Assembly (NCBI GenBank): GCA_017626815.1 | Contig: JAGAHY010000004.1 | Coordinates: 1 to 49,657 of the forward strand | Reading direction: 5' to 3' | DNA from: Bacilli bacterium | GTDB taxonomy: Bacteria > Bacillota_I > Bacilli_A > RFN20 > CAG-826 | Length of the DNA stretch: 49,657 nucleotides | Part shown: piece by piece, positions 1-49,657 of the stretch | Position numbering within the stretch: the first letter of the stretch is position 1 | Layout: each line of letters starts with the position of its first letter | Made by a program: the position numbers and the translations under genes | Notes under the pieces: generated by a model | Database searches by the model: none | Seen by the model: only the letters and a program-made list of their open reading frames with translations | Told to the model about the DNA's origin: nothing

Positions 1-445
1 CAATCATGGTGAGCAATACGTTGGCCATGTCTAAGCCGCCTAAGAACCACTTAATTAGACTTAGCGAGAGGAAGAAAAAGCCCATTGCCACGATGGCGGT
101 GAGAAACAATAAATAGACGTGCGGCAGGCGCGCGACGAGGAGGATGCCATAGCAAACGCCGGTCATCACTGCGGGGATGAGATAGAAAACGGTGTTATGG
201 ATATCCCAAAACGTGACCGCGAGGCTAATTCCTAATACGGATAAGATATATAAAGGAACATAGCGGGTCCTGCAGAAAAGGCAAACGGCAGCTGATGTTA
301 ACGGGGCAAGCAGCATGATGAAGATTCCCGAGAAGGGGAGCCATGTGGCAATCAGGCTGATCAGCGCGTTAAAGCCGACCATCATCGCGATGAAGGTGAT
401 GTTTTCGACTGGCCTTTGCTTGCGAGTGAAGAAACCCATGTCCAT
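1..445 (-). CDS. Polytopic membrane protein, partial (C-terminus outside window)
   Basis: Reading the minus strand from an ATG at 445 gives an open frame of 148 codons that runs off the left edge. It begins MDMGFFTRKQRPVENITF and then alternates hydrophobic stretches with short charged loops, giving about five membrane segments in the part visible. A Shine-Dalgarno-like GAAGGT lies 9 bases before the ATG, which supports this start; a second ATG two codons later is possible. It is transcribed away from pcrA, with 95 bases between the two starts. I do not recognise the family with confidence. The layout of short helices around a small soluble N-terminus recalls ECF-transporter S components or YybS/DUF2232-type proteins, but no diagnostic motif is visible in this part. 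Confidence 0.7.
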   Translation of the reverse strand, partial: MDMGFFTRKQRPVENITFIAMMVGFNALISLIATWLPFSGIFIMLLAPLTSAAVCLFCRTRYVPLYILSVLGISLAVTFWDIHNTVFYLIPAVMTGVCYGILLVARLPHVYLLFLTAIVAMGFFFLSLSLIKWFLGGLDMANVLLTMI

Positions 446-540
446 ATTATGCAACCTTCGACGGGAGTTTTGGACAGGGTACAAACTTTTTCGCGTAGCC
501 TATCCAAATGTTCTTTTACTCTTAGTAAAATATTCGGGCT

Positions 541-2835
541 ATGGGAACTGATTACGCTTCACTATTAAACGACACCCAACTCAAGGCTGTCACGACTACT
601 TCGCAGTACGTCCGCATCATTGCGGGCGCTGGCTCGGGAAAGACCCGTGTTTTAACGTACCGAATTGCCTACCTAATGGAAATGATGCACGCCGATCCTC
701 ATGGGATTTTGGCCGTCACTTTCACCAACAAGGCGGCTCAGGAGATGAAAGAAAGGGTGGCACGAATCATCGGGGAAAGCGCGCGCTTTTTAAGCGTCTC
801 GACATTCCACTCGTTCTGCGCGAAGTTTCTGCGCATGGAAGCCCACAATATCCAATATCCGGCCTCTTTTACCATCTTTGATGAAGACGATGTCGAAAAA
901 CTGATCAAGAACATTGTCGTGGATATGGGCTATAAAAAGTCCGACCCGATCTTAAAAGCGGCTATCCATTATATTGATGCCAAAAAGACTCGGGGCATTT
1001 ATCCCGAGGATATTTCGATCACCCATGAGTCGTTCCAAGACGAGAAGGTGTGCCTAGAAATCTATACGAAATACGAAGACGCCAAGCATGCGATGCTAGC
1101 TTTTGACTTCGATGATTTGATTCTCGTCACGTTAAACATCTTGGAGAATTTCCCCGCGGTCCGTTACAAGTACCAGTGCCGATACAAACATGTCCTTATT
1201 GATGAATATCAGGATACCAATGACGTCCAATACCGTCTGATCAAATTGCTGATTTCACCGGAAACGAATCTATATGTCGTCGGCGACCCAGACCAGACCA
1301 TCTACACGTGGCGTGGGGCGAATCAAGGAATCATCTTAAATTTCCCTATTGATTTTGAACCCTGCGAAGACATTGTCTTAGCGCGTAACTACCGTTCGAC
1401 GAAAACCATCTTGGACGCCGCCAACAGGCTTATCGCGCACAATACCAAGCGTGTCAAAAAAGACCTGTTTACCGAATCGGAAGCGGGCGATAAAGTCGTG
1501 GCAAAGCGCTTCGAATCGGCTGAAGAAGAAGCCCATTACGTCGTCAACGAGATTGTGGAACTCGCTGGATCCAAGTGGCCGGTGGACTACACGAACATTG
1601 CCGTACTTTACCGTTCCTCATACCTAACCCGTCCATTCGAAGCGGAATTCGCGGCGAAAAGAGTCCCTTACCGTATTTTCGGGGGTTTGCGATTCTATCA
1701 GCGCAAAGAGGTCAAAGATGTCCTCGCATATTTTCGTTTATTGCTCAACCCACTCGACGATGTCTCCTTCGAACGTATCGTCAACGTGCCTAAGCGTGGC
1801 ATCGGCGATTCTTCCATCAAGATTATTAAAGATGAAGCATCCGCCTGCGGCTTATCCTTATATGAATATTGCGCGCATCTCCAGGAGCATTCGGAGTCCG
1901 AGCTACCCCGTCGCGTCATGGGTCCGTTGATGGTGCTGACTTCGAAAATGGAAGCGACCAAGGCGGAATTGAAAGAGAATCTTGAAGCTTATAGCGAAGT
2001 TCTCCGTAAGTTCATCACTGATATTGGCTACTTCGCTTATATTGTCGAAGACCAGGGCATCGACGAAGACCGCGCGGGTAACGTCAACGCGTTGTTTGAC
2101 GATATCACCCACTATATCAAAGAAAACCCAGAATCTACTTTTGACGAATACCTGCAGAACCTTTCGTTATTGACTTCACAGGACGATATGAATGGAGGCA
2201 ATTATGTCTCCTTGATGACTGTCCATGTGGCGAAGGGCTTGGAATTCGACAACGTCTTTATCATCGGATTAAACGAAGGGGCGTTCCCCTCCTACCGTTC
2301 TCAGATGGAGAAGGGGAACGATGGTTTGGAGGAAGAGCGTCGCCTTGCTTATGTCGCCATCACCAGAGCGAGGAAGAAACTGACTTTGACGTGCAATTCC
2401 GGCTATTCCTACACGACGGATTCCCATGCCTCTCCTTCTCAATTCTTCGAAGAAGCGGGGGCGAAGTTCCCCGCTGACCCCGCGCCATCTCATCGTGGCT
2501 CTTACTACGGGTCTTCCTATGGTAAGAAGAACAATGGTTGGAAATCGGTTGGGTTCGAAGACCGTAAGAAGAGTTTCTTCTCAGACGGCGATGCTATTGA
2601 TCCTTTTGAACCCGCGCCAGAAAAGAAACCCGTTGAGACCCGCCCTGCGGATAACGGCATCAAAGATTGGCGCGTCGGGGACAGGGTCCGCCATGAGAAA
2701 TTCGGCATCGGTCAAGTTGTCGAAATCATCGATGACAATATCATTGTTGTTCTCTTTGAATCCTCATCCAAGAAGACTTTGTTGGCATCGCACCCGATGC
2801 TTTCTCGTATCGCCAAAAAAGGAGCGGAGGCATAA
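541..2835 (+). CDS. pcrA: ATP-dependent DNA helicase PcrA (UvrD/Rep family)
   Basis: A 764-residue superfamily 1A 3'-5' DNA helicase for nucleotide excision and mismatch repair and for clearing replication forks. The Walker A motif AGAGSGKT is at residues 28-35, the Walker B motif appears as LIDEYQDTND, and the later helicase motifs include VVGDPDQTIYTWRGA, ARNYRST and VSLMTVHVAKGLEF. The C-terminal tail ends in a PcrA-type Tudor-like module (DWRVGDRVRHEKFGIGQVV). Length is normal for Gram-positive PcrA. The frame is closed by a TAA at 526-528, so the start must be at 541 or the ATT at 532. No Shine-Dalgarno sequence precedes it, and TAAAAT at 526-531 could be a -10 box for a leaderless message. 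ligA follows after 3 bases, the usual pcrA-ligA pair of Firmicutes. Confidence 0.97.
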   Translation: MGTDYASLLNDTQLKAVTTTSQYVRIIAGAGSGKTRVLTYRIAYLMEMMHADPHGILAVTFTNKAAQEMKERVARIIGESARFLSVSTFHSFCAKFLRMEAHNIQYPASFTIFDEDDVEKLIKNIVVDMGYKKSDPILKAAIHYIDAKKTRGIYPEDISITHESFQDEKVCLEIYTKYEDAKHAMLAFDFDDLILVTLNILENFPAVRYKYQCRYKHVLIDEYQDTNDVQYRLIKLLISPETNLYVVGDPDQTIYTWRGANQGIILNFPIDFEPCEDIVLARNYRSTKTILDAANRLIAHNTKRVKKDLFTESEAGDKVVAKRFESAEEEAHYVVNEIVELAGSKWPVDYTNIAVLYRSSYLTRPFEAEFAAKRVPYRIFGGLRFYQRKEVKDVLAYFRLLLNPLDDVSFERIVNVPKRGIGDSSIKIIKDEASACGLSLYEYCAHLQEHSESELPRRVMGPLMVLTSKMEATKAELKENLEAYSEVLRKFITDIGYFAYIVEDQGIDEDRAGNVNALFDDITHYIKENPESTFDEYLQNLSLLTSQDDMNGGNYVSLMTVHVAKGLEFDNVFIIGLNEGAFPSYRSQMEKGNDGLEEERRLAYVAITRARKKLTLTCNSGYSYTTDSHASPSQFFEEAGAKFPADPAPSHRGSYYGSSYGKKNNGWKSVGFEDRKKSFFSDGDAIDPFEPAPEKKPVETRPADNGIKDWRVGDRVRHEKFGIGQVVEIIDDNIIVVLFESSSKKTLLASHPMLSRIAKKGAEA

Positions 2836-4851
<2,016 letters not shown>

Positions 4852-4902
4852 TGCTAGAATCGGTAATTTAGCGTTTAGTTATGTATCTTTCTTTGGAACG
4901 CG

Positions 4903-4956
4903 CTTCCCTTTATGGGAAGAGGTGTTTATACTTTCCCTGATTGGAGCGTTTTCTTT
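4903..4956 (+). promoter_or_regulatory. Probable gatCAB promoter region with a small inverted repeat
   Basis: Between ligA and gatC there are 105 bases. They hold a perfect hairpin, CTTCCC-TTTAT-GGGAAG (4903-4919), and a good -10 hexamer TATACT at 4927-4932, 24 bases before the gatC ATG. The best -35 at 18 bases spacing, TTCCCT, is poor, so the promoter would be weak or activated. The hairpin is not followed by a T run, so it is not a convincing terminator for ligA; overlap with the -35 position would fit an operator. A GGAG sequence at 4943-4946 serves as ribosome binding site. Confidence 0.35.
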
Positions 4957-5253
4957 ATGAAAGAGATTAACCTGGACGTACTCAAAGACGCGGCGCACCG
5001 TCTGCTTTTTGACATGTCCGATGAAGAATATGAGACATTGCTCTCTGAGTTTGCCGTGCTCACGAAACAAATGGAAACCATCGGCAAAATCGAAGGATTG
5101 GAAGACTATGAACCGATGACCTTCCCCTTCGAATGTGAGACGACTTATCTTCGCGAAGATGAGCCGACCACTCCGCTTTCGCGCGAGGAGGCTTTGGCTA
5201 ACGCCGGCTCAACGTTAGACGGGGAGATTAAACTTCCCAAGGTGGTAGGTTAA
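4957..5253 (+). CDS. gatC: Glutamyl/aspartyl-tRNA(Gln/Asn) amidotransferase subunit C
   Basis: A 98-residue small subunit of the GatCAB amidotransferase, which converts Glu-tRNA(Gln) (and often Asp-tRNA(Asn)) to the correct amidated form. The protein has the GatC layout: an N-terminal helix pair (VLKDAAHRLLFDMSDEEYE) that wraps GatA, a middle EDYEPMTFP segment, and a C-terminal LREDEPTTPLSREEALANA motif that is typical of the family. I place the start at the ATG at 4957 (MKEINLDV), not at the in-frame ATG at 4912, because the family begins here, a GGAG lies upstream, and the longer version would overlap the probable -10 box. gatA follows after a single base. Confidence 0.93.
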   Translation: MKEINLDVLKDAAHRLLFDMSDEEYETLLSEFAVLTKQMETIGKIEGLEDYEPMTFPFECETTYLREDEPTTPLSREEALANAGSTLDGEIKLPKVVG

Positions 5254-5254
5254 T

Positions 5255-6715
5255 ATGAACTATTTAGACTTATCGATTCGTGACATCCACCAGGCCTTGG
5301 TGGAAAAGAAAGTCACCCCTTTGGAATTGACCAAAGAAGCTTTGAAGAGAGCGAAAGAAAACAAAGACAACTGCTTTGAGATGATCCTTGAGGAAGAAGC
5401 GCTTGCCTTTGCATCGACGTTAACTGAACCTGAAGCGGATAACCTTTTATGGGGCATTCCTTACCTCGCCAAAGATAACTTCTCAACTAAGGGGCTTCCG
5501 ACGACGGCTTCCAGCAATATTCTTGTGGGCTATAAGCCGTTATATGATGCGACGGTCATCGCTAAACTAAAGGAAAAGAAAGCCGTATTGATCGGCAAGA
5601 CTACCTTGGATGAACTCGCCATGGGCGGAACGGGCACGACCGGCCACCTCGGCATTACTTATAATCCCTATGACCCCAAACATGAGCGCATGATTGGCGG
5701 CTCAAGCTGCGGATCTGCTGCGGCTATGGCTGCGGGCATTGTTCCATTTGCCTTAGGCTCGGATACGGGCGACTCGGTCCGTAAGCCGGCTTCTTATGGT
5801 GGTGTCATTGGCGTGAAACCGACCTGGGGCAGGATTTCTCGTTACGGGTTATTCCCCTTCGCACCGAGCTTGGATCATGTCGGTTATTTCACCCGCTATG
5901 CGGAGGACGCGGCCGTTTTGCTCGAGGCTCTTTCGGGCAGGGATGTCATGGATTCGACATCTTCCGTGAAAGATGTTGATGCGTATGTCGCAGAAAGTGA
6001 GAAAGAATTAGTTTCCCCACGTATCGCGGTTCTCGACGATATCGTCGAATCCATCCGCGACAACGCGATCCGCGACGCCTTCCTCGATTCTTTGAAGAAG
6101 CTGGAAGAGGCTGGAGCCATGATTAACCATATCCGCTTTGGGCATGACCTATTAGAGTCCATCTACGCGACTTATATTGTCATTTCTTGTGCCGAGGCAA
6201 CCAGCAACGACGCCAACCTCGACGGCATTAAATTTGGCCCATATTACGAAGGCAAGACCTACCAAGAGGTTATGTCCCAAGCGCGTACTAAGGGATTCTC
6301 TGAATTAATCAAGAGGCGTTTCGTCATCGGTAGTTTTGCCTTGATGCGCGAGAACCAGGATGTCTTGTTCCTCCGTGCACAAAAGAACCGTGCGAAAATC
6401 GTGGAGCGCACCAACCAAATCCTCGCGGACAACGATTTCATTTTCGTCCCTGCGGCTCCGACAGTCGCCCCAAAACTTGGTGCCACTAGCGATAAGCTTT
6501 CCGATGAATACCTCATCGCGGATAACCACCTTGCTTTGGGCAACTTTGCAGGCCTTCCCTCCATCACGATGCCGCTTGGCTATGAGAATGGGCTACCCTT
6601 TGGCGTGAACTTCATGGGCCGCGCATTCGAGGAATCCAAATTGTTGTCCATTTGTCGTACCTTTGAAAAAATCACGGGGATTTGCGGCGACTATTATGGA
6701 AAGGAGGGCAAGTAA
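5255..6715 (+). CDS. gatA: Glutamyl-tRNA(Gln) amidotransferase subunit A
   Basis: A 486-residue amidase-signature enzyme that releases ammonia from glutamine and channels it to GatB. The catalytic Lys is in YLAKDNF and the two serines are in GGSSCGSAAAMAAG and GSDTGDS, forming the Ser-cis-Ser-Lys triad. The second signature reads TGDSVRKPAS; most bacteria have TGGSIRQPA, while from memory the aspartate form is common in Mollicutes, which helps to place the organism. Length is normal. The gene starts one base after gatC and is followed by gatB after 2 bases, so the three subunits are co-transcribed and probably translationally coupled. Confidence 0.97.
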   Translation: MNYLDLSIRDIHQALVEKKVTPLELTKEALKRAKENKDNCFEMILEEEALAFASTLTEPEADNLLWGIPYLAKDNFSTKGLPTTASSNILVGYKPLYDATVIAKLKEKKAVLIGKTTLDELAMGGTGTTGHLGITYNPYDPKHERMIGGSSCGSAAAMAAGIVPFALGSDTGDSVRKPASYGGVIGVKPTWGRISRYGLFPFAPSLDHVGYFTRYAEDAAVLLEALSGRDVMDSTSSVKDVDAYVAESEKELVSPRIAVLDDIVESIRDNAIRDAFLDSLKKLEEAGAMINHIRFGHDLLESIYATYIVISCAEATSNDANLDGIKFGPYYEGKTYQEVMSQARTKGFSELIKRRFVIGSFALMRENQDVLFLRAQKNRAKIVERTNQILADNDFIFVPAAPTVAPKLGATSDKLSDEYLIADNHLALGNFAGLPSITMPLGYENGLPFGVNFMGRAFEESKLLSICRTFEKITGICGDYYGKEGK

Positions 6716-6717
6716 TT

Positions 6718-8148
6718 ATGAATTTTGAAGCAGTCATCGGCTTGGAAATCCACGTCGAGATGAAGACGAAATCCAAGATGTTCTCTTCTTCTCCCAATGG
6801 TTTCTCTCGCGAACCCAATACACAAGTTACACCCTTTGATATGGCTTATCCCGGCACCATGCCGGTGGTCAACAAAGCCGCGGTCATCAATGCGATTCGC
6901 GTCGCGAATGCCTTGCATATGACGATTGACCGGCTCATTCGTTTTGATCGTAAGAACTATTTCTATTCTGACCTTCCCAAGGGTTTCCAAATCACCCAGC
7001 AATTCCACCCGATCGGTCGTGAAGGCTATTTGGATATTCTCGACCGCGATGGCAAAGTCAAACGCATCGGTATCGAACGCATCCATATGGAAGAAGATAC
7101 CTGCAAGCAGTTGCACTTCGCTTCTTATTCTTTGCTGGACTATAACCGCGCTGGCGTCCCGCTAATTGAAATTGTCTCCCATCCGGAGATGCGTTCTGGC
7201 ACCGAAGCCATGCACTATGTCGAGGCTATTCGTAACATTGTTGTCTACACGCTTACTAGCGACGGCAAAATGGAAGAAGGCTCGCTTCGCTGCGACGTTA
7301 ACGTTTCCTTACGTCCCTTTGGTTCGGATAAGTTTGGCACCAAGGTCGAGATTAAAAACTTGAATTCGACGAAAAACATCGAATCCGCGCTCGACTATGA
7401 AATTGCCCGTCAAAGCGCGATCTTGCTCTCCGGCGGACAAGTGCAGCAGGAGACTCGTCGTTATGACGAGGCTTCCGGAAAGACGGTCTTAATGCGCGTT
7501 AAGACCGATGCTGTCGACTACAAATATTTCCCTGAACCCAATATCACCCCCATTCGCATCAGCGAGGAATTCGTTCGCGACGCAATCGATACTTGCCCCG
7601 AGCTTTATGACTCCAAGAAAGAGCGTTACGTCTCCCTTGGCTTGTCTCCTGTCGATGCGGCGATTATTTTAGATAACCTTGCTATGTCGCAGTATTTCGA
7701 TAAGGCGTTGGGCGATGGCAAATACGCTAAGACGGTTTCCAACTTGCTCATTGTCGAGGTCAATGGCTACCTTAATAAAAACGGCCTCACGATTGAACAG
7801 TTCCCACTGCAGCCAGAGATTCTCTATCTCTTAGCGAAGGAGCAGGAGGGCGGATTTACCCATAAGCAAGTGGTGGATATGTTCCACTATTGTGTGGAGA
7901 ACGAAGGCGCTAAGCCTGAGGATGCGATTAACGCGCTCCATATCGCTAAACAATCTAGCGATGATTCCCTCGTCCTTAGCTTTGTCACGGCCGTCCTCGA
8001 CGCCAATCCGCAATCTATCGCGGACTTCAAAGCCGGCAAAGACCGCGCCCAAGGCTTCCTCGTTGGCCAAGTCATGAAGATGGCCAAGGGCAAAGTCAAT
8101 CCTGGCGCCGTCGCTAAGGTCATGGCCGAAGAACTCAAAAAGAGGTAA
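6718..8148 (+). CDS. gatB: Aspartyl/glutamyl-tRNA(Asn/Gln) amidotransferase subunit B
   Basis: A 476-residue kinase and tRNA-binding subunit of GatCAB. It phosphorylates the mischarged glutamyl (or aspartyl) group and transfers ammonia to it. It opens with the family signature FEAVIGLEIHVEM and carries the conserved RKNYFYSDLPKGFQI, EEDTCKQLH, DYNRAGVPLIEIVS and EGSLRCDVNVS blocks. The C-terminal YqeY-like helical region for tRNA binding ends in KVNPGAVAKVMAEELKKR. I choose the ATG at 6718 because a strong AAGGAGGG (6700-6707) is spaced 10 bases before it and the family starts with MNFEAVIGLE; an upstream in-frame start at 6682 lies inside gatA. Confidence 0.97.
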   Translation: MNFEAVIGLEIHVEMKTKSKMFSSSPNGFSREPNTQVTPFDMAYPGTMPVVNKAAVINAIRVANALHMTIDRLIRFDRKNYFYSDLPKGFQITQQFHPIGREGYLDILDRDGKVKRIGIERIHMEEDTCKQLHFASYSLLDYNRAGVPLIEIVSHPEMRSGTEAMHYVEAIRNIVVYTLTSDGKMEEGSLRCDVNVSLRPFGSDKFGTKVEIKNLNSTKNIESALDYEIARQSAILLSGGQVQQETRRYDEASGKTVLMRVKTDAVDYKYFPEPNITPIRISEEFVRDAIDTCPELYDSKKERYVSLGLSPVDAAIILDNLAMSQYFDKALGDGKYAKTVSNLLIVEVNGYLNKNGLTIEQFPLQPEILYLLAKEQEGGFTHKQVVDMFHYCVENEGAKPEDAINALHIAKQSSDDSLVLSFVTAVLDANPQSIADFKAGKDRAQGFLVGQVMKMAKGKVNPGAVAKVMAEELKKR

Positions 8149-8151
8149 TTC

Positions 8152-8805
8152 ATGGAAAAGGAAATCGCCGATATCTTGCGCTATCTGGAAGAGGTTAACT
8201 CTTTCGCGCTGCCCAAATACCGGGAACTTCCTGGGGTCGCCCTGTACATGGAACAGGTGCTTTCCTACATCAATGGTTTGCTATCTTCTTTATCTCACGA
8301 CGAGACCAAATCCTTAACTTCCTTCATGGTCAACAATTACGTTAAATCAGGTTTAATCGACGAGCCTCAAAAGAAGAAGTACAGCAAAGAACAAATTGGT
8401 TATCTTATCGCCGTCACATTGATGAAGACGACGGTTTCCATGTCGGAGATGGAGGTTTTGATTAAATTAGATCAAGGCATCTCTCCGAACAAAGAAAAGC
8501 TTTATCGTTTTTGGTCTGATGTCGAAGGAACAATGCTTTCTGAGGCGGCAAAGAAAACCCAAGGCCGCATCGAATCCATTCAACGACGTTATGTCCAAGA
8601 TTCTAAAAATGATGCGTATATTGCCGATGAAAATGCCCGGAATTCGCTTGGCTTAATTGCCATGCGTCTTGCTATTCAAGCGCAGGCGAACAAACTTCTT
8701 TCGGACTATATCATCAAAAAAATAGACGAGTCGATGCAACGGGAGGAAGAGACGAAGACGCAAGAAAAAACTTCCAAGAAAGCACAAAAACAAAAAAAGA
8801 AATAA
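8152..8805 (+). CDS. DUF1836 domain protein
   Basis: A 217-residue cytoplasmic protein with the DUF1836 pattern: SFMVNNYVKSGLI, then KKKYSKEQIGYLIAVTLMKTTVSM, followed by a helical segment. The family is found in Firmicutes and resembles a winged-helix or MerR-like DNA-binding domain, but to my knowledge it has no proven function. The last 40 residues are strongly charged and end in a run of Lys and Gln. It starts 3 bases after gatB with GAGGT as ribosome binding site and is followed by galE after 17 bases, so it probably belongs to the gatCAB-galE transcript. Being fixed beside translation genes may be only an operon accident. Confidence 0.75.
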   Translation: MEKEIADILRYLEEVNSFALPKYRELPGVALYMEQVLSYINGLLSSLSHDETKSLTSFMVNNYVKSGLIDEPQKKKYSKEQIGYLIAVTLMKTTVSMSEMEVLIKLDQGISPNKEKLYRFWSDVEGTMLSEAAKKTQGRIESIQRRYVQDSKNDAYIADENARNSLGLIAMRLAIQAQANKLLSDYIIKKIDESMQREEETKTQEKTSKKAQKQKKK

Positions 8806-8822
8806 ACCAAAAGGAGACACAC

Positions 8823-9836
8823 ATGAACATTTTAGTTACTGGCGGCCTCGGATTTATTGGTTCCCACACCGTCGTGGAACTCATTTCCGCCGGCCACACC
8901 CCCATCATCGTAGACAATCTCGTCAATTCCAAACTCGAGGTTCTCAATCGTTTAGAAAAAGTTACTGGAGTCCGTCCGGCCTTTACCCAGCTTGATGTCG
9001 CGGACAAGGAAGCTTTGGATAAAGTCTTTGATGCGAACAAGATCGATGCGGTTATCCACTTTGCTGGTCTTAAGGCCGTCGGGGAATCCGTCAGCAAGCC
9101 TTTAGAATATTATTCCAACAACCTCGGCTCCACGCTTACCCTCATCGATTGCATGAAACGCCATGGCGTGAAGAATTTGATTTTCTCTTCCTCGGCTACG
9201 GTCTATGGCGTGCCCCCGAGCCTTCCCATTAAAGAAGAATTCCCGCTTGGCGAAACCACCAATCCCTACGGCACCTCCAAAGCCATGATTGAGAGAATTT
9301 TGACCGACTTCTGCAAAGCAAATCCTGATTTTAACGTTGCGTTGCTCCGCTATTTCAACCCCATTGGCGCTCATGCTTCCGGCGAACTTGGTGAAGATCC
9401 TAACGGCATCCCCAACAACTTGATGCCTTATATCACACAAGTTGCTGTTGGCCGTCGTGATCACCTTACTGTCTTCGGTGATGACTACGATACCCCCGAC
9501 GGAACCTGCGTCCGCGACTACATCCACGTCGTCGACCTCGCCATTGGGCACGTCATGACCTTGAAGAAACTGGTTCAGAATCCTGGCCTTGTCATCTATA
9601 ACCTCGGCACGGGTAAGGGCTCTTCTGTCTTTGAAGTGCTTGCCGCCTTCGAAAAGGGCACCGGCGTCAAGATTCCTTACGTCGTCGGGCCGAGAAGGGC
9701 AGGGGACTTACCCTTCCTCTATGCTTGCTGCGACAAAGCCTTCGAGGAGCTTGGCTATAAAGCGACCCGCACCGTTGAAGATGCGTGCCGTGACGCTTAT
9801 GCCTTCCAAAAGAAGAATCCAAACGGTATCCAATAG
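8823..9836 (+). CDS. galE: UDP-glucose 4-epimerase
   Basis: A 337-residue extended short-chain dehydrogenase that interconverts UDP-glucose and UDP-galactose for the Leloir pathway and for surface glycan precursors. It has the NAD-binding TGGLGFIGSH at residues 6-15, the catalytic Ser in FSSSATVYG (about residue 124), Tyr149 and Lys153 in NPYGTSK, and the GalE-type LRYFNPIGAH and CVRDYIHVVDLA motifs. AAGGAGA sits 8 bases before the ATG. It is the last gene of the plus-strand block and is followed by an intrinsic terminator. No other Leloir gene is in the window. Confidence 0.97.
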   Translation: MNILVTGGLGFIGSHTVVELISAGHTPIIVDNLVNSKLEVLNRLEKVTGVRPAFTQLDVADKEALDKVFDANKIDAVIHFAGLKAVGESVSKPLEYYSNNLGSTLTLIDCMKRHGVKNLIFSSSATVYGVPPSLPIKEEFPLGETTNPYGTSKAMIERILTDFCKANPDFNVALLRYFNPIGAHASGELGEDPNGIPNNLMPYITQVAVGRRDHLTVFGDDYDTPDGTCVRDYIHVVDLAIGHVMTLKKLVQNPGLVIYNLGTGKGSSVFEVLAAFEKGTGVKIPYVVGPRRAGDLPFLYACCDKAFEELGYKATRTVEDACRDAYAFQKKNPNGIQ

Positions 9837-9856
9837 GCTTCATGCTCATTTCGAAA

Positions 9857-9883
9857 TCCGCGCCTAAATGACGCGGGTTTTTT
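9857..9883 (+). terminator. Intrinsic terminator after galE
   Basis: CCGCG (9858-9862) pairs with CGCGG (9872-9876), with a T-G pair outside it, and is followed at once by six T residues (9878-9883). It closes the gat-galE transcription unit. Confidence 0.85.
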
Positions 9884-9917
9884 ATAAATATTTTTCGCAC
9901 ACATGCGCAATGTGTTA

Positions 9918-9946
9918 TTGATTGTTTTTTTCATTGACTTTAAAAT
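9918..9946 (+). promoter_or_regulatory. Sigma-70-type promoter of the 9994 gene
   Basis: TTGATT at 9918-9923 and TAAAAT at 9941-9946 are separated by exactly 17 bases. Transcription would start near 9953, giving a leader of about 40 bases with AAGGAGGG at 9979-9986 just before the ATG at 9994. Confidence 0.7.
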
Positions 9947-9993
9947 GGAATGTAAAGAAGTGTAAAAACTCGGCAAATAAGGAGGGATGCCAT

Positions 9994-10872
9994 ATGGGTA
10001 ACGACATCGTAAATGTGAACGAGTTCTCTTCCAACAAGGAGACTGAGGTTTCTCCAGCTAAGGAAACCGTGATTCAAGTTTTTTCTGAAGGCAGCCAAGT
10101 CGTCGATGGTCAGCCGGCGGAAAACAAAGAAGTGATTGAAGTGAAACAGGGTGAACCTATTAACATTGAAATCACCGAATACGATACCGTCGAAATGGAA
10201 ATTAATGGCGTCACGACTGTCCTTTATCAAGGAAAACCCCGCCCTGCGCCGAAGCCAATTAAGAAGCCTGCGCCCAAGAAAGTGGTTAAACCCGCGCCAA
10301 AGGCCGAGCCCAAGCCGGAGCCCAAACCTGAGCCCAAACCGGAACCTGCACCTGTTGTTGCACCAGCCCCCGCTAAGACCGGACCCATGCCGCCAAGAAG
10401 AGGCGCCGTCATCCGCAAGAAGAACAGAAAGATTACCCGTTCGAAAGAACTCGCGGACTTTGGCCCAGGCTTGACGGATGATAATCAGCACTCCATTCAC
10501 ACCATTCCTTTCGAGGAAAAAGTCAATATTGCGCCAAAGGATATCAAGAAAAAATACAAAGACCTTTCGGCGTATTTGACGGATGTCTACGGCTGCTCGC
10601 ACCGCATCAGTTTTGGTTATGACTCCTATCGCGTTGGCAAGAAGGTCGTCGTTGCTTTGTCTCTTGGCGGCGTTCACTTACGCGTCAACGCGGCCATTGA
10701 CCCGAAGTTCTATGAAGGAAGCAAACTCCATGTCAACGATGACTCGGATTCCAAGAAATACAAGGACATGCCGAGCTATATCAAAGTCATGTCGGATAAG
10801 ACCTACAAACAGGCCATCCGTCTCATCGATGACACGATGAAGAACCTTGGAGTCAAAAAGATTAAAGCCTAG
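9994..10872 (+). CDS. Unknown protein: acidic N-terminus, Lys/Pro/Glu linker, conserved C-terminal domain
   Basis: A 292-residue soluble protein with no signal peptide or membrane segment. Residues 1-80 are acidic and include a motif that reads like a small beta domain (GEPINIEITEYDTVEMEING). Residues 81-135 form a low-complexity linker of KP and EPKP repeats. The C-terminal 120 residues contain an ordered domain: ISFGYDSYRVGKKVVVALSL, DPKFYEGSKLHV, DSKKYKDMPSYIKVMSD. From memory this domain recurs, unnamed, at the ends of many uncharacterised Firmicutes proteins (pattern YLALDPKEY...KYHVxD...KKYxxVP...KSDR). The start at 9994 is set by a strong AAGGAGGG; an upstream in-frame start at 9922 would sit within the promoter. 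The gene has its own promoter and ends 11 bases before the receptor gene, so they probably share a transcript. Confidence 0.75.
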   Translation: MGNDIVNVNEFSSNKETEVSPAKETVIQVFSEGSQVVDGQPAENKEVIEVKQGEPINIEITEYDTVEMEINGVTTVLYQGKPRPAPKPIKKPAPKKVVKPAPKAEPKPEPKPEPKPEPAPVVAPAPAKTGPMPPRRGAVIRKKNRKITRSKELADFGPGLTDDNQHSIHTIPFEEKVNIAPKDIKKKYKDLSAYLTDVYGCSHRISFGYDSYRVGKKVVVALSLGGVHLRVNAAIDPKFYEGSKLHVNDDSDSKKYKDMPSYIKVMSDKTYKQAIRLIDDTMKNLGVKKIKA

Positions 10873-10883
10873 GATTTCAAAAT

Positions 10884-12698
10884 ATGGCTGATTCAAGCCG
10901 TTTGAATAACAAAAATAACCCGCTTCTGCGGGTATTTTTGCCTATTCTTTTTTCTCTTCTCATGATTGCAATCCCAATCGGAACCCGCTTGGCGTTTTTG
11001 GGGTTGGACCAGGAAATACCTGCGCTTAACCAAGGCAATCTAGATTTGTCGGAGCATAAACAGCTTTTTTACCATAATTATTTTCTTCGCGGGCAGGTGG
11101 AATTCTTCTATAACGAGTGGATTGTTAGCGAACCTAACGATGATGCGAGCTCTGTCTATATCCCAACGCCTTCGCCATGGACTGGCAAAACGGACGCTAA
11201 TGGAAACACGATGAGCGCCTCAGGCTTTGGCAGTTACCGTTATTTGATTTCTGGTCTTACTCCAGGCGCCCGTGTCTATGCCGACGCCAATTTGAATATC
11301 CCCAATAGGATATATTTAAATCGTTTCCTATGCTCGCAAAATGGCAACCCCAGCAAACAAAACCAATCCACCTTAGTTCCCGCGAATCCCTCGATTTCGA
11401 CCTATGTTGAGGTGCCCTTGGATGGTGTAGTGGAGTATGTCATGGAAGTGGGAAACACCAACATGGGCGGCACCTATTATTTAGGCACTGTTATTGGCGT
11501 TGATAATGCCGCTGCAAAAGTATTCCCACGCATTCTATCCCTGCTGACTGTCGGCGTCATTCTTTCATCTATAGGCGTAGGCGTCATTCTCATGCTCTTA
11601 GCACAGAATAGGCTTCGTCATGCATGTCTGATTGGTGCGGCCGCCGCAAACGTAGCGCTATATGGCGTGTCTCGCGACTCTGTTTTGGGCGACTTCAACT
11701 ATGTCTTCTCGATGCGGTTAAGCGAGGTATTCTCCGCTGGCTTCTTTGTCATTATGACGATAATGCTTCTTTTATATGGATATTTTTCGCGCTCGCGTGC
11801 GCTAAAACGTTCAGAGATCATTACTGTAAGCGCAATCTTAATTGCGTCTATGGTTGGTTTTGGTATCTTAAGTGGAACGGGTTATGAATGGATCCCCTTT
11901 ATCTTCATTTTGGCCTGTGCTTTCGTGGGCGAAGTTCGCTTCATTTACCTTGTATACCACCGACAACTAAATTATGCCTTTCTCTCCTTATGGTCTTTTT
12001 TGCTTGGCTACGGTGTCGTTTTATTAGGCTCGTTTGCCAGCTTATTTGACACATATCTCCAGCAAATCCCCACGATTTTCGCAGCCTTCTTCGTTATTAC
12101 TTTCTTAGGCATCGGATTCTACGATGTCCATCAAGAATCACTGATCCAAAAAGATAAGGCCGTCGTTGAACGTCGTTTTCGACTCGTTTCTAATCGTGCG
12201 TTAGTTCGGGTTTCGACCGATAAAGAAACGCTATGGACCCTTAGTGAAATTGGCAATGCGTACCGAGCGGATTTCAAAGAAGGCGACCGAAAGTTAGTCT
12301 TTTTCTCAGGGTTACTGCGGAAGCGCCTTTTGGCATTGCGCGAGGAAACCATTACCTTTGAAAACGAATGTGATCTCGAGAGCAAATTTTTCCGTTTAAG
12401 AAACGCGAACATTCACGCCCCCGCAACCCTTCTTTTGGGTTTTGACGATGGAGATATGAAGGTTCCTCCGTTGTTATTCGAAGAGGCGATTTTAGAAATC
12501 ATTCATGGTTTCAAAAACGAAGGCATTGTCAGCTTAGAAGAAACCAATCATGTCATCACCTTGACTTACCCATCAGACATTTCTCTTAGCGAGACCGTCA
12601 TTTCTAATGCGCGCGAGCGCGCGACTGTTTCCGGCTTTGTGATACATTTTGAGCCAGGCAAAATTACTTTAGAAAGTGAGGCGAACAGCCATGAGTAG
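10884..12698 (+). CDS. 7TMR-DISM-like receptor with degenerate histidine kinase module
   Basis: A 604-residue membrane protein. After one N-terminal membrane segment, residues about 40-210 form an extracellular domain with the 7TMR-DISM pattern (FGSYRYLISGL, then VEYVMEVGNTNMGGTYYLG). Seven hydrophobic segments follow (about 215-410). The cytoplasmic end aligns with a LytS/YesM-type kinase but the key residues are gone: no histidine in the FFSGLLRKRLLALREE helix; VPPLLFEEAILEIIHGF stands where PPMLLEPLVENSLQHS is expected, so the N-box Asn is lost; no DNGxG; and ISNARERATVSGF has lost the GxGL before it. I infer a pseudokinase that senses a ligand and signals through a partner. It overlaps the intact kinase gene by 8 bases. 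An alternative is a decayed kinase in the course of loss, but the frame is clean over its full length. Confidence 0.7.
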   Translation: MADSSRLNNKNNPLLRVFLPILFSLLMIAIPIGTRLAFLGLDQEIPALNQGNLDLSEHKQLFYHNYFLRGQVEFFYNEWIVSEPNDDASSVYIPTPSPWTGKTDANGNTMSASGFGSYRYLISGLTPGARVYADANLNIPNRIYLNRFLCSQNGNPSKQNQSTLVPANPSISTYVEVPLDGVVEYVMEVGNTNMGGTYYLGTVIGVDNAAAKVFPRILSLLTVGVILSSIGVGVILMLLAQNRLRHACLIGAAAANVALYGVSRDSVLGDFNYVFSMRLSEVFSAGFFVIMTIMLLLYGYFSRSRALKRSEIITVSAILIASMVGFGILSGTGYEWIPFIFILACAFVGEVRFIYLVYHRQLNYAFLSLWSFLLGYGVVLLGSFASLFDTYLQQIPTIFAAFFVITFLGIGFYDVHQESLIQKDKAVVERRFRLVSNRALVRVSTDKETLWTLSEIGNAYRADFKEGDRKLVFFSGLLRKRLLALREETITFENECDLESKFFRLRNANIHAPATLLLGFDDGDMKVPPLLFEEAILEIIHGFKNEGIVSLEETNHVITLTYPSDISLSETVISNARERATVSGFVIHFEPGKITLESEANSHE

Positions 12699-13929
12699 CC
12701 ATGGAAAAAAGAGGTTATTGTTCGCTTTCGTTGTCTTTTCTTTCTCGTTGATTCTTTCGCTTTTGCCTGTTCAGGAAATTCTTACGGAATCCTTTTTCCT
12801 CATTGCCTTTGGCGCGTCGATTTTCTTGCTCTTCCTCTCAATTTTGTTGGCCTCAATTCTGAAGCCATTGCGCGATTACGCATTGCTGGCAAAAAAAGTC
12901 GTTTGCTTAGGGCTAATGATTTTAGCCTCGGCCATCGTACGACCAGATGCTGGGGAGAGCGAGCAGTATCTATATACCCTTTGGGTTGCCATTTCAGGTT
13001 ATTTGGTATTCGAAATTCATTCGTGGAAATACGATATCGTTCCTTTAGTGGGGACGACGATTTCCATCGTTTTAACCCTGATTCCTGGTTATGTCCATTA
13101 TGGTCTTGGTGTGATGTTTATCACGGGCGTCATGGGTACTTTATTCATGCGCAAATCATCGAATAGAATCGGGGCCATCTATGTTGCCACCTTCTCCGCT
13201 ATCAGCGCCATTTATGTACTTCCGAACGCCAGTGTATCTTACTTTGGCGCGTTCATCTTATTGTTCCTTGTTTCGATCGCTTATCTTGGACAGGATTTGA
13301 TCGCCTTATATCGTTTGAAGGTCGCCAATGACGCCATTCAGGAAAAAGAACGCGAGTTAATTCGCTTGGAAGAAAAGACGCTCAAAGAAGAAATTCGTCC
13401 TCACTTCTTGCTGAATGCATTGAATAACGTTCGTGTGGCCTATCATGAAGGAACCGATTATGGGACTGAAATGTTACAAGAGCTCATCGCGCTGGAGACC
13501 AAAATTGATGCCACTTCTCAGAAAGATCTAATTTCGTTAAAGGAAGAAATTGAAATCATCCAAGGACTGGTACGGTTATTCTCCATCGAAAGGAAAAAGG
13601 AGATTGGTCTGCTTCTTGAAATTGAAAATAATGACACCTTGATTCCACCCATGCTTTTGGAACCATTGGTGGAAAATTCGTTGCAACACTCCGGTATTTT
13701 GTATAAATCAAATGGCCTTGTATCAATTAAGGAATCCTTAGTTCAAGGGTTGACTATGATTGTTGTTTCCGATAATGGTGTCGGTAATGCTGACCCCAGA
13801 AACAACCGTGGCATCGGATTAAGCAATGTCGATTACCGCGTCCATCTATTGAATCAGGGTACATTGAATGTCTTCTCGGACTCGAATGGGACGAAGATTG
13901 TCATCAGCTATATTGCGCCGCGAAAATAA
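12691..13929 (+). CDS. Sensor histidine kinase, LytS/YesM type
   Basis: A 412-residue kinase with about seven membrane segments in residues 8-200 and no large extracellular domain. A short coiled coil (EKERELIRLEEKTLKEE) leads to the phospho-acceptor His238 in EEIRPHFLLNALNN. The GHKL ATPase part is intact: N-box in MLLEPLVENSLQHS, G1 in VVSDNGVGN, G2 in RGIGLSNVDYRV. The ATG at 12691 is preferred to a GTG at 12676 because AGTGAGG lies at the right distance and the start overlaps the stop of the receptor gene (ATGAGTAG). This kinase probably works together with the pseudokinase receptor upstream, and the response regulator encoded convergently at 13972-14766 is the likely target. Confidence 0.9.
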   Translation: MSSHGKKRLLFAFVVFSFSLILSLLPVQEILTESFFLIAFGASIFLLFLSILLASILKPLRDYALLAKKVVCLGLMILASAIVRPDAGESEQYLYTLWVAISGYLVFEIHSWKYDIVPLVGTTISIVLTLIPGYVHYGLGVMFITGVMGTLFMRKSSNRIGAIYVATFSAISAIYVLPNASVSYFGAFILLFLVSIAYLGQDLIALYRLKVANDAIQEKERELIRLEEKTLKEEIRPHFLLNALNNVRVAYHEGTDYGTEMLQELIALETKIDATSQKDLISLKEEIEIIQGLVRLFSIERKKEIGLLLEIENNDTLIPPMLLEPLVENSLQHSGILYKSNGLVSIKESLVQGLTMIVVSDNGVGNADPRNNRGIGLSNVDYRVHLLNQGTLNVFSDSNGTKIVISYIAPRK

Positions 13930-13952
13930 AAGGCCATCGGTAGGATGACCTT
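13930..13952 (-). terminator. Terminator between convergent kinase and response regulator genes
   Basis: AAGGCCATC (13930-13938) pairs with GATGACCTT (13944-13952) with one mismatch and a 5-base loop. On the minus strand the stem runs into TTTATTTT, so it mainly serves the response regulator gene. It begins one base after the stop of the kinase gene. Confidence 0.65.
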
Positions 13953-13971
13953 ATTGAAATAAGCGGATGAT

Positions 13972-14766
13972 TTAGCGGATGCCCGCGACTTTGAGGTCCA
14001 TCGGGTATTTGTATTCTTTCGCCCATTCATAGCCGGGCATAAAGATGCCGTTATAGCCTTTGACCTTGTCTTCGAGGAAGTCCCAATAGTCGGAGTGCGC
14101 CCAGTTCTTATTGATACGGAGGTAACCATATCCGAAGCTGACCATATTGCTTAATCCGGCTTCTTCTAAGACGGCCTTAAGACGAATCTTGGCGTCGCGG
14201 TAGAGACGTTTGGATAAATCAGGGTCATGAGAGGGCCAAAGTTTCGCGATCGCGGCTTCCAAAGTCAACGTAGAGCCATTATAGACAGTGAGCAAGGCGA
14301 GAAGCTCTTTGCTCTTCGCCGACGTGAAGTCGATGACCTCATCGTCTACGAACAAGTCAAAGGGAGCGAAGGTTTTGAGGAAGACATCGGTTTTCCGATT
14401 GGTGATTTGAGCGAAGAAGGCGTTTAACTTAACGGGGTCAAAGGGCTTATAAGCAAAGCCTAGGAGGCGATCGCCGAATTCATAGCTGATCATCTTCTCA
14501 TCAAAGGTAAACGCGGTGATGAAAACGATCTTTACCGTCTTGTTGACTTCGATGACTTTATGAGCGAGGTCCACGCCGTTGATGTTGGGCATACGGATGT
14601 CCATGAATACCGCTTCGACCGTATGGGTGGCACAGTAATCAACGACATCGTTTGGGGAGTCGCAATAGAAACGATAATCGAAGTCTTTACCTAAACTGGT
14701 TAACAGAAACGAAGCCAATGCCTGCGGTTCGTCGTCGACAATGATAATTTTGTTCTTTTCAGTCAT
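13972..14766 (-). CDS. Response regulator with SARP-like winged-helix output
   Basis: A 264-residue two-component response regulator. The receiver domain (1-125) has acidic DDE at 11-13, the phospho-acceptor Asp56 in VFMDIRMPN, Thr in VFITAF and Lys in GFAYKPFDP. The output domain (about 140-264) is not LytTR: it reads VDDEVIDFTSAKSKELLALLTVYNG, KLWPSHDPDLSKRLYRDAKIRLKAVLEEAG and SFGYGYLRIN, the pattern of OmpR/SARP-type winged helices seen in Firmicutes regulators. No Shine-Dalgarno sequence precedes the ATG. Instead TACAAT (14773-14778) with TTAAAA 17 bases further up puts the predicted transcript start at or next to the ATG, so the message may be leaderless. It lies tail to tail with the kinase gene 12691-13929, its probable partner. 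Confidence 0.85.
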   Translation of the reverse strand: MTEKNKIIIVDDEPQALASFLLTSLGKDFDYRFYCDSPNDVVDYCATHTVEAVFMDIRMPNINGVDLAHKVIEVNKTVKIVFITAFTFDEKMISYEFGDRLLGFAYKPFDPVKLNAFFAQITNRKTDVFLKTFAPFDLFVDDEVIDFTSAKSKELLALLTVYNGSTLTLEAAIAKLWPSHDPDLSKRLYRDAKIRLKAVLEEAGLSNMVSFGYGYLRINKNWAHSDYWDFLEDKVKGYNGIFMPGYEWAKEYKYPMDLKVAGIR

Positions 14767-15205
14767 GGAACTATTGTAAACCCAAAAAATTGTTTTTTTA
14801 AACGATACGAATTTGCGTCGCGCTGTTCTATTGGCGTTTCGCTGACGGGAAGATAGATGAAGGATAAAACGCCAAATAAAGGAAAGGCATTTACAAACGG
14901 CAAGTACGTTATAAAACTCGTTTCGAATAACATTGCAAAAACGCTAGATTCGGGTAAATTTCCATTATTTTCCCGTAGAATTGGCCTTAATTAAAAATGT
15001 ATTCGCGAAACGGATAAAAGCGAGCGATCATTGAAATGACGGTTTTATGGCAGTTGTTTTTTGCGAACGAAAGGCGGAGCATTTTTATGGCGATTTAAGA
15101 TTTCGTCCGTTTACTGCCCGAAATCAGCTTCGTGAAAACATCATTATAAGATGTCCATGAAAAGCTGAAGGATGTAGAATATGAATGAATTTAGGAGCAA
15201 TACAA
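14767..15205. other. 439-base gene-poor region between divergent genes
   Basis: No convincing gene is visible. The region holds the probable response regulator promoter (14773-14801) and, near its right end, ACATC-ATTATAA-GATGT (15138-15154), an inverted repeat spanning a TATAAG that could be the -10 box of the hydrolase gene. Between them CGTTTCGC (14836-14843) recurs inverted as GCGAAACG (15004-15011), and related CGTTTCGAAT and GCGAACGAAA lie at about 14929 and 15063. A 45-codon open frame at 14857-14994 is noted but not accepted. Its length and the repeated TTCG/CGAA words suggest regulatory DNA. Confidence 0.4.
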
Positions 15206-16108
15206 ATGGCAGAGATTTTTGAGATTCATCTTCCTTCTGGCGAAACTTTAAAAGGCAATTACTGGCCAGCGGATAATGCGAAAGCGAACTTCACGATGAT
15301 CACGGGCATGCAGGAATATGCGATGCGTTATGACGCGATGGCCCAATACTTTAATAAACAAGGCATCAATGTCTGGATCTTGGACGCCTTCGGCCAAGGG
15401 CTAAATGCGCCGACAGAAGCGGATTTACAGAAATGGCCGGAAGGCGGTTTTGAGAAGAACGTAGATGCGATTCATCTAATGAACCAAGAAGCTAAGAAAA
15501 ATGGTCTACCGACAGTTCAGTGTGGCCATTCCATGGGCTCGTTTATGACGCAATCCCGCTTGGAGCGTTACCCCCATTCCAGCGACAAGACTATTCTGAT
15601 TGGTTCTAATGGTGGGCAAGCTGGTTTGATGAGCGTGGCGAATATGCTTGCCTCGATTTTGGTCAACAAGTCCAATTGGGATAAGCCAAATCCCTTCTTG
15701 ACCAATTTAGGCGTCGGCTCTTACGGTAAAGGAATCAAGGACGCGAAAACCCCTTTGGACTGGCTTTCTTATAATGAAGAAAATGTTCAGAAATATATCG
15801 CGGATCCTTATTTAGGCCATATGCCGACTGGCGGCTTCTGGAAAGGTTTCCTCAACGGCATGTCCAAAATCTGGAAGAAGGCGAGCCTTCAAGCCATCGC
15901 CAAAGACGAGGTCATCTATATCACCGCGGGTGAAGAAGACCCTGTCGGTCAAAACGGAAAAGGTCCTCGTTGGTTAGAAAAGACTTACAAAGAACTCGGC
16001 ATTCAAAACGTGACTTTAAAAATGTATCCGCACATGCGTCATGAAATCCATAATGAAGATGACCGGGAGACCGTATATCAGGATCTTGTAAAATTCATTT
16101 TAGGTTAA
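15206..16108 (+). CDS. Alpha/beta hydrolase (monoglyceride lipase / S33-like)
   Basis: A 300-residue cytoplasmic alpha/beta hydrolase of the Hydrolase_4 type. The nucleophile elbow is CGHSMGSFM with Ser109; the acid is probably the Asp in AGEEDPVG and the base the His in YPHMRHEIHNEDDRE. The oxyanion-side motif is MITGMQEYAMRYDAMAQYF, typical of lysophospholipase or monoglyceride lipase annotation. There is no signal peptide. Substrate cannot be told from sequence. I take the ATG at 16 bases into a longer frame that starts at 15185, because TAGGAG (15192-15197) is correctly spaced for 15206. It is a single gene closed by a strong terminator. Confidence 0.85.
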   Translation: MAEIFEIHLPSGETLKGNYWPADNAKANFTMITGMQEYAMRYDAMAQYFNKQGINVWILDAFGQGLNAPTEADLQKWPEGGFEKNVDAIHLMNQEAKKNGLPTVQCGHSMGSFMTQSRLERYPHSSDKTILIGSNGGQAGLMSVANMLASILVNKSNWDKPNPFLTNLGVGSYGKGIKDAKTPLDWLSYNEENVQKYIADPYLGHMPTGGFWKGFLNGMSKIWKKASLQAIAKDEVIYITAGEEDPVGQNGKGPRWLEKTYKELGIQNVTLKMYPHMRHEIHNEDDRETVYQDLVKFILG

Positions 16109-16135
16109 AATTAGACGCAAAAACCCGTTTAATTT

Positions 16136-16167
16136 AAAATCTCCTCCTAAATTTGGGAGGAGATTTT
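16136..16167. terminator. Bidirectional intrinsic terminator
   Basis: AAAATCTCCTCC (16136-16147) and GGAGGAGATTTT (16156-16167) form a perfect 12-base stem with an 8-base loop and T-rich flanks on both strands. It separates the hydrolase gene (+) from the end of the sulfoglycolysis operon (-). Confidence 0.93.
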
Positions 16168-16168
16168 A

Positions 16169-16888
16169 TTATAGAATCAAACTGAATCCTGATATAAAGA
16201 GCAGCACGTAGGTGATTTTCATAAAGGTCTCAAGATTAAGTTTTTTGGCCAGATGATGACCAATGATGTATGAGACGATGGAAATCACGAACGCGATAGC
16301 GAATAGGATCCAAACGTGAGGCGTGAATAGCCCGAAGGCAACATGCTCCGCGAACATGATCATGTTCAGAACAATCCACATTAAGGATAAAGTTGCCCTG
16401 AACTTGTTTTTCTCCTTGAAGGTCTTCATCGCGAAGATGACGACAAGCGGCCCGCCGGAGACGTAGAGCATGTGCAATAGACCACCAAAGAACAAACATA
16501 AGTACAAGACGGGCTTGGGTATCTTGGCCTTACTGACATCAAACGCCATATAGAACAACGCGATGGAGACAATGATGATACCATAGATTTTCAACAAAAT
16601 TTCTTTATTGAGAGGCAGTCTCTCCACGGCGAATCCTAGACCGAATCCGATACCGACAGTGAGGGCCATCTTAAGGAAGCCAATCCAATCGATATCCTTG
16701 AAATGGGTGATCACCACATAGACGCAGATGACGACAGCGGCCAGGTTTAGGACAGGTTTTGCGATGTCGGGACCGACGAGCCGCAATGAGGGGGGCATGG
16801 CCAATACCGTGCCTGCAAAGCCGGTGATCGCTTGGATGATGTTGGTGAGGAAGATGATGATGAGAAATGCGACCTCAAGAAAGTTCAT
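16169..16888 (-). CDS. TauE/SafE (TSUP) family exporter, probably for a C3 sulfonate
   Basis: A 239-residue membrane protein with eight predicted hydrophobic segments. It has the family pattern of an N-terminal LIIIFLTNIIQAITGFAGTVLAMP repeat and a second repeat around GGLLHMLYVSGGPLVVIFAM. TauE/SafE proteins export sulfite, sulfoacetate and other organosulfonates. As last gene of an operon with a sulfo-transaldolase and an SLA-reductase-like enzyme, its likely cargo is 2,3-dihydroxypropanesulfonate (DHPS); it would fill the role called SftE in the transaldolase pathway. It overlaps the end of the DUF4867 gene by 4 bases. Family assignment is firm; cargo is inferred from context. Confidence 0.85.
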   Translation of the reverse strand: MNFLEVAFLIIIFLTNIIQAITGFAGTVLAMPPSLRLVGPDIAKPVLNLAAVVICVYVVITHFKDIDWIGFLKMALTVGIGFGLGFAVERLPLNKEILLKIYGIIIVSIALFYMAFDVSKAKIPKPVLYLCLFFGGLLHMLYVSGGPLVVIFAMKTFKEKNKFRATLSLMWIVLNMIMFAEHVAFGLFTPHVWILFAIAFVISIVSYIIGHHLAKKLNLETFMKITYVLLFISGFSLIL

Positions 16889-17490
16889 AGAACTTCAGTG
16901 TTCTCTCCAGTAATGCCGATGTAGGCACCATCTTTGGCTTGCTTACTTTCAGGATGTGCGAGCAACCATTTGTTCTCCTTCCAAAGAAGGGGATCGGATG
17001 GTTTGAGGGCAAGATCGCGATTGGTGCCGCCACTTAGAAAGACGGCGCAGCGGAAAGGCTTCTCTTTATACATGCAGGGAGAAAAATGGAGCACATAGGG
17101 ACGTAAGACCAATGCCGTTCCTTTGGGTACGAAGAAGGCCTTGGCTTTGCTGGAATCAAGTTTCCCGTCGACGATGTCTTTCGGCAGGGCGAGGAGCAAC
17201 ACCATATCGGTGCCCGCGACATTGACTTCGGGACAGGCATGGAATTCCATGCAATTGAGTTTGGTATTATGACCATTGCAATAGCCCGCTTCCATTTCGC
17301 CCAGCCCAAAGACCATCTCATGGATTTTCTTTGAGGAAGGTAAACCAAACATTTCTTCGTCTTCACGAGTATAAATGTTGCCTTCTAGCGGAAGGGCGGA
17401 TTCTTCTTCCAAATACTCTACGACATCGGAAAAATCGCCATTAAGAAGGTAGCCGTACGGACGGAAATCAGAAGTAGTTACGTTCAACAT
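16885..17490 (-). CDS. DUF4867 family protein (cupin-like), in sulfoglycolysis operon
   Basis: A 201-residue soluble protein that matches DUF4867 in its conserved blocks: SDFRPYGYLLNGDFSDVVEYL, MEAGYCNGHNTKLNCMEFH, EVNVAGTDMVLLL and AFFVPKGTALVLRPYVLHFSPC. The second half has the rhythm of a ureidoglycolate-lyase-like cupin, with a Cys/His-rich centre that could bind a metal or sugar. No function is established as far as I know, but from memory the family is often found beside fucose-isomerase-like genes. The start at 17490 is fixed by GGAGG 6 bases upstream; the frame extends further but inside the isomerase gene. It overlaps that gene by 23 bases, so the two proteins are probably made in step. 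A role in sugar anomer handling or as isomerase partner is speculation. Confidence 0.8.
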   Translation of the reverse strand: MLNVTTSDFRPYGYLLNGDFSDVVEYLEEESALPLEGNIYTREDEEMFGLPSSKKIHEMVFGLGEMEAGYCNGHNTKLNCMEFHACPEVNVAGTDMVLLLALPKDIVDGKLDSSKAKAFFVPKGTALVLRPYVLHFSPCMYKEKPFRCAVFLSGGTNRDLALKPSDPLLWKENKWLLAHPESKQAKDGAYIGITGENTEVL

Positions 17491-18799
17491 CGATAACCTC
17501 CCAACCCATGATACGCGCGAGACATAGCATGGCTTTCTTATATTGGATGTAGCCCATGATGACGTGGTGGGCGACACCGGTGTAGACGACGGTGTCAATC
17601 ACCTTGGAGATATGGTGATCGAAGATGACTTTGGCGTAGGTTCCAGAAAGGAGTTTATCCATGGGAACGGCTTTTCCTTCTTCATAGAAGACGCGCGTTT
17701 TGCCCCTGGCCGAATCAATGCGGAAAATGGACATGTTGCCTTCGCGTAGGACGAAGTCAGCGGTGACTCCTTTGCCGCCGGCAAAATAGGTTTCCAAAGA
17801 GCGGACGCAGCGGCCGTCCCACAAATTGCATGGCGCAACGCCATCGTGCCAGAGCAGAGCATAGTTTTCTTGATAATTCACCTGGGAAAGGTCTGCCATG
17901 AACGGCGTTTGCTCACCAGCAGCGCGCACGGCGACCATCGATAAGGCGGCTTCCACGTCGCCCTCGCAGGCGAAAAGGATGCCACGGCTTTGCAAAATGG
18001 ACATCATGGCACAGGGGGAGACGCCATAGCATTTGGCGAATTCAGGCCAGCAGCGGATGGCGATGACATCCATTTGCTGCTGCTCCTGGAAGTGGTTTGC
18101 TAAGACAACAAGCTTCGCTACTGCGTCAATTTGAGCCTCAGTGAGTTTTTTCGCGTTGAAGGTTTTTAGGAGGCTCTCTTTTTCTTTTGCCACCTCTTCA
18201 GGGTTGGCTTCGCCGGAGAAAAGTTCACTTAATTCGTAATGCTTTACGAGAATTCCTAACTCTTTATAAAGGTGAAGCTCATCTACGCCGACGTTATAGA
18301 AGCCGTCTGCGTGATAGCCAACGAGGCCGACTTTGGCGTTCTTTAGCGCCACCATCATCTTGATAGCCTTGACCCAATCTTCATCAATTGTGTTGCCGAC
18401 GTGCACGACGTAATTATCAAGTCCGCCCTTGTAGAGGTTGCTGGCATTTAAGTTTACGCCACACACGGCATTCAGACGGATCTTGCCCCCGTCATAGGGG
18501 AGTTCGTCGTAGCCCCAAAGAAGCAACGGCCTACGGACAGTCTCATTGAGGATTAGGGCGAGATGGCCCAAATGGAAGGTCGCGGAGACAATAATCAATG
18601 CGTCAACATGGTGGTCGACATAGTATTCGCCGGCTCTTTTTGCCTCGTCGGCTTCGATGACCATCTCGGGGTAATTGACCCATTCGACAGAGCCATCTTT
18701 CATGACTTCGGCGGTGCGTTCTTTATATAAGGAATAGGCGGTAAGGTAATCAAAGGTCTTACGGACGGTACAAACGATGCCAATTCGTGGTTTTCTCAT
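17468..18799 (-). CDS. sftI: L-fucose isomerase-like protein, probable sulfoquinovose isomerase
   Basis: A 443-residue member of the fucose/arabinose isomerase-like superfamily. It has the N-terminal KPRIGIVCTVRKTFDY domain, the DALIIVSATFHLGHLA segment, the metal-ligand region around DVIAIRCWPEFAKCYGVSPCAMMS and FACEGDVEAALSM, and a C-terminal HHVIMGY segment near MGWEVIDV. It is shorter than true FucI (about 590 residues) and lacks its first domain. With a transaldolase, an SLA-reductase-like enzyme and a TauE exporter it would isomerise sulfoquinovose to 6-deoxy-6-sulfofructose, the first step of the transaldolase pathway of sulfoglycolysis. The symbol is given by context. It could instead act on a deoxy sugar, but no fuculokinase or aldolase accompanies it. 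Confidence 0.75.
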   Translation of the reverse strand: MRKPRIGIVCTVRKTFDYLTAYSLYKERTAEVMKDGSVEWVNYPEMVIEADEAKRAGEYYVDHHVDALIIVSATFHLGHLALILNETVRRPLLLWGYDELPYDGGKIRLNAVCGVNLNASNLYKGGLDNYVVHVGNTIDEDWVKAIKMMVALKNAKVGLVGYHADGFYNVGVDELHLYKELGILVKHYELSELFSGEANPEEVAKEKESLLKTFNAKKLTEAQIDAVAKLVVLANHFQEQQQMDVIAIRCWPEFAKCYGVSPCAMMSILQSRGILFACEGDVEAALSMVAVRAAGEQTPFMADLSQVNYQENYALLWHDGVAPCNLWDGRCVRSLETYFAGGKGVTADFVLREGNMSIFRIDSARGKTRVFYEEGKAVPMDKLLSGTYAKVIFDHHISKVIDTVVYTGVAHHVIMGYIQYKKAMLCLARIMGWEVIDVERNYF

Positions 18800-18813
18800 A
18801 TCTACTCCATCCT

Positions 18814-19644
18814 TTAGTCTTCGTTGACTGCTTTATAGGAAGCGGAGAAATCTTCCTTCGCGTAGCCCTTAGCCATGGCTTTCTCATAGACTTTGACGAC
18901 GTTGCGTAAAGCCGGCGCGGCCTTGCCGGCATCATCCGCAACCTCTTGGGCGAAGTGGACATCCTTATTCATGTTCTCCACGGAGAACGCAGTAGGGAAT
19001 TCCCCGTTGATGATATTTTTGGCCTTGGTGTCTAAGTAGAAGCACTGGGCGCCGCCATAGCCTAAAGCGGTGACGACGTCATTTAAATCGAGGCCTTTGG
19101 CTTTGGCTAAGCCGAGGACTTCATTGACACCGTTTTGGATTTCACCGACTAAAGCATTGTGGAGGATCTTCATTAGAAGACCCGATCCGTTGTCACCCAT
19201 ATAGATAATGTTCTTGCCCATACATTCAAGAATAGGACGTACTTTAGCAAAGACTTCAGGATCGCCGCCGACATAGATGCCTAATTCGCCTTTGACTGCT
19301 GCGGGCTGCGATTTGACGACTGGGCAATCCAAAAGATCGACACTTTGTGCTTTTAACTCTTTGGCCAAATTGGCGGATACCATCGGGGAGATGGTGGACA
19401 TGTCGATGCAGATGGTTCCAGGGCGGAGGAACTTTTTCAGCTCACCGTATACGGCGAGAACATGCTCGTTTTTCGGGACCATCGTGATGATGACGTCCGC
19501 TTTGCAACATTCTTCGTAAGAGGTGGCAAAGGGGAAAGGCGTTTCCTTGGCGACGACATCATAGCCGACGAGGCTATATTTCTTAGCGACATTGGTCGCC
19601 ATGGGCATTCCCATGATGCCCAAACCGATAAAGGCGACGTTCAT
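18814..19644 (-). CDS. Beta-hydroxyacid dehydrogenase family, probable sulfolactaldehyde reductase
   Basis: A 276-residue NAD(P)-dependent enzyme of the 3-hydroxyisobutyrate dehydrogenase family. It has the Rossmann motif FIGLGIMGMPMA (residues 5-16), the substrate loop DCPVVKSQPAA (106-116) and catalytic Lys159 in LLMKILHNA. E. coli YihU, the SLA reductase of sulfoglycolysis, is in this family; at the loop where YihU (from memory) has PVGRTS with a sulfonate-binding Arg, this protein has PVVKSQ with Lys, a conservative basic change. It would reduce sulfolactaldehyde to DHPS. The ATG at 19644 lies one base after the transaldolase stop with GGAAGG upstream. The alternative, a hydroxyisobutyrate or tartronate reductase, fits the neighbours less well. 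Confidence 0.8.
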   Translation of the reverse strand: MNVAFIGLGIMGMPMATNVAKKYSLVGYDVVAKETPFPFATSYEECCKADVIITMVPKNEHVLAVYGELKKFLRPGTICIDMSTISPMVSANLAKELKAQSVDLLDCPVVKSQPAAVKGELGIYVGGDPEVFAKVRPILECMGKNIIYMGDNGSGLLMKILHNALVGEIQNGVNEVLGLAKAKGLDLNDVVTALGYGGAQCFYLDTKAKNIINGEFPTAFSVENMNKDVHFAQEVADDAGKAAPALRNVVKVYEKAMAKGYAKEDFSASYKAVNED

Positions 19645-19645
19645 T

Positions 19646-20326
19646 TTAGTTGCCTTCCGTGTGGTCCCAAGCATCCTGGAAGCGATGCAAACCGACATCG
19701 GTGTAGGGGTGGGTGAAGGATTCCTCGTAGACGGCTAAACCGCAGGTGACTATGTCCGCGCCCATTTCAGCGGCATCAGCAATTTGCTTGCCCGTGCGAA
19801 GCGCGGCGACAATGATTTCGGTCTTATATTCTTTTTCTTTATAAATATTGACGAGTTGTTCCATATAGGGGTAGGTATCTTCCCCATTGGATTCCTTCCA
19901 TCCGACAAACGGGGAGACGAACATCGCGCCGATGCGGCCGGCTTGAATGGCTTGAGAAGCAGAGAATACCAAGGTGACGTTGGTGCGGATGCCTTGTTCT
20001 TCTAAGGCTTTCGCCGCTTTTAACCCTTCCAAATTGCAAGGAATCTTGATGACGAAGTTCTCACAAAGCGAAGAGATTTTCTTGGCTTGCTCGATTATGT
20101 CTTCAGCCTTATTGAGATGGGGATTAATCTCGACGGAGACTGGGAACTTCTCTTTTCCTTCGAGGTGGTTTTCTTTAATCCAGTTGGCAATGTCGGTGAT
20201 CGCGGTAAGGAAAGGCTTACCAGAATTCATAATGTGGCGGGGGTTAGTGGTTACGCCATCGATGCCATAGCACCTCCAGGCCTTATCAATTTCATCGAGT
20301 TTTGCAGAATCCAAAAAGAATTTCAT
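19646..20326 (-). CDS. sftT: Transaldolase family, probable 6-deoxy-6-sulfofructose transaldolase
   Basis: A 226-residue small class I transaldolase (TalB/FSA type). It begins MKFFLDSAKLDEIDKAW and forms its Schiff base through Lys94 in FVIKIPCN. Ordinary enzymes of this type read VDGVTTNPSLI; here the site is IDGVTTNPRHI (22-32), so a basic Arg30 and His31 enter the substrate region. That change and the gene neighbours support action on 6-deoxy-6-sulfofructose, releasing sulfolactaldehyde and passing a dihydroxyacetone unit to glyceraldehyde 3-phosphate to give fructose 6-phosphate. It starts 6 bases after the GH31 gene and runs into the reductase gene. A housekeeping transaldolase is the alternative; no pentose-phosphate gene is nearby. 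Confidence 0.82.
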   Translation of the reverse strand: MKFFLDSAKLDEIDKAWRCYGIDGVTTNPRHIMNSGKPFLTAITDIANWIKENHLEGKEKFPVSVEINPHLNKAEDIIEQAKKISSLCENFVIKIPCNLEGLKAAKALEEQGIRTNVTLVFSASQAIQAGRIGAMFVSPFVGWKESNGEDTYPYMEQLVNIYKEKEYKTEIIVAALRTGKQIADAAEMGADIVTCGLAVYEESFTHPYTDVGLHRFQDAWDHTEGN

Positions 20327-20332
20327 ATTGTC

Positions 20333-22300
20333 TTATTCTCCTTTCTTTACGGATAGGCTTTCGAATAGTTCTTTGAATGCGGAATCTTGGCGGTAGAAGG
20401 CGATAGGCATCCCTAATGGGGTCTCGATCGTGTGCTTTCCGCCTTCATAAGTTTTGCCTGTGAAGAATTGTACCCATCTTTCTTTAGGAAGGTACACTTC
20501 TTGTGATTGTTTTTTATCGCGCAGCACTGGTGCGACGAGGACGTCGCGGCCAAATAAATATTCCCGTTGATTCACAAAAGCTTCATCTTCGGCGAAGTGG
20601 AAGAATAGTGGTCTCATTGTCGGGAGTCCTTCGTTGTAATATTGGTTTAGGACATGAAGACGGTAGGGCTTCAACTGCGCGAAAAGACGGGAGTTTTGCG
20701 CGAATTCTTCGATAACTTCGGGGTCGTCGTATTGGGCATTATCTTTGGGTCTATTCCCTTCATGGGTACGAAATACCGGGGTGAAAACGTTCATCTCGCT
20801 CCAGCGGCGAAGCAGCTCAGGACCACGTTTCATAAACATGACGGTGGTATACCCGCCAATGTCGCTATGGATGATGCCACAGCCGGAGCAACTCAACGAT
20901 AAAGTGGCTGGGATGACGGAGCCAAGTCCATATTCGTCACTATAATCGACATGCTGATCGCCATTCCACATCGAGTTGGTATATTGAAGGGTGTGACCAT
21001 AGGCTGCGCGGTTGAAGATGAAGATTTCATCATCTTTCCCAGATTCATTGATCGCATCACGGCAGCATTTCGCCCATAAAGTCGGCCAACGGTTATGTAG
21101 CTTTTCGGGATCGCCACCATAGACGACGGAATCTGTGGGCAGGTATTCGCCAAAGTCGGCCATCCAACCTGAAAGGCCATAGCCGATCATGTTCTTCTTC
21201 ATGATTTCCTTATACCAATCGTAGGCGGTGGGGTTGGTCAAATCGACGATGCCCGCATCAAAAGTAGTGGATTGAATCAGATACACGGACCCGTCTTTGT
21301 GTTTGACGAGGAAACCTTTCTTTTTCGCTTCGTTATATAGGGGCGAGCCTTCTTTTAGGAAGGTATTGATATAGCCGAGGAAGCGAACGCCATCCGCGTT
21401 GAGCTCTTGGATGAATTCGCTAAGCCCCTTATAGAGCTCTTCGTCCGCGAACCAATTCCAATAGACTTGATAGCCAAAGGAAGTGACTACGTGGCCGCAC
21501 CAATCCTGGGCCCATAAAGCTGCCACTTTAATGCCTTTTTCTTTGGCTTCGCGATATTTTCGACGCAGAACATCGATGCCACCTTGGATGGCTAAAATCG
21601 CTCCGTCATTGACCCAGTCGGGAATGCGCGGGGAGATACCGACTAAATAACAAAGTTTGGACGCGAGTTCACGGGTGTTATTTGCAGTTAGGATGCTGAT
21701 GGATTGCGGGAATTGACGGAAGTGGATGAGAACTTCGCCATCGCGGAAAAAGATTTTGCCGTAAGAGTCCTCATGACAATAAAAGGCGTAGTGCTTAGAC
21801 GAAACAAAACTTGGGACGCTACAATAGGTTTGATGGTTCTTATATGCGGACACCCGGTCTGGATCTGGGCCATGGAGTTTTTCGTGGAGCAACTTTTTTG
21901 CGATTTTCAAAATAGCCTGATGTTCGCTGACCCAAATCGGCACCTGTTTTCCATGGAGGTCGAGGGTCGTGTATTGCTCACCGCAGCCGTAAATGTGTTC
22001 TCCCGAGAAGGTTTTGAAACGGATGGTGAAACGGTTGTAGGGGTAGTCCACATGAAAGTGAAGTTTAAGACAAGGCTCATAAGTGGCGATGATTTCGCAG
22101 GTAACCCTCCCATCGCCGAATAGATATCGATCCCCATCTTGACTGACAAAGGTCAGTTTGTGTGAGTCGTAAGCGTGGTCCTTGGTTTTAAAGGATCCTC
22201 GGCTCATCTTATATTTCGCTTTCCCCTTGGAGACGATGAGATAGCATTCTCCGTTGGAAAGCTGCTCGACAAAATATCGCGCCAATTCTTCGCGGTCCAT
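20333..22300 (-). CDS. GH31 glycosidase, sulfoquinovosidase-like (YihQ clade) with altered sulfonate pocket
   Basis: A 655-residue cytoplasmic GH31 enzyme. It tracks E. coli YihQ along its whole length: IYGCGEQYTTLDLHGK, AIQGG, WAQDWCG, GWMADFGEYLPTD with nucleophile Asp382, and MWNGDQHVDY with acid/base Asp448. Using YihQ recalled from memory, its sulfonate-pocket residues Q262, Q288, R301, W304 and Y508 correspond to Q239, Q265, Q278, W281 and Y484 here. All are kept except the arginine, which is a glutamine (SFGYQVYWNW). The enzyme should therefore bind sulfoquinovosides differently, more weakly, or prefer another 6-modified glucoside. It is first in the operon, with AAGGAG 8 bases before the ATG, and corresponds by position to SftG. 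Confidence 0.85.
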   Translation of the reverse strand: MDREELARYFVEQLSNGECYLIVSKGKAKYKMSRGSFKTKDHAYDSHKLTFVSQDGDRYLFGDGRVTCEIIATYEPCLKLHFHVDYPYNRFTIRFKTFSGEHIYGCGEQYTTLDLHGKQVPIWVSEHQAILKIAKKLLHEKLHGPDPDRVSAYKNHQTYCSVPSFVSSKHYAFYCHEDSYGKIFFRDGEVLIHFRQFPQSISILTANNTRELASKLCYLVGISPRIPDWVNDGAILAIQGGIDVLRRKYREAKEKGIKVAALWAQDWCGHVVTSFGYQVYWNWFADEELYKGLSEFIQELNADGVRFLGYINTFLKEGSPLYNEAKKKGFLVKHKDGSVYLIQSTTFDAGIVDLTNPTAYDWYKEIMKKNMIGYGLSGWMADFGEYLPTDSVVYGGDPEKLHNRWPTLWAKCCRDAINESGKDDEIFIFNRAAYGHTLQYTNSMWNGDQHVDYSDEYGLGSVIPATLSLSCSGCGIIHSDIGGYTTVMFMKRGPELLRRWSEMNVFTPVFRTHEGNRPKDNAQYDDPEVIEEFAQNSRLFAQLKPYRLHVLNQYYNEGLPTMRPLFFHFAEDEAFVNQREYLFGRDVLVAPVLRDKKQSQEVYLPKERWVQFFTGKTYEGGKHTIETPLGMPIAFYRQDSAFKELFESLSVKKGE

Positions 22301-22331
22301 TAGTCGCTCCTTTCCTTATTTCCGATTTAAA

Positions 22332-22359
22332 AGTCTACCACCTTTGGAAGCGCTTTCAA
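22332..22359 (-). promoter_or_regulatory. Promoter of the GH31/sulfoglycolysis operon, overlapped by an operator
   Basis: On the minus strand TTGAAA (22354-22359) and TAGACT (22332-22337) are 16 bases apart, giving a short leader to the ATG at 22300. The -35 box lies inside the palindrome described next, so a bound protein would block RNA polymerase. Confidence 0.6.
22344..22359. promoter_or_regulatory. CcpA/LacI-type operator palindrome
   Basis: TTGGAAGCGCTTTCAA is a 16-base palindrome broken at one pair. Its inner 14 bases (22345-22358) fit the published cre consensus TGNAARCGNWWWCA at every position. It overlaps the -35 box of the minus-strand operon and lies 30 bases before the -35 box of the transporter gene. 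No LacI-family gene is in the window, so CcpA or a distant pathway repressor is equally possible. Confidence 0.7.
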
Positions 22360-22388
22360 TTCTTTGAGTGGTTTTTGTACGATTCCCT

Positions 22389-22417
22389 TTGATTTTGTGT
22401 GCTCCAATCATTAGACT
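22389..22417 (+). promoter_or_regulatory. Promoter of the GPH transporter gene
   Basis: TTGATT (22389-22394) and TAGACT (22412-22417) are 17 bases apart. The -10 hexamer is the same as that of the divergent operon promoter, which suggests matched strength. Confidence 0.55.
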
Positions 22418-22479
22418 GAAAATAAATTAAGCGCAAAAACACCAACAAAACGCCCGTGAATTTGCGCTGGAGGAATCAT

Positions 22480-24021
22480 ATGTCAGATACTGAACAACGA
22501 GAACCTCGGGGCAGTAACACTGGGGTAATGTCCCAAACTTCAGGTTTGCGTAGCAAGGACTATATCGGCTATGCCTTAGGTGATTTTGCCGGGTGTCTTT
22601 GCTTCTCAACGATCACCACATTGCTGCAGAAGTACTACACGGATGTTCTTGGCCTAGCACCGCTATTCATCATGATCATGTTTATCGTGGCTCGTGTCTG
22701 GGACGCGATCAATGACCCCATCATGGGCCGCATCGTCGACCTTAGAAAGCCCGACAAGCGTGGCCGCTACCGCATTTGGATGAAGTGGATTGCCATCCCG
22801 CTTGCCATCGCGACCATCTTGGTCTTCTTACCTGGTCCGAACATCGTCAATTTCCTTGGTGGTCCTGGCGGGGTCGGAATTTGCATCTATGCGACGGTTA
22901 CCTACATCGCCTTCGGTATGCTTTATACCGTTCACCAAATTCCTTATGGCTCCTTGGCTTCTGTCGTCACCACCGATGATAAAGAACGTAACAAACTTTC
23001 CGTCTTCCGTTCCGTCGGCGCGGCATTGGGCTCCATCCCCGTCCTCATCATCACCTTTATTTGGGCCAAAGATAAACTGGATGCCAATGGCAATAAGGTC
23101 ATCGGCGAGAACGGGAAGGTCATCACCCAAGTTCAACATTGGCCGATTATCATCGGTGTCGTTGTCATCTGCGTTTTGGCGGCCATCTTGCTCTTTGTCG
23201 CTTACCGAAACAACAAAGAACGTGTTGTCGCCAAGCCTCAACCTAAGGGCGAAAAAGGCGCTGCTTGGAAGATTACTAAGACTTTATTGAAAAACCGTAA
23301 CTTCATCGCCGTGTGCTTAATTGGTTTGCTCTTACTCGCCGGCCAGATGTTCACCCAATCCTTCTATACCTACCTCTTTAACGACTTATTCAGCGCGAAC
23401 TGGATGAACATGGTCTCCATGGTTTGCACCTATGCCCCGATGGCGGTTTTGATGCTGTTTGCCGGTAAGATTGTCCGTAAGTTCGGCAAGAAGAATTTCT
23501 GTGCCGTCGGCGGTATCGTCGCTGGCGTGGCAAATCTCGCTCTTGTCTTCCTCAAAGGACCCGTCGTTGCGTTCCCGCCTTTATTCTTAGTGTTCTGCTT
23601 CATCTCTGGCTGCGGGCTTTCCGTCCTTACGCTAGAAATCTGGGCTCTTGCCACTGATGCCATCGATGACGTCGAAGTGAAATCGGGCAAGCGTAATGAC
23701 GGCACTGCCTATTCCGCGTTTATGTTCTTCCGCAAATTGGGCCAAGTCGTGGCCGCCATCGCCGTCAATGGTGCCTTAATCGGCATGAATTACAAAGCTG
23801 GCCCTGGTGAAGTTCAGACTGCCGAAACCTTAAATGTCATGTACTACATGGCTACCATTATCCCGGCCGTGATGTTTGGCGCGATGGGCGTTGTCGCCTT
23901 GGTTATTTATGGTCTTAATAAGAAAAAGACCGAGGAATTGCAGGTGGAAAAAGCAAAAATGCTCGAATCGAAAATCGCTGCTGGCGAAATCGATGTCGGT
24001 GAAAACGCCACCCAAGATTAA
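22480..24021 (+). CDS. GPH-family (MFS) sugar:cation symporter, probable sulfoquinovose transporter
   Basis: A 513-residue membrane protein with about twelve hydrophobic segments. It belongs to the glycoside-pentoside-hexuronide (MelB/YihO-like) family: DYIGYALGDFAGCLCFSTITT at the first helix and RVWDAINDPIMGRIVD with the family's cation-site aspartates in helix 2, followed by a cytoplasmic loop DLRKPDKRGRYRIWM. The E. coli sulfoquinovose carriers YihO/YihP are in the same family. The ATG at 22480 has CTGGAGGA just upstream; an in-frame start at 22456 lacks one. It is divergent from the sulfoglycolysis operon and shares its operator region, which points to sulfoquinovose, its glycerol glycoside, or a related glycoside as cargo. 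Confidence 0.85.
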   Translation: MSDTEQREPRGSNTGVMSQTSGLRSKDYIGYALGDFAGCLCFSTITTLLQKYYTDVLGLAPLFIMIMFIVARVWDAINDPIMGRIVDLRKPDKRGRYRIWMKWIAIPLAIATILVFLPGPNIVNFLGGPGGVGICIYATVTYIAFGMLYTVHQIPYGSLASVVTTDDKERNKLSVFRSVGAALGSIPVLIITFIWAKDKLDANGNKVIGENGKVITQVQHWPIIIGVVVICVLAAILLFVAYRNNKERVVAKPQPKGEKGAAWKITKTLLKNRNFIAVCLIGLLLLAGQMFTQSFYTYLFNDLFSANWMNMVSMVCTYAPMAVLMLFAGKIVRKFGKKNFCAVGGIVAGVANLALVFLKGPVVAFPPLFLVFCFISGCGLSVLTLEIWALATDAIDDVEVKSGKRNDGTAYSAFMFFRKLGQVVAAIAVNGALIGMNYKAGPGEVQTAETLNVMYYMATIIPAVMFGAMGVVALVIYGLNKKKTEELQVEKAKMLESKIAAGEIDVGENATQD

Positions 24022-24044
24022 CCCTTCTTCTTTTGCCGGATTGT

Positions 24045-24078
24045 CCCGTTTCTATATAGAGGAGCGGGGCTTTCTTTT
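24045..24078 (+). terminator. Probable terminator of the GPH transporter gene
   Basis: CCCG (24045-24048) pairs with CGGG (24065-24068) around a loop that contains the self-complementary CTATATAG; TTTCTTTT follows. The stem is short, so confidence is moderate. Confidence 0.5.
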
Positions 24079-24091
24079 GCTCATAATAAAA

Positions 24092-24117
24092 GGTCGTCCG
24101 GTTGGACTCGGACGACC
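24092..24117 (-). terminator. Intrinsic terminator of the GH3-lipoprotein operon
   Basis: GGTCGTCCG (24092-24100) and CGGACGACC (24109-24117) form a perfect 9-base stem with an 8-base loop. On the minus strand the stem is followed by TTTTATTA, placing it just after the stop of the esterase lipoprotein gene. Confidence 0.88.
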
Positions 24118-24137
24118 CTAAGGAGAAGGAATGAAGA

Positions 24138-26300
24138 TTACTTCGCCGCCATCCATCCCCATAAAGAGACTGGGCTTCCGCCGACGAGGACATCTCTGCT
24201 GGAAGGGACAGAGATGCTGGCGGGGTCTGCTTGATCCTTGAGGACTTCGTCTTTTAAGACATAAATCCAGGAGTAGTGACCTTGATATTCGTTATGGTCG
24301 TTGCCTTCGTTACCAACGACGTTCTCGAATAAGGAGAGGTGGACGTCGGTGGCGCCGGCTTCGATCAAACGTTGGTAGGTCGGGATGGTGAACGCGGTCG
24401 GATCGACGGTGGTGTCATTGGCCGCATGTGTGAACCAAATGGACAGGCCTTTGAGCTTGGCGATGTCTGCATCGGTCACGAAGCTATCACTGTAGGCTTC
24501 GCAAACAGGATAGTAGGCGCGGAAGAAATCCGGGTAGGTGATAGCCATTTCCATGGTCATGTAGCCACCGTTGGAGCATCCGCCAACGAAGATACGGCTG
24601 GAATCGATATCACCATTGTCGGCGATATATTTGTCGATGGTTGACTTCAAAGCGGTGGTGTAGACGGAATGGCCAACACCGCCATTATTGTCACCTGTGC
24701 CGCTGTCCATCCACATCGTGGGGGTCTGAACCGCAAGAACATAAGCGCCCGCTTGCTGATTTTTGACGAAGTGGGATTGGACTTTGCTTTCGCCGAGGTT
24801 GGTCACGTCGTTGCCAAGCAAGGCGATATCAGGGTCGGTGCCGCCTTCACCCATACCATGCAGCCAGATGACGAGAGGGTTGGCAACGCCATCGTTGGCT
24901 AATGCGGAGGTTTCGTACGCTTTGTAAGTTAAGGTTTTGCCATCGGCGGTATGGGACTTCGGGTCTCCCCAGTCCGCGGTAGAGGGGATGATGCGGGCGC
25001 CGATTTCTTCTACGGTACCGGGCTTTTCATCGTTATAGGTTTCTTCACCGACCTTCACGGATTTACCCGCTTCGATGCCGACGGCGATTTTGATGTTGGG
25101 ATTCCAGTTATTGACGTTGTTGGCGTAAACGAAGGGAGAGCAGCCACCATCATCTGTGGACGGGAAGGCCCAGTCGCCCCAGACTTGCATGGTGGATACG
25201 TACTTGACTTCCAGGTCAAATCGGACATGGGTGCCGCTGGTGGCGTTGATTTCCGCGCCGAATTCATCCGTGAAGTAAACCTTGTTGATCGTTCTGGAAA
25301 TGCCGTTGGTTTTGACGGTGAAATTAGCAAGATCTTCTCTGACAACTTGACCGTTAAAGTGGGCTAAAACGCCTGTAATCGCAGGGCCAAATTCGAAGCC
25401 TTCGACGAAGTAGTCGACTTTGCCAAGGGAAACGGGTTTTGCGGCTTCTTTCACCACTTGGGCGATTTGGAGCTCTTTGGTGTAGACCTGGACGCAGTCG
25501 AGGTTCGGACCTTGGCCAAGAGCTTCGACGACGATGGTGTTTTCACCCTTTTTGACGTCGATACCCGTGAAGCTGATGGGGTTGAAATCATAGTAGTTAT
25601 TCGTGTCGCCATCTTCAGGTCCGGAAACAACCTTGCCTGAGAGATTTAACGCGACGCCATTGACGGAGATCTTCAAAAGCGAAGAGATGTCCATGTCAGC
25701 GTTATAGGCCATCATGAAGTCCATATCGACTTTTCCGTCTTTATCTGAGGTGAAGTAGATGGTCTCTTTGCAGCCCTCGGTGAACCAGCCGATGGACTTG
25801 CCACCATGGGCTTGATCGGTCTCCTCGACGGGAGTATCGCCAGGACCCATGACCATGCCGCCCCAGTTGAATCCCCAGAATCCGTCGGGGTCATAGTGGG
25901 TGGCGTCTTCGAATTCAAGATAGAAATCAGCGACGCGCGCATCGGCTTTGACGACGGTGATGTCGATGCTTCCGACTTTGTAACCGGTTTTGCGCGCCTG
26001 GATTTTGACGGTGCCCGCTTTGACGCCGGTGACGACGCCACTAGCATCGACGGTCGCAATACTGGTGTCTCTGGATTCAAAGGAGACGTCTTTGACGGAA
26101 GAGGTGATTTTTAACGTTTCGCCAACTTTCACAGTGGTTTCTGCGGCACTTAAAACAATCTTTTCTTCTTCGGCTTTTGAGGCAGAAGCAGATTGAGTGC
26201 TGCTTTGATTTGATGAGGATTCTGCGGGGTTATTTCCACCACAGGACGCCATGCCAAGCAACATCGCCGCCATGGCTAACGGGAATAATGTCTTTTTCAT
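24138..26300 (-). CDS. Surface lipoprotein: Big2, CBM-like module and CE1-like esterase domain
   Basis: A 720-residue exported protein. The signal peptide ends in GMASC, with Cys20 as probable lipid anchor, then a Ser/Gln-rich linker. Residues about 45-115 form a Big2 Ig-like domain (KVGETLKITSS, SIATVDASGVVTGVKAGTVKI). Residues about 120-280 form a CBM6/35-like beta domain (YLEFEDATHYDPDGFWG, AHGGKSIGWF, GENTIVVEALGQGPNLDCV). After a linker domain the C-terminus is an alpha/beta hydrolase of the feruloyl-esterase or PHB-depolymerase type: NPLVIWLHGMGEGG, nucleophile in FVGGCSNGGYMTM, Asp in ANDTTVDP, His in YQGHYSW. It probably removes acyl groups from plant polysaccharide at the cell surface. 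The ATG at 26300 is preferred to a TTG four codons earlier. It is the last gene of the GH3 operon. Confidence 0.85.
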   Translation of the reverse strand: MKKTLFPLAMAAMLLGMASCGGNNPAESSSNQSSTQSASASKAEEEKIVLSAAETTVKVGETLKITSSVKDVSFESRDTSIATVDASGVVTGVKAGTVKIQARKTGYKVGSIDITVVKADARVADFYLEFEDATHYDPDGFWGFNWGGMVMGPGDTPVEETDQAHGGKSIGWFTEGCKETIYFTSDKDGKVDMDFMMAYNADMDISSLLKISVNGVALNLSGKVVSGPEDGDTNNYYDFNPISFTGIDVKKGENTIVVEALGQGPNLDCVQVYTKELQIAQVVKEAAKPVSLGKVDYFVEGFEFGPAITGVLAHFNGQVVREDLANFTVKTNGISRTINKVYFTDEFGAEINATSGTHVRFDLEVKYVSTMQVWGDWAFPSTDDGGCSPFVYANNVNNWNPNIKIAVGIEAGKSVKVGEETYNDEKPGTVEEIGARIIPSTADWGDPKSHTADGKTLTYKAYETSALANDGVANPLVIWLHGMGEGGTDPDIALLGNDVTNLGESKVQSHFVKNQQAGAYVLAVQTPTMWMDSGTGDNNGGVGHSVYTTALKSTIDKYIADNGDIDSSRIFVGGCSNGGYMTMEMAITYPDFFRAYYPVCEAYSDSFVTDADIAKLKGLSIWFTHAANDTTVDPTAFTIPTYQRLIEAGATDVHLSLFENVVGNEGNDHNEYQGHYSWIYVLKDEVLKDQADPASISVPSSRDVLVGGSPVSLWGWMAAK

Positions 26301-26315
26301 AGTATTTTCCAAAGA

Positions 26316-26332
26316 GGGGCCAGGGTTGCCCC
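26316..26332 (-). other. Intergenic hairpin between the two lipoprotein genes
   Basis: GGGGC (26316-26320) pairs with GCCCC (26328-26332) around a 7-base loop in the 51-base gap. It is followed on the minus strand by TCTTTGG, too poor in T for a full terminator. It could be a processing site or partial attenuator that lowers expression of the esterase gene. Confidence 0.35.
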
Positions 26333-26351
26333 TAGCCCCAAAGATTATGTG

Positions 26352-28001
26352 TTATTTCGAGAGGGTGGTGCCTTCGGCGTTGACGACAATGTAGTCCATG
26401 TTCGGGCCTTGGCTACCAGTGATGGTGATAAGAATCGTGTTCTCACCAGCGGCGATGCTGACGTCGGAGAAGACAATCTCTTCCCAGTTGTAGTAGTTGG
26501 TGCCTGCGATGCCCGGGAGGGTTTTGCCCGTGAGGTCAAGATCAGAGCCGTTGAGTTTGATGGTCATGTAATCCGATAACGGCATATCAAGCATGCTGAC
26601 GTTTGGCCAACCGGAGTAATCGGCAAGGACAGAGGCGGCTACTAAGGTCAAAGAGCCGGTGGCGTCAGCGGTGGAATTGAAGGTGAGCGTTTCGGTGCAT
26701 TCGGCTTTAAGATTGCCGATGGATTTGCCGCCATGGGCTTCCGTGCTCTCTTCCACTGGCGTATCGGTGCCCTCGCCCCAGCCATCGCCATACTTGCCAT
26801 TCGGCGAGAAGTGAGTGGCATCCTCAAGTTCGAGGAGGAGGCCTTCGGCAACGGGGATAGGCTCGGTAACGGTGACGGCGATGGAGGCGTCTTTATATCC
26901 TTCTTTCGTAAGGAGGATACTGGTAGAGCCTTTGGCGACGCCGGTGACTAAGCCTGTCGCGCTGACGGTGGCAACGGCTTCGTCTTGGGAAGTGAAGGTG
27001 ACGCCTTCGGTGGTCAGGTTGATTTGCGCGGTGGCGTCTTTTTCGATGCTGATGGCGGTAAAATCGCCTTCAATGTCCGCTAACACGACGGGAATGATGG
27101 GGATTTGCTCGATCTTCAGCTCCTTGGTGTAGACCTGGACGCAGTCGAGGTTCGGACCTTGGCCAAGAGCTTCGACGACGATCTTGTTTTCACCTTCCTT
27201 AACGGCGATGCCAGTGAAGGAGACGGGATTGAAGTCGTAATAGTTATTGGTATCGCCATCATCAGGTCCGGGTACGGATTTGCCCGACATGTCTAAGGCA
27301 GTGTCGTTGACGGAAATCTTCAAAAGAGAAGAGATGTCCATGTCGGCGTTATAGGCCATCATGAAATCCATGTCGACATTTCCGGCTTTATCCGAGGTGA
27401 AATAGATGGTTTCTTTGCAGCCTTCGGTGAACCAGCCGATGGACTTGCCACCATGGGCTTGTTCGGTCTCCTCAACGGGGGTATCGCCAGGACCCATGAC
27501 CATTTCGCCCCATTTGAAACCCCAGAATCCATCGGGGTCAAAGTGTTCGGCATCTTCAAATTCAAGATAGAAATCGGCGACACGGGCAGCGGCTTTTTCA
27601 ACGGTAACATCAATATTTCCGACTTTGTAGCCGGTTTTGCGCGCCTGGATTTTGACGGTGCCCGCTTTGACGCCGGTGACGACACCACTAGCATCGACGG
27701 TCGCGATGCTGGTGTCCCTGGACTCGAAGGAGACGCCTTCGACTGAGGAAGTGATTTGAGCGGTTTCACCAACTTTGATGGTGGACTTATCGATAGTTAA
27801 AACGATTTTTTCTTCATCGGATTTTGAAGCGGAAGCGCTCTGACTGCCGGCAGGATTGCTGGCACTGGCGTTGGCGGAAGCGGTAGCGGAACCGGAAGAG
27901 AATCCGGTTTGCGCGGATTTGCTATCCCCGCCGCAGGCCGCGAGGAGAGCGGCCCCGGCGAAGGCGAAGAATAAACCGCGCGCGAGTTTTTTAGCGTTCA
28001 T
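26352..28001 (-). CDS. Surface lipoprotein with two Big2-CBM repeats
   Basis: A 549-residue exported protein with a clear lipobox (ALLAAC, Cys23) and a long Ser/Ala linker. Residues about 65-295 repeat the Big2 plus CBM-like module of the neighbouring esterase lipoprotein almost unchanged. A second, diverged Big2 (VTFTSQDEAVATVSATGLVTG) and CBM-like module (LLLELEDATHFSPNGKYG, AHGGKSIGNL, ENTILITITGSQGPNMDYI) follow. No catalytic domain is present, so it is probably a glycan-binding scaffold or capture protein. TAGGAGA lies 8 bases before the ATG. It follows the GH3 gene after 36 bases. The first repeat matches the esterase gene at DNA level over about 600 bases without gaps, pointing to recent duplication or conversion. 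Confidence 0.82.
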   Translation of the reverse strand: MNAKKLARGLFFAFAGAALLAACGGDSKSAQTGFSSGSATASANASASNPAGSQSASASKSDEEKIVLTIDKSTIKVGETAQITSSVEGVSFESRDTSIATVDASGVVTGVKAGTVKIQARKTGYKVGNIDVTVEKAAARVADFYLEFEDAEHFDPDGFWGFKWGEMVMGPGDTPVEETEQAHGGKSIGWFTEGCKETIYFTSDKAGNVDMDFMMAYNADMDISSLLKISVNDTALDMSGKSVPGPDDGDTNNYYDFNPVSFTGIAVKEGENKIVVEALGQGPNLDCVQVYTKELKIEQIPIIPVVLADIEGDFTAISIEKDATAQINLTTEGVTFTSQDEAVATVSATGLVTGVAKGSTSILLTKEGYKDASIAVTVTEPIPVAEGLLLELEDATHFSPNGKYGDGWGEGTDTPVEESTEAHGGKSIGNLKAECTETLTFNSTADATGSLTLVAASVLADYSGWPNVSMLDMPLSDYMTIKLNGSDLDLTGKTLPGIAGTNYYNWEEIVFSDVSIAAGENTILITITGSQGPNMDYIVVNAEGTTLSK

Positions 28002-28037
28002 GTTTTTCTCCTATTTTAAGGGTATTTTTGCAGTGAT

Positions 28038-31000
28038 TTATGCTTGTGCGTGAGGGTTTTCCACACCGATGGCTTCAAAGTCTTCATCGCTCCAGGCCGC
28101 ATTGGAATGGGCGAGGCAATAGAGGATGTTTTTGGAAGCTCTGCGGAGGTAGAAACGGATGTCGTGCGGCGCGCCGTTTAGGGCGCTTGTCAGGCCGGAT
28201 TGCTGGGCGGAGACGAGCCATTCGTCATTGCCGGCGCGGAGGCCGTTGGCCACGGGCATCGAGGAGTTGTTGTAGTCGGTGATAACGGAACCTTTGAATC
28301 CCCATTCATCACGGAGAAGGGTGGTGAGCAAGGCTTCGCTGGCGCCGGCCCAGGTGGTGCCGATGGAGGAGAAGGCGCTCATCATGCCGATGCCACCGAG
28401 GTCGGTGTAGATCTCAAAGGGCTTGAGGTAGATTTCACGCATGCCTTGCTCGGAGCAGAAGACGTTAAGACCATTGCGGTTTTGCTCTTGCTCGTTAAGA
28501 CCGAAGTGCTTAGCGAACGTGTAGACACCCATTTCCATGGCGCCGCGAGCGGTATAGCCGCCCATGTTGCCAGAGATCAGCGGGTCTTCGGAATAATATT
28601 CGAAGTTACGTCCAGCATATGGAGAACGATGGATGTTCATGCCCGGAGCATACCAACCGGTGAGGCCCATGGCGGTGCCTTCTTTAGCACAGGATTTGCC
28701 GAAGAGTTCCGCGGCGTCGTTATTCCAGGTGGAGGCGAGGATGACGCCTGAGGGATGGCCAGTGCCGGAGTTGTAGCAGGAGGCAGGGCCGTCGCCTTCG
28801 GAAGTGAAATATTTTTTGCCGATGCTGTTGATGGCGGGAATGCCGAAGCCTTGTCCACGGGGATCGCCGACGAGATTGACCATATCGTCTTGGCTGAGCT
28901 GGTCAAGGAAGTCGTCCCAGCGCGTGTCGTTGAAGTCGGCGCCTTTCATGTCCGCGAGGGTGATGGGCTCGTCGAGGACGCGGTCGGTGACGACGTCCTC
29001 ACATTGGTTGTCTTCAAAGCGGATGGCGTTGAGGTCATTGTTGTTGACGGAGATTTTGGAGTTCCATTTACGATTGACGTCTTCGTTTTTGGTGTAAGTG
29101 CCTTCCCAGTCATTGCGGCTGAGATAGGCGATCTTTTCCACGTTGCCGCCAAATTCGGCGTCTTGGAAGATGTTCTCGTAATCGTAACCAGTCTGATAGG
29201 ACTTCTTGTATTCAATGGTTTCTGCGAGGTTCCATTTGAAGACGGAGTCCTTGATGTTAATGGTGTCGACGGCTTTGTCCCAGCAGTTCTCGGAGAGGAT
29301 GAATTCGTATTCGCCCTTGTCTAAGACATAGTAGCCTTTTTCGGTGTTCCACGAAGCGAGGTCGCTGATCTTGACGGATAACTGATAAGATTCCGTTTCG
29401 CCAGGTTTGATGACGTTGGTCTTTTGGTAGGCCACGAGATTGCGGGCTGCTTTTTCAACGCCGCCGGCGATATAAGGTGGGTTGTCATAGATTTCAATGA
29501 CGTATTTGCCTTCGACGTTGCCGGTGTTCTTGACGGAGACGACAAAGTCGATGGTGCCCTTCTCTTCGTCATAGGTGGAACTATGGAGGGAAGAGTTGAA
29601 GGTGGTGTAGCTCAAGCCATGGCCGAAGGAGTACTTGATATAGTCTTCGTAATTGTAGTTGTCATCGGTGAGCGCACGGGTGGTGTAGTAACGGTAGCCA
29701 ACATAGATGCCTTCGTAGTAGTTGGAGAAGGCGTAGTTGGCGCCATCGGTGAATCTGGTGGATCTGGCGCCGAAGGTTTCGTAAGTGGGGTTGGACTTCA
29801 GGTCATAAGGCCAGGTATCGACAGTGCGGCCGCTGGGGTTGACTTTGCCAGAGAGGACTTCGGCGATGGCGGTGGTGCCGGTCAAGCCGGGGTGGCCGAC
29901 GAATAAGACGGTGTCGATGCCTAGATCCTCAAAATCGCGAAGGTACATTGGACCCGGGGTGTTGAGCAACAAGACGACTTTGTCGAAGTTGTCGGTGATC
30001 ATCTCGAGGACGTCATATTCCGTCGCGGTGAGTTGGAGTTCGTCCTTTTTCGTAAAGGGCATGTCGTATTGTTCCGTGCCATAACGGGAGATGCAGAAGA
30101 CGGCGGTGTCGCTATACTCTTTGCAATAATCGAGCAGGGTTTTGCCGTCGATTTCGGGATAAGTTTCCTCATAGGCGGCCTTTTCGGGTTCGTGCTCGTA
30201 GGGAATCCAACGGTTCTTGATGCCCTCATAACGACCGGTCGTGCCGAAGGTCGCGATGGAGGCGTGAAGGTTGTAGTCGCTCTCCGCGATGGAGTGGGAC
30301 TTGTTCTGGGCGTAGTTTTTGCAAAGGTTGAGCAAATAAGGGTTGTACTCAAAGCCTTCGTCGGCGAGAGCTTGTTCCAACTTGGTGCACTTGACGGTGC
30401 GTTCGTTGGGTTTGCCTTTGTTGTAGGTGTGGTCGGTCGCGAATTCGCCAGAACCGCCGTTGCCATAGAAGATGCCGAAGGCGTTGGTGCCGAAGACGTT
30501 GAGCTTCTTGTTGGTGTTCAAATCCAAAGGAAGAGTACCGGAATCGTTTTGCAATAAGACGATACCTTCTTCTTCGATGGTGACGACATTGGCGGTGGCT
30601 TCTTTCGCGGCGAGCCTAGTGGACTCGGTGACGGTGACGTTGTCCTTATAGAATAAGGTCGCGTAGATGCCAGGACCGAAGGTGTAGACCACCGGCGTGC
30701 CAATCAAGCCGACGATGGTGACGAAAGAGAAGATTGGCCAGAAGATGAAGCGGGCTTTCTTCCAGTGCAATAAGGTGCGTGTGCCGGCGGGCTGAGATTT
30801 GATGAATTCTTTTCTCTCTTTGCCCTTGAGAGCCTTTAAGGCGGCTCTTTTTTCTCCGAAGGCCGCGCGTTCTTCTTTGCTCATCCTCACGTAGCCGAGG
30901 AGTAGAACGATGCCTACGTAAACCACGACTAACACGATGACGGCAATGAGGACGACGTACCAATCCGTCCACCAGTCCGCAGACCCGAGACGGTAGCCTG

Positions 31001-31046
31001 GAATGATTTCCCAATCTCCAAGGCCAAGGAAGCGAATGCTATCCAT
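28038..31046 (-). CDS. Membrane-anchored, domain-swapped GH3 beta-glucosidase-like enzyme
   Basis: A 1002-residue protein. Two membrane segments lie at about residues 29-53 and 100-126, enclosing a basic cytoplasmic loop, and the rest is predicted to face outside. The GH3 domains are in swapped order: the alpha/beta C-domain comes first (TIEEEGIVLLQNDSGTLPL, KLNVFGTNAFG), then an Fn3-like domain (NTGNVEGKYVIEIY), then the TIM-barrel N-domain (ILASTWNNDAAELFG, SEDPLISG, TFAKHFGLNEQEQNRN). The nucleophile is Asp924 in GSVITDY. This order is known in some Firmicutes beta-glucosidases; the double-spanning anchor is less usual. AGGAGG lies 7 bases before the ATG. It heads an operon with two glycan-binding lipoproteins and probably trims beta-linked oligosaccharides at the surface. 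Sugar specificity is not evident. Confidence 0.88.
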   Translation of the reverse strand: MDSIRFLGLGDWEIIPGYRLGSADWWTDWYVVLIAVIVLVVVYVGIVLLLGYVRMSKEERAAFGEKRAALKALKGKERKEFIKSQPAGTRTLLHWKKARFIFWPIFSFVTIVGLIGTPVVYTFGPGIYATLFYKDNVTVTESTRLAAKEATANVVTIEEEGIVLLQNDSGTLPLDLNTNKKLNVFGTNAFGIFYGNGGSGEFATDHTYNKGKPNERTVKCTKLEQALADEGFEYNPYLLNLCKNYAQNKSHSIAESDYNLHASIATFGTTGRYEGIKNRWIPYEHEPEKAAYEETYPEIDGKTLLDYCKEYSDTAVFCISRYGTEQYDMPFTKKDELQLTATEYDVLEMITDNFDKVVLLLNTPGPMYLRDFEDLGIDTVLFVGHPGLTGTTAIAEVLSGKVNPSGRTVDTWPYDLKSNPTYETFGARSTRFTDGANYAFSNYYEGIYVGYRYYTTRALTDDNYNYEDYIKYSFGHGLSYTTFNSSLHSSTYDEEKGTIDFVVSVKNTGNVEGKYVIEIYDNPPYIAGGVEKAARNLVAYQKTNVIKPGETESYQLSVKISDLASWNTEKGYYVLDKGEYEFILSENCWDKAVDTINIKDSVFKWNLAETIEYKKSYQTGYDYENIFQDAEFGGNVEKIAYLSRNDWEGTYTKNEDVNRKWNSKISVNNNDLNAIRFEDNQCEDVVTDRVLDEPITLADMKGADFNDTRWDDFLDQLSQDDMVNLVGDPRGQGFGIPAINSIGKKYFTSEGDGPASCYNSGTGHPSGVILASTWNNDAAELFGKSCAKEGTAMGLTGWYAPGMNIHRSPYAGRNFEYYSEDPLISGNMGGYTARGAMEMGVYTFAKHFGLNEQEQNRNGLNVFCSEQGMREIYLKPFEIYTDLGGIGMMSAFSSIGTTWAGASEALLTTLLRDEWGFKGSVITDYNNSSMPVANGLRAGNDEWLVSAQQSGLTSALNGAPHDIRFYLRRASKNILYCLAHSNAAWSDEDFEAIGVENPHAQA

Positions 31047-31093
31047 GTTGTTCCTCCTGAAGGGATTAAAGGTGATGAGTCAAGATGACTTCA

Positions 31094-31120
31094 GATATCT
31101 TGTTCCGGACCAAAGATATC
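31094..31120. promoter_or_regulatory. Operator-like inverted repeat before the GH3 gene
   Basis: GATATCTT (31094-31101) and AAGATATC (31113-31120) are perfect inverted arms around an 11-base centre that itself contains the palindrome TCCGGA. On the minus strand it lies about 11 bases downstream of a -10-like hexamer, a position suited to repression. Confidence 0.5.
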
Positions 31121-31130
31121 CCCTTCCCTT

Positions 31131-31159
31131 ATGTTATGGCTATATTTTCCATGGCTCAA
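31131..31159 (-). promoter_or_regulatory. Possible promoter of the GH3-lipoprotein operon
   Basis: On the minus strand TTGAGC (31154-31159) and TAACAT (31131-31136) are 17 bases apart. Both match the consensus at four of six positions. The leader would be about 75 bases and would contain the inverted repeat at 31094-31120. Confidence 0.4.
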
Positions 31160-31165
31160 AAACAA

Positions 31166-31194
31166 AAGGGAGGGTTAACGCATAACCTTCCCTT
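31166..31194 (-). terminator. Intrinsic terminator of the LytTR two-component operon
   Basis: AAGGGAGGGTTA (31166-31177) pairs with TAACCTTCCCTT (31183-31194) with one wobble pair and a 5-base loop. On the minus strand it is followed by TTTTGTTTTTG, downstream of the kinase gene that ends at 31226. Confidence 0.88.
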
Positions 31195-31225
31195 GGCTTC
31201 CCATATCCTTATCACTTGTAAGGGG

Positions 31226-32551
31226 TTACAGAACGATTTTTAGGCCGAAACGATCGCCTTCGATTTCATGACGAATCTGGCCGTGGTGCTTTTTGATAAT
31301 ATAGGAAATCGATTTCGTTCCAAAGCCGTGGCCTTCGCCTTTGTGGGACAAAATAGTGCCATCGGATTGAACGTCACACGGGCCATTGAAGTAGTTCAAC
31401 TCTTCGATTTGGACTAGGCCGTTTTGGCGACGCACCGTCATGGAGATGATGCGTTTTTCGGTATCGGGGATGTTTTCGACGGCCTCGATGGCGTTATCGA
31501 TGATATTGACCATCAGGAAATAGACGTCGCTTGGAGGCATGGAAGAGAAGGCGTTACCGTCGATTAAGGCGGTGAATTCGATGCCGTGAGATGTGCAGTA
31601 GACTTGTTTGTCTTGGATAAGAATGTCTAGACTCGCTACGCCCGTGCGTATGCCCGTATCATATAAACGCAAGGATTCCTCGATGCTGTTAAGCTCTTGG
31701 AGACTCACGTTATCACGATGCTCTTTAAGGTGACGGATCTCCTTGCGCAAGTCATGGCATTTCATGTTGATGAAGGCGATGTTTTGCTCGGTCATCTCAT
31801 ATTGCTTGAGCTGGGCTTCCATGGTGCGTTGCATGGCGGTTGCCTCTTCTTTTTTCTCCACGAATTTGAAACCGCCGACAATCAAGATATCAAAGAGAAT
31901 GCAACTGGCTAAAATAACCGAGGAAATGACGCCTTTGAACCAATAGTTCCACCATGGAATGTTCTGGGCCGCGAAAGCGTTGGCCACGACGACGATGGCG
32001 TAGACATAGATGGCCAAGGCAATGACGGAGAGAGTATTGAAAATATAACGGCAGTTTTTGATGTAGAGGCGGACGAGAGCAAAATACAAACCGACATAGC
32101 AAAGGATGCGTACGCAGACGAGGATGATGTTATAAATCAGACTGGCCTGGTCGGGCAATGCGGTGTTGATCTTGGCGCTTAGTCCAGTGTCCAGGACAAG
32201 GTTAGATACTTGATAGGTCATGTGTTGCATGGTGTAGGCGACCATGCAAAGAAGCAGGGCATTTTTCCATTTGACCTTATAAACCATAAGGTAGCAAGCA
32301 CAGTCGACGACGAAGATAATGGTGTAAAGCAAAACGTTGGTCCAAACGTTCCATTCAATGTAATGGCCCAAGAACAAGACGCCGACGCTAGCCCCATAAC
32401 TAAGCACTAAGGCGAGTGGAATTTTCCAAAAGAAGCCGGTTCTAAAGCCTTTTTTGTCGGAAGTAAGCAAAAACATGGCGATGAGGATCTCCGTGTTAAA
32501 TGCGAAGAACATGCTGAAGTAGAGGCTGATGTCTAGGGGCAATGAGTGCAT
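31226..32551 (-). CDS. AgrC-like GHKL sensor histidine kinase
   Basis: A 441-residue kinase with about six membrane segments in residues 8-230 and no large external domain. A coiled coil (MQRTMEAQLKQYEMTEQN) leads to His266 in NMKCHDLRKEIRHL, the phospho-acceptor motif of AgrC/HPK10 kinases. The ATPase part has VNIIDNAIEAVENI as N-box and GEGHGFGTKSISYIIKKHHG as G2. The D-box is weak (VQIEELNYFNG), as is usual in this group. The ATG at 32551 has AAGGAGG 9 bases upstream, within the end of the regulator gene. It overlaps or abuts its regulator gene (1-base gap) and lies next to the GH3 operon and a GH31 gene, which it may help to control. No peptide pheromone gene is seen. Confidence 0.88.
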   Translation of the reverse strand: MHSLPLDISLYFSMFFAFNTEILIAMFLLTSDKKGFRTGFFWKIPLALVLSYGASVGVLFLGHYIEWNVWTNVLLYTIIFVVDCACYLMVYKVKWKNALLLCMVAYTMQHMTYQVSNLVLDTGLSAKINTALPDQASLIYNIILVCVRILCYVGLYFALVRLYIKNCRYIFNTLSVIALAIYVYAIVVVANAFAAQNIPWWNYWFKGVISSVILASCILFDILIVGGFKFVEKKEEATAMQRTMEAQLKQYEMTEQNIAFINMKCHDLRKEIRHLKEHRDNVSLQELNSIEESLRLYDTGIRTGVASLDILIQDKQVYCTSHGIEFTALIDGNAFSSMPPSDVYFLMVNIIDNAIEAVENIPDTEKRIISMTVRRQNGLVQIEELNYFNGPCDVQSDGTILSHKGEGHGFGTKSISYIIKKHHGQIRHEIEGDRFGLKIVL

Positions 32552-32552
32552 G

Positions 32553-33275
32553 TTAATGTCCTCCTTCAATGATGAATTTACGGAAGTTATCCATAAAGGT
32601 TTTCCGCTTAGGGTGGGAAATCTTTAGGATGGTCCCGCCACGTAGGTAGAGGTCGTGCTTTTCGACGCGCAGAATGTGGCGGACGTTGACGAGGTAGCAG
32701 GAGTTGCACCTAAGGAAACCAAATTGTCCTAAGGATTCTTCATATTTTTTCAGGGTGCCATAAGATCTTAGTTCACCTTCAACGAGGTGGAAAACCAAGT
32801 CGTGGGCATAGATTTCGATGTAGAGAATGTCATCGAGATTCACGCGGCGGTACCCGTCATCCGCTTGCAAGACGATGTCTTGGCTATGCCTGCTGTTAAG
32901 CAATTTCATGGCCCGGTCTATCTTGAGACAGAACGAGGCATAGCTCAAGGGCTTTAACACGAAATCGAGCGCGCCGACTTCGTATCCGTAAGTAGCGTAA
33001 CGGGCGAGGTTGGTCGTGAATACGATAATGACGTCTTCGTCTTTCTCGCGGATTTTTCTCGCGATATCGATGCCGTTGGAATTCTCTAGGTTAATATCGA
33101 GCAGGAGTATGTCATATTGACTACGATATTTGGAAAGGAACTCGCCGCCGACGCTATAAAGCTCGACATCAAAATGGTATCCGTGCTCGGATTCATAACG
33201 ATGCAAAATGTCGACAGCTAATGTGCGGTCTTCGTCGTTATCTTCAACGACAGCGATGCTGATTTTCTTTTCCAT
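32553..33275 (-). CDS. LytTR-family response regulator (AgrA type)
   Basis: A 240-residue regulator. The receiver domain has Glu/Asp at 11-12, phospho-acceptor Asp60 in LLLDINLENSNG, Thr in IVFTTNLA and Lys in FVLKPLSY. The LytTR DNA-binding domain runs from about 132 to the end, with DILYIEIYAHDLVFHLVEG, FLRCNSCYLVNVRHI and LKISHPKRKTFMDNF. Proteins with this output bind pairs of 9-10 base direct repeats. It is co-transcribed with the downstream AgrC-like kinase. No clear Shine-Dalgarno sequence precedes the ATG: an AAAGG is too close (2 bases). Its 208-base upstream region is shared with the divergent GH31 gene, a likely target. Confidence 0.92.
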   Translation of the reverse strand: MEKKISIAVVEDNDEDRTLAVDILHRYESEHGYHFDVELYSVGGEFLSKYRSQYDILLLDINLENSNGIDIARKIREKDEDVIIVFTTNLARYATYGYEVGALDFVLKPLSYASFCLKIDRAMKLLNSRHSQDIVLQADDGYRRVNLDDILYIEIYAHDLVFHLVEGELRSYGTLKKYEESLGQFGFLRCNSCYLVNVRHILRVEKHDLYLRGGTILKISHPKRKTFMDNFRKFIIEGGH

Positions 33276-33431
33276 GCCTTTAGTACACTAAAGAGTTTCC
33301 CTAATGGACCTCTATTACTTAAACATAACCTGCCCTTATTCGTACATAAATTTGTTCTTGGCGGGGCGACAATAGGGTAACTGTCCTCCTAACGTACTCA
33401 TAAAGAATTTCGCCAAACCCGGTTTCTCCCG

Positions 33432-33460
33432 TTTAGATGATGCTGGCGGAGTGCTAATAT
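33432..33460 (+). promoter_or_regulatory. Probable promoter of the GH31 alpha-glucosidase gene
   Basis: An extended -10 element, TGCTAATAT (hexamer 33455-33460), lies 23 bases before the ATG at 33484. The -35 position 17 bases up reads TTTAGA, which is weak, so activation by a regulator such as the adjacent LytTR protein is plausible. Confidence 0.5.
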
Positions 33461-33483
33461 TTTTCTAAGCGCGAGGGACAAAA

Positions 33484-35700
33484 ATGAACTATCTTCAAAT
33501 TAAACAAGGGCAGTATGAGTTTTGCTTTGGCGGCAAAACCATGCGCCTAGAATTTCTTAGTAATCGTTGCTTCCGTCTTTATCAGCGGACACCTAATCGA
33601 CGATATTACGCGATTGAAAGTGAACCTATTTCGGAGGCTGATGTTTGCCAAAGCGAAAGTGGCCTCGAATTCGGTTATTCTCAAATTAAAGTCGCTTTTG
33701 ATGAAGAAAATCGGTTATCCGTCTCTTATTTTGGCCAGGAATCTTTTCGCGCAGAACCATATAAAGTCAGCCATGAAACCGAAAATCTATCCCTGATGGC
33801 CATGGAAGGACATCACGCTTCCCGCGACTTGAATGGAAAGGGTGGCATTCGTATCTATGCCGATTTGCCTATCTACGGGATGGGGGAACGAAGCGGGCCT
33901 TTGGATAAAAGGGGCTATGATTATGTGAATTGGAATACCGATGATCCAAGTGCCCACGTGGATACGTTTAAGTCCTTGTATCAGTCAATGCCATTTTTCA
34001 TCGCCTTTCGTGGCAAGACATCTTTTGGTGTTTTCCTCGATAATACCTCGAAATCCCATTTTGATTTCAACAAGTCAAAGAGGGATTCGATTCTCATCGA
34101 TTTTGAAGATGGCGTCGCGGATTATTACTTCTTCTTTGGCTCTATGCCAGAGGTTATCCAAGAATTCACGCGTTTGACCGGGCGGAATCCTTTGGTTCCT
34201 TACTGGGCGCTTGGTGCGCAGCAATGCCGTTGGAGTTATCACGATAAAGCCGAACTCGATGCGGTTATCGAAGGCTATGCCGTGGCCAATATTCCCTTAT
34301 CTGCCGTTTATCTGGATATCGATTATATGGATGCTTATAAGGACTTTACCGTGGACGCGAGCAAGTTCCCGCACATCCAAGATTACCTCGCCGAATTGAG
34401 GAAGAAGGATATTTATGTCGTCCCGATCATCGATGCTGGTGTCAAGGCGGAAGAAGGCTATTTCCTCTATGATGAAGGTGTCAAGAATGGCTATTTTTCG
34501 ACGCTGGATGGCGAGATATACCATAATGAAGTGTGGCCTGGTGACTCCGTCTTCCCTGCGTTTTTAGATGAACCGGTTCAGCAGTGGTGGGCGAACCATA
34601 TCCAGCACATGCTAGAGCTTGGCTTTGCGGGTATTTGGAATGACATGAATGAACCTGCTTCTTTCAAGGGCCCATTGCCGATGGATGTGATGATGGGCAA
34701 AGATATGCCCCACCGCGTCGCCCATAACATTTATGGTCATCACATGGTCAAAGCGGGGGCCATGGGCTTTGAGAAAGCGGGCAAACGGTTATTTCAGCTT
34801 ACACGCGCAGGTTATGCGGGGACATGCCGATATAGCGCGACATGGGCTGGTGACAATCAGTCGATTTACGACCATCTGCGGCTAATGCTGCCTCAACTGA
34901 TGAACATGTCTTTGTCGGGACAGGCTTATATTGGCGTGGATATTGGCGGGTTTGGGGGCGATACGACACCTGAACTGCTTACCAAGTGGGCTATCGCGGC
35001 GATATTGAATCCGCTATACCGCAACCATAGCGCCATGGGAACTTTGCCCCAAGAGCCATATACTTTGAATGGGGATTATCTTTTGGGATATCGAAAAGCG
35101 GTAATGACCCGTTATGAGATTTTGCCCACGCTTTATGACGAACTCTATTTTGCCGAAAGCGAGGGCAGCGTCCCTTTAAGACCTTTAATCTATAATTTCC
35201 CGGATGATTCGAATGTCCTTAACGAGAATACGGAAATGATGCTCGGAGAGAGTTTGCTTATCGCGCCATCGTTATTCCCGGGGGAGACCAAAAGAGTTTG
35301 CTACTTCCCGGATGATTTCGTTCAATTTGGGACGTGGAAGCATTATGCCAAAGGTCATCATATTATCGATGTCGGTTTGACGGATACCCCTTTATTCCTT
35401 CGTGAGAATGGTATGGTAGTGCTTGCGTCTGCAGGCAACGATAAAGCAAAAAAGAATGATGTTTTGCGCGTATTTTTGGGAAAGAACGGCTCTTCCGCGA
35501 GACATTTTGAAGATGATGGGGACGGGTTAGGATACCGTAATGGACAATATAATCTCTATCATCTTCGGAATGAGGGCGGTGTTCTGAGAATCTCATATCT
35601 CCATCACGGCATGCAAAGCGAATATCAAAAAGTCATCCTTGTCCACTTGGATGGAAAAGAGACGACCATGGATTTCGTTGACCTTATCCTGCCTGCCTAA
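33484..35700 (+). CDS. GH31 alpha-glucosidase
   Basis: A 738-residue GH31 enzyme without signal peptide. An N-terminal beta-sandwich (IYADLPIYGMGERSGPLDKRG) precedes the catalytic barrel, with nucleophile Asp387 in GIWNDMNEPASF and acid/base Asp457 in WAGDNQSIYDHL, plus VYLDIDYMD and YIGVDIGGFGGD. A small all-beta C-domain (LLIAPSLFPGETKRVCYFP) follows. These are features of ordinary alpha-glucosidases that release glucose from maltose- or isomaltose-like ends, unlike the YihQ-like GH31 at 20333-22300. The GCGAGGG before the ATG is a modest ribosome binding site. Its 3' end overlaps the convergent hypothetical gene by 17 bases. It stands alone opposite the LytTR system. Confidence 0.93.
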   Translation: MNYLQIKQGQYEFCFGGKTMRLEFLSNRCFRLYQRTPNRRYYAIESEPISEADVCQSESGLEFGYSQIKVAFDEENRLSVSYFGQESFRAEPYKVSHETENLSLMAMEGHHASRDLNGKGGIRIYADLPIYGMGERSGPLDKRGYDYVNWNTDDPSAHVDTFKSLYQSMPFFIAFRGKTSFGVFLDNTSKSHFDFNKSKRDSILIDFEDGVADYYFFFGSMPEVIQEFTRLTGRNPLVPYWALGAQQCRWSYHDKAELDAVIEGYAVANIPLSAVYLDIDYMDAYKDFTVDASKFPHIQDYLAELRKKDIYVVPIIDAGVKAEEGYFLYDEGVKNGYFSTLDGEIYHNEVWPGDSVFPAFLDEPVQQWWANHIQHMLELGFAGIWNDMNEPASFKGPLPMDVMMGKDMPHRVAHNIYGHHMVKAGAMGFEKAGKRLFQLTRAGYAGTCRYSATWAGDNQSIYDHLRLMLPQLMNMSLSGQAYIGVDIGGFGGDTTPELLTKWAIAAILNPLYRNHSAMGTLPQEPYTLNGDYLLGYRKAVMTRYEILPTLYDELYFAESEGSVPLRPLIYNFPDDSNVLNENTEMMLGESLLIAPSLFPGETKRVCYFPDDFVQFGTWKHYAKGHHIIDVGLTDTPLFLRENGMVVLASAGNDKAKKNDVLRVFLGKNGSSARHFEDDGDGLGYRNGQYNLYHLRNEGGVLRISYLHHGMQSEYQKVILVHLDGKETTMDFVDLILPA

Positions 35701-36364
35701 GGGCCATATCGGCGACGCGATTATAAAAGCACGAGAACAAAAGCATTCCATCGCTGAAACGGTGGTTCCGATGCGCTACGACGAAGAGGTGGAGCCTCAT
35801 GTTCATCATCCCTAAGTCGGTTGGTGTATTCAAACAGTTGATCCCGTCGAAACTGGTGATGGTGACGCCTAATACACGGTCTAGGAGGACATACGGATCC
35901 ATCTTCACTAAGTTAGTGTCGATAATCGTCACTAAAGTGTCGGTTAGTAAATCACGCATGATGATTTGATTGCTGCTTTTCTTGATTTCTTTGACCGCGA
36001 GGATGGTCGCTTTGCTATTCTTCAAAGCCTCATAATAAGGCAAATCTTCTTTGGGCACGGAATGTTCTTTCAAATAATTGTCGATGAAGCTATTGCCGTT
36101 ACGATGTACGCCATGGAAGATGAGGTTTCCGATAAAGAATTCCGTTTCGGACCTTCCGGCGAATTCAAAGTCATCATCTGGAAAGAGGAAACTTGGTGCT
36201 TCTTCGATTTCATTCATGTCATGGGGCCAAGTATAATCGTTATAGTCGGTTTTCATGAAATACTCGTTGAGATTGTCCATGACAAGATTTAGTTTTGTGC
36301 GGATATCGATGTATTTTGCTTTGAGAGTGCTTTTTTTATTTGCTGCCATAGGTTTAGGATACAT
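35684..36364 (-). CDS. Hypothetical protein, acidic, cytoplasmic
   Basis: A 226-residue protein without signal or membrane segments. It begins with a basic helix and continues with WPHDMNEIEEAPSFLFPDDDFEF, an aromatic core (FFIGNLIFHGV), and a beta-rich region of the form YEALKNSKATILAVKEIKKS, IIMRDLLTDTLVTIID, DPYVLLDRVL. This last pattern recalls an uncharacterised domain often found with SEC-C motifs, but no Cys/His SEC-C is present, so I leave it unnamed. The frame is open up to 36481, yet the kdgK terminator occupies 36385-36436, so the start is the ATG at 36364 (GGAG 4 bases before it) or at 36349. Its 3' end overlaps the end of the convergent GH31 gene by 17 bases. Confidence 0.6.
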   Translation of the reverse strand: MYPKPMAANKKSTLKAKYIDIRTKLNLVMDNLNEYFMKTDYNDYTWPHDMNEIEEAPSFLFPDDDFEFAGRSETEFFIGNLIFHGVHRNGNSFIDNYLKEHSVPKEDLPYYEALKNSKATILAVKEIKKSSNQIIMRDLLTDTLVTIIDTNLVKMDPYVLLDRVLGVTITSFDGINCLNTPTDLGMMNMRLHLFVVAHRNHRFSDGMLLFSCFYNRVADMALRQAG

Positions 36365-36384
36365 GTAACTCCAACGCAGGCAAG

Positions 36385-36436
36385 AAAAAACCACTCCGGT
36401 GCTCTTATTGGAGATCCAATTTAGAGGCGAAGTGGT
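36385..36436 (-). terminator. Terminator of the glucuronate operon
   Basis: On the minus strand ACCACTTCG pairs with CGGAGTGGT (outer arms 36428-36436 and 36390-36398) with one wobble, an inner hairpin TTGGA-TC-TCCAA extends the structure, and six T residues follow (36385-36390). It lies 14 bases after the kdgK stop. Confidence 0.85.
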
Positions 36437-36449
36437 GAAATGAATGGAA

Positions 36450-37469
36450 TTAGCGTTGGACGCGGCCGGAGGCATCGCCACCCATGAGGGTTTCGACCTC
36501 TTTTAGGCCAACGTGGTTGTAGTCGCCGGGAATAGTTTGTTTGAGGGCGCTGGCGGCGACGGCAAAGTTGATCGCGTCGCTAGGATCTTCGTAATGGGTG
36601 AGACCATAGATTAAGCCAGCGGAGAAAGAATCGCCACCGCCGACACGGTCGACGATAGGGTTGATCTCGTAATGCTTGGAGAGATAGAACTTTCCATCTT
36701 TCACTAAGGCGCCCGCCCAGCCGTTCCAGGAGGCGGATTTGGATTCACGAAGAGAAGTGGCGGCGCCTTTGAAACCATACTGTTGGCAAAGAGCCTTAAG
36801 CATGACTTCGTATTTCTCGACATCCAATTTGCCCGAGGTGACATCGCCTTCAAGCTTGAAACCGAGGCAGTTTTGCGCGTCTTCTTCGTTGCCGATGGCG
36901 TAATCGACGTATTTCATTAAGGGCACCATGCAAGCTTGGGCTTGTTCTTTGGTCCAAAGTTTGCTGCGGAAATTGAGGTCAAAGGAGGTGGTGATGCCTT
37001 TCTCTTTGGCTTTCATTAAGGCAAGTTTGGTGACTTCGGCGGCGTTGGCGCTTAAAGCCGGGGTGATGCCGGAGATGTGCAGCCAAGCGACACCTTCGAA
37101 CAACTTATCGAAATCGAATTCTTCGGGCTTGGCTTCGGCGATGGCGCTGTGGGCGCGGTCATAGATGACTTTGGAAGCGCGCATGGAGGCACCGGTCTGG
37201 AGGAAGTAGATGCCAAGACGGTCGCCACCGCGGATGATACGGGTGGTGTCGACGCCGAATTCTCGCAGAGAGTTGACGGCGCTTTGTCCGATGTCGTTGG
37301 TTGGAATCTTGGAGAGGAAGCAGGCGTCGCAGCCATAGTTGGCTAAGGAGACGGCGACATTGGCTTCGCCGCCGCCATAGCAGACATCAAAGGACTTGGC
37401 TTGGACGTAGACTTGGTTTCCGGGGGTGGAAAGGCGAAGCATCAATTCGCCTAAAGTGGCATATTTCAT
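36450..37469 (-). CDS. kdgK: 2-keto-3-deoxygluconate kinase
   Basis: A 339-residue PfkB-family sugar kinase that phosphorylates KDG to KDPG. It has the N-terminal GELMLRLSTPG and YGGGEANVAVSLANYG motifs and the C-terminal DRVGGGDSFSAGLIYGL with catalytic base Asp280. GIYFLQTGASMRASKVIYDR is characteristic of KdgK-type enzymes. It is the last gene of the uxuA-uxuB-uxaC-kdgA-kdgK operon, 2 bases after kdgA, with GAGGAA upstream. Confidence 0.94.
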   Translation of the reverse strand: MKYATLGELMLRLSTPGNQVYVQAKSFDVCYGGGEANVAVSLANYGCDACFLSKIPTNDIGQSAVNSLREFGVDTTRIIRGGDRLGIYFLQTGASMRASKVIYDRAHSAIAEAKPEEFDFDKLFEGVAWLHISGITPALSANAAEVTKLALMKAKEKGITTSFDLNFRSKLWTKEQAQACMVPLMKYVDYAIGNEEDAQNCLGFKLEGDVTSGKLDVEKYEVMLKALCQQYGFKGAATSLRESKSASWNGWAGALVKDGKFYLSKHYEINPIVDRVGGGDSFSAGLIYGLTHYEDPSDAINFAVAASALKQTIPGDYNHVGLKEVETLMGGDASGRVQR

Positions 37470-37471
37470 TG

Positions 37472-38110
37472 TTATTTCCTCGCTTCTTTCACTTTTTCAA
37501 CATATTGTTTGGCCAGTTCGGTCACCTTATCGAAATCGCCCGTTTTGGCGGGGGCGGTAAGGTTCGAACCAGTGCCGACGGCAACAGCGCCTTTCTTGAT
37601 CCATTCTTCGACGTTATTGAGGTCAACGCCGCCGGTAGGCATGCAATCGGCTTGGGGGAGAGGACCATGGATGGCTTTGATGTAATCAGGTCCAGCGAGG
37701 GATCCCGGGAAGATTTTGCAAACTTCGACGCCCGCTTTTAAGGCTTCAACGACTTCATTGATGGTGAAGACACCGGCCATATAGGGGATTTTATAAAGAT
37801 TGCAGAGTTCACAGACATCGCGGTCAAAGTTGGGGGAGACCACGAATTGGGCGCCAGCCAAGATGGCGATGCGGGCGGTAGTGGCATCAAGAACGGTGCC
37901 AGCACCGACAATATAAGAGGAATCCTTTTCTTTGACTAATGCTTCGATGACTTCTTTGGCGCCGGGGACGGTGAAGGTGACTTCAAGGCCGACGATTCCG
38001 CCTTTAGCGCAGGCTTTGGAAAGTTTGACGGCTTCTTCCGTGGAATTACCGCGGATGACGGCGATGACGCCGCAGTCGAGAAGCTTGGAGATGACTTCAG
38101 ATTTTTTCAT
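37472..38110 (-). CDS. kdgA: KDPG/KHG aldolase
   Basis: A 212-residue class I aldolase that splits 2-keto-3-deoxy-6-phosphogluconate to pyruvate and glyceraldehyde 3-phosphate. Glu43 is in GLEVTFTVPGA and the Schiff-base Lys132 in VCKIFPGS, with the conserved GAGTVLD and MPTGGV motifs. Length is normal. It sits between uxaC and kdgK and catalyses the last step of the pathway encoded by the operon; TAAGG before the ATG is the ribosome binding site. Confidence 0.95.
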   Translation of the reverse strand: MKKSEVISKLLDCGVIAVIRGNSTEEAVKLSKACAKGGIVGLEVTFTVPGAKEVIEALVKEKDSSYIVGAGTVLDATTARIAILAGAQFVVSPNFDRDVCELCNLYKIPYMAGVFTINEVVEALKAGVEVCKIFPGSLAGPDYIKAIHGPLPQADCMPTGGVDLNNVEEWIKKGAVAVGTGSNLTAPAKTGDFDKVTELAKQYVEKVKEARK

Positions 38111-38119
38111 AAATGTACC

Positions 38120-39526
38120 TTACTTTGTGAAGTATTCGATGGCGTTATTGTAACAAACGTCTTGAATGATTTTACCTAGCATTTTGCGGTCGTTAGGATA
38201 CCGGCCTTCTTCTACCAAGAGGGAGATTTCGTCAACGAGGATGCGACGGAAGTACTCATGGCGGGGATAAGAGAGGAAGGAACGGGAGTCGGTGAGCATG
38301 CCGATGAAGCAAGAGAGCAGGCCTCCCGCCATAAGGACGCGGATTTGCTTCCGGATGCCTTCATAGTGATCGTTGAACCACCATGCGGCACCGAGTTGGA
38401 TGAAGCCTTTGCCATGTCCTTGGAAGACGTTCATTAACGTCACCATGGAGCAATAATCCTTTTCATTTAAGGCGTAAAGGACGGTAGGCGGAAGGGCGTC
38501 ATGCTCTTCTAGTGTGGAGAGCAAATGGGCGAGGTTAGCAGCGATATTGATGTCTCCGGTGGCATCATAACCGAAGTCGACGCCATGGCGCTTATAACCG
38601 ACGGCGGTATTGTTGCGAATCGCACCGATATGGTATTGCTGCGCGAATCCTAAGCGGCAATATTCCTTGCCCAAATAGACGAGCAGATACGATTCGTAGC
38701 AATTGAGTTCATCTTCGGTGGGCTCCTCTCCTTTGAGCGCTTTGCGGAAGGCACGTTCACTGGTTTCTTTATCTAGTCTAGAGAAACGTAGCGTGTCTAA
38801 GCCGTGGTCGGTGGCTTTGCAGCCTTTGGAAGCAAAGAAATCCAAACGGGAGGAGAGGGCACTTAGAAGTTCATCTAAGGAGGTGATGTTTTTCCCAAGC
38901 GCGTCTTCTAACTGGCCCATAGCTTTGCGGAAGGTCTCCCCGTTAGCAATATGGAGGAAACGGTCAGGGCGCCAGCAGGGGAGGACTTTCGTTTTGAAGG
39001 AGGTATCCTTGGCGATGAGATCGTGGTAATGAAGATCGTCTGCAGGGTCGTCGGTGGTGAAGAGCATCGCGACGTTGCTTTGCTCAATCATCTTCCGCGC
39101 TGTCTTAGTTTGAAGTTGCTCGTTGCAGCGGCGGTAGATTTCTTCCGCGTTTTCTTCGTTGATCAATAAATCGATGCCGAAGTAACGCTTGAGCTCGAGA
39201 TGGGTCCATTCATAAATGGGGTTGCCGAGGAAGGTGGGCATCGCTTTGGCGAAGGCTAGGAAGCGCGCGTGGTCATCGGCGTCGCCGGTGATGAGGTTTT
39301 CTTCTACCCCAGCTTCGCGTAATAGACGCCACTTATAATGGTCGCCCGCGCCGTCTTTTCCAAGCCAGGCTTCCGTGATGGAGGAGAACTTATGATCTTC
39401 GTAGATCTGCTTGGGCGAGAGGTGGCAGTGGAAATCAAAGATGGGCATGTCCTTGGCAAATTCATCGAATAGGCCGACGGCAAACTCATCGTGAAGGAGG
39501 TAATCGTTACCTTGAAATTGTTTCAT
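38120..39526 (-). CDS. uxaC: Glucuronate isomerase
   Basis: A 468-residue enzyme of the amidohydrolase-like UxaC family that converts D-glucuronate to D-fructuronate (and galacturonate to tagaturonate). The metal-binding HCH of PIFDFHCHLSPKQI is at residues 33-35. Other conserved blocks are AFAKAMPTFLGNPIYEWTHLELKRYFG, LFTTDDPADDL and GMLTDSRSFLSYPRHEYFRRIL. It is full length and third in the operon, 3 bases after uxuB. Confidence 0.97.
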   Translation of the reverse strand: MKQFQGNDYLLHDEFAVGLFDEFAKDMPIFDFHCHLSPKQIYEDHKFSSITEAWLGKDGAGDHYKWRLLREAGVEENLITGDADDHARFLAFAKAMPTFLGNPIYEWTHLELKRYFGIDLLINEENAEEIYRRCNEQLQTKTARKMIEQSNVAMLFTTDDPADDLHYHDLIAKDTSFKTKVLPCWRPDRFLHIANGETFRKAMGQLEDALGKNITSLDELLSALSSRLDFFASKGCKATDHGLDTLRFSRLDKETSERAFRKALKGEEPTEDELNCYESYLLVYLGKEYCRLGFAQQYHIGAIRNNTAVGYKRHGVDFGYDATGDINIAANLAHLLSTLEEHDALPPTVLYALNEKDYCSMVTLMNVFQGHGKGFIQLGAAWWFNDHYEGIRKQIRVLMAGGLLSCFIGMLTDSRSFLSYPRHEYFRRILVDEISLLVEEGRYPNDRKMLGKIIQDVCYNNAIEYFTK

Positions 39527-39529
39527 GGA

Positions 39530-40378
39530 TTAGACACCTGCGTAGGAGGAGAAACCGCCATCGATGGGAAGGACCACGCCCGTAATGAAGGAACTGCAGC
39601 CTTCGTCGATGAGGAACAAGGTGGCGGCGAGAAGCTCGTCTGCTTCGCCGAAACGATCCATCGGGGTGGCGGCTAAAATCTTCTGGGTGCGAGCGGTTGG
39701 CGTGCCATCGGCATTGAACAACAAAGCCTTGTTTTGAGCGGTCACAAGGAAGCCTGGAGCAATCGCATTAACGCGAATGCCGGTCTTCGAAAAGTGAACT
39801 GCGAGCCATTTCGTGAAATTGGAAACGCTCGATTTAGCGGCACTATAAGCAGGGATTTTGGTCAAAGGAGTGAAGGCGTTCATGGACGAAACGTTGAGAA
39901 TGCTGCATCCTTTGCGGCCCAACATATCGCGGGCGAATTCCTGACAAGGGAGGAATGTGCCCATGAAATTGAGGTCGAAGACGAATTCGACGCCTTCTTG
40001 CTTGAGGTCAAAGAAGGAGATGGTGTCTTCGTCTTTGGCTTCTTCATAATATTCTTGAGTCGTGGTCGCCTTCGGGGAGTTGCCACCGGCACCGTTGATG
40101 AGAATATCGACGGGGCCAAAGTCGGCATTGATTTCGGCGTGGACTTTCTTGAGGTCTTCACGGTCGAGAACGTTGTTCATATAGCCTTTGGCAATACCGC
40201 CGTTATCGGTGATTTCTTTGGCGACGATTTCCGCTTTATCGATGAGGCGATCGAGGACGGCGACTTTGGCGCCGCAGGCGGCGATGGCTTTGGCCATGGC
40301 ACCGCAGATGACGCCGCCGGCGCCAGTGATGACGACGACTTTGCCTTTTAAGGTTTCAGGTTTGATGGATAAATGCAT
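39530..40378 (-). CDS. uxuB: Fructuronate reductase, SDR type (D-mannonate oxidoreductase)
   Basis: A 282-residue short-chain dehydrogenase. It has VVITGAGGVICGAMA for NAD(P), the ILINGAGGNSP segment, and the catalytic Tyr and Lys in PAYSAAKSSV. It is unrelated to the long-chain UxuB of E. coli but corresponds to the SDR-type enzyme of Bacillus (YjmF/UxuB), reducing D-fructuronate to D-mannonate. The assignment rests on its position between mannonate dehydratase and glucuronate isomerase and on the insertion (KATTTQEYYEEAKDEDTISF) typical of that subgroup as I recall it. AAGGAGA lies 9 bases before the ATG. Confidence 0.9.
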   Translation of the reverse strand: MHLSIKPETLKGKVVVITGAGGVICGAMAKAIAACGAKVAVLDRLIDKAEIVAKEITDNGGIAKGYMNNVLDREDLKKVHAEINADFGPVDILINGAGGNSPKATTTQEYYEEAKDEDTISFFDLKQEGVEFVFDLNFMGTFLPCQEFARDMLGRKGCSILNVSSMNAFTPLTKIPAYSAAKSSVSNFTKWLAVHFSKTGIRVNAIAPGFLVTAQNKALLFNADGTPTARTQKILAATPMDRFGEADELLAATLFLIDEGCSSFITGVVLPIDGGFSSYAGV

Positions 40379-40389
40379 GATGATTCTCC

Positions 40390-41427
40390 TTATTTGTGTT
40401 CGGCCATTTCAAATAGGCCATTGATATAGGCACAGCCGAGGGCGCGGTCATATAAACCGTAGCCGGGTTTGCCGTTTTCTCCGAAGATGTTGCGACCATG
40501 GTCGGGACGGACATATCCGTCGAAACCGTTGTCGACGAGCGTCTTGACGATTTTCGCCATGTCGAGCGAACCGTCGACCGAAGCGTGACCGACTTCGACG
40601 AAGGAATCACGATCATCGGTGTAAAGGACGTTGCGGAGGTGGACGAAGTGGACGCGGCCCTGCTTGCAATAACGTTCTGCGAGGGCGGGGATGTCATTGA
40701 ACTTGCCTGCACCGAGGGAGCCCGTGCAAAGGGTTAATCCATTATAGATGGAAGGCACTGCCTCGAAGATTTTATCGATGGATTCTTTGCTGGAGACAAT
40801 GCGTGGCAAGCCGAACACGTCCCATGGTGGGTCATCGGGGTGAATCGCGAGTTTGATGTCGCATTCTTCGCAGACGGGAATGACCTGTTTCAGGAAATAG
40901 ACGAGATTGCTCAGCAACTGTTCGTGGCTGACTTTGGAATATTTGTCGAGCAAGGATTGCAATTCGTCGGGGCTATAGGATTCGTCCCAACCAGGAAGAT
41001 GGAGGTTGTGCGGGTCGACTTTCTGGAAGTCGTCATAGGAATAACTGAGCGAATTGGAGCCGTCGGGATTGCAGTGGCACATATCGGTGCGAAGCCAATC
41101 GAAGACGGGCATGAAGTTATAGCAGACAACTTTGACACCGGCTTGAGCACAGAGCCTTAGATTATGTTTGAAGACCTCAATGTGTTCTTTGCCAAGTTCG
41201 GTTCCGAGCTTGATTTCTTCGGAAACGGGGATGGATTCGATGACGTCCATCGCAAGACCTTTGTCATTGGCGAGCTTCTTTAATCTTAATAAAGAATCGA
41301 GGTCCCATTTTTCACCGGGCTTATAGGAATAGACCGAAGAGACGACGGTGTTCATGTTGGGAATTTGGCGAATGTAGGATAACGGGATTGAATCGTTTTC
41401 CCCATACCAGCGGAAGCCTAATTTCAT
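40390..41427 (-). CDS. uxuA: Mannonate dehydratase
   Basis: A 345-residue TIM-barrel enzyme of the xylose-isomerase-like fold that dehydrates D-mannonate to 2-keto-3-deoxygluconate. It has the family opening LGFRWYGENDSIPLSYIRQIP, the metal-site region KLAIHPDDPPWDVFGLPRIV and the C-terminal GYVRPDHGRNIFGENGKPGYGLYDRALG. It is the first gene of the glucuronate operon, with TTGGAG 7 bases before the ATG, and its promoter region is shared with a divergent AraC gene. Confidence 0.96.
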   Translation of the reverse strand: MKLGFRWYGENDSIPLSYIRQIPNMNTVVSSVYSYKPGEKWDLDSLLRLKKLANDKGLAMDVIESIPVSEEIKLGTELGKEHIEVFKHNLRLCAQAGVKVVCYNFMPVFDWLRTDMCHCNPDGSNSLSYSYDDFQKVDPHNLHLPGWDESYSPDELQSLLDKYSKVSHEQLLSNLVYFLKQVIPVCEECDIKLAIHPDDPPWDVFGLPRIVSSKESIDKIFEAVPSIYNGLTLCTGSLGAGKFNDIPALAERYCKQGRVHFVHLRNVLYTDDRDSFVEVGHASVDGSLDMAKIVKTLVDNGFDGYVRPDHGRNIFGENGKPGYGLYDRALGCAYINGLFEMAEHK

Positions 41428-41439
41428 ATTGTTACTCCA

Positions 41440-41453
41440 AGAAAATGCTTTCT
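41440..41453. promoter_or_regulatory. Weak cre-like palindrome in the uxuA leader
   Basis: AGAAAATGCTTTCT has perfect 5-base arms around a 4-base centre but departs from the cre consensus at three positions. It lies between the predicted transcript start and the uxuA ribosome binding site, where a bound repressor would block elongation. Confidence 0.3.
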
Positions 41454-41467
41454 ATCTGTGTGACTAT

Positions 41468-41496
41468 ATACTATCGATGGGTGGTTAATAACACAA
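41468..41496 (-). promoter_or_regulatory. Promoter of the uxuA-kdgK operon
   Basis: On the minus strand TTGTGT (41491-41496) and TAGTAT (41468-41473) are 17 bases apart. Both hexamers are imperfect, as expected for an activator-dependent promoter. The transcript would begin near 41461, about 34 bases before the uxuA ATG. Confidence 0.6.
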
Positions 41497-41529
41497 TTGC
41501 AAAATAATTGAAGTAAACTTGCAAAAATG
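41497..41529. promoter_or_regulatory. Direct repeats TTGCAAAA, probable AraC-type binding site
   Basis: TTGCAAAATAA (41497-41507) and TTGCAAAAATG (41519-41529) are spaced 22 bases start to start, two helical turns, which is the usual spacing of AraC-family half-sites. The first touches the -35 box of the uxuA promoter. A third partial copy, TGCAAAAC, lies at 41589. Confidence 0.55.
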
Positions 41530-41547
41530 GGATTAGCCTTTCCTTTT

Positions 41548-41562
41548 CTATATTAAATATAG
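41548..41562. repeat. Perfect 15-base palindrome in the araC/uxuA intergenic region
   Basis: CTATATTAAATATAG has 7-base arms around a central A. It lies between the AraC-type half-sites and the araC promoter. It may be an operator or simply an AT-rich melting region. Confidence 0.4.
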
Positions 41563-41609
41563 GTATAGTCGTATGGCAGGCATGGAAATGCAAAACTTAT
41601 GTTGATATA

Positions 41610-41638
41610 TTGCTAAAGTAGTACTTATTGATTAAGAT
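41610..41638 (+). promoter_or_regulatory. Promoter of the AraC regulator gene
   Basis: TTGCTA (41610-41615) and TAAGAT (41633-41638) are 17 bases apart. Transcription would begin about 6 bases before the ATG at 41651, so the message would be leaderless or nearly so, in line with the absence of a ribosome binding site. Confidence 0.5.
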
Positions 41639-41650
41639 TGATGTATCGAT

Positions 41651-42451
41651 ATGTTTACTTTTGATTACCGCGACGTTTCTTTCTCTCATAAGGATGGGTT
41701 CACCTCATCGCCCAAAGATGAATTCCATAAGCACATGCACCATGTCTTCGAGGTGATTTATTTTGTTTGTGGCACGGTGGAGTTTCACGTCGAGGATAAG
41801 AGCCAAAAACTAACTCCCGGAGATGTTGTTTTGATTCAACCGGGTAAATTCCATTTCGCCGATGTTGACCGCCAATCTTCTTACCAACGTTTTGTGTGCA
41901 AATTCCCAGAGGACATTCTCCCAGATTCCATTCTGGAAAAAATCGGGGTTTTAGGGGCGTTTTTCAAAAATTGTGAGAACCTTTTGCCTTTGTTTCAGGA
42001 TCTGGACCAATATGCGGAAGAGTTCAGCGGCGAAGAGATGCGTTCGCTGTGCCTTGCGCGCATGGTGGAAGTACTGATTCGTTTGTCGATGAAGGAGTCC
42101 GTTCCCTTAGAAAACGATCGGCCGAGCGTCGCAAAGGACTTGGTGTCTTATATTGAACAGCATCTTCATGAAAAGATTACCTTGCAGTCACTGGCGGATG
42201 CGTTCCATTATTCGACATCTTATGTGGCGACGAGCTTCCGTAAAGAGATGCACGTTTCTTTGATTTCCTATGTTCGTGGCAAAAAGGTGATGGCGGCTCA
42301 TGCGTTGATCATGCACGGGATGAAGCCAAGCGAAGCTGCGGCGGCCATGGGCTTTGTCGATTATTCAACCTTCTTCCGTAGTTATGAAAAGATGATGGGC
42401 TTCTCGCCGTCGAATTCGAAAAAATACAATTCCGCGATTGAATTAGAGTAA
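41651..42451 (+). CDS. AraC-family transcriptional regulator of the glucuronate operon
   Basis: A 266-residue regulator. The N-terminal part (about 1-100) is a cupin sensor domain (HKHMHHVFEVIYFVCGTVEF, LTPGDVVLIQPGKFHFADVD). The C-terminal 100 residues hold two helix-turn-helix motifs (ITLQSLADAFHYSTSYVATSFRKE and SEAAAAMGFVDYSTFFRSYEKMMGFSP), the AraC/XylS signature. It is divergent from uxuA and the repeats TTGCAAAA abut the uxuA promoter, so it probably senses a hexuronate or its product and activates uxuA-kdgK. No Shine-Dalgarno sequence precedes the ATG. Confidence 0.92.
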   Translation: MFTFDYRDVSFSHKDGFTSSPKDEFHKHMHHVFEVIYFVCGTVEFHVEDKSQKLTPGDVVLIQPGKFHFADVDRQSSYQRFVCKFPEDILPDSILEKIGVLGAFFKNCENLLPLFQDLDQYAEEFSGEEMRSLCLARMVEVLIRLSMKESVPLENDRPSVAKDLVSYIEQHLHEKITLQSLADAFHYSTSYVATSFRKEMHVSLISYVRGKKVMAAHALIMHGMKPSEAAAAMGFVDYSTFFRSYEKMMGFSPSNSKKYNSAIELE

Positions 42452-42455
42452 TTGA

Positions 42456-42482
42456 AAAGGGAGGATGAACGATCCTCCCTTT
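42456..42482. terminator. Bidirectional terminator between araC and the GH2 gene
   Basis: AAAGGGAGGAT (42456-42466) and ATCCTCCCTTT (42472-42482) form a perfect 11-base stem with a 5-base loop. The T tract is better on the minus strand (TTTTC) than on the plus strand (TTT). Confidence 0.85.
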
Positions 42483-42510
42483 AAAAATCAATGACTTTTG
42501 ACGATGTTTT

Positions 42511-44454
42511 TTACTTTTTCTTTTCCCAAGAAGCGTTGTTGCTCTTCACGTGCAAAACGTATTCGGGGTTAGGTTGATCCACTTTGCGGAAGGTGGCTTC
42601 GTCGTGAAGGTCACCACTGCGGGCTTCGACGGTGAAGGTTCCTTCGGCGGGGATGACGAAGTGGAAGAGCCTCGTCTTGCCGCTTAAGGTTTGGAACTGC
42701 TTGCCGTTAACGTATAGGGTAACGGATTCTTGGTTCGAGCAAACATAGATGTTCGCTTTGTCTTCATGACGGTCCTCGAATCTCTTGCCGCAGACATGGA
42801 CGAAGGGTTCGTCGGACCAGAAGGCTTTATAGAGATAGAAAGCGTCTTTTTTGATATGACGGCCGAAGGTGACAAGGCCCTTATGGTTTTTACCAGGATC
42901 GCCTCCGACATTACGGGCATCGGCCGCGAAGTCGAACATGTTCCAGAGGTGTGTCGCCCAGAGGTATTTGCGTTTCTCCAAGGATTTGTAGACTTTATAA
43001 TGGCAGATCAACTGATATTCTTCGGAGTTATCGCCGCGCTTAGGATGCTCAGTATGGAGGTTTGGCATACCTTCGGCACCATATTCGGAGAAACCAATGG
43101 GTTTTCTCGGGAAGAAGAAGTGGAAGAAGGAGAGACGAACGCCATTGAGCCACGTCCAAGGGGTATACCAGCCGTGATAGAAGTTCATGGCGGTGGCGTC
43201 GGCGATATGGCAGAAGGGGTTGAAAGCAAGCATCATCGCGAAGTTGGCCATGCAGGTAGGACGCGTGGGGTCGAGGGCATGGATGAGCTTATTCAATTCC
43301 TTGTGGACCTTGGTTTTTCCACTGGAACGCTTCATGGTGATTTCGTTGGAAATGCCGCGGCAGAAGATGGAGGGGTGGTTATACGTTTGGGCGATGAGCT
43401 CCTTCATCTGAGAGACGGCGTTTTCGTTAGCGCCAGGCATATGGCGGGAGATGTAGGGAATCTCAGACCAGACAAGGAAGCCGTATTTATCGCAGAGGTC
43501 ATAGGTGTAATCGTCATGCTGATAGTGGGCCAGACGGATGGTGTTGGCACCGACTTCGGCAATCAACTCCATATCCTCTTCCATGTTTTCCTTGGTGATG
43601 GCGTTACCGACACCCAAACGGTCTTGGTGGCGGGCGACGCCGCGGAGAGAATAACTGACTCCATTGAGAATGAAACCTTGACGCGGGTCGATATAGAACT
43701 CGCGGAAGCCATACATTTCGGTTAGTTCATCGACCTTTTCGCCGTTATCGTAAGCGCTGGCGACGACTTTGTAGAGATAGGGGTCCTTGCGGCCATTCCA
43801 ACGATGGACATTTTCGATGCGGATGGAATGGTTTCCTTTGCCGCTAGCAACGAGTTTGTCCTCGGCATCAAAGACTTCGATGCGGGTGTCTTCTGGGAGA
43901 GACCTCCAAGCATGGACGGTAAGCAAAGCGTCTTTGCCAATAAGCTGGGAATCCAATTTGATGCCTTTGGAGCCAGAAGCGTCCATCTCGAAATGGACTT
44001 TTTCGGTTTTGATGAGGCTGACATCGCGGTAAATGCCGCCATAGAACGTGAAGTCGGCGGTTTGGGGGTAGACGGTTTCGTTGGGCTCGTTATCGACCAA
44101 TACAGCGATTTCATTGACGCCATCTTTCACGTCGTCGGTGATCTCGACGCGGAAACGGGAATAACCGCCATGGTGAATGGCCATTTCTTTGCCGTTGAGG
44201 TAAACGGTGGCGCTGCTGTTGACGGCGTTGAATTGCAAGAATAGCTTTTGGCCGGGGGCTAGTTTCGGTGCTTCGAATTCTTTGAAGTACCAATATTGGG
44301 AACGGACATAATCGCCGCCGCCATCTTGCCCGTCTTGGGCGTTCCATGTGTGGGGGATGTTAACGATTTCGCCTTCGTGTTTGCAGGCTTCCTCAAGGGA
44401 GACCTTTTGCTCCACGAAGCGCCATTGCTTGTTCAAGCAGATGGTTTCTCTCAT
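42511..44454 (-). CDS. GH2 glycosidase (beta-glucuronidase or beta-galactosidase)
   Basis: A 647-residue cytoplasmic GH2 enzyme with the sugar-binding jelly roll (NIPHTWNAQDGQDGGGDY, YLNGKEMAIHHGGYSRF), the Ig-like domain and the barrel (LRGVARHQDRLGVGNAI, RLAHYQHDDYTYDLCDKYG). The acid/base Glu is in GISNEITM and the nucleophile Glu in GFSEYGAEG. A short C-terminal domain follows. The neighbours (glucuronate operon, AraC, GPH carrier) favour a beta-glucuronidase, and an N-x-K-G (NHKG) is present where such enzymes bind the carboxylate, but from memory many GH2 beta-galactosidases carry a similar N-x-K-G, so the motif does not decide. It is divergent from the transporter gene 44817-46853 and AAGGAG lies 7 bases before the ATG. 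Confidence 0.85.
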   Translation of the reverse strand: MRETICLNKQWRFVEQKVSLEEACKHEGEIVNIPHTWNAQDGQDGGGDYVRSQYWYFKEFEAPKLAPGQKLFLQFNAVNSSATVYLNGKEMAIHHGGYSRFRVEITDDVKDGVNEIAVLVDNEPNETVYPQTADFTFYGGIYRDVSLIKTEKVHFEMDASGSKGIKLDSQLIGKDALLTVHAWRSLPEDTRIEVFDAEDKLVASGKGNHSIRIENVHRWNGRKDPYLYKVVASAYDNGEKVDELTEMYGFREFYIDPRQGFILNGVSYSLRGVARHQDRLGVGNAITKENMEEDMELIAEVGANTIRLAHYQHDDYTYDLCDKYGFLVWSEIPYISRHMPGANENAVSQMKELIAQTYNHPSIFCRGISNEITMKRSSGKTKVHKELNKLIHALDPTRPTCMANFAMMLAFNPFCHIADATAMNFYHGWYTPWTWLNGVRLSFFHFFFPRKPIGFSEYGAEGMPNLHTEHPKRGDNSEEYQLICHYKVYKSLEKRKYLWATHLWNMFDFAADARNVGGDPGKNHKGLVTFGRHIKKDAFYLYKAFWSDEPFVHVCGKRFEDRHEDKANIYVCSNQESVTLYVNGKQFQTLSGKTRLFHFVIPAEGTFTVEARSGDLHDEATFRKVDQPNPEYVLHVKSNNASWEKKK

Positions 44455-44816
44455 GTGTATGCTCCTTATTTATATAGGCTTTCGCCTTGGATTCGTTTAT
44501 AGAGTAATAGGTATTATATATAAATGGAATAGCAAGTTTTCTTCAAGAACGTTGCAATAATGTTTCATTATTTGATGATTTCTTCCAACTGTATACCAAA
44601 ATCTAACCCGTATTGTAAATATAAAAAGTCGGTTTCTCTACCATTGACCCGACTTTATCATGGCGAAAATTTATGCTCATTTATTGGTGAATGTTTGCAG
44701 ATTATTGGGTCTATATTGCATGTTATGTAAAAAAATGAGCAATTAACGAAAGTTTCTTTGAAAGGGTTTTCATTTGAACTATTATTTTTTTAACCATATA
44801 AAAAGGAGATAGAACT
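44455..44816. promoter_or_regulatory. 362-base divergent regulatory region between GH2 and transporter genes
   Basis: No gene is visible. It is AT-rich. It holds the transporter promoter and operator (below), an AT-rich TATATATAAT stretch near 44510 suited to the GH2 promoter, an inverted pair AAAGTCGG/CCGACTTT (44625-44632 and 44649-44656), a wider inverted pair GCTCATTT/AAATGAGC (44675-44682 and 44733-44740), and on the minus strand one ATTATTGCAA word resembling the AraC-type half-site at uxuA. The paired arms could form a structured leader or hold operators; neither is followed by a T run. Confidence 0.45.
44758..44785 (+). promoter_or_regulatory. Transporter promoter overlapped by a cre-like operator
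   Basis: TTGAAA (44758-44763) and TATTAT (44780-44785) are 16 bases apart. TGAAAGGGTTTTCA (44759-44772), a palindrome that fits the cre consensus with one mismatch, covers the -35 box and most of the spacer, so the promoter should be repressible by a LacI-family protein or CcpA. Confidence 0.65.
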
Positions 44817-46853
44817 ATGGCTAAAAAAGCGGCGGGCGGAGGTATTCTCGCTAGTAGAATTAAATCCGCGAACGTCAAATTTTTCCCCGAAGCATTGCTT
44901 GGCTATCTTGCTGGGCCTTTCTTCGCATTGATTCCCAACGGAATCATCAACGTTTTCCTTACACAGTATTGGGTTAACGTCTTAGGATTGAGCGTTTGGG
45001 CAAATGCTTTCACTTGGCTTTTGCCGTTGATCTCCTCAATCTTCGTTGTCATTGGCAACATCCTCGTCGGTCGACTCATGGAAGGCAAGCCTCGCAAAGC
45101 GGGCAAGGCGCGTCCTTTGATGGTCCTCTCCGTTCCAGCGATCATCATCGCGTTGATCGCGTTGTTCCTCGCCCCGAGCCCCTATAACGATCAGGGCGTC
45201 TTCAACCAAGAGGTCACGATGTGGGTCTTAATCATCGTGGCTATTGGCTACAACTTGTTCTATGCATTTGCTTGGCCGCTGTATTACACCTCCCACAGCG
45301 CCATGGTCAACCTTTCCACCCGTAACGCTTCGCAGCGTTCCTTGCTCGGCACGATGTCGATGGCCGCCCAGGTTGGCGCCGCTGGCGTCGCTGGCATGGC
45401 CGGTGGTATTCTCGCTGACCTCCTCCGTTTACTTCCTAATGCCCAGAACCTTGCGAAATTCACCAATGTCGTCGAGCGTTTTGGCGGTGTCGACAAGATT
45501 TTCGAGAATCCCGACGCAAAAGAGAAAGTACTCACGGCTACCGGCGAACAAGCCTTGTTGGCTGCCCGCGCCGATGCAAACTCCCGCTGGATGATCATCA
45601 TGATCGTTCTCGTCGTCGCCTTGTTCATTGGCGTCGCTCTCGAATTCTTATTCACCCGTGAACGTATCACGGAAGAACAATTTGGCGTTACCGCCGATAA
45701 GACCGAAGACGGCAAACAGGCTGCGCCTACTGCCGCTAAGGTCAAAATGTCTGACCAGATCAAAGTTTGTGTCCACGATAAATATTGGTGGATCATTATC
45801 CTCTTCTTCTTCCTATACCAGCTTGGCGGTATGTTGAAAAACAATGGCCAAACCTTCTACTCTCAAGCTTGGACCAATGGTGACACTGGCTTAGCCTCTC
45901 TTATCGGTACTCTCGGTGCCATCCCGACTGCCGTTGGCATGGTCATCGTCTGGCCGCTTGCGAACAAATTCGGCAAAGCCTTCTCCATCAAATGGGGCGC
46001 CCTTGCCGCCGTCATCCTCGGTTTTGTCGGCTGGATTCCGCAGTTCATGGGTATGACCGATGTTGGCTTAATCAGCACCTTCTCGGTCCTCGGTTTCTGC
46101 TTGAAGGCCCTTGGAACCGTCCCTGCGATGTACGTCTCTCTCGCTCTTATGTCGGACGTCCTTGATCACCAGGAAGCTGTCTATGGCATCCGTACCGACG
46201 GCTTCACCATGGCGCTTTATGGCTCCATCATGATCGCCATGACCGGCATCTCCAACGCCATCATCTTGGCCATCGTCTCGTCTCAGGAACTCGGCTCTGC
46301 CGTCAACAAGTTCTCCACCACGATGATCTTCTTTGGCGGCGAAATGGTCTGCTATGCCATCATCTTCGTCATCTTGATGTTCATGAACGTCGAGAAATTC
46401 TCGGATCTTGACCACGCTGCCATCGACGCCAATCAGCGCGCCGCCGCTGAGGCTGCTGGCATCGCCTTCATCCCTGCCAAAGAGCGTCTTGAACTCGAGC
46501 AGAAGAAAGCCGAAGAAGAAGCTCGCGCGTCTTCCATCGAAGAACTCCGCAACAAATGCGAAAAGTCCGGTGCCGACTTCAACGCTGCTCTCGCTGACTT
46601 CGAAGCCAAAGAGAAAGCTGCTGCTGAAGCCTCTGCTGCTAAGAAAGCCGCTGCTAAAGAGAAAGCGGACGCCAAGGCCAAAGCCAAAGCCGATGCTGAA
46701 GCTGCTCGCGTCGCCGCTTTGACTCCTGAGCAAAAGGCCGCTGAAGAAGCGAAGAAGGCCGCTAAGGAAGCCAAAGCCGCCGAAGAAGCGAAGCAACTCG
46801 CTGAAATCCACGCCCGCATGGTCGCGGAAGGCCACAAGCTCCTCGCTAGGTAA
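44817..46853 (+). CDS. GPH-family sugar transporter with long Ala/Lys/Glu-rich tail
   Basis: A 678-residue membrane protein. Residues 1-527 hold about twelve membrane segments of the MFS/GPH family (ALLGYLAGPFFALIPNGIINVFLTQYW, WPLYYTSHSAMVNLSTRNASQRSLLG, LMSDVLDHQEAVYGIRTDGFTMAL). Residues about 528-678 form a cytoplasmic tail made almost only of Ala, Lys, Glu and Asp, predicted as a long helix or coiled coil; ordinary GPH carriers end soon after the last helix. AAGGAGA lies 7 bases before the ATG. It is divergent from GH2, so glucuronides or other glycosides are the likely cargo. Compared with its neighbours the gene is rich in C-ending codons such as GCC, GTC and ATC, suggesting high expression. 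Confidence 0.85.
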   Translation: MAKKAAGGGILASRIKSANVKFFPEALLGYLAGPFFALIPNGIINVFLTQYWVNVLGLSVWANAFTWLLPLISSIFVVIGNILVGRLMEGKPRKAGKARPLMVLSVPAIIIALIALFLAPSPYNDQGVFNQEVTMWVLIIVAIGYNLFYAFAWPLYYTSHSAMVNLSTRNASQRSLLGTMSMAAQVGAAGVAGMAGGILADLLRLLPNAQNLAKFTNVVERFGGVDKIFENPDAKEKVLTATGEQALLAARADANSRWMIIMIVLVVALFIGVALEFLFTRERITEEQFGVTADKTEDGKQAAPTAAKVKMSDQIKVCVHDKYWWIIILFFFLYQLGGMLKNNGQTFYSQAWTNGDTGLASLIGTLGAIPTAVGMVIVWPLANKFGKAFSIKWGALAAVILGFVGWIPQFMGMTDVGLISTFSVLGFCLKALGTVPAMYVSLALMSDVLDHQEAVYGIRTDGFTMALYGSIMIAMTGISNAIILAIVSSQELGSAVNKFSTTMIFFGGEMVCYAIIFVILMFMNVEKFSDLDHAAIDANQRAAAEAAGIAFIPAKERLELEQKKAEEEARASSIEELRNKCEKSGADFNAALADFEAKEKAAAEASAAKKAAAKEKADAKAKAKADAEAARVAALTPEQKAAEEAKKAAKEAKAAEEAKQLAEIHARMVAEGHKLLAR

Positions 46854-46866
46854 TTCCTTCAAATCT

Positions 46867-46900
46867 AAAAAACTGGAATCGTTCGCGGTTCCAGTTTTTT
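46867..46900. terminator. Bidirectional intrinsic terminator
   Basis: AAAAAACTGGAA (46867-46878) and TTCCAGTTTTTT (46889-46900) form a perfect 12-base stem with a 10-base loop, with T runs on both strands. It serves the transporter gene (+) and the converging lipoprotein gene (-). Confidence 0.95.
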
Positions 46901-46939
46901 CTCGCGCAAAAAGCGGCTATTTTTTAAAACAAACTCCGA

Positions 46940-48697
46940 TTAAAGCATGAGCAGCTTCTTTAAAGCGGTTATGGTTTTCTCCGTTCTTAACTTGGCTCCG
47001 TCATTCGTTAAGTGATTATCGATAAGGTAGAAATCATATGCGGGATAAAAGGAATCTTCGATATCTTCCAGAACGGGAACGCAGAGCGAGCTTTTTAGAT
47101 ACTGATGAAGCTCCGCGCGCTTTTCTTTAGTGCTGCCTTGTTCTAAACAATCGATGTTCTTTGGCGCGTAGGAAAAGAGTATGTTAACACCGAAATCTTG
47201 CCATTGCTTATAGACGTTGTTAAGACAGCCAACGAGATCAAAAACGTTATTATCGAAGAGGTATTCCTTTTGATACGTGAGTTCCCGTTGATAGATGCGA
47301 CCACTTTGTTGCGTTGGCTCCCGCTTCATGATCATGTCGCCTTGAATGTTGTATGTGGGCGTGTAATAGAAGTGGTTATCATCGTCGTAGAATCTTGGAT
47401 TGGTTCGATAGCCATCACCACTGACAGGTGTCTTAGCGGCTAAGTATTTGGTAAAAGGGGTAAAGACTTCTTTATAGTTCCGTAAATCGATATTCGCGAA
47501 TTCCTGATATCCGGACTCGAGGCAATTGAAGAAACGATCATAGATGTTGTTCCGCGCGCAGAATTGTTCTTCGATCGCATCGAATTCCGGCGTATGCAAA
47601 AGAATGTCGCCGCTTTGGCAATAAGGCTTAATGACATCAAGTTGCTCTAATGCCCCGATGTAGGCGAAGACACCCATATTCACAACCTCATAGTCGGGGA
47701 GGGCTTCGTGAATTAACGACGAATCATAGCCATAGCGTCCACTAGAACCGGAAAATAAAATAATTTTTTTCTTATCTTTGATGCTTTCTAGATAATCGAT
47801 TTTGTCTTGGAAAACGTCCCAATAAGTGCCAGAGTACATGGGCATTTCGTGGGCGAGTATCTCAAGCGTTTTAAGATTTGGCGTTTGCAGGCAAACGTCA
47901 TCGATGCCTGCAACGCAGTCGAAGAGGGTGATCTTTTCTAAACTATCTGAGACTACTGCTGCAGCGGTGAATTGGATGGGGTTTGGAGGGAGAATCAAAT
48001 GCTTTATTTGATTGGACACGATAGCTTCTGTTTCAATTTTGGTGACGGTTTTGCCGTTGATTTCGGCAGGTATAACGATGGTCTCTTCAGCGCTGTTGGT
48101 GGCCGTGATGGTTACATTTTCGCCTTCCGTTATGTAATCAAAAGCAGTGGGTTCCGTATAGGGTACAAAAACGGGATAGAGGTCTTGGACGCTTGGAGAG
48201 TAACGCCAGCCAAAACCGATGAAGTCATCTTTGCCCATTTCATGCCAGCCGATTTGCAGATGGCCTTCCTTATGGAGAAGATTGAGACCACTAGGCGCGT
48301 TTTCGCGCATTCTTGTTCGGTATTGTGGGTAGAGGAGTGCTTCTTCGTCGCTTTGCAGAAACGTGCCATCGCCGCGATGAAGGCAAACGTGTTGAGACTG
48401 CATTTTGATGGAAACGGAAACGGAATCTTGAACATTGAGGAGCGTAATGTAGTAACCGCCTTTTGTCGGGGCGATTTCATACCGGGGGTAATCGAGGGAA
48501 AGAATATGGTTTTCGGGGTTGGTGAGTATTTTAAAACTAGCGTCTTGACCTTTTTCAATGCGCTGAGCGTTGCTGATGACGGTATACCCTTGGCCAGATA
48601 ACAAACGGGCTTCGACGTATTTGTCTTGCAGGGTAAAACCAGCGCAGGATGATAACGCGATGGCGGTGAGGGGAAGTGCTGTCTTGGCCTTTTGCAT
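46940..48697 (-). CDS. Lipoprotein with BspA-type LRR segment and SGNH-hydrolase-like domain
   Basis: A 585-residue exported protein with a lipobox ALSSC (Cys18). Residues about 20-180 are beta-rich and unassigned. Residues about 190-290 read as LRR_5/BspA repeats (ETIVIPAEINGKTVTKIETEAI, IKHLILPPNPIQF). From about 310 on there is an SGNH-like fold: block I as IILFSGSSGRYGYDSSLIHEAL, a strand VVNMGVFAYIGALEQLDVI, GDILLHTPEFD, and a C-terminal block DNHLTNDGAKL with His562. DltD, AlgX/PatB-type acyltransferases and DUF1574-like proteins share this plan, so it may handle acyl groups on a cell-surface polymer. The usual Gly and Asn blocks are not clear, so activity is uncertain. It is divergent from the LytTR regulator at 48809. 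Confidence 0.65.
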   Translation of the reverse strand: MQKAKTALPLTAIALSSCAGFTLQDKYVEARLLSGQGYTVISNAQRIEKGQDASFKILTNPENHILSLDYPRYEIAPTKGGYYITLLNVQDSVSVSIKMQSQHVCLHRGDGTFLQSDEEALLYPQYRTRMRENAPSGLNLLHKEGHLQIGWHEMGKDDFIGFGWRYSPSVQDLYPVFVPYTEPTAFDYITEGENVTITATNSAEETIVIPAEINGKTVTKIETEAIVSNQIKHLILPPNPIQFTAAAVVSDSLEKITLFDCVAGIDDVCLQTPNLKTLEILAHEMPMYSGTYWDVFQDKIDYLESIKDKKKIILFSGSSGRYGYDSSLIHEALPDYEVVNMGVFAYIGALEQLDVIKPYCQSGDILLHTPEFDAIEEQFCARNNIYDRFFNCLESGYQEFANIDLRNYKEVFTPFTKYLAAKTPVSGDGYRTNPRFYDDDNHFYYTPTYNIQGDMIMKREPTQQSGRIYQRELTYQKEYLFDNNVFDLVGCLNNVYKQWQDFGVNILFSYAPKNIDCLEQGSTKEKRAELHQYLKSSLCVPVLEDIEDSFYPAYDFYLIDNHLTNDGAKLRTEKTITALKKLLML

Positions 48698-48754
48698 GGA
48701 ACCATTATCCTCGCTTTTGAAGATTCGCGGGCTCTGGTTTTTTCGGCAAGCTTG

Positions 48755-48783
48755 TTGAAAACGACCTTTATCATAGATAAAAT
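48755..48783 (+). promoter_or_regulatory. Promoter of the second LytTR regulator
   Basis: TTGAAA (48755-48760) and TAAAAT (48778-48783) are exactly 17 bases apart, near-consensus. The leader is about 20 bases and includes TAGGAAGG, 8 bases before the ATG. Confidence 0.75.
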
Positions 48784-48808
48784 TTCTTCAACTAGGAAGG
48801 TTTGCACC

Positions 48809-49519
48809 ATGGTTAAAATCGCGATTGTCGAAGATGATGCAAAGGAACGTTCTCGGATTCGTGAGTGCCTGGATGGCATTCAGGAATCGGATGGAATCGT
48901 TTTTGACATCGCCGAATATGAATCTGGACAATCGTTCATCGATAATTATTCGCCGGGTTTCGACATCGTGTTCATGGATATCGAGATGCCAGGCATCGAT
49001 GGGATGGAAACTTCCCGAAAGCTTCGCGAGATTGATTCCTCGGTGATTTTGATCTTCGTGACGAACATGGCCCAATTTGCCATTTCGGGTTATGAAGTAG
49101 AGGCTTTGGACTTTATTCTGAAACCCATCAATCGTTATTCCTTTGCCATTAAGGTGAAGCGCGCCATCGCCCGGATTCCCAAGAAGAACAAAGAATATAT
49201 TTTGGTTAAAAATGGCGGCGAAACGCGCACGGTTTTGATCTCTTCCATTCATTATGTGGATATCGATGGCCACTATGTTGTCTATCATTTTGGTGGCGGC
49301 GAATCCCTTCAGGAATACGCGACATTGAAAGAAGCTAAGTCTCGTCTTAACGGTAAAGAATTCGTTTTTGTAAACCGCAGTTGCCTCGTGAATCTGTATC
49401 ATGTGACCGGGGTTGATCGGCAAAGCGCTTATGTCGGTGACGTCCGCTTGGATATTTCCCGTCCCCAAAAGAAAGCGTTTATGGCAGCGATGATGGCTTT
49501 TTCTGAGGGTGTCCGATGA
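48809..49519 (+). CDS. LytTR-family response regulator
   Basis: A 236-residue regulator. The receiver domain has EDD at 8-10, phospho-acceptor Asp57 in IVFMDIEMPGIDG, Thr in IFVTNMAQ and Lys in FILKPINR. The LytTR domain begins near 130 (ILVKNGGETRTVLISSIHYVDIDGHYVVYHFGG) and ends LDISRPQKKAFMAAM. It resembles the regulator at 32553-33275 in the motif order GYEVEALDFILKP, so the two are paralogues. The ATG at 48809 is chosen over a TTG at 48692 because the promoter lies between them. Its stop overlaps the start of a kinase gene. The divergent SGNH lipoprotein is a possible target. Confidence 0.92.
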   Translation: MVKIAIVEDDAKERSRIRECLDGIQESDGIVFDIAEYESGQSFIDNYSPGFDIVFMDIEMPGIDGMETSRKLREIDSSVILIFVTNMAQFAISGYEVEALDFILKPINRYSFAIKVKRAIARIPKKNKEYILVKNGGETRTVLISSIHYVDIDGHYVVYHFGGGESLQEYATLKEAKSRLNGKEFVFVNRSCLVNLYHVTGVDRQSAYVGDVRLDISRPQKKAFMAAMMAFSEGVR

Positions 49520-49657
49520 AGGAAATCATTCTTAAGCTAGCGTTCCTAACCGAACTTTATGTCGCTGAACTGATTTTCTTGTTCCCCCGCCCGAAGCGGA
49601 CCTATTTTTGGTTACGCTTGGTGCTGTTTCTTCTCGTGGGGTATGGACTTGTCCTGG
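49516..49657 (+). CDS. Membrane protein start, probable GHKL sensor kinase (partial)
   Basis: The ATG at 49516 overlaps the TGA of the LytTR regulator (ATGA) and has GAGGG upstream. The 47 codons before the right edge give MKEIILKLAFLTELYVAELI, a first membrane segment, the basic turn FPRPKRTYFW and the start of a second segment. Position and this opening match AgrC-like kinases next to LytTR regulators. The catalytic part lies outside the window, so the kinase call is inference. Confidence 0.7.
   Translation, partial: MKEIILKLAFLTELYVAELIFLFPRPKRTYFWLRLVLFLLVGYGLVL

Follow-up and report, generated by a model that had tools for sequence, protein, structure and literature searches.

The textbook histidine kinase is a homodimer whose chains each sense as well as catalyse. 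How could a membrane receptor signal when its own kinase module is catalytically dead, and the gene that overlaps it encodes an intact kinase lacking any external domain? This question is raised by a locus within the 49,657-nucleotide stretch of rumen-bacterium DNA analysed here (the window), in which a receptor gene (R) and a kinase gene (K) face a convergent response regulator gene (RR). We propose, with a probability of roughly 0.6, that one membrane receptor is here split between two genes, with R sensing, K catalysing and RR serving as output. The features concerned are as follows.

9994..10872, forward strand: gene0, start of the gene0-R-K block, beginning at ATG 9994 behind AGGAGG.
10884..12698, forward strand: R, a receptor of 604 residues ending in a pseudokinase (open reading frame; model mean pLDDT 81.9; orthologues at L180-L183).
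10920..11009, forward strand: first transmembrane helix or signal anchor of R, residues 13-42 (model helix, hydropathy).
11010..11498, forward strand: external beta jelly-roll domain of R, residues 43-205 (beta strands 47-205 in the model; Foldseek).
11499..12128, forward strand: seven-transmembrane part of R, residues 206-415 (seven helices in the model).
12129..12353, forward strand: signalling helix and pseudo-DHp of R, residues 416-490, with Lys447 in place of His (alignment, profile comparison).
12354..12695, forward strand: remnant of an ATP-binding domain in R, lacking the N-box Asn, G1 and G2 (alignment, profile comparison).
12691..13929, forward strand: K, an intact LytS-type histidine kinase of 412 residues with eight transmembrane helices (Pfam, motifs, orthologues).
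13972..14766, reverse strand: RR, a receiver with a SARP/OmpR-type winged helix, convergent to K (Response_reg 4e-13; model pLDDT 91.9).
14767..15184, no strand: intergenic region between RR and a hydrolase gene transcribed away from RR (read from the sequence).

The nature of the cytoplasmic part of R was addressed by profile-profile comparison (hhalign) of the five available R C-termini with 13 intact kinases, which returned a probability of 98.3% and an E-value of 1.8e-14, while two unrelated control profiles reached only 0.1% and 0.6%. On this sequence evidence, the cytoplasmic part of R is homologous to the LytS-type histidine kinase family (PF06580); the sequence-only reading had allowed that it might prove to be an unrelated domain, and the profile comparison with its two negative controls rules this out. 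Plain BLASTP of the window R against K C-termini gave only E 4e-5 over 98 residues, and a search of PDB sequences with the R C-terminal profile returned one chance match (0.34). In the alignment, His238 of K falls on Lys447 of R, Asn329 of K on Glu538 of R, and the DNGxG motif has no counterpart in R. Neither the phospho-acceptor His nor the ATP-site residues of the LytS family were found in R by alignment, in agreement with the original description of a module that has lost its His, N-box Asn and glycine boxes. Of the 85 kinase-like genes compared, 77 retain the His, the N-box Asn and both the Asp and the Gly of G1; the eight that do not keep all four comprise the R genes, five in number, a gene of L095, a gene of L142 and, in L152, an unrelated HisKA-like gene.

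Receptors of the 7TMR-DISM type are defined by an external jelly-roll domain, followed by seven transmembrane helices and a variable cytoplasmic module, and this layout is present in R according to the structural model and Foldseek. The Foldseek E-values for R are modest (best 2.7e-4); glycosidase chains, those of GH2 type among them, matched its external domain with E-values between 2e-3 and 2e-2, and the RetS-GacS complex 7n0e appeared among the matches of R at E 0.02. The seven-transmembrane part has a rhodopsin-like arrangement (Z 14.8, rmsd 3.5, 199 residues aligned), to be read as a value for a helical bundle, and the VIA matches of R were taken up by this part, leaving the jelly-roll domain and the kinase remnant barely probed. 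Pfam (at E≤10) and NCBIfam gave no match for R. For the 7TMR-DISM transmembrane family itself (PF07695), no match at E≤10 was obtained in R and none in its own genome, and 3 of 32 full-length relatives match, the best at 3.6e-5. The label given to R at first sight is thus supported by its architecture and transmembrane arrangement but not by Pfam score. A carbohydrate-like ligand is a tentative suggestion, to which we give somewhat less than even odds.

K is intact and has no external sensor domain, as had been claimed. It matches His_kinase at 7e-10 (39.5 bits against a cut-off of 25.2) and HATPase_c at 4.5e-4, contains all of the expected motifs (PHFLLN, LVENSLQH, DNGVG and RGIGLSN), and displays by hydropathy eight hydrophobic helices, equivalent to a first transmembrane helix plus a seven-helix part. 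These eight helices might sense unaided, an observation that weighs against a split receptor. The overlap of R and K is exactly 8 bases, as first described, if K begins at ATG 12691; a GTG start at 12676 would give 23, and the R and K genes of the four relatives share 4 bases.

RR lies on the reverse strand with a gap of 42 bases to K, and the convergent orientation first described is correct. Its residues D11, D12, D56, T84 and K107 are present in all 12 aligned sequences. Among solved structures its output domain matches two SARPs best, EmbR (9e-4) and AfsR (0.0018), while OmpR-family chains follow at 0.038 or above, which upholds the SARP-type assignment; because the VIA matches of RR were taken up by the receiver, this membership is a sequence-based one. 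At E≤0.1, Trans_reg_C was found in 25 of 32 RR-family members and the BTAD domain (PF03704) was listed for none of the 32; beyond the wing the RR model holds just one short and one longer helix, and Pfam gave no LytTR match in RR. The intergenic region at 14767..15184 is likely the promoter region of RR and possibly a candidate binding region. A regulator of this type follows a LytS-type kinase, codirectionally, in 70 of 79 related loci, and we consider it likely that RR is the target of K. Further kinase and regulator pairs of like kind are found elsewhere in the same genome.

Are R and K retained together? Co-conservation had been offered as a check on the original reading, and R-type and K-type genes occur in the same five of 31 genus genomes, side by side in all five; R-type genes were recognised by the external domain together with the pseudokinase end. 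K-type orthologues at E<1e-150 were likewise found in five of the 31, the next match being 1.4e-38. The five R genes are all open, encode 600-604 residues with 30-33% identity to the window R, and without exception lack the His, N-box Asn and G1 motif; all five K genes have the His, Asn and DNGxG, the K of L180 ending at a contig end after G1. Mean identity across the five R proteins is 45.5% in the external domain, 45.9% in the pseudo-DHp, 23.3% in the seven-transmembrane part and 32.6% in the ATP-binding remnant, compared with 50.3% for the ATP-binding domain of K; conservation is lowest, at 23%, in the seven-transmembrane parts of both R and K. The pseudo-DHp is therefore conserved like the ligand domain and twice as well as the transmembrane part, which indicates that the dead module has apparently been retained for contact. 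One could instead regard R as the decaying copy of a duplicated sensor kinase, a pseudogene in progress, as its missing catalytic residues and poorly conserved ATP remnant would suggest; decay would not spare the external and DHp regions in five open genes, and on these grounds we reject this very improbable reading. The five genomes may form one clade, and for this reason the joint presence of R and K may reflect shared descent.

A close RR orthologue is present in four of the 31 genomes, all four of which have R and K; it adjoins K in three and lies on another contig in the fourth (G196), and it was not found in G197, where the contig ends inside K. The joint presence in four genomes speaks for the proposed trio, and the separation in G196 and the absence from G197 speak against it. 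In G196 both galE and RR lie away from R-K, and the R/K overlap is still kept. The block also includes gene0, whose protein has a variable N-terminal part joined by a linker rich in Pro, Lys and Glu to a C-terminal domain of ~140 conserved residues. In each of the five genomes with R and K it directly precedes R, at a distance of some 8-17 bases, and its close orthologues (E<1e-80) are confined to these five of the 31, the next match being 8e-28. The sequence-only reading mentioned neither this linked gene nor the pseudokinase/kinase pairs of relatives. Might R be functionally unrelated to K, a neighbour by chance or through a shared promoter, and signal to another kinase? The additional kinase and regulator pairs of its genome would permit this, but the overlapping adjacency in five of five genomes, even with galE and RR elsewhere in G196, and the occurrence of a pseudokinase receptor beside an active kinase in three further lineages make it improbable.

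The split-sensor reading is well founded in the co-conservation of R and K (5 of 31 genomes) and the kinase homology of the R C-terminus; neither of the two outcomes named beforehand as refuting it was obtained. The sequences show the anatomy of the genes, the missing catalytic residues of R, the maintenance of R and its co-occurrence with K and RR; R-K contact is an inference, and R could either activate or restrain K. The jelly-roll domain of R would bind an outside ligand, and the signal would pass through the seven-transmembrane part to the dead DHp/ATP-binding module, which would dock on K, most likely as a mixed DHp four-helix bundle. K, whose autophosphorylation would thereby be switched on or off, would contribute both the ATP site and the phospho-acceptor His. 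It would then hand the phosphate on to RR at Asp56, and the SARP/OmpR-type winged helix of RR would thereupon bind DNA. We hold physical contact between R and K to be likely, and contact through a mixed DHp bundle to be somewhat more likely than not.

How does this arrangement compare with known systems? ComE-type regulators carry LytTR, RetS carries receiver domains, and rocA is not known to adjoin covRS. The locus resembles FasBCA(X) of S. pyogenes in having two adjacent kinase-like membrane genes, one catalytically dead, and one regulator. For FasC, FasB and FasA of group A Streptococcus, a heterodimer of sensor pseudokinase and kinase, with no homodimers, was proposed and is supported by two-hybrid data (PMC12675982). 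FasC still has His246, the phospho-acceptor on which the partner acts in this type of system, and no part of it other than the kinase domain is dispensable; FasB and FasC each have six transmembrane segments, and FasA is ComE-like (PMC12675982); by contrast, R lacks this His in five of five genes and has an external jelly-roll domain, K has eight transmembrane helices, and RR is SARP/OmpR-like and convergent with no LytTR match. RetS of P. aeruginosa, a receptor with likely carbohydrate ligands, pairs with GacS via DHp domains (PMC12148439), and a mixed DHp bundle is likewise how R is proposed here to reach its partner kinase. FasB-FasC and RetS-GacS are both experimental precedents that favour the split receptor. 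Unlike RetS, R has no receiver domains, and its partner adjoins it and has no external domain; R and K are LytS-type, unlike the HisKA kinases RetS and GacS.

The RetS-GacS case suggests that R could act as a brake, breaking or blocking a K homodimer, with ligand releasing or strengthening the block and K signalling alone. K has everything needed for a homodimer, and sequence does not decide the sign of control; the other precedent, FasC, is required for activity rather than braking (PMC12675982), and we consider a brake unlikely. Alternatively, R-R and K-K homodimers may join via their membrane parts into a larger complex, with R outside the DHp bundle of K. RcsC, an active kinase, and RcsD, its structurally similar partner with an inactive kinase domain, are homodimers for which a 1:1 heterodimer is argued against, with a heterotetramer predicted (PMC13317618), so that an R-K heterotetramer is possible; the Hpt domain of RcsD relays phosphate (PMC13317618), whereas R has no phosphate-carrying site. 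Moreover, RocA of S. pyogenes, a multi-transmembrane pseudokinase, promotes and co-precipitates with the active sensor kinase CovS, an interaction attributed to membrane-spanning domains (Lynskey et al. 2019, quoted in PMC7028121). The sensory part of RocA has six transmembrane segments and, unlike that of R, no large external domain, and CovS has its own sensor (PMC7028121). That conservation within the cytoplasmic portion of R peaks in the pseudo-DHp (46%), and is at its lowest in the seven-transmembrane parts of R and K (23%), argues against such a homodimer complex, which we judge slightly less likely still than a brake.

Returning to the split receptor, where could it have come from? Fused jelly-roll/seven-transmembrane LytS-type kinases followed by REC-SARP regulators, found in Bacilli and Clostridia (in L096-L171), share the external domain, transmembrane part, kinase and regulator families with the trio. 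They unite sensor and catalysis in one protein with a codirectional regulator, whereas the trio is split and its regulator convergent, and they probably represent its ancestral form. Pairs of pseudokinase and kinase of different build, with the same regulator type, occur in three other lineages of the order (L142, L095 and L084); the pseudokinase of L084 may keep its phospho-acceptor His, the alignment being ambiguous there. A single pseudokinase clade was rejected (AU p 0.0137, for a group defined after the first tree was seen). The full-length tree requires a minimum of 2 changes for 7 pseudokinases, and the sensor-part tree, from which twelve listed near-identical active rows were left out, a minimum of 4 for 8, of which the starred branches force 2; both trees have long branches. 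These trees suggest at least two origins, and no exact number is claimed. The order-wide matches to the external domain are a lower bound, among the matches listed, at a threshold of E 1e-20 with at most four candidates scored per genome; in G248 the contig ends 154 bases upstream of the receptor gene, so that a partner could lie beyond.

No described example of this exact build was encountered in the open-access literature searched, and the original claim of novelty stands to that extent, the principle being known from FasBCA and RetS-GacS. We tentatively suggest, at somewhat less than an even chance, that R and K are the two obligate subunits of one receptor kinase and divide its work completely, R having neither His nor ATP site and K no external domain, and that such pairs arose more than once, in related bacteria, from one-protein kinases by inactivation of one of two neighbouring copies. 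With the ordinary one-protein relatives (in L096-L171) the state before the split can be compared with the state after it, and more cases of the trend are at hand in L142, L095 and L084. A fully divided pair would test whether one catalytic chain is enough, whether phosphorylation has to occur within one chain of a mixed dimer, and how a receptor partner sets the kinase versus phosphatase state. If the tentative suggestion is true, HER2-HER3 and similar pairs of a receptor with a pseudokinase co-receptor would have a counterpart in bacteria, here with the partner encoded next door and a SARP-type regulator.

The receptor gene (R), the adjacent LytS-type histidine kinase gene (K) and the response regulator gene (RR), together the trio, are laid out as the sequence-only reading had described, as confirmed by their coordinates and an 8-base overlap between R and K that grows to 23 bases with an alternative GTG start of K at 12676. 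A linked upstream gene (gene0) had been overlooked.

9994-10872: gene0, linked gene ending 11 bases before R
10884-12698, + strand: R, open reading frame of the receptor with a degenerate kinase end
12691-13929, + strand: K, intact kinase, ATG start, overlapping R by 8 bases
13972-14766, - strand: RR, response regulator

R has zero family matches in Pfam or NCBIfam. Its structure model, built from 32 rows (mean pLDDT 81.9, pTM 0.65), exhibits a first transmembrane helix, a beta domain (the external domain, residues 47-205), seven transmembrane helices (7TM, 206-415), a long helix (395-462) that extends TM7 into the first helix of the dimerisation/phospho-acceptor region (DHp), a second DHp helix (464-485) and a remnant of an ATP-binding domain. 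The top PDB matches by Foldseek are histidine kinases (4u7n, 2.7e-4; GanS 6swk, 3.4e-4; DesK, 1.1e-3); glycosidase chains, many of family GH2, rank after them at 2e-3 and worse and are read as probable matches of the beta domain, the Foldseek rows carrying no model ranges. Residues 210-420 align on rhodopsins (VIA-align, Z 14.8, rmsd 3.5, 199 aligned), a helical-bundle match that points to the 7TM arrangement and no more. An hhalign comparison between the C-termini of five R proteins and 13 kinases (98.3%, E 1.8e-14, 160 columns; controls 0.1% and 0.6%) bears out the proposed kinase origin: the C-terminus of R is a kinase homologue. Lys447 occupies the phospho-acceptor position, Glu538 replaces the N-box Asn and the DNGxG loop is absent; the claimed losses of the phospho-acceptor His, N-box Asn and glycine boxes all stand.

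K matches His_kinase (7e-10) and HATPase_c (4.5e-4) in Pfam, carries the full set of kinase motifs and has eight helices by hydropathy in all five orthologues, which agrees with the description of an intact kinase lacking an external sensor domain; set beside R, K amounts to TM1 plus the 7TM part with the external domain gone. In all 12 aligned sequences the RR receiver retains D11, D12, D56, T84 and K107, and the model places a winged helix beside the receiver (pLDDT 91.9). Searched against the PDB, an output-domain profile of 16 domains ranks EmbR (9e-4) and AfsR (0.0018) first, as expected for the SARP-type output claimed, with OmpR-family chains behind the SARPs at 0.038 or worse. With these top matches, and with no BTAD domain listed for any of 32 family members, the output is a SARP-like winged helix without BTAD. 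Elsewhere in the window, a conventional GHKL-kinase/LytTR-regulator pair (31226-33275) can be set against the SARP-type trio, and positions 20333-39526 hold genes for glycan and uronate use (two GH31, GH3, a sugar MFS transporter, PfkB kinase, glucuronate isomerase).

Of 31 genomes from the genus, seven carry the external domain, at eight places, and five have window-type R (G000, G196, G197, G198, G199). Checked for co-conservation with R, K-type genes (E<1e-150, the next match at 1.4e-38) occur in exactly these five and adjoin R in each; the same holds for gene0 (E<1e-80; next 8.2e-28). The five may form one clade, so this profile is not fully independent evidence. An RR orthologue (E<1e-160; next 9.8e-67) is present in four of the five: the window, G198 and G199 have it convergent next to K, whereas G196 has it on a separate contig. 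No close RR was found in the G197 genome, where the contig stops within K. Locus L094 has RR without a family kinase in the fetched stretch, while its genome, probably identical to the G196 assembly to judge by coordinates, has R and K elsewhere. In G196 the gene0-R-K block is unbroken with RR and galE sitting elsewhere, which argues that gene0-R-K is the unit.

When the five genomes are compared in pairs, mean identity is 45.5% for the external domain of R, 23.3% for its 7TM part, 45.9% for the signalling helix plus DHp and 32.6% for the ATP-domain remnant; conservation of the dead DHp of R thus equals that of its sensor domain. The corresponding values for K are 23.5% (TM), 51.1% (DHp) and 50.3% (ATP domain), and 74.0% for the C-terminal domain of gene0. 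RR is 73-80% identical to that of the window, and galE 87-93% in three of four relatives and 67% in G196. The conserved gene0 domain (~140 aa), covered by no Pfam family, has exchangeable N-parts (window 9994-10872; L181:4540-7737; L183:7364-10504; L182:3239-4552): DUF2357, zinc-ribbon-like and GNAT in L181 and L183, GNAT alone in L182, and no such domain seen in the window or L180. Distant copies, sometimes tandem, occur in 30 of the 31 genomes.

How widespread is this arrangement? An RR-profile scan of 84,980 named species gave at least 79 loci, a sample. Among the 79 listed, a family kinase precedes RR codirectionally in 70, the trio is convergent in L093 (window type), seven lack a family kinase in the stretch examined and one fits no class. 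The external domain occurs in 34 of the 79, with a pseudokinase partner in three: L093, L142 (4226-7992; 628-aa external-domain pseudokinase, SPAFLSS, then 627-aa active kinase) and L095 (4235-8001; 633-aa active kinase, then 622-aa pseudokinase, NPNTIFN). An order-wide search of 279 genomes found external-domain genes in at least 10, eight of which have pseudokinase/kinase pairs (five window-type, G127 and G214, which by their contigs correspond to L142 and L095, and G083); G169 and G248 have single active external-domain genes, the G248 contig stopping just upstream. In G083 (L084:6521-9677), a 612-aa external-domain protein with N-box and G1 lost and an ambiguous phospho-acceptor His is followed by an active kinase of 443 aa that lacks the external domain and by an RR in the same direction, the same division of labour as that proposed for R and K. 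The L095, L142 and L084 pairs share the regulator type of the trio in differing gene orders. In a sensor-part tree with long branches, the grouping of all pseudokinases in one clade is rejected (AU p 0.0137), the group having been chosen once a first tree was in view. Loci L096-L101 and L146 (genomes labelled Anaeroplasma, Anaeroplasmataceae or Mollicutes) have a fused receptor kinase flanked by two regulators of this REC-SARP type, and L133 has two complete, convergent fused-kinase/regulator pairs (3408-6059, +; 9081-11734, -).

The interpretation of R and K as a split sensor, in which R would bind ligand and K would catalyze, is well supported. The analysis shows the gene anatomy, the loss of catalytic residues in R, the maintenance of R and the co-conservation, whereas R-K contact, its interface, the ligand, the sign of control and the regulon are inferred. 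Should R and K pair strictly 1:1, the His and the ATP site would both lie on K alone, and autophosphorylation would therefore have to take place within K. No account of the trio was found among the open-licence papers searched, judged by titles and abstract openings. Closest in working principle is FasBCA, for which FasC has been proposed as the pseudokinase that senses and FasB as the kinase, the two forming a heterodimer in two-hybrid tests (PMC12675982); because FasC retains its His and FasA is ComE-like, the trio is not a member of that type. RetS-GacS is closest in kind of receptor (PMC12148439). RocA-CovS (PMC7028121), RcsC-RcsD (PMC13317618) and a ChrS variant (PMC9491836, which mentions DivL) are further cases in which a kinase lacking activity acts on an active one or is paired with it. 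The principle of an inactive partner with an active kinase is already known from FasBCA and RetS-GacS, and the trio is a new build of it.

Follow-up and report, generated by a model that had tools for sequence, protein, structure and literature searches.

Four GH31 sulfoquinovosidases of solved structure were aligned here, namely E. coli YihQ (5aed/5oht), B. megaterium BmSQase (8r56), E. rectale SftG (6pnr) and the A. tumefaciens SQase (5ohy), and in the solved enzymes Arg301 (YihQ numbering, taken from the MG1655 gene) contacts the sulfonate group of the substrate. We take the pockets of sulfoquinovosidases to be of two types, QQRWY and KERWY, both of which keep this Arg. Surveys, e.g. of the cow rumen (PMC13219744), name the orthologous group sulfoquinovosidases and attribute to it shared, conserved features of structure and function. 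E. rectale grows on the plant sulfur sugar sulfoquinovose (SQ) and on SQ-glycerol via the transaldolase pathway considered below (PMC11968277), and clusters of the E. rectale sulfo-TAL/SFT type include genes for a transaldolase, an SLA reductase, an isomerase, a DUF4867 protein and a glycosidase. Among the NAD-dependent GH188 sulfoquinovosidases, there is a subgroup altered at the sulfonate-binding residue (PMC11465081).

A predicted sulfoquinovosidase gene is found within a 49,657-nucleotide stretch of DNA from a gut Bacilli bacterium (contig JAGAHY010000004.1 of assembly GCA_017626815.1), here called the window. The encoded protein shares with the solved enzymes the fold, the catalytic Asp pair, the pocket residues Q262, Q288, W304 and Y508 and the role in the operon, but has Gln in place of Arg301. 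It also differs from the A. tumefaciens SQase in having Q/Q rather than K/E at the first two pocket positions. In belonging to a sulfoquinovosidase family with a subgroup changed at the sulfonate-binding position, the Gln-type enzymes resemble GH188, though the GH188 fold and mechanism are unrelated and the altered GH188 residue makes its contact through the backbone, leaving the site intact.

The window enzyme and its pocket

The initial annotation gave no strand. The gene, a single intact ORF of 655 codons (655 aa), lies on the minus strand, and the plus strand over the same interval is rich in stop codons (Table 1). The protein is a full-length match to the family model NF007746, above threshold at 709 bits (708.9) against a cut-off of 553. 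Residues 18–650 align with E. coli YihQ (HMMER, E 1e-155), in agreement with the earlier statement that the protein follows YihQ along its length in a stable alignment, and the nucleophile D382 and acid/base D448 correspond to YihQ D405 and D472. When the AlphaFold model of the enzyme (pLDDT 90.1, pTM 0.91) was used in a fold comparison, the nine best PDB entries were all YihQ-type sulfoquinovosidases (Z 50.8–52.3), and the next GH31 entry scored 38.6. A search of the window genome for the YihQ family found this enzyme as the sole member, and the Gln-type enzyme was likewise the sole member in eight of the nine genomes checked individually. The dN/dS of the gene against two comparable orthologues was 0.05–0.09, with dS near saturation. 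Going by its sequence, the enzyme is a variant within the YihQ family and not a proven sulfoquinovosidase.

Table 1. Positions of features in the window that are discussed in the text
Feature	Position	Strand	Basis or remark
GH31, YihQ-type predicted sulfoquinovosidase, Gln at the YihQ R301 position	20333..22300	-	NF007746, alignments, AlphaFold; coding 22300-20336, stop to 20333
Gln278 codon	21467..21469	-	Computed as 22300 minus 277 codons
SftT-like 6-deoxy-6-sulfofructose transaldolase	19646..20326	-	302 bits to BmSF-TAL 8bc3 (B. megaterium)
SLA-reductase-like, beta-hydroxyacid dehydrogenase family	18814..19698	-	True start probably internal ATG near 19644
Divergent SftI-like sulfoquinovose isomerase	17468..18799	-	NF048012, 178 bits (cut-off 700)
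DUF4867 (SftX) cupin	16885..17598	-	208 bits; DUF4867 protein 9gyy
TauE/SafE exporter	16169..16888	-	Predicted
GPH cation symporter	22456..24021	+	Divergent from the glycosidase gene
Two lipoprotein-like ORFs	24138-31046	-	By eye, from translations
Second GH31 gene, other subfamily	34189-35139	+	

Four of the five pocket residues are kept, with Q239, Q265, W281 and Y484 pairing with YihQ Q262, Q288, W304 and Y508 at an offset of 23 for the first three and 24 for Y484, as the initial annotation had it. Neither a complete QQRWY nor a complete KERWY pocket including Arg301 is present, and the residue in the Arg301 column is Gln278, which has the same offset of 23. This assignment had also been made earlier and it stands, since Gln278 aligns with Arg301 without a gap, in a stretch of the HMMER alignment that is free of gaps from residue 213 to approximately 395, and neither Arg nor Lys is present between residues 263 and 290. 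A proper alignment placing an Arg at this site had been named as grounds for rejecting the claim, and HMMER and MAFFT both give Gln. The further claim that known sulfoquinovosidases keep the Arg accords with our alignment of the four solved enzymes, all of which have it. YihQ R294, seven residues before R301, corresponds to Val271, and this Arg is gone from the window clade.

The following were examined and ruled out: misalignment of Gln278 (approximately 180 residues align without a gap, and HMMER and MAFFT agree), sequencing error (Gln is fixed in all close orthologues), an Arg displaced by one or two residues (there is none) and a degenerate gene. With the Arg missing, the rest of the pocket intact and Arg present in every solved enzyme aligned, another way of holding the sulfonate is a fair prediction for the window enzyme.

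Distribution of Gln and Arg across the family

Column 301 was compared in 127 distinct aligned family members, pooled from a peptide-seed scan and a scan with the NF007746 family model. The peptide seeds came from the query, and as one of them spans the Gln site, the survey was redone with NF007746, which is free of such bias, in lineages comprising Bacilli, Lachnospiraceae, Oscillospiraceae and spirochaetes. The column contains Gln in 93 sequences and Arg in 34, with no third residue, and only six other columns show just two letters with the rarer one common; both catalytic Asp residues are invariant in all 127. The Gln codons are CAG (68) and CAA (26). Chance does not explain the residue, given its constancy in the window clade and its presence in Gln-types under both codons, although Gln and Arg codons lie one base apart. 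In the NF007746 samples, 49 of the 66 genomes carrying the family have the Gln form, i.e. about three quarters, and the count is 45 of 62 when four Gln-bearing genomes that had served as sample centres are removed. The initial annotation implied an unusual protein, but in the lineages sampled Gln is more common than Arg.

Every homologue in the window clade has Gln, as do all orthologues in rumen Bacilli and Erysipelotrichaceae (58–81 % identity), and Gln is also found in remoter relatives (39–46 %) from Lachnospiraceae, Oscillospiraceae, other Clostridia, a Halanaerobiales MAG and Treponema zioleckii. The Gln-types keep W304 and Q288 (both 100 %) and Y508 (89 %). In one Gln-type branch (L074–L076, L155–L160 and L147) the pocket Tyr508 is also replaced, by Phe, so that two of the five pocket residues differ. 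Gln at column 301 marks a large part of the family and is not a one-off change. We know of no Gln-type enzyme that has been assayed. No report of a Gln-type subfamily in the YihQ family or of variation at R301 was found in a literature search covering papers other than the primary YihQ ones.

In the family tree, two switches between Gln and Arg suffice to explain column 301. All four aligned enzymes of solved structure fall within one large Arg clade, apart from the large Gln-type group to which the window enzyme belongs, and a second, small Arg clade from spirochaetes (L165–L168) adjoins Gln sequences, the closest of which, L164, is 69–71 % identical to its members. When the tree was rooted with other GH31 proteins the Gln forms were basal and Arg arose twice, which is only suggestive that Gln may be the older state and Arg a residue gained on two occasions; the rooting is a hint and no more because the outgroup branches are extremely long (3–10 changes per column) and one outgroup sequence (L004), which matches GH31 only weakly, was placed among the family members.

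Further differences between the Bacillota Gln clade and the solved enzymes lie in two loops (127–153 and 344–349) and at His450. When 76 Bacillota Gln-types were compared with 30 main Arg-types, the N-domain loop SE(P/Q)GVGR..AGGDYY of the Arg-types was found to be replaced by SEH..K and the loop FGEF by (S/I)TTF, and His127, Lys136 and His450 were invariant (100 %) in the former set and missing from the latter, though the alignment is uncertain near an insertion at 129–132. His450 occupies YihQ position 474, two residues past the acid/base Asp, and residues 130–143 of the replaced loop form a helix in the AlphaFold model (pLDDT ~80). The substrate of the Bacillota Gln clade could therefore differ beyond the sulfonate contact. 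The spirochaete Gln-types keep the GVGR loop, and hence the Gln and the loop changes are separable.

Operon, pathway and transporters

The glycosidase gene is the first of an operon in which it is followed by genes for the transaldolase, SLA reductase, isomerase, DUF4867 protein and TauE exporter. The gene content is like that of the E. rectale-type clusters, from which the window differs in having a divergent isomerase subfamily and a Gln-type glycosidase. The called start of the DUF4867 gene overlaps the isomerase gene and is probably too early. We infer that the TauE/SafE protein likely exports the C3-sulfonate product and that the GPH symporter likely imports the glycoside or sugar. In every one of the 20 testable loci of the window clade, SftT is the next gene downstream of the glycosidase. 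Of the 69 Bacillota Gln-type loci, a few of which overlap or repeat, 55 contain one or more sulfoglycolytic genes and 36 have SftT, SLAR and SftI together.

In the sulfofructose transaldolase, Snow et al. reportedly found in 2023 that Lys89 forms the Schiff base and that the sulfonate is bound by an Arg-Trp-Arg triad. The window SftT keeps Asp6, Glu61 and Lys89 and also Arg30, Trp138 and Arg172 (BmSFT numbering), which may be that triad. K89, D6 and E61 are present in all 48 SftT proteins of Gln-type loci as well as in that of the window, and position 30 is R, K or N in other loci. The SLA-reductase residues at YihU positions 122–124, 171, 174, 175 and 178 are identical beside Gln-types and beside four of five Arg-types; the exception is E. 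coli YihU itself. The isomerase matches only NF048012, far under its cut-off, and its position in the operon fits the SftI role. This divergent subfamily occurs in rumen Bacilli, in Oscillospiraceae and in spirochaetes (47–87 % identity), is only ~24 % identical to another SftI-like form, from Lachnospiraceae, and in spirochaetes is also found beside Arg-type enzymes. As the SftT and SLA-reductase residues are alike beside both types and E. rectale, whose glycosidase is Arg-type, uses this pathway on SQ, the sugar entering it is most likely SQ whichever glycosidase type is present. In the deep spirochaete Gln clade (L191, L193–L204 and L235), where the pocket is otherwise full, sulfoglycolytic neighbours were found in none of the 14 loci, and hence a Gln-type enzyme does not equate with SQ use everywhere.

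A GPH symporter gene lies within three genes of 48 of 87 Gln-types but only 3 of 23 Arg-types, whereas an ABC permease gene is found in this range beside 12 of the 23 Arg-types and none of the 87 Gln-types (Fisher p 2e-10 for the contrast, a value that ignores relatedness). Arg and Gln paralogues share an SQ cluster in several Bacilli genomes, which implies that the two have different roles there, and in some of these mixed clusters ABC permease genes adjoin the Arg form and a GPH gene the Gln form, a pattern suggesting that the two types may specialise by uptake route or by aglycone. In related Bacilli (L098–L103 and L104–L107) both types occur in one genome, and in some they lie within ~14 kb, the sulfo-transketolase cluster there additionally encoding an aldehyde dehydrogenase and a succinyl-CoA-ligase-like pair. 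The rumen survey records organisms with two yihQ copies, in passages that do not link them to the pocket (PMC13219744).

Substrate and sulfonate binding

The window enzyme is likely a retaining GH31 glycosidase of the YihQ family that frees SQ from an alpha-sulfoquinovoside while holding the sulfonate without an Arg. Retaining hydrolysis of the glycoside would release SQ into the sulfofructose-transaldolase pathway encoded alongside, and in the QQ-Q-WY pocket the sulfonate would be held by Gln278, Trp281 and, through water, Tyr484, perhaps with other polar groups. Neutral donors would thus replace the salt bridge to Arg, possibly with a contribution from Lys136 or one of the histidines in the rebuilt loops. 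The bacterial sulfate-binding protein holds sulfate by neutral hydrogen bonds alone, and binding of a sulfonate by neutral donors is therefore chemically reasonable. Affinity, which the initial annotation proposed might be weaker, may differ from that of Arg-types, as may aglycone preference.

The initial annotation had also raised a different 6-substituted glucoside as the substrate. This would be an alpha-glucoside such as a glucuronide, a 6-deoxyglucoside or plain glucoside, and the adjoining pathway would handle that sugar. The loss of the charged residue together with that of R294, and an isomerase so far under the SftI cut-off, would fit such a change, but the rest of the pocket is kept, SftT, the SLA reductase and DUF4867 are retained with active-site residues as found beside Arg-types, and the same isomerase subfamily accompanies Arg-types in spirochaetes. 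This reading is unlikely, and a sulfoquinovoside is the best reading of the substrate because the operon keeps homologues of SftT and SLA reductase, a divergent isomerase, DUF4867 and TauE. By far the least probable reading is a degenerate enzyme or neutral drift at this residue; a single base separates the two codons, but a column with only two residues in 127 sequences, just two switches in the tree, the low dN/dS (though with dS near saturation) and the intact catalytic residues all speak against it.

Two refinements are compatible with release of SQ by the enzyme. One is that it acts on SQ glycosides with an aglycone other than glycerol, or on those imported by GPH symporters, the Gln going with a rebuilt aglycone loop and not with the sulfonate as such. 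The replaced loops and His450 of the Bacillota Gln clade, the transporter contrast and the paralogues sharing clusters favour this, hinting that the clade serves another uptake route or aglycone, but Arg-type E. coli YihQ also has GPH-type transporters nearby, the GVGR loop persists in spirochaete Gln-types, and no known aglycone accounts for it, and we regard this refinement as possible but tentative. It is rather doubtful that Lys136, or His127 or His450, of the rebuilt loops supplies the positive charge in place of Arg301; their invariance in the Bacillota Gln-types and absence from the main Arg-types would be expected if so, but spirochaete Gln-types do without all three and the alignment around the insertion is uncertain. 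Somewhat speculative, too, is a broader proposal that the Gln-types stand apart as a group found mostly in the gut and in spirochaetes and recognise the sulfosugar without an Arg, that the Arg pocket of all known structures is derived and was gained twice, and that Gln-types serve GPH-imported SQ glycosides which Arg-types do not handle.

Should the Gln-types prove to be genuine sulfoquinovosidases, most of the family escapes the usual sulfonate-site motif, and selection of a sulfosugar does not require an Arg at this site. Otherwise, much of the sulfolipid-degrading potential reported for rumen and gut may have been assigned wrongly. The Q/R split provides ready natural variants for the study of sulfonate recognition, including the 71 %-identical spirochaete pair.

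Elsewhere in the window, the two lipoprotein-like ORFs contain repeated, near-identical domains, one of them with an esterase-like end, and are adjoined by a gene for a large GH3-like protein in what is probably a separate glycan locus. The second GH31 gene belongs to another subfamily (Table 1).
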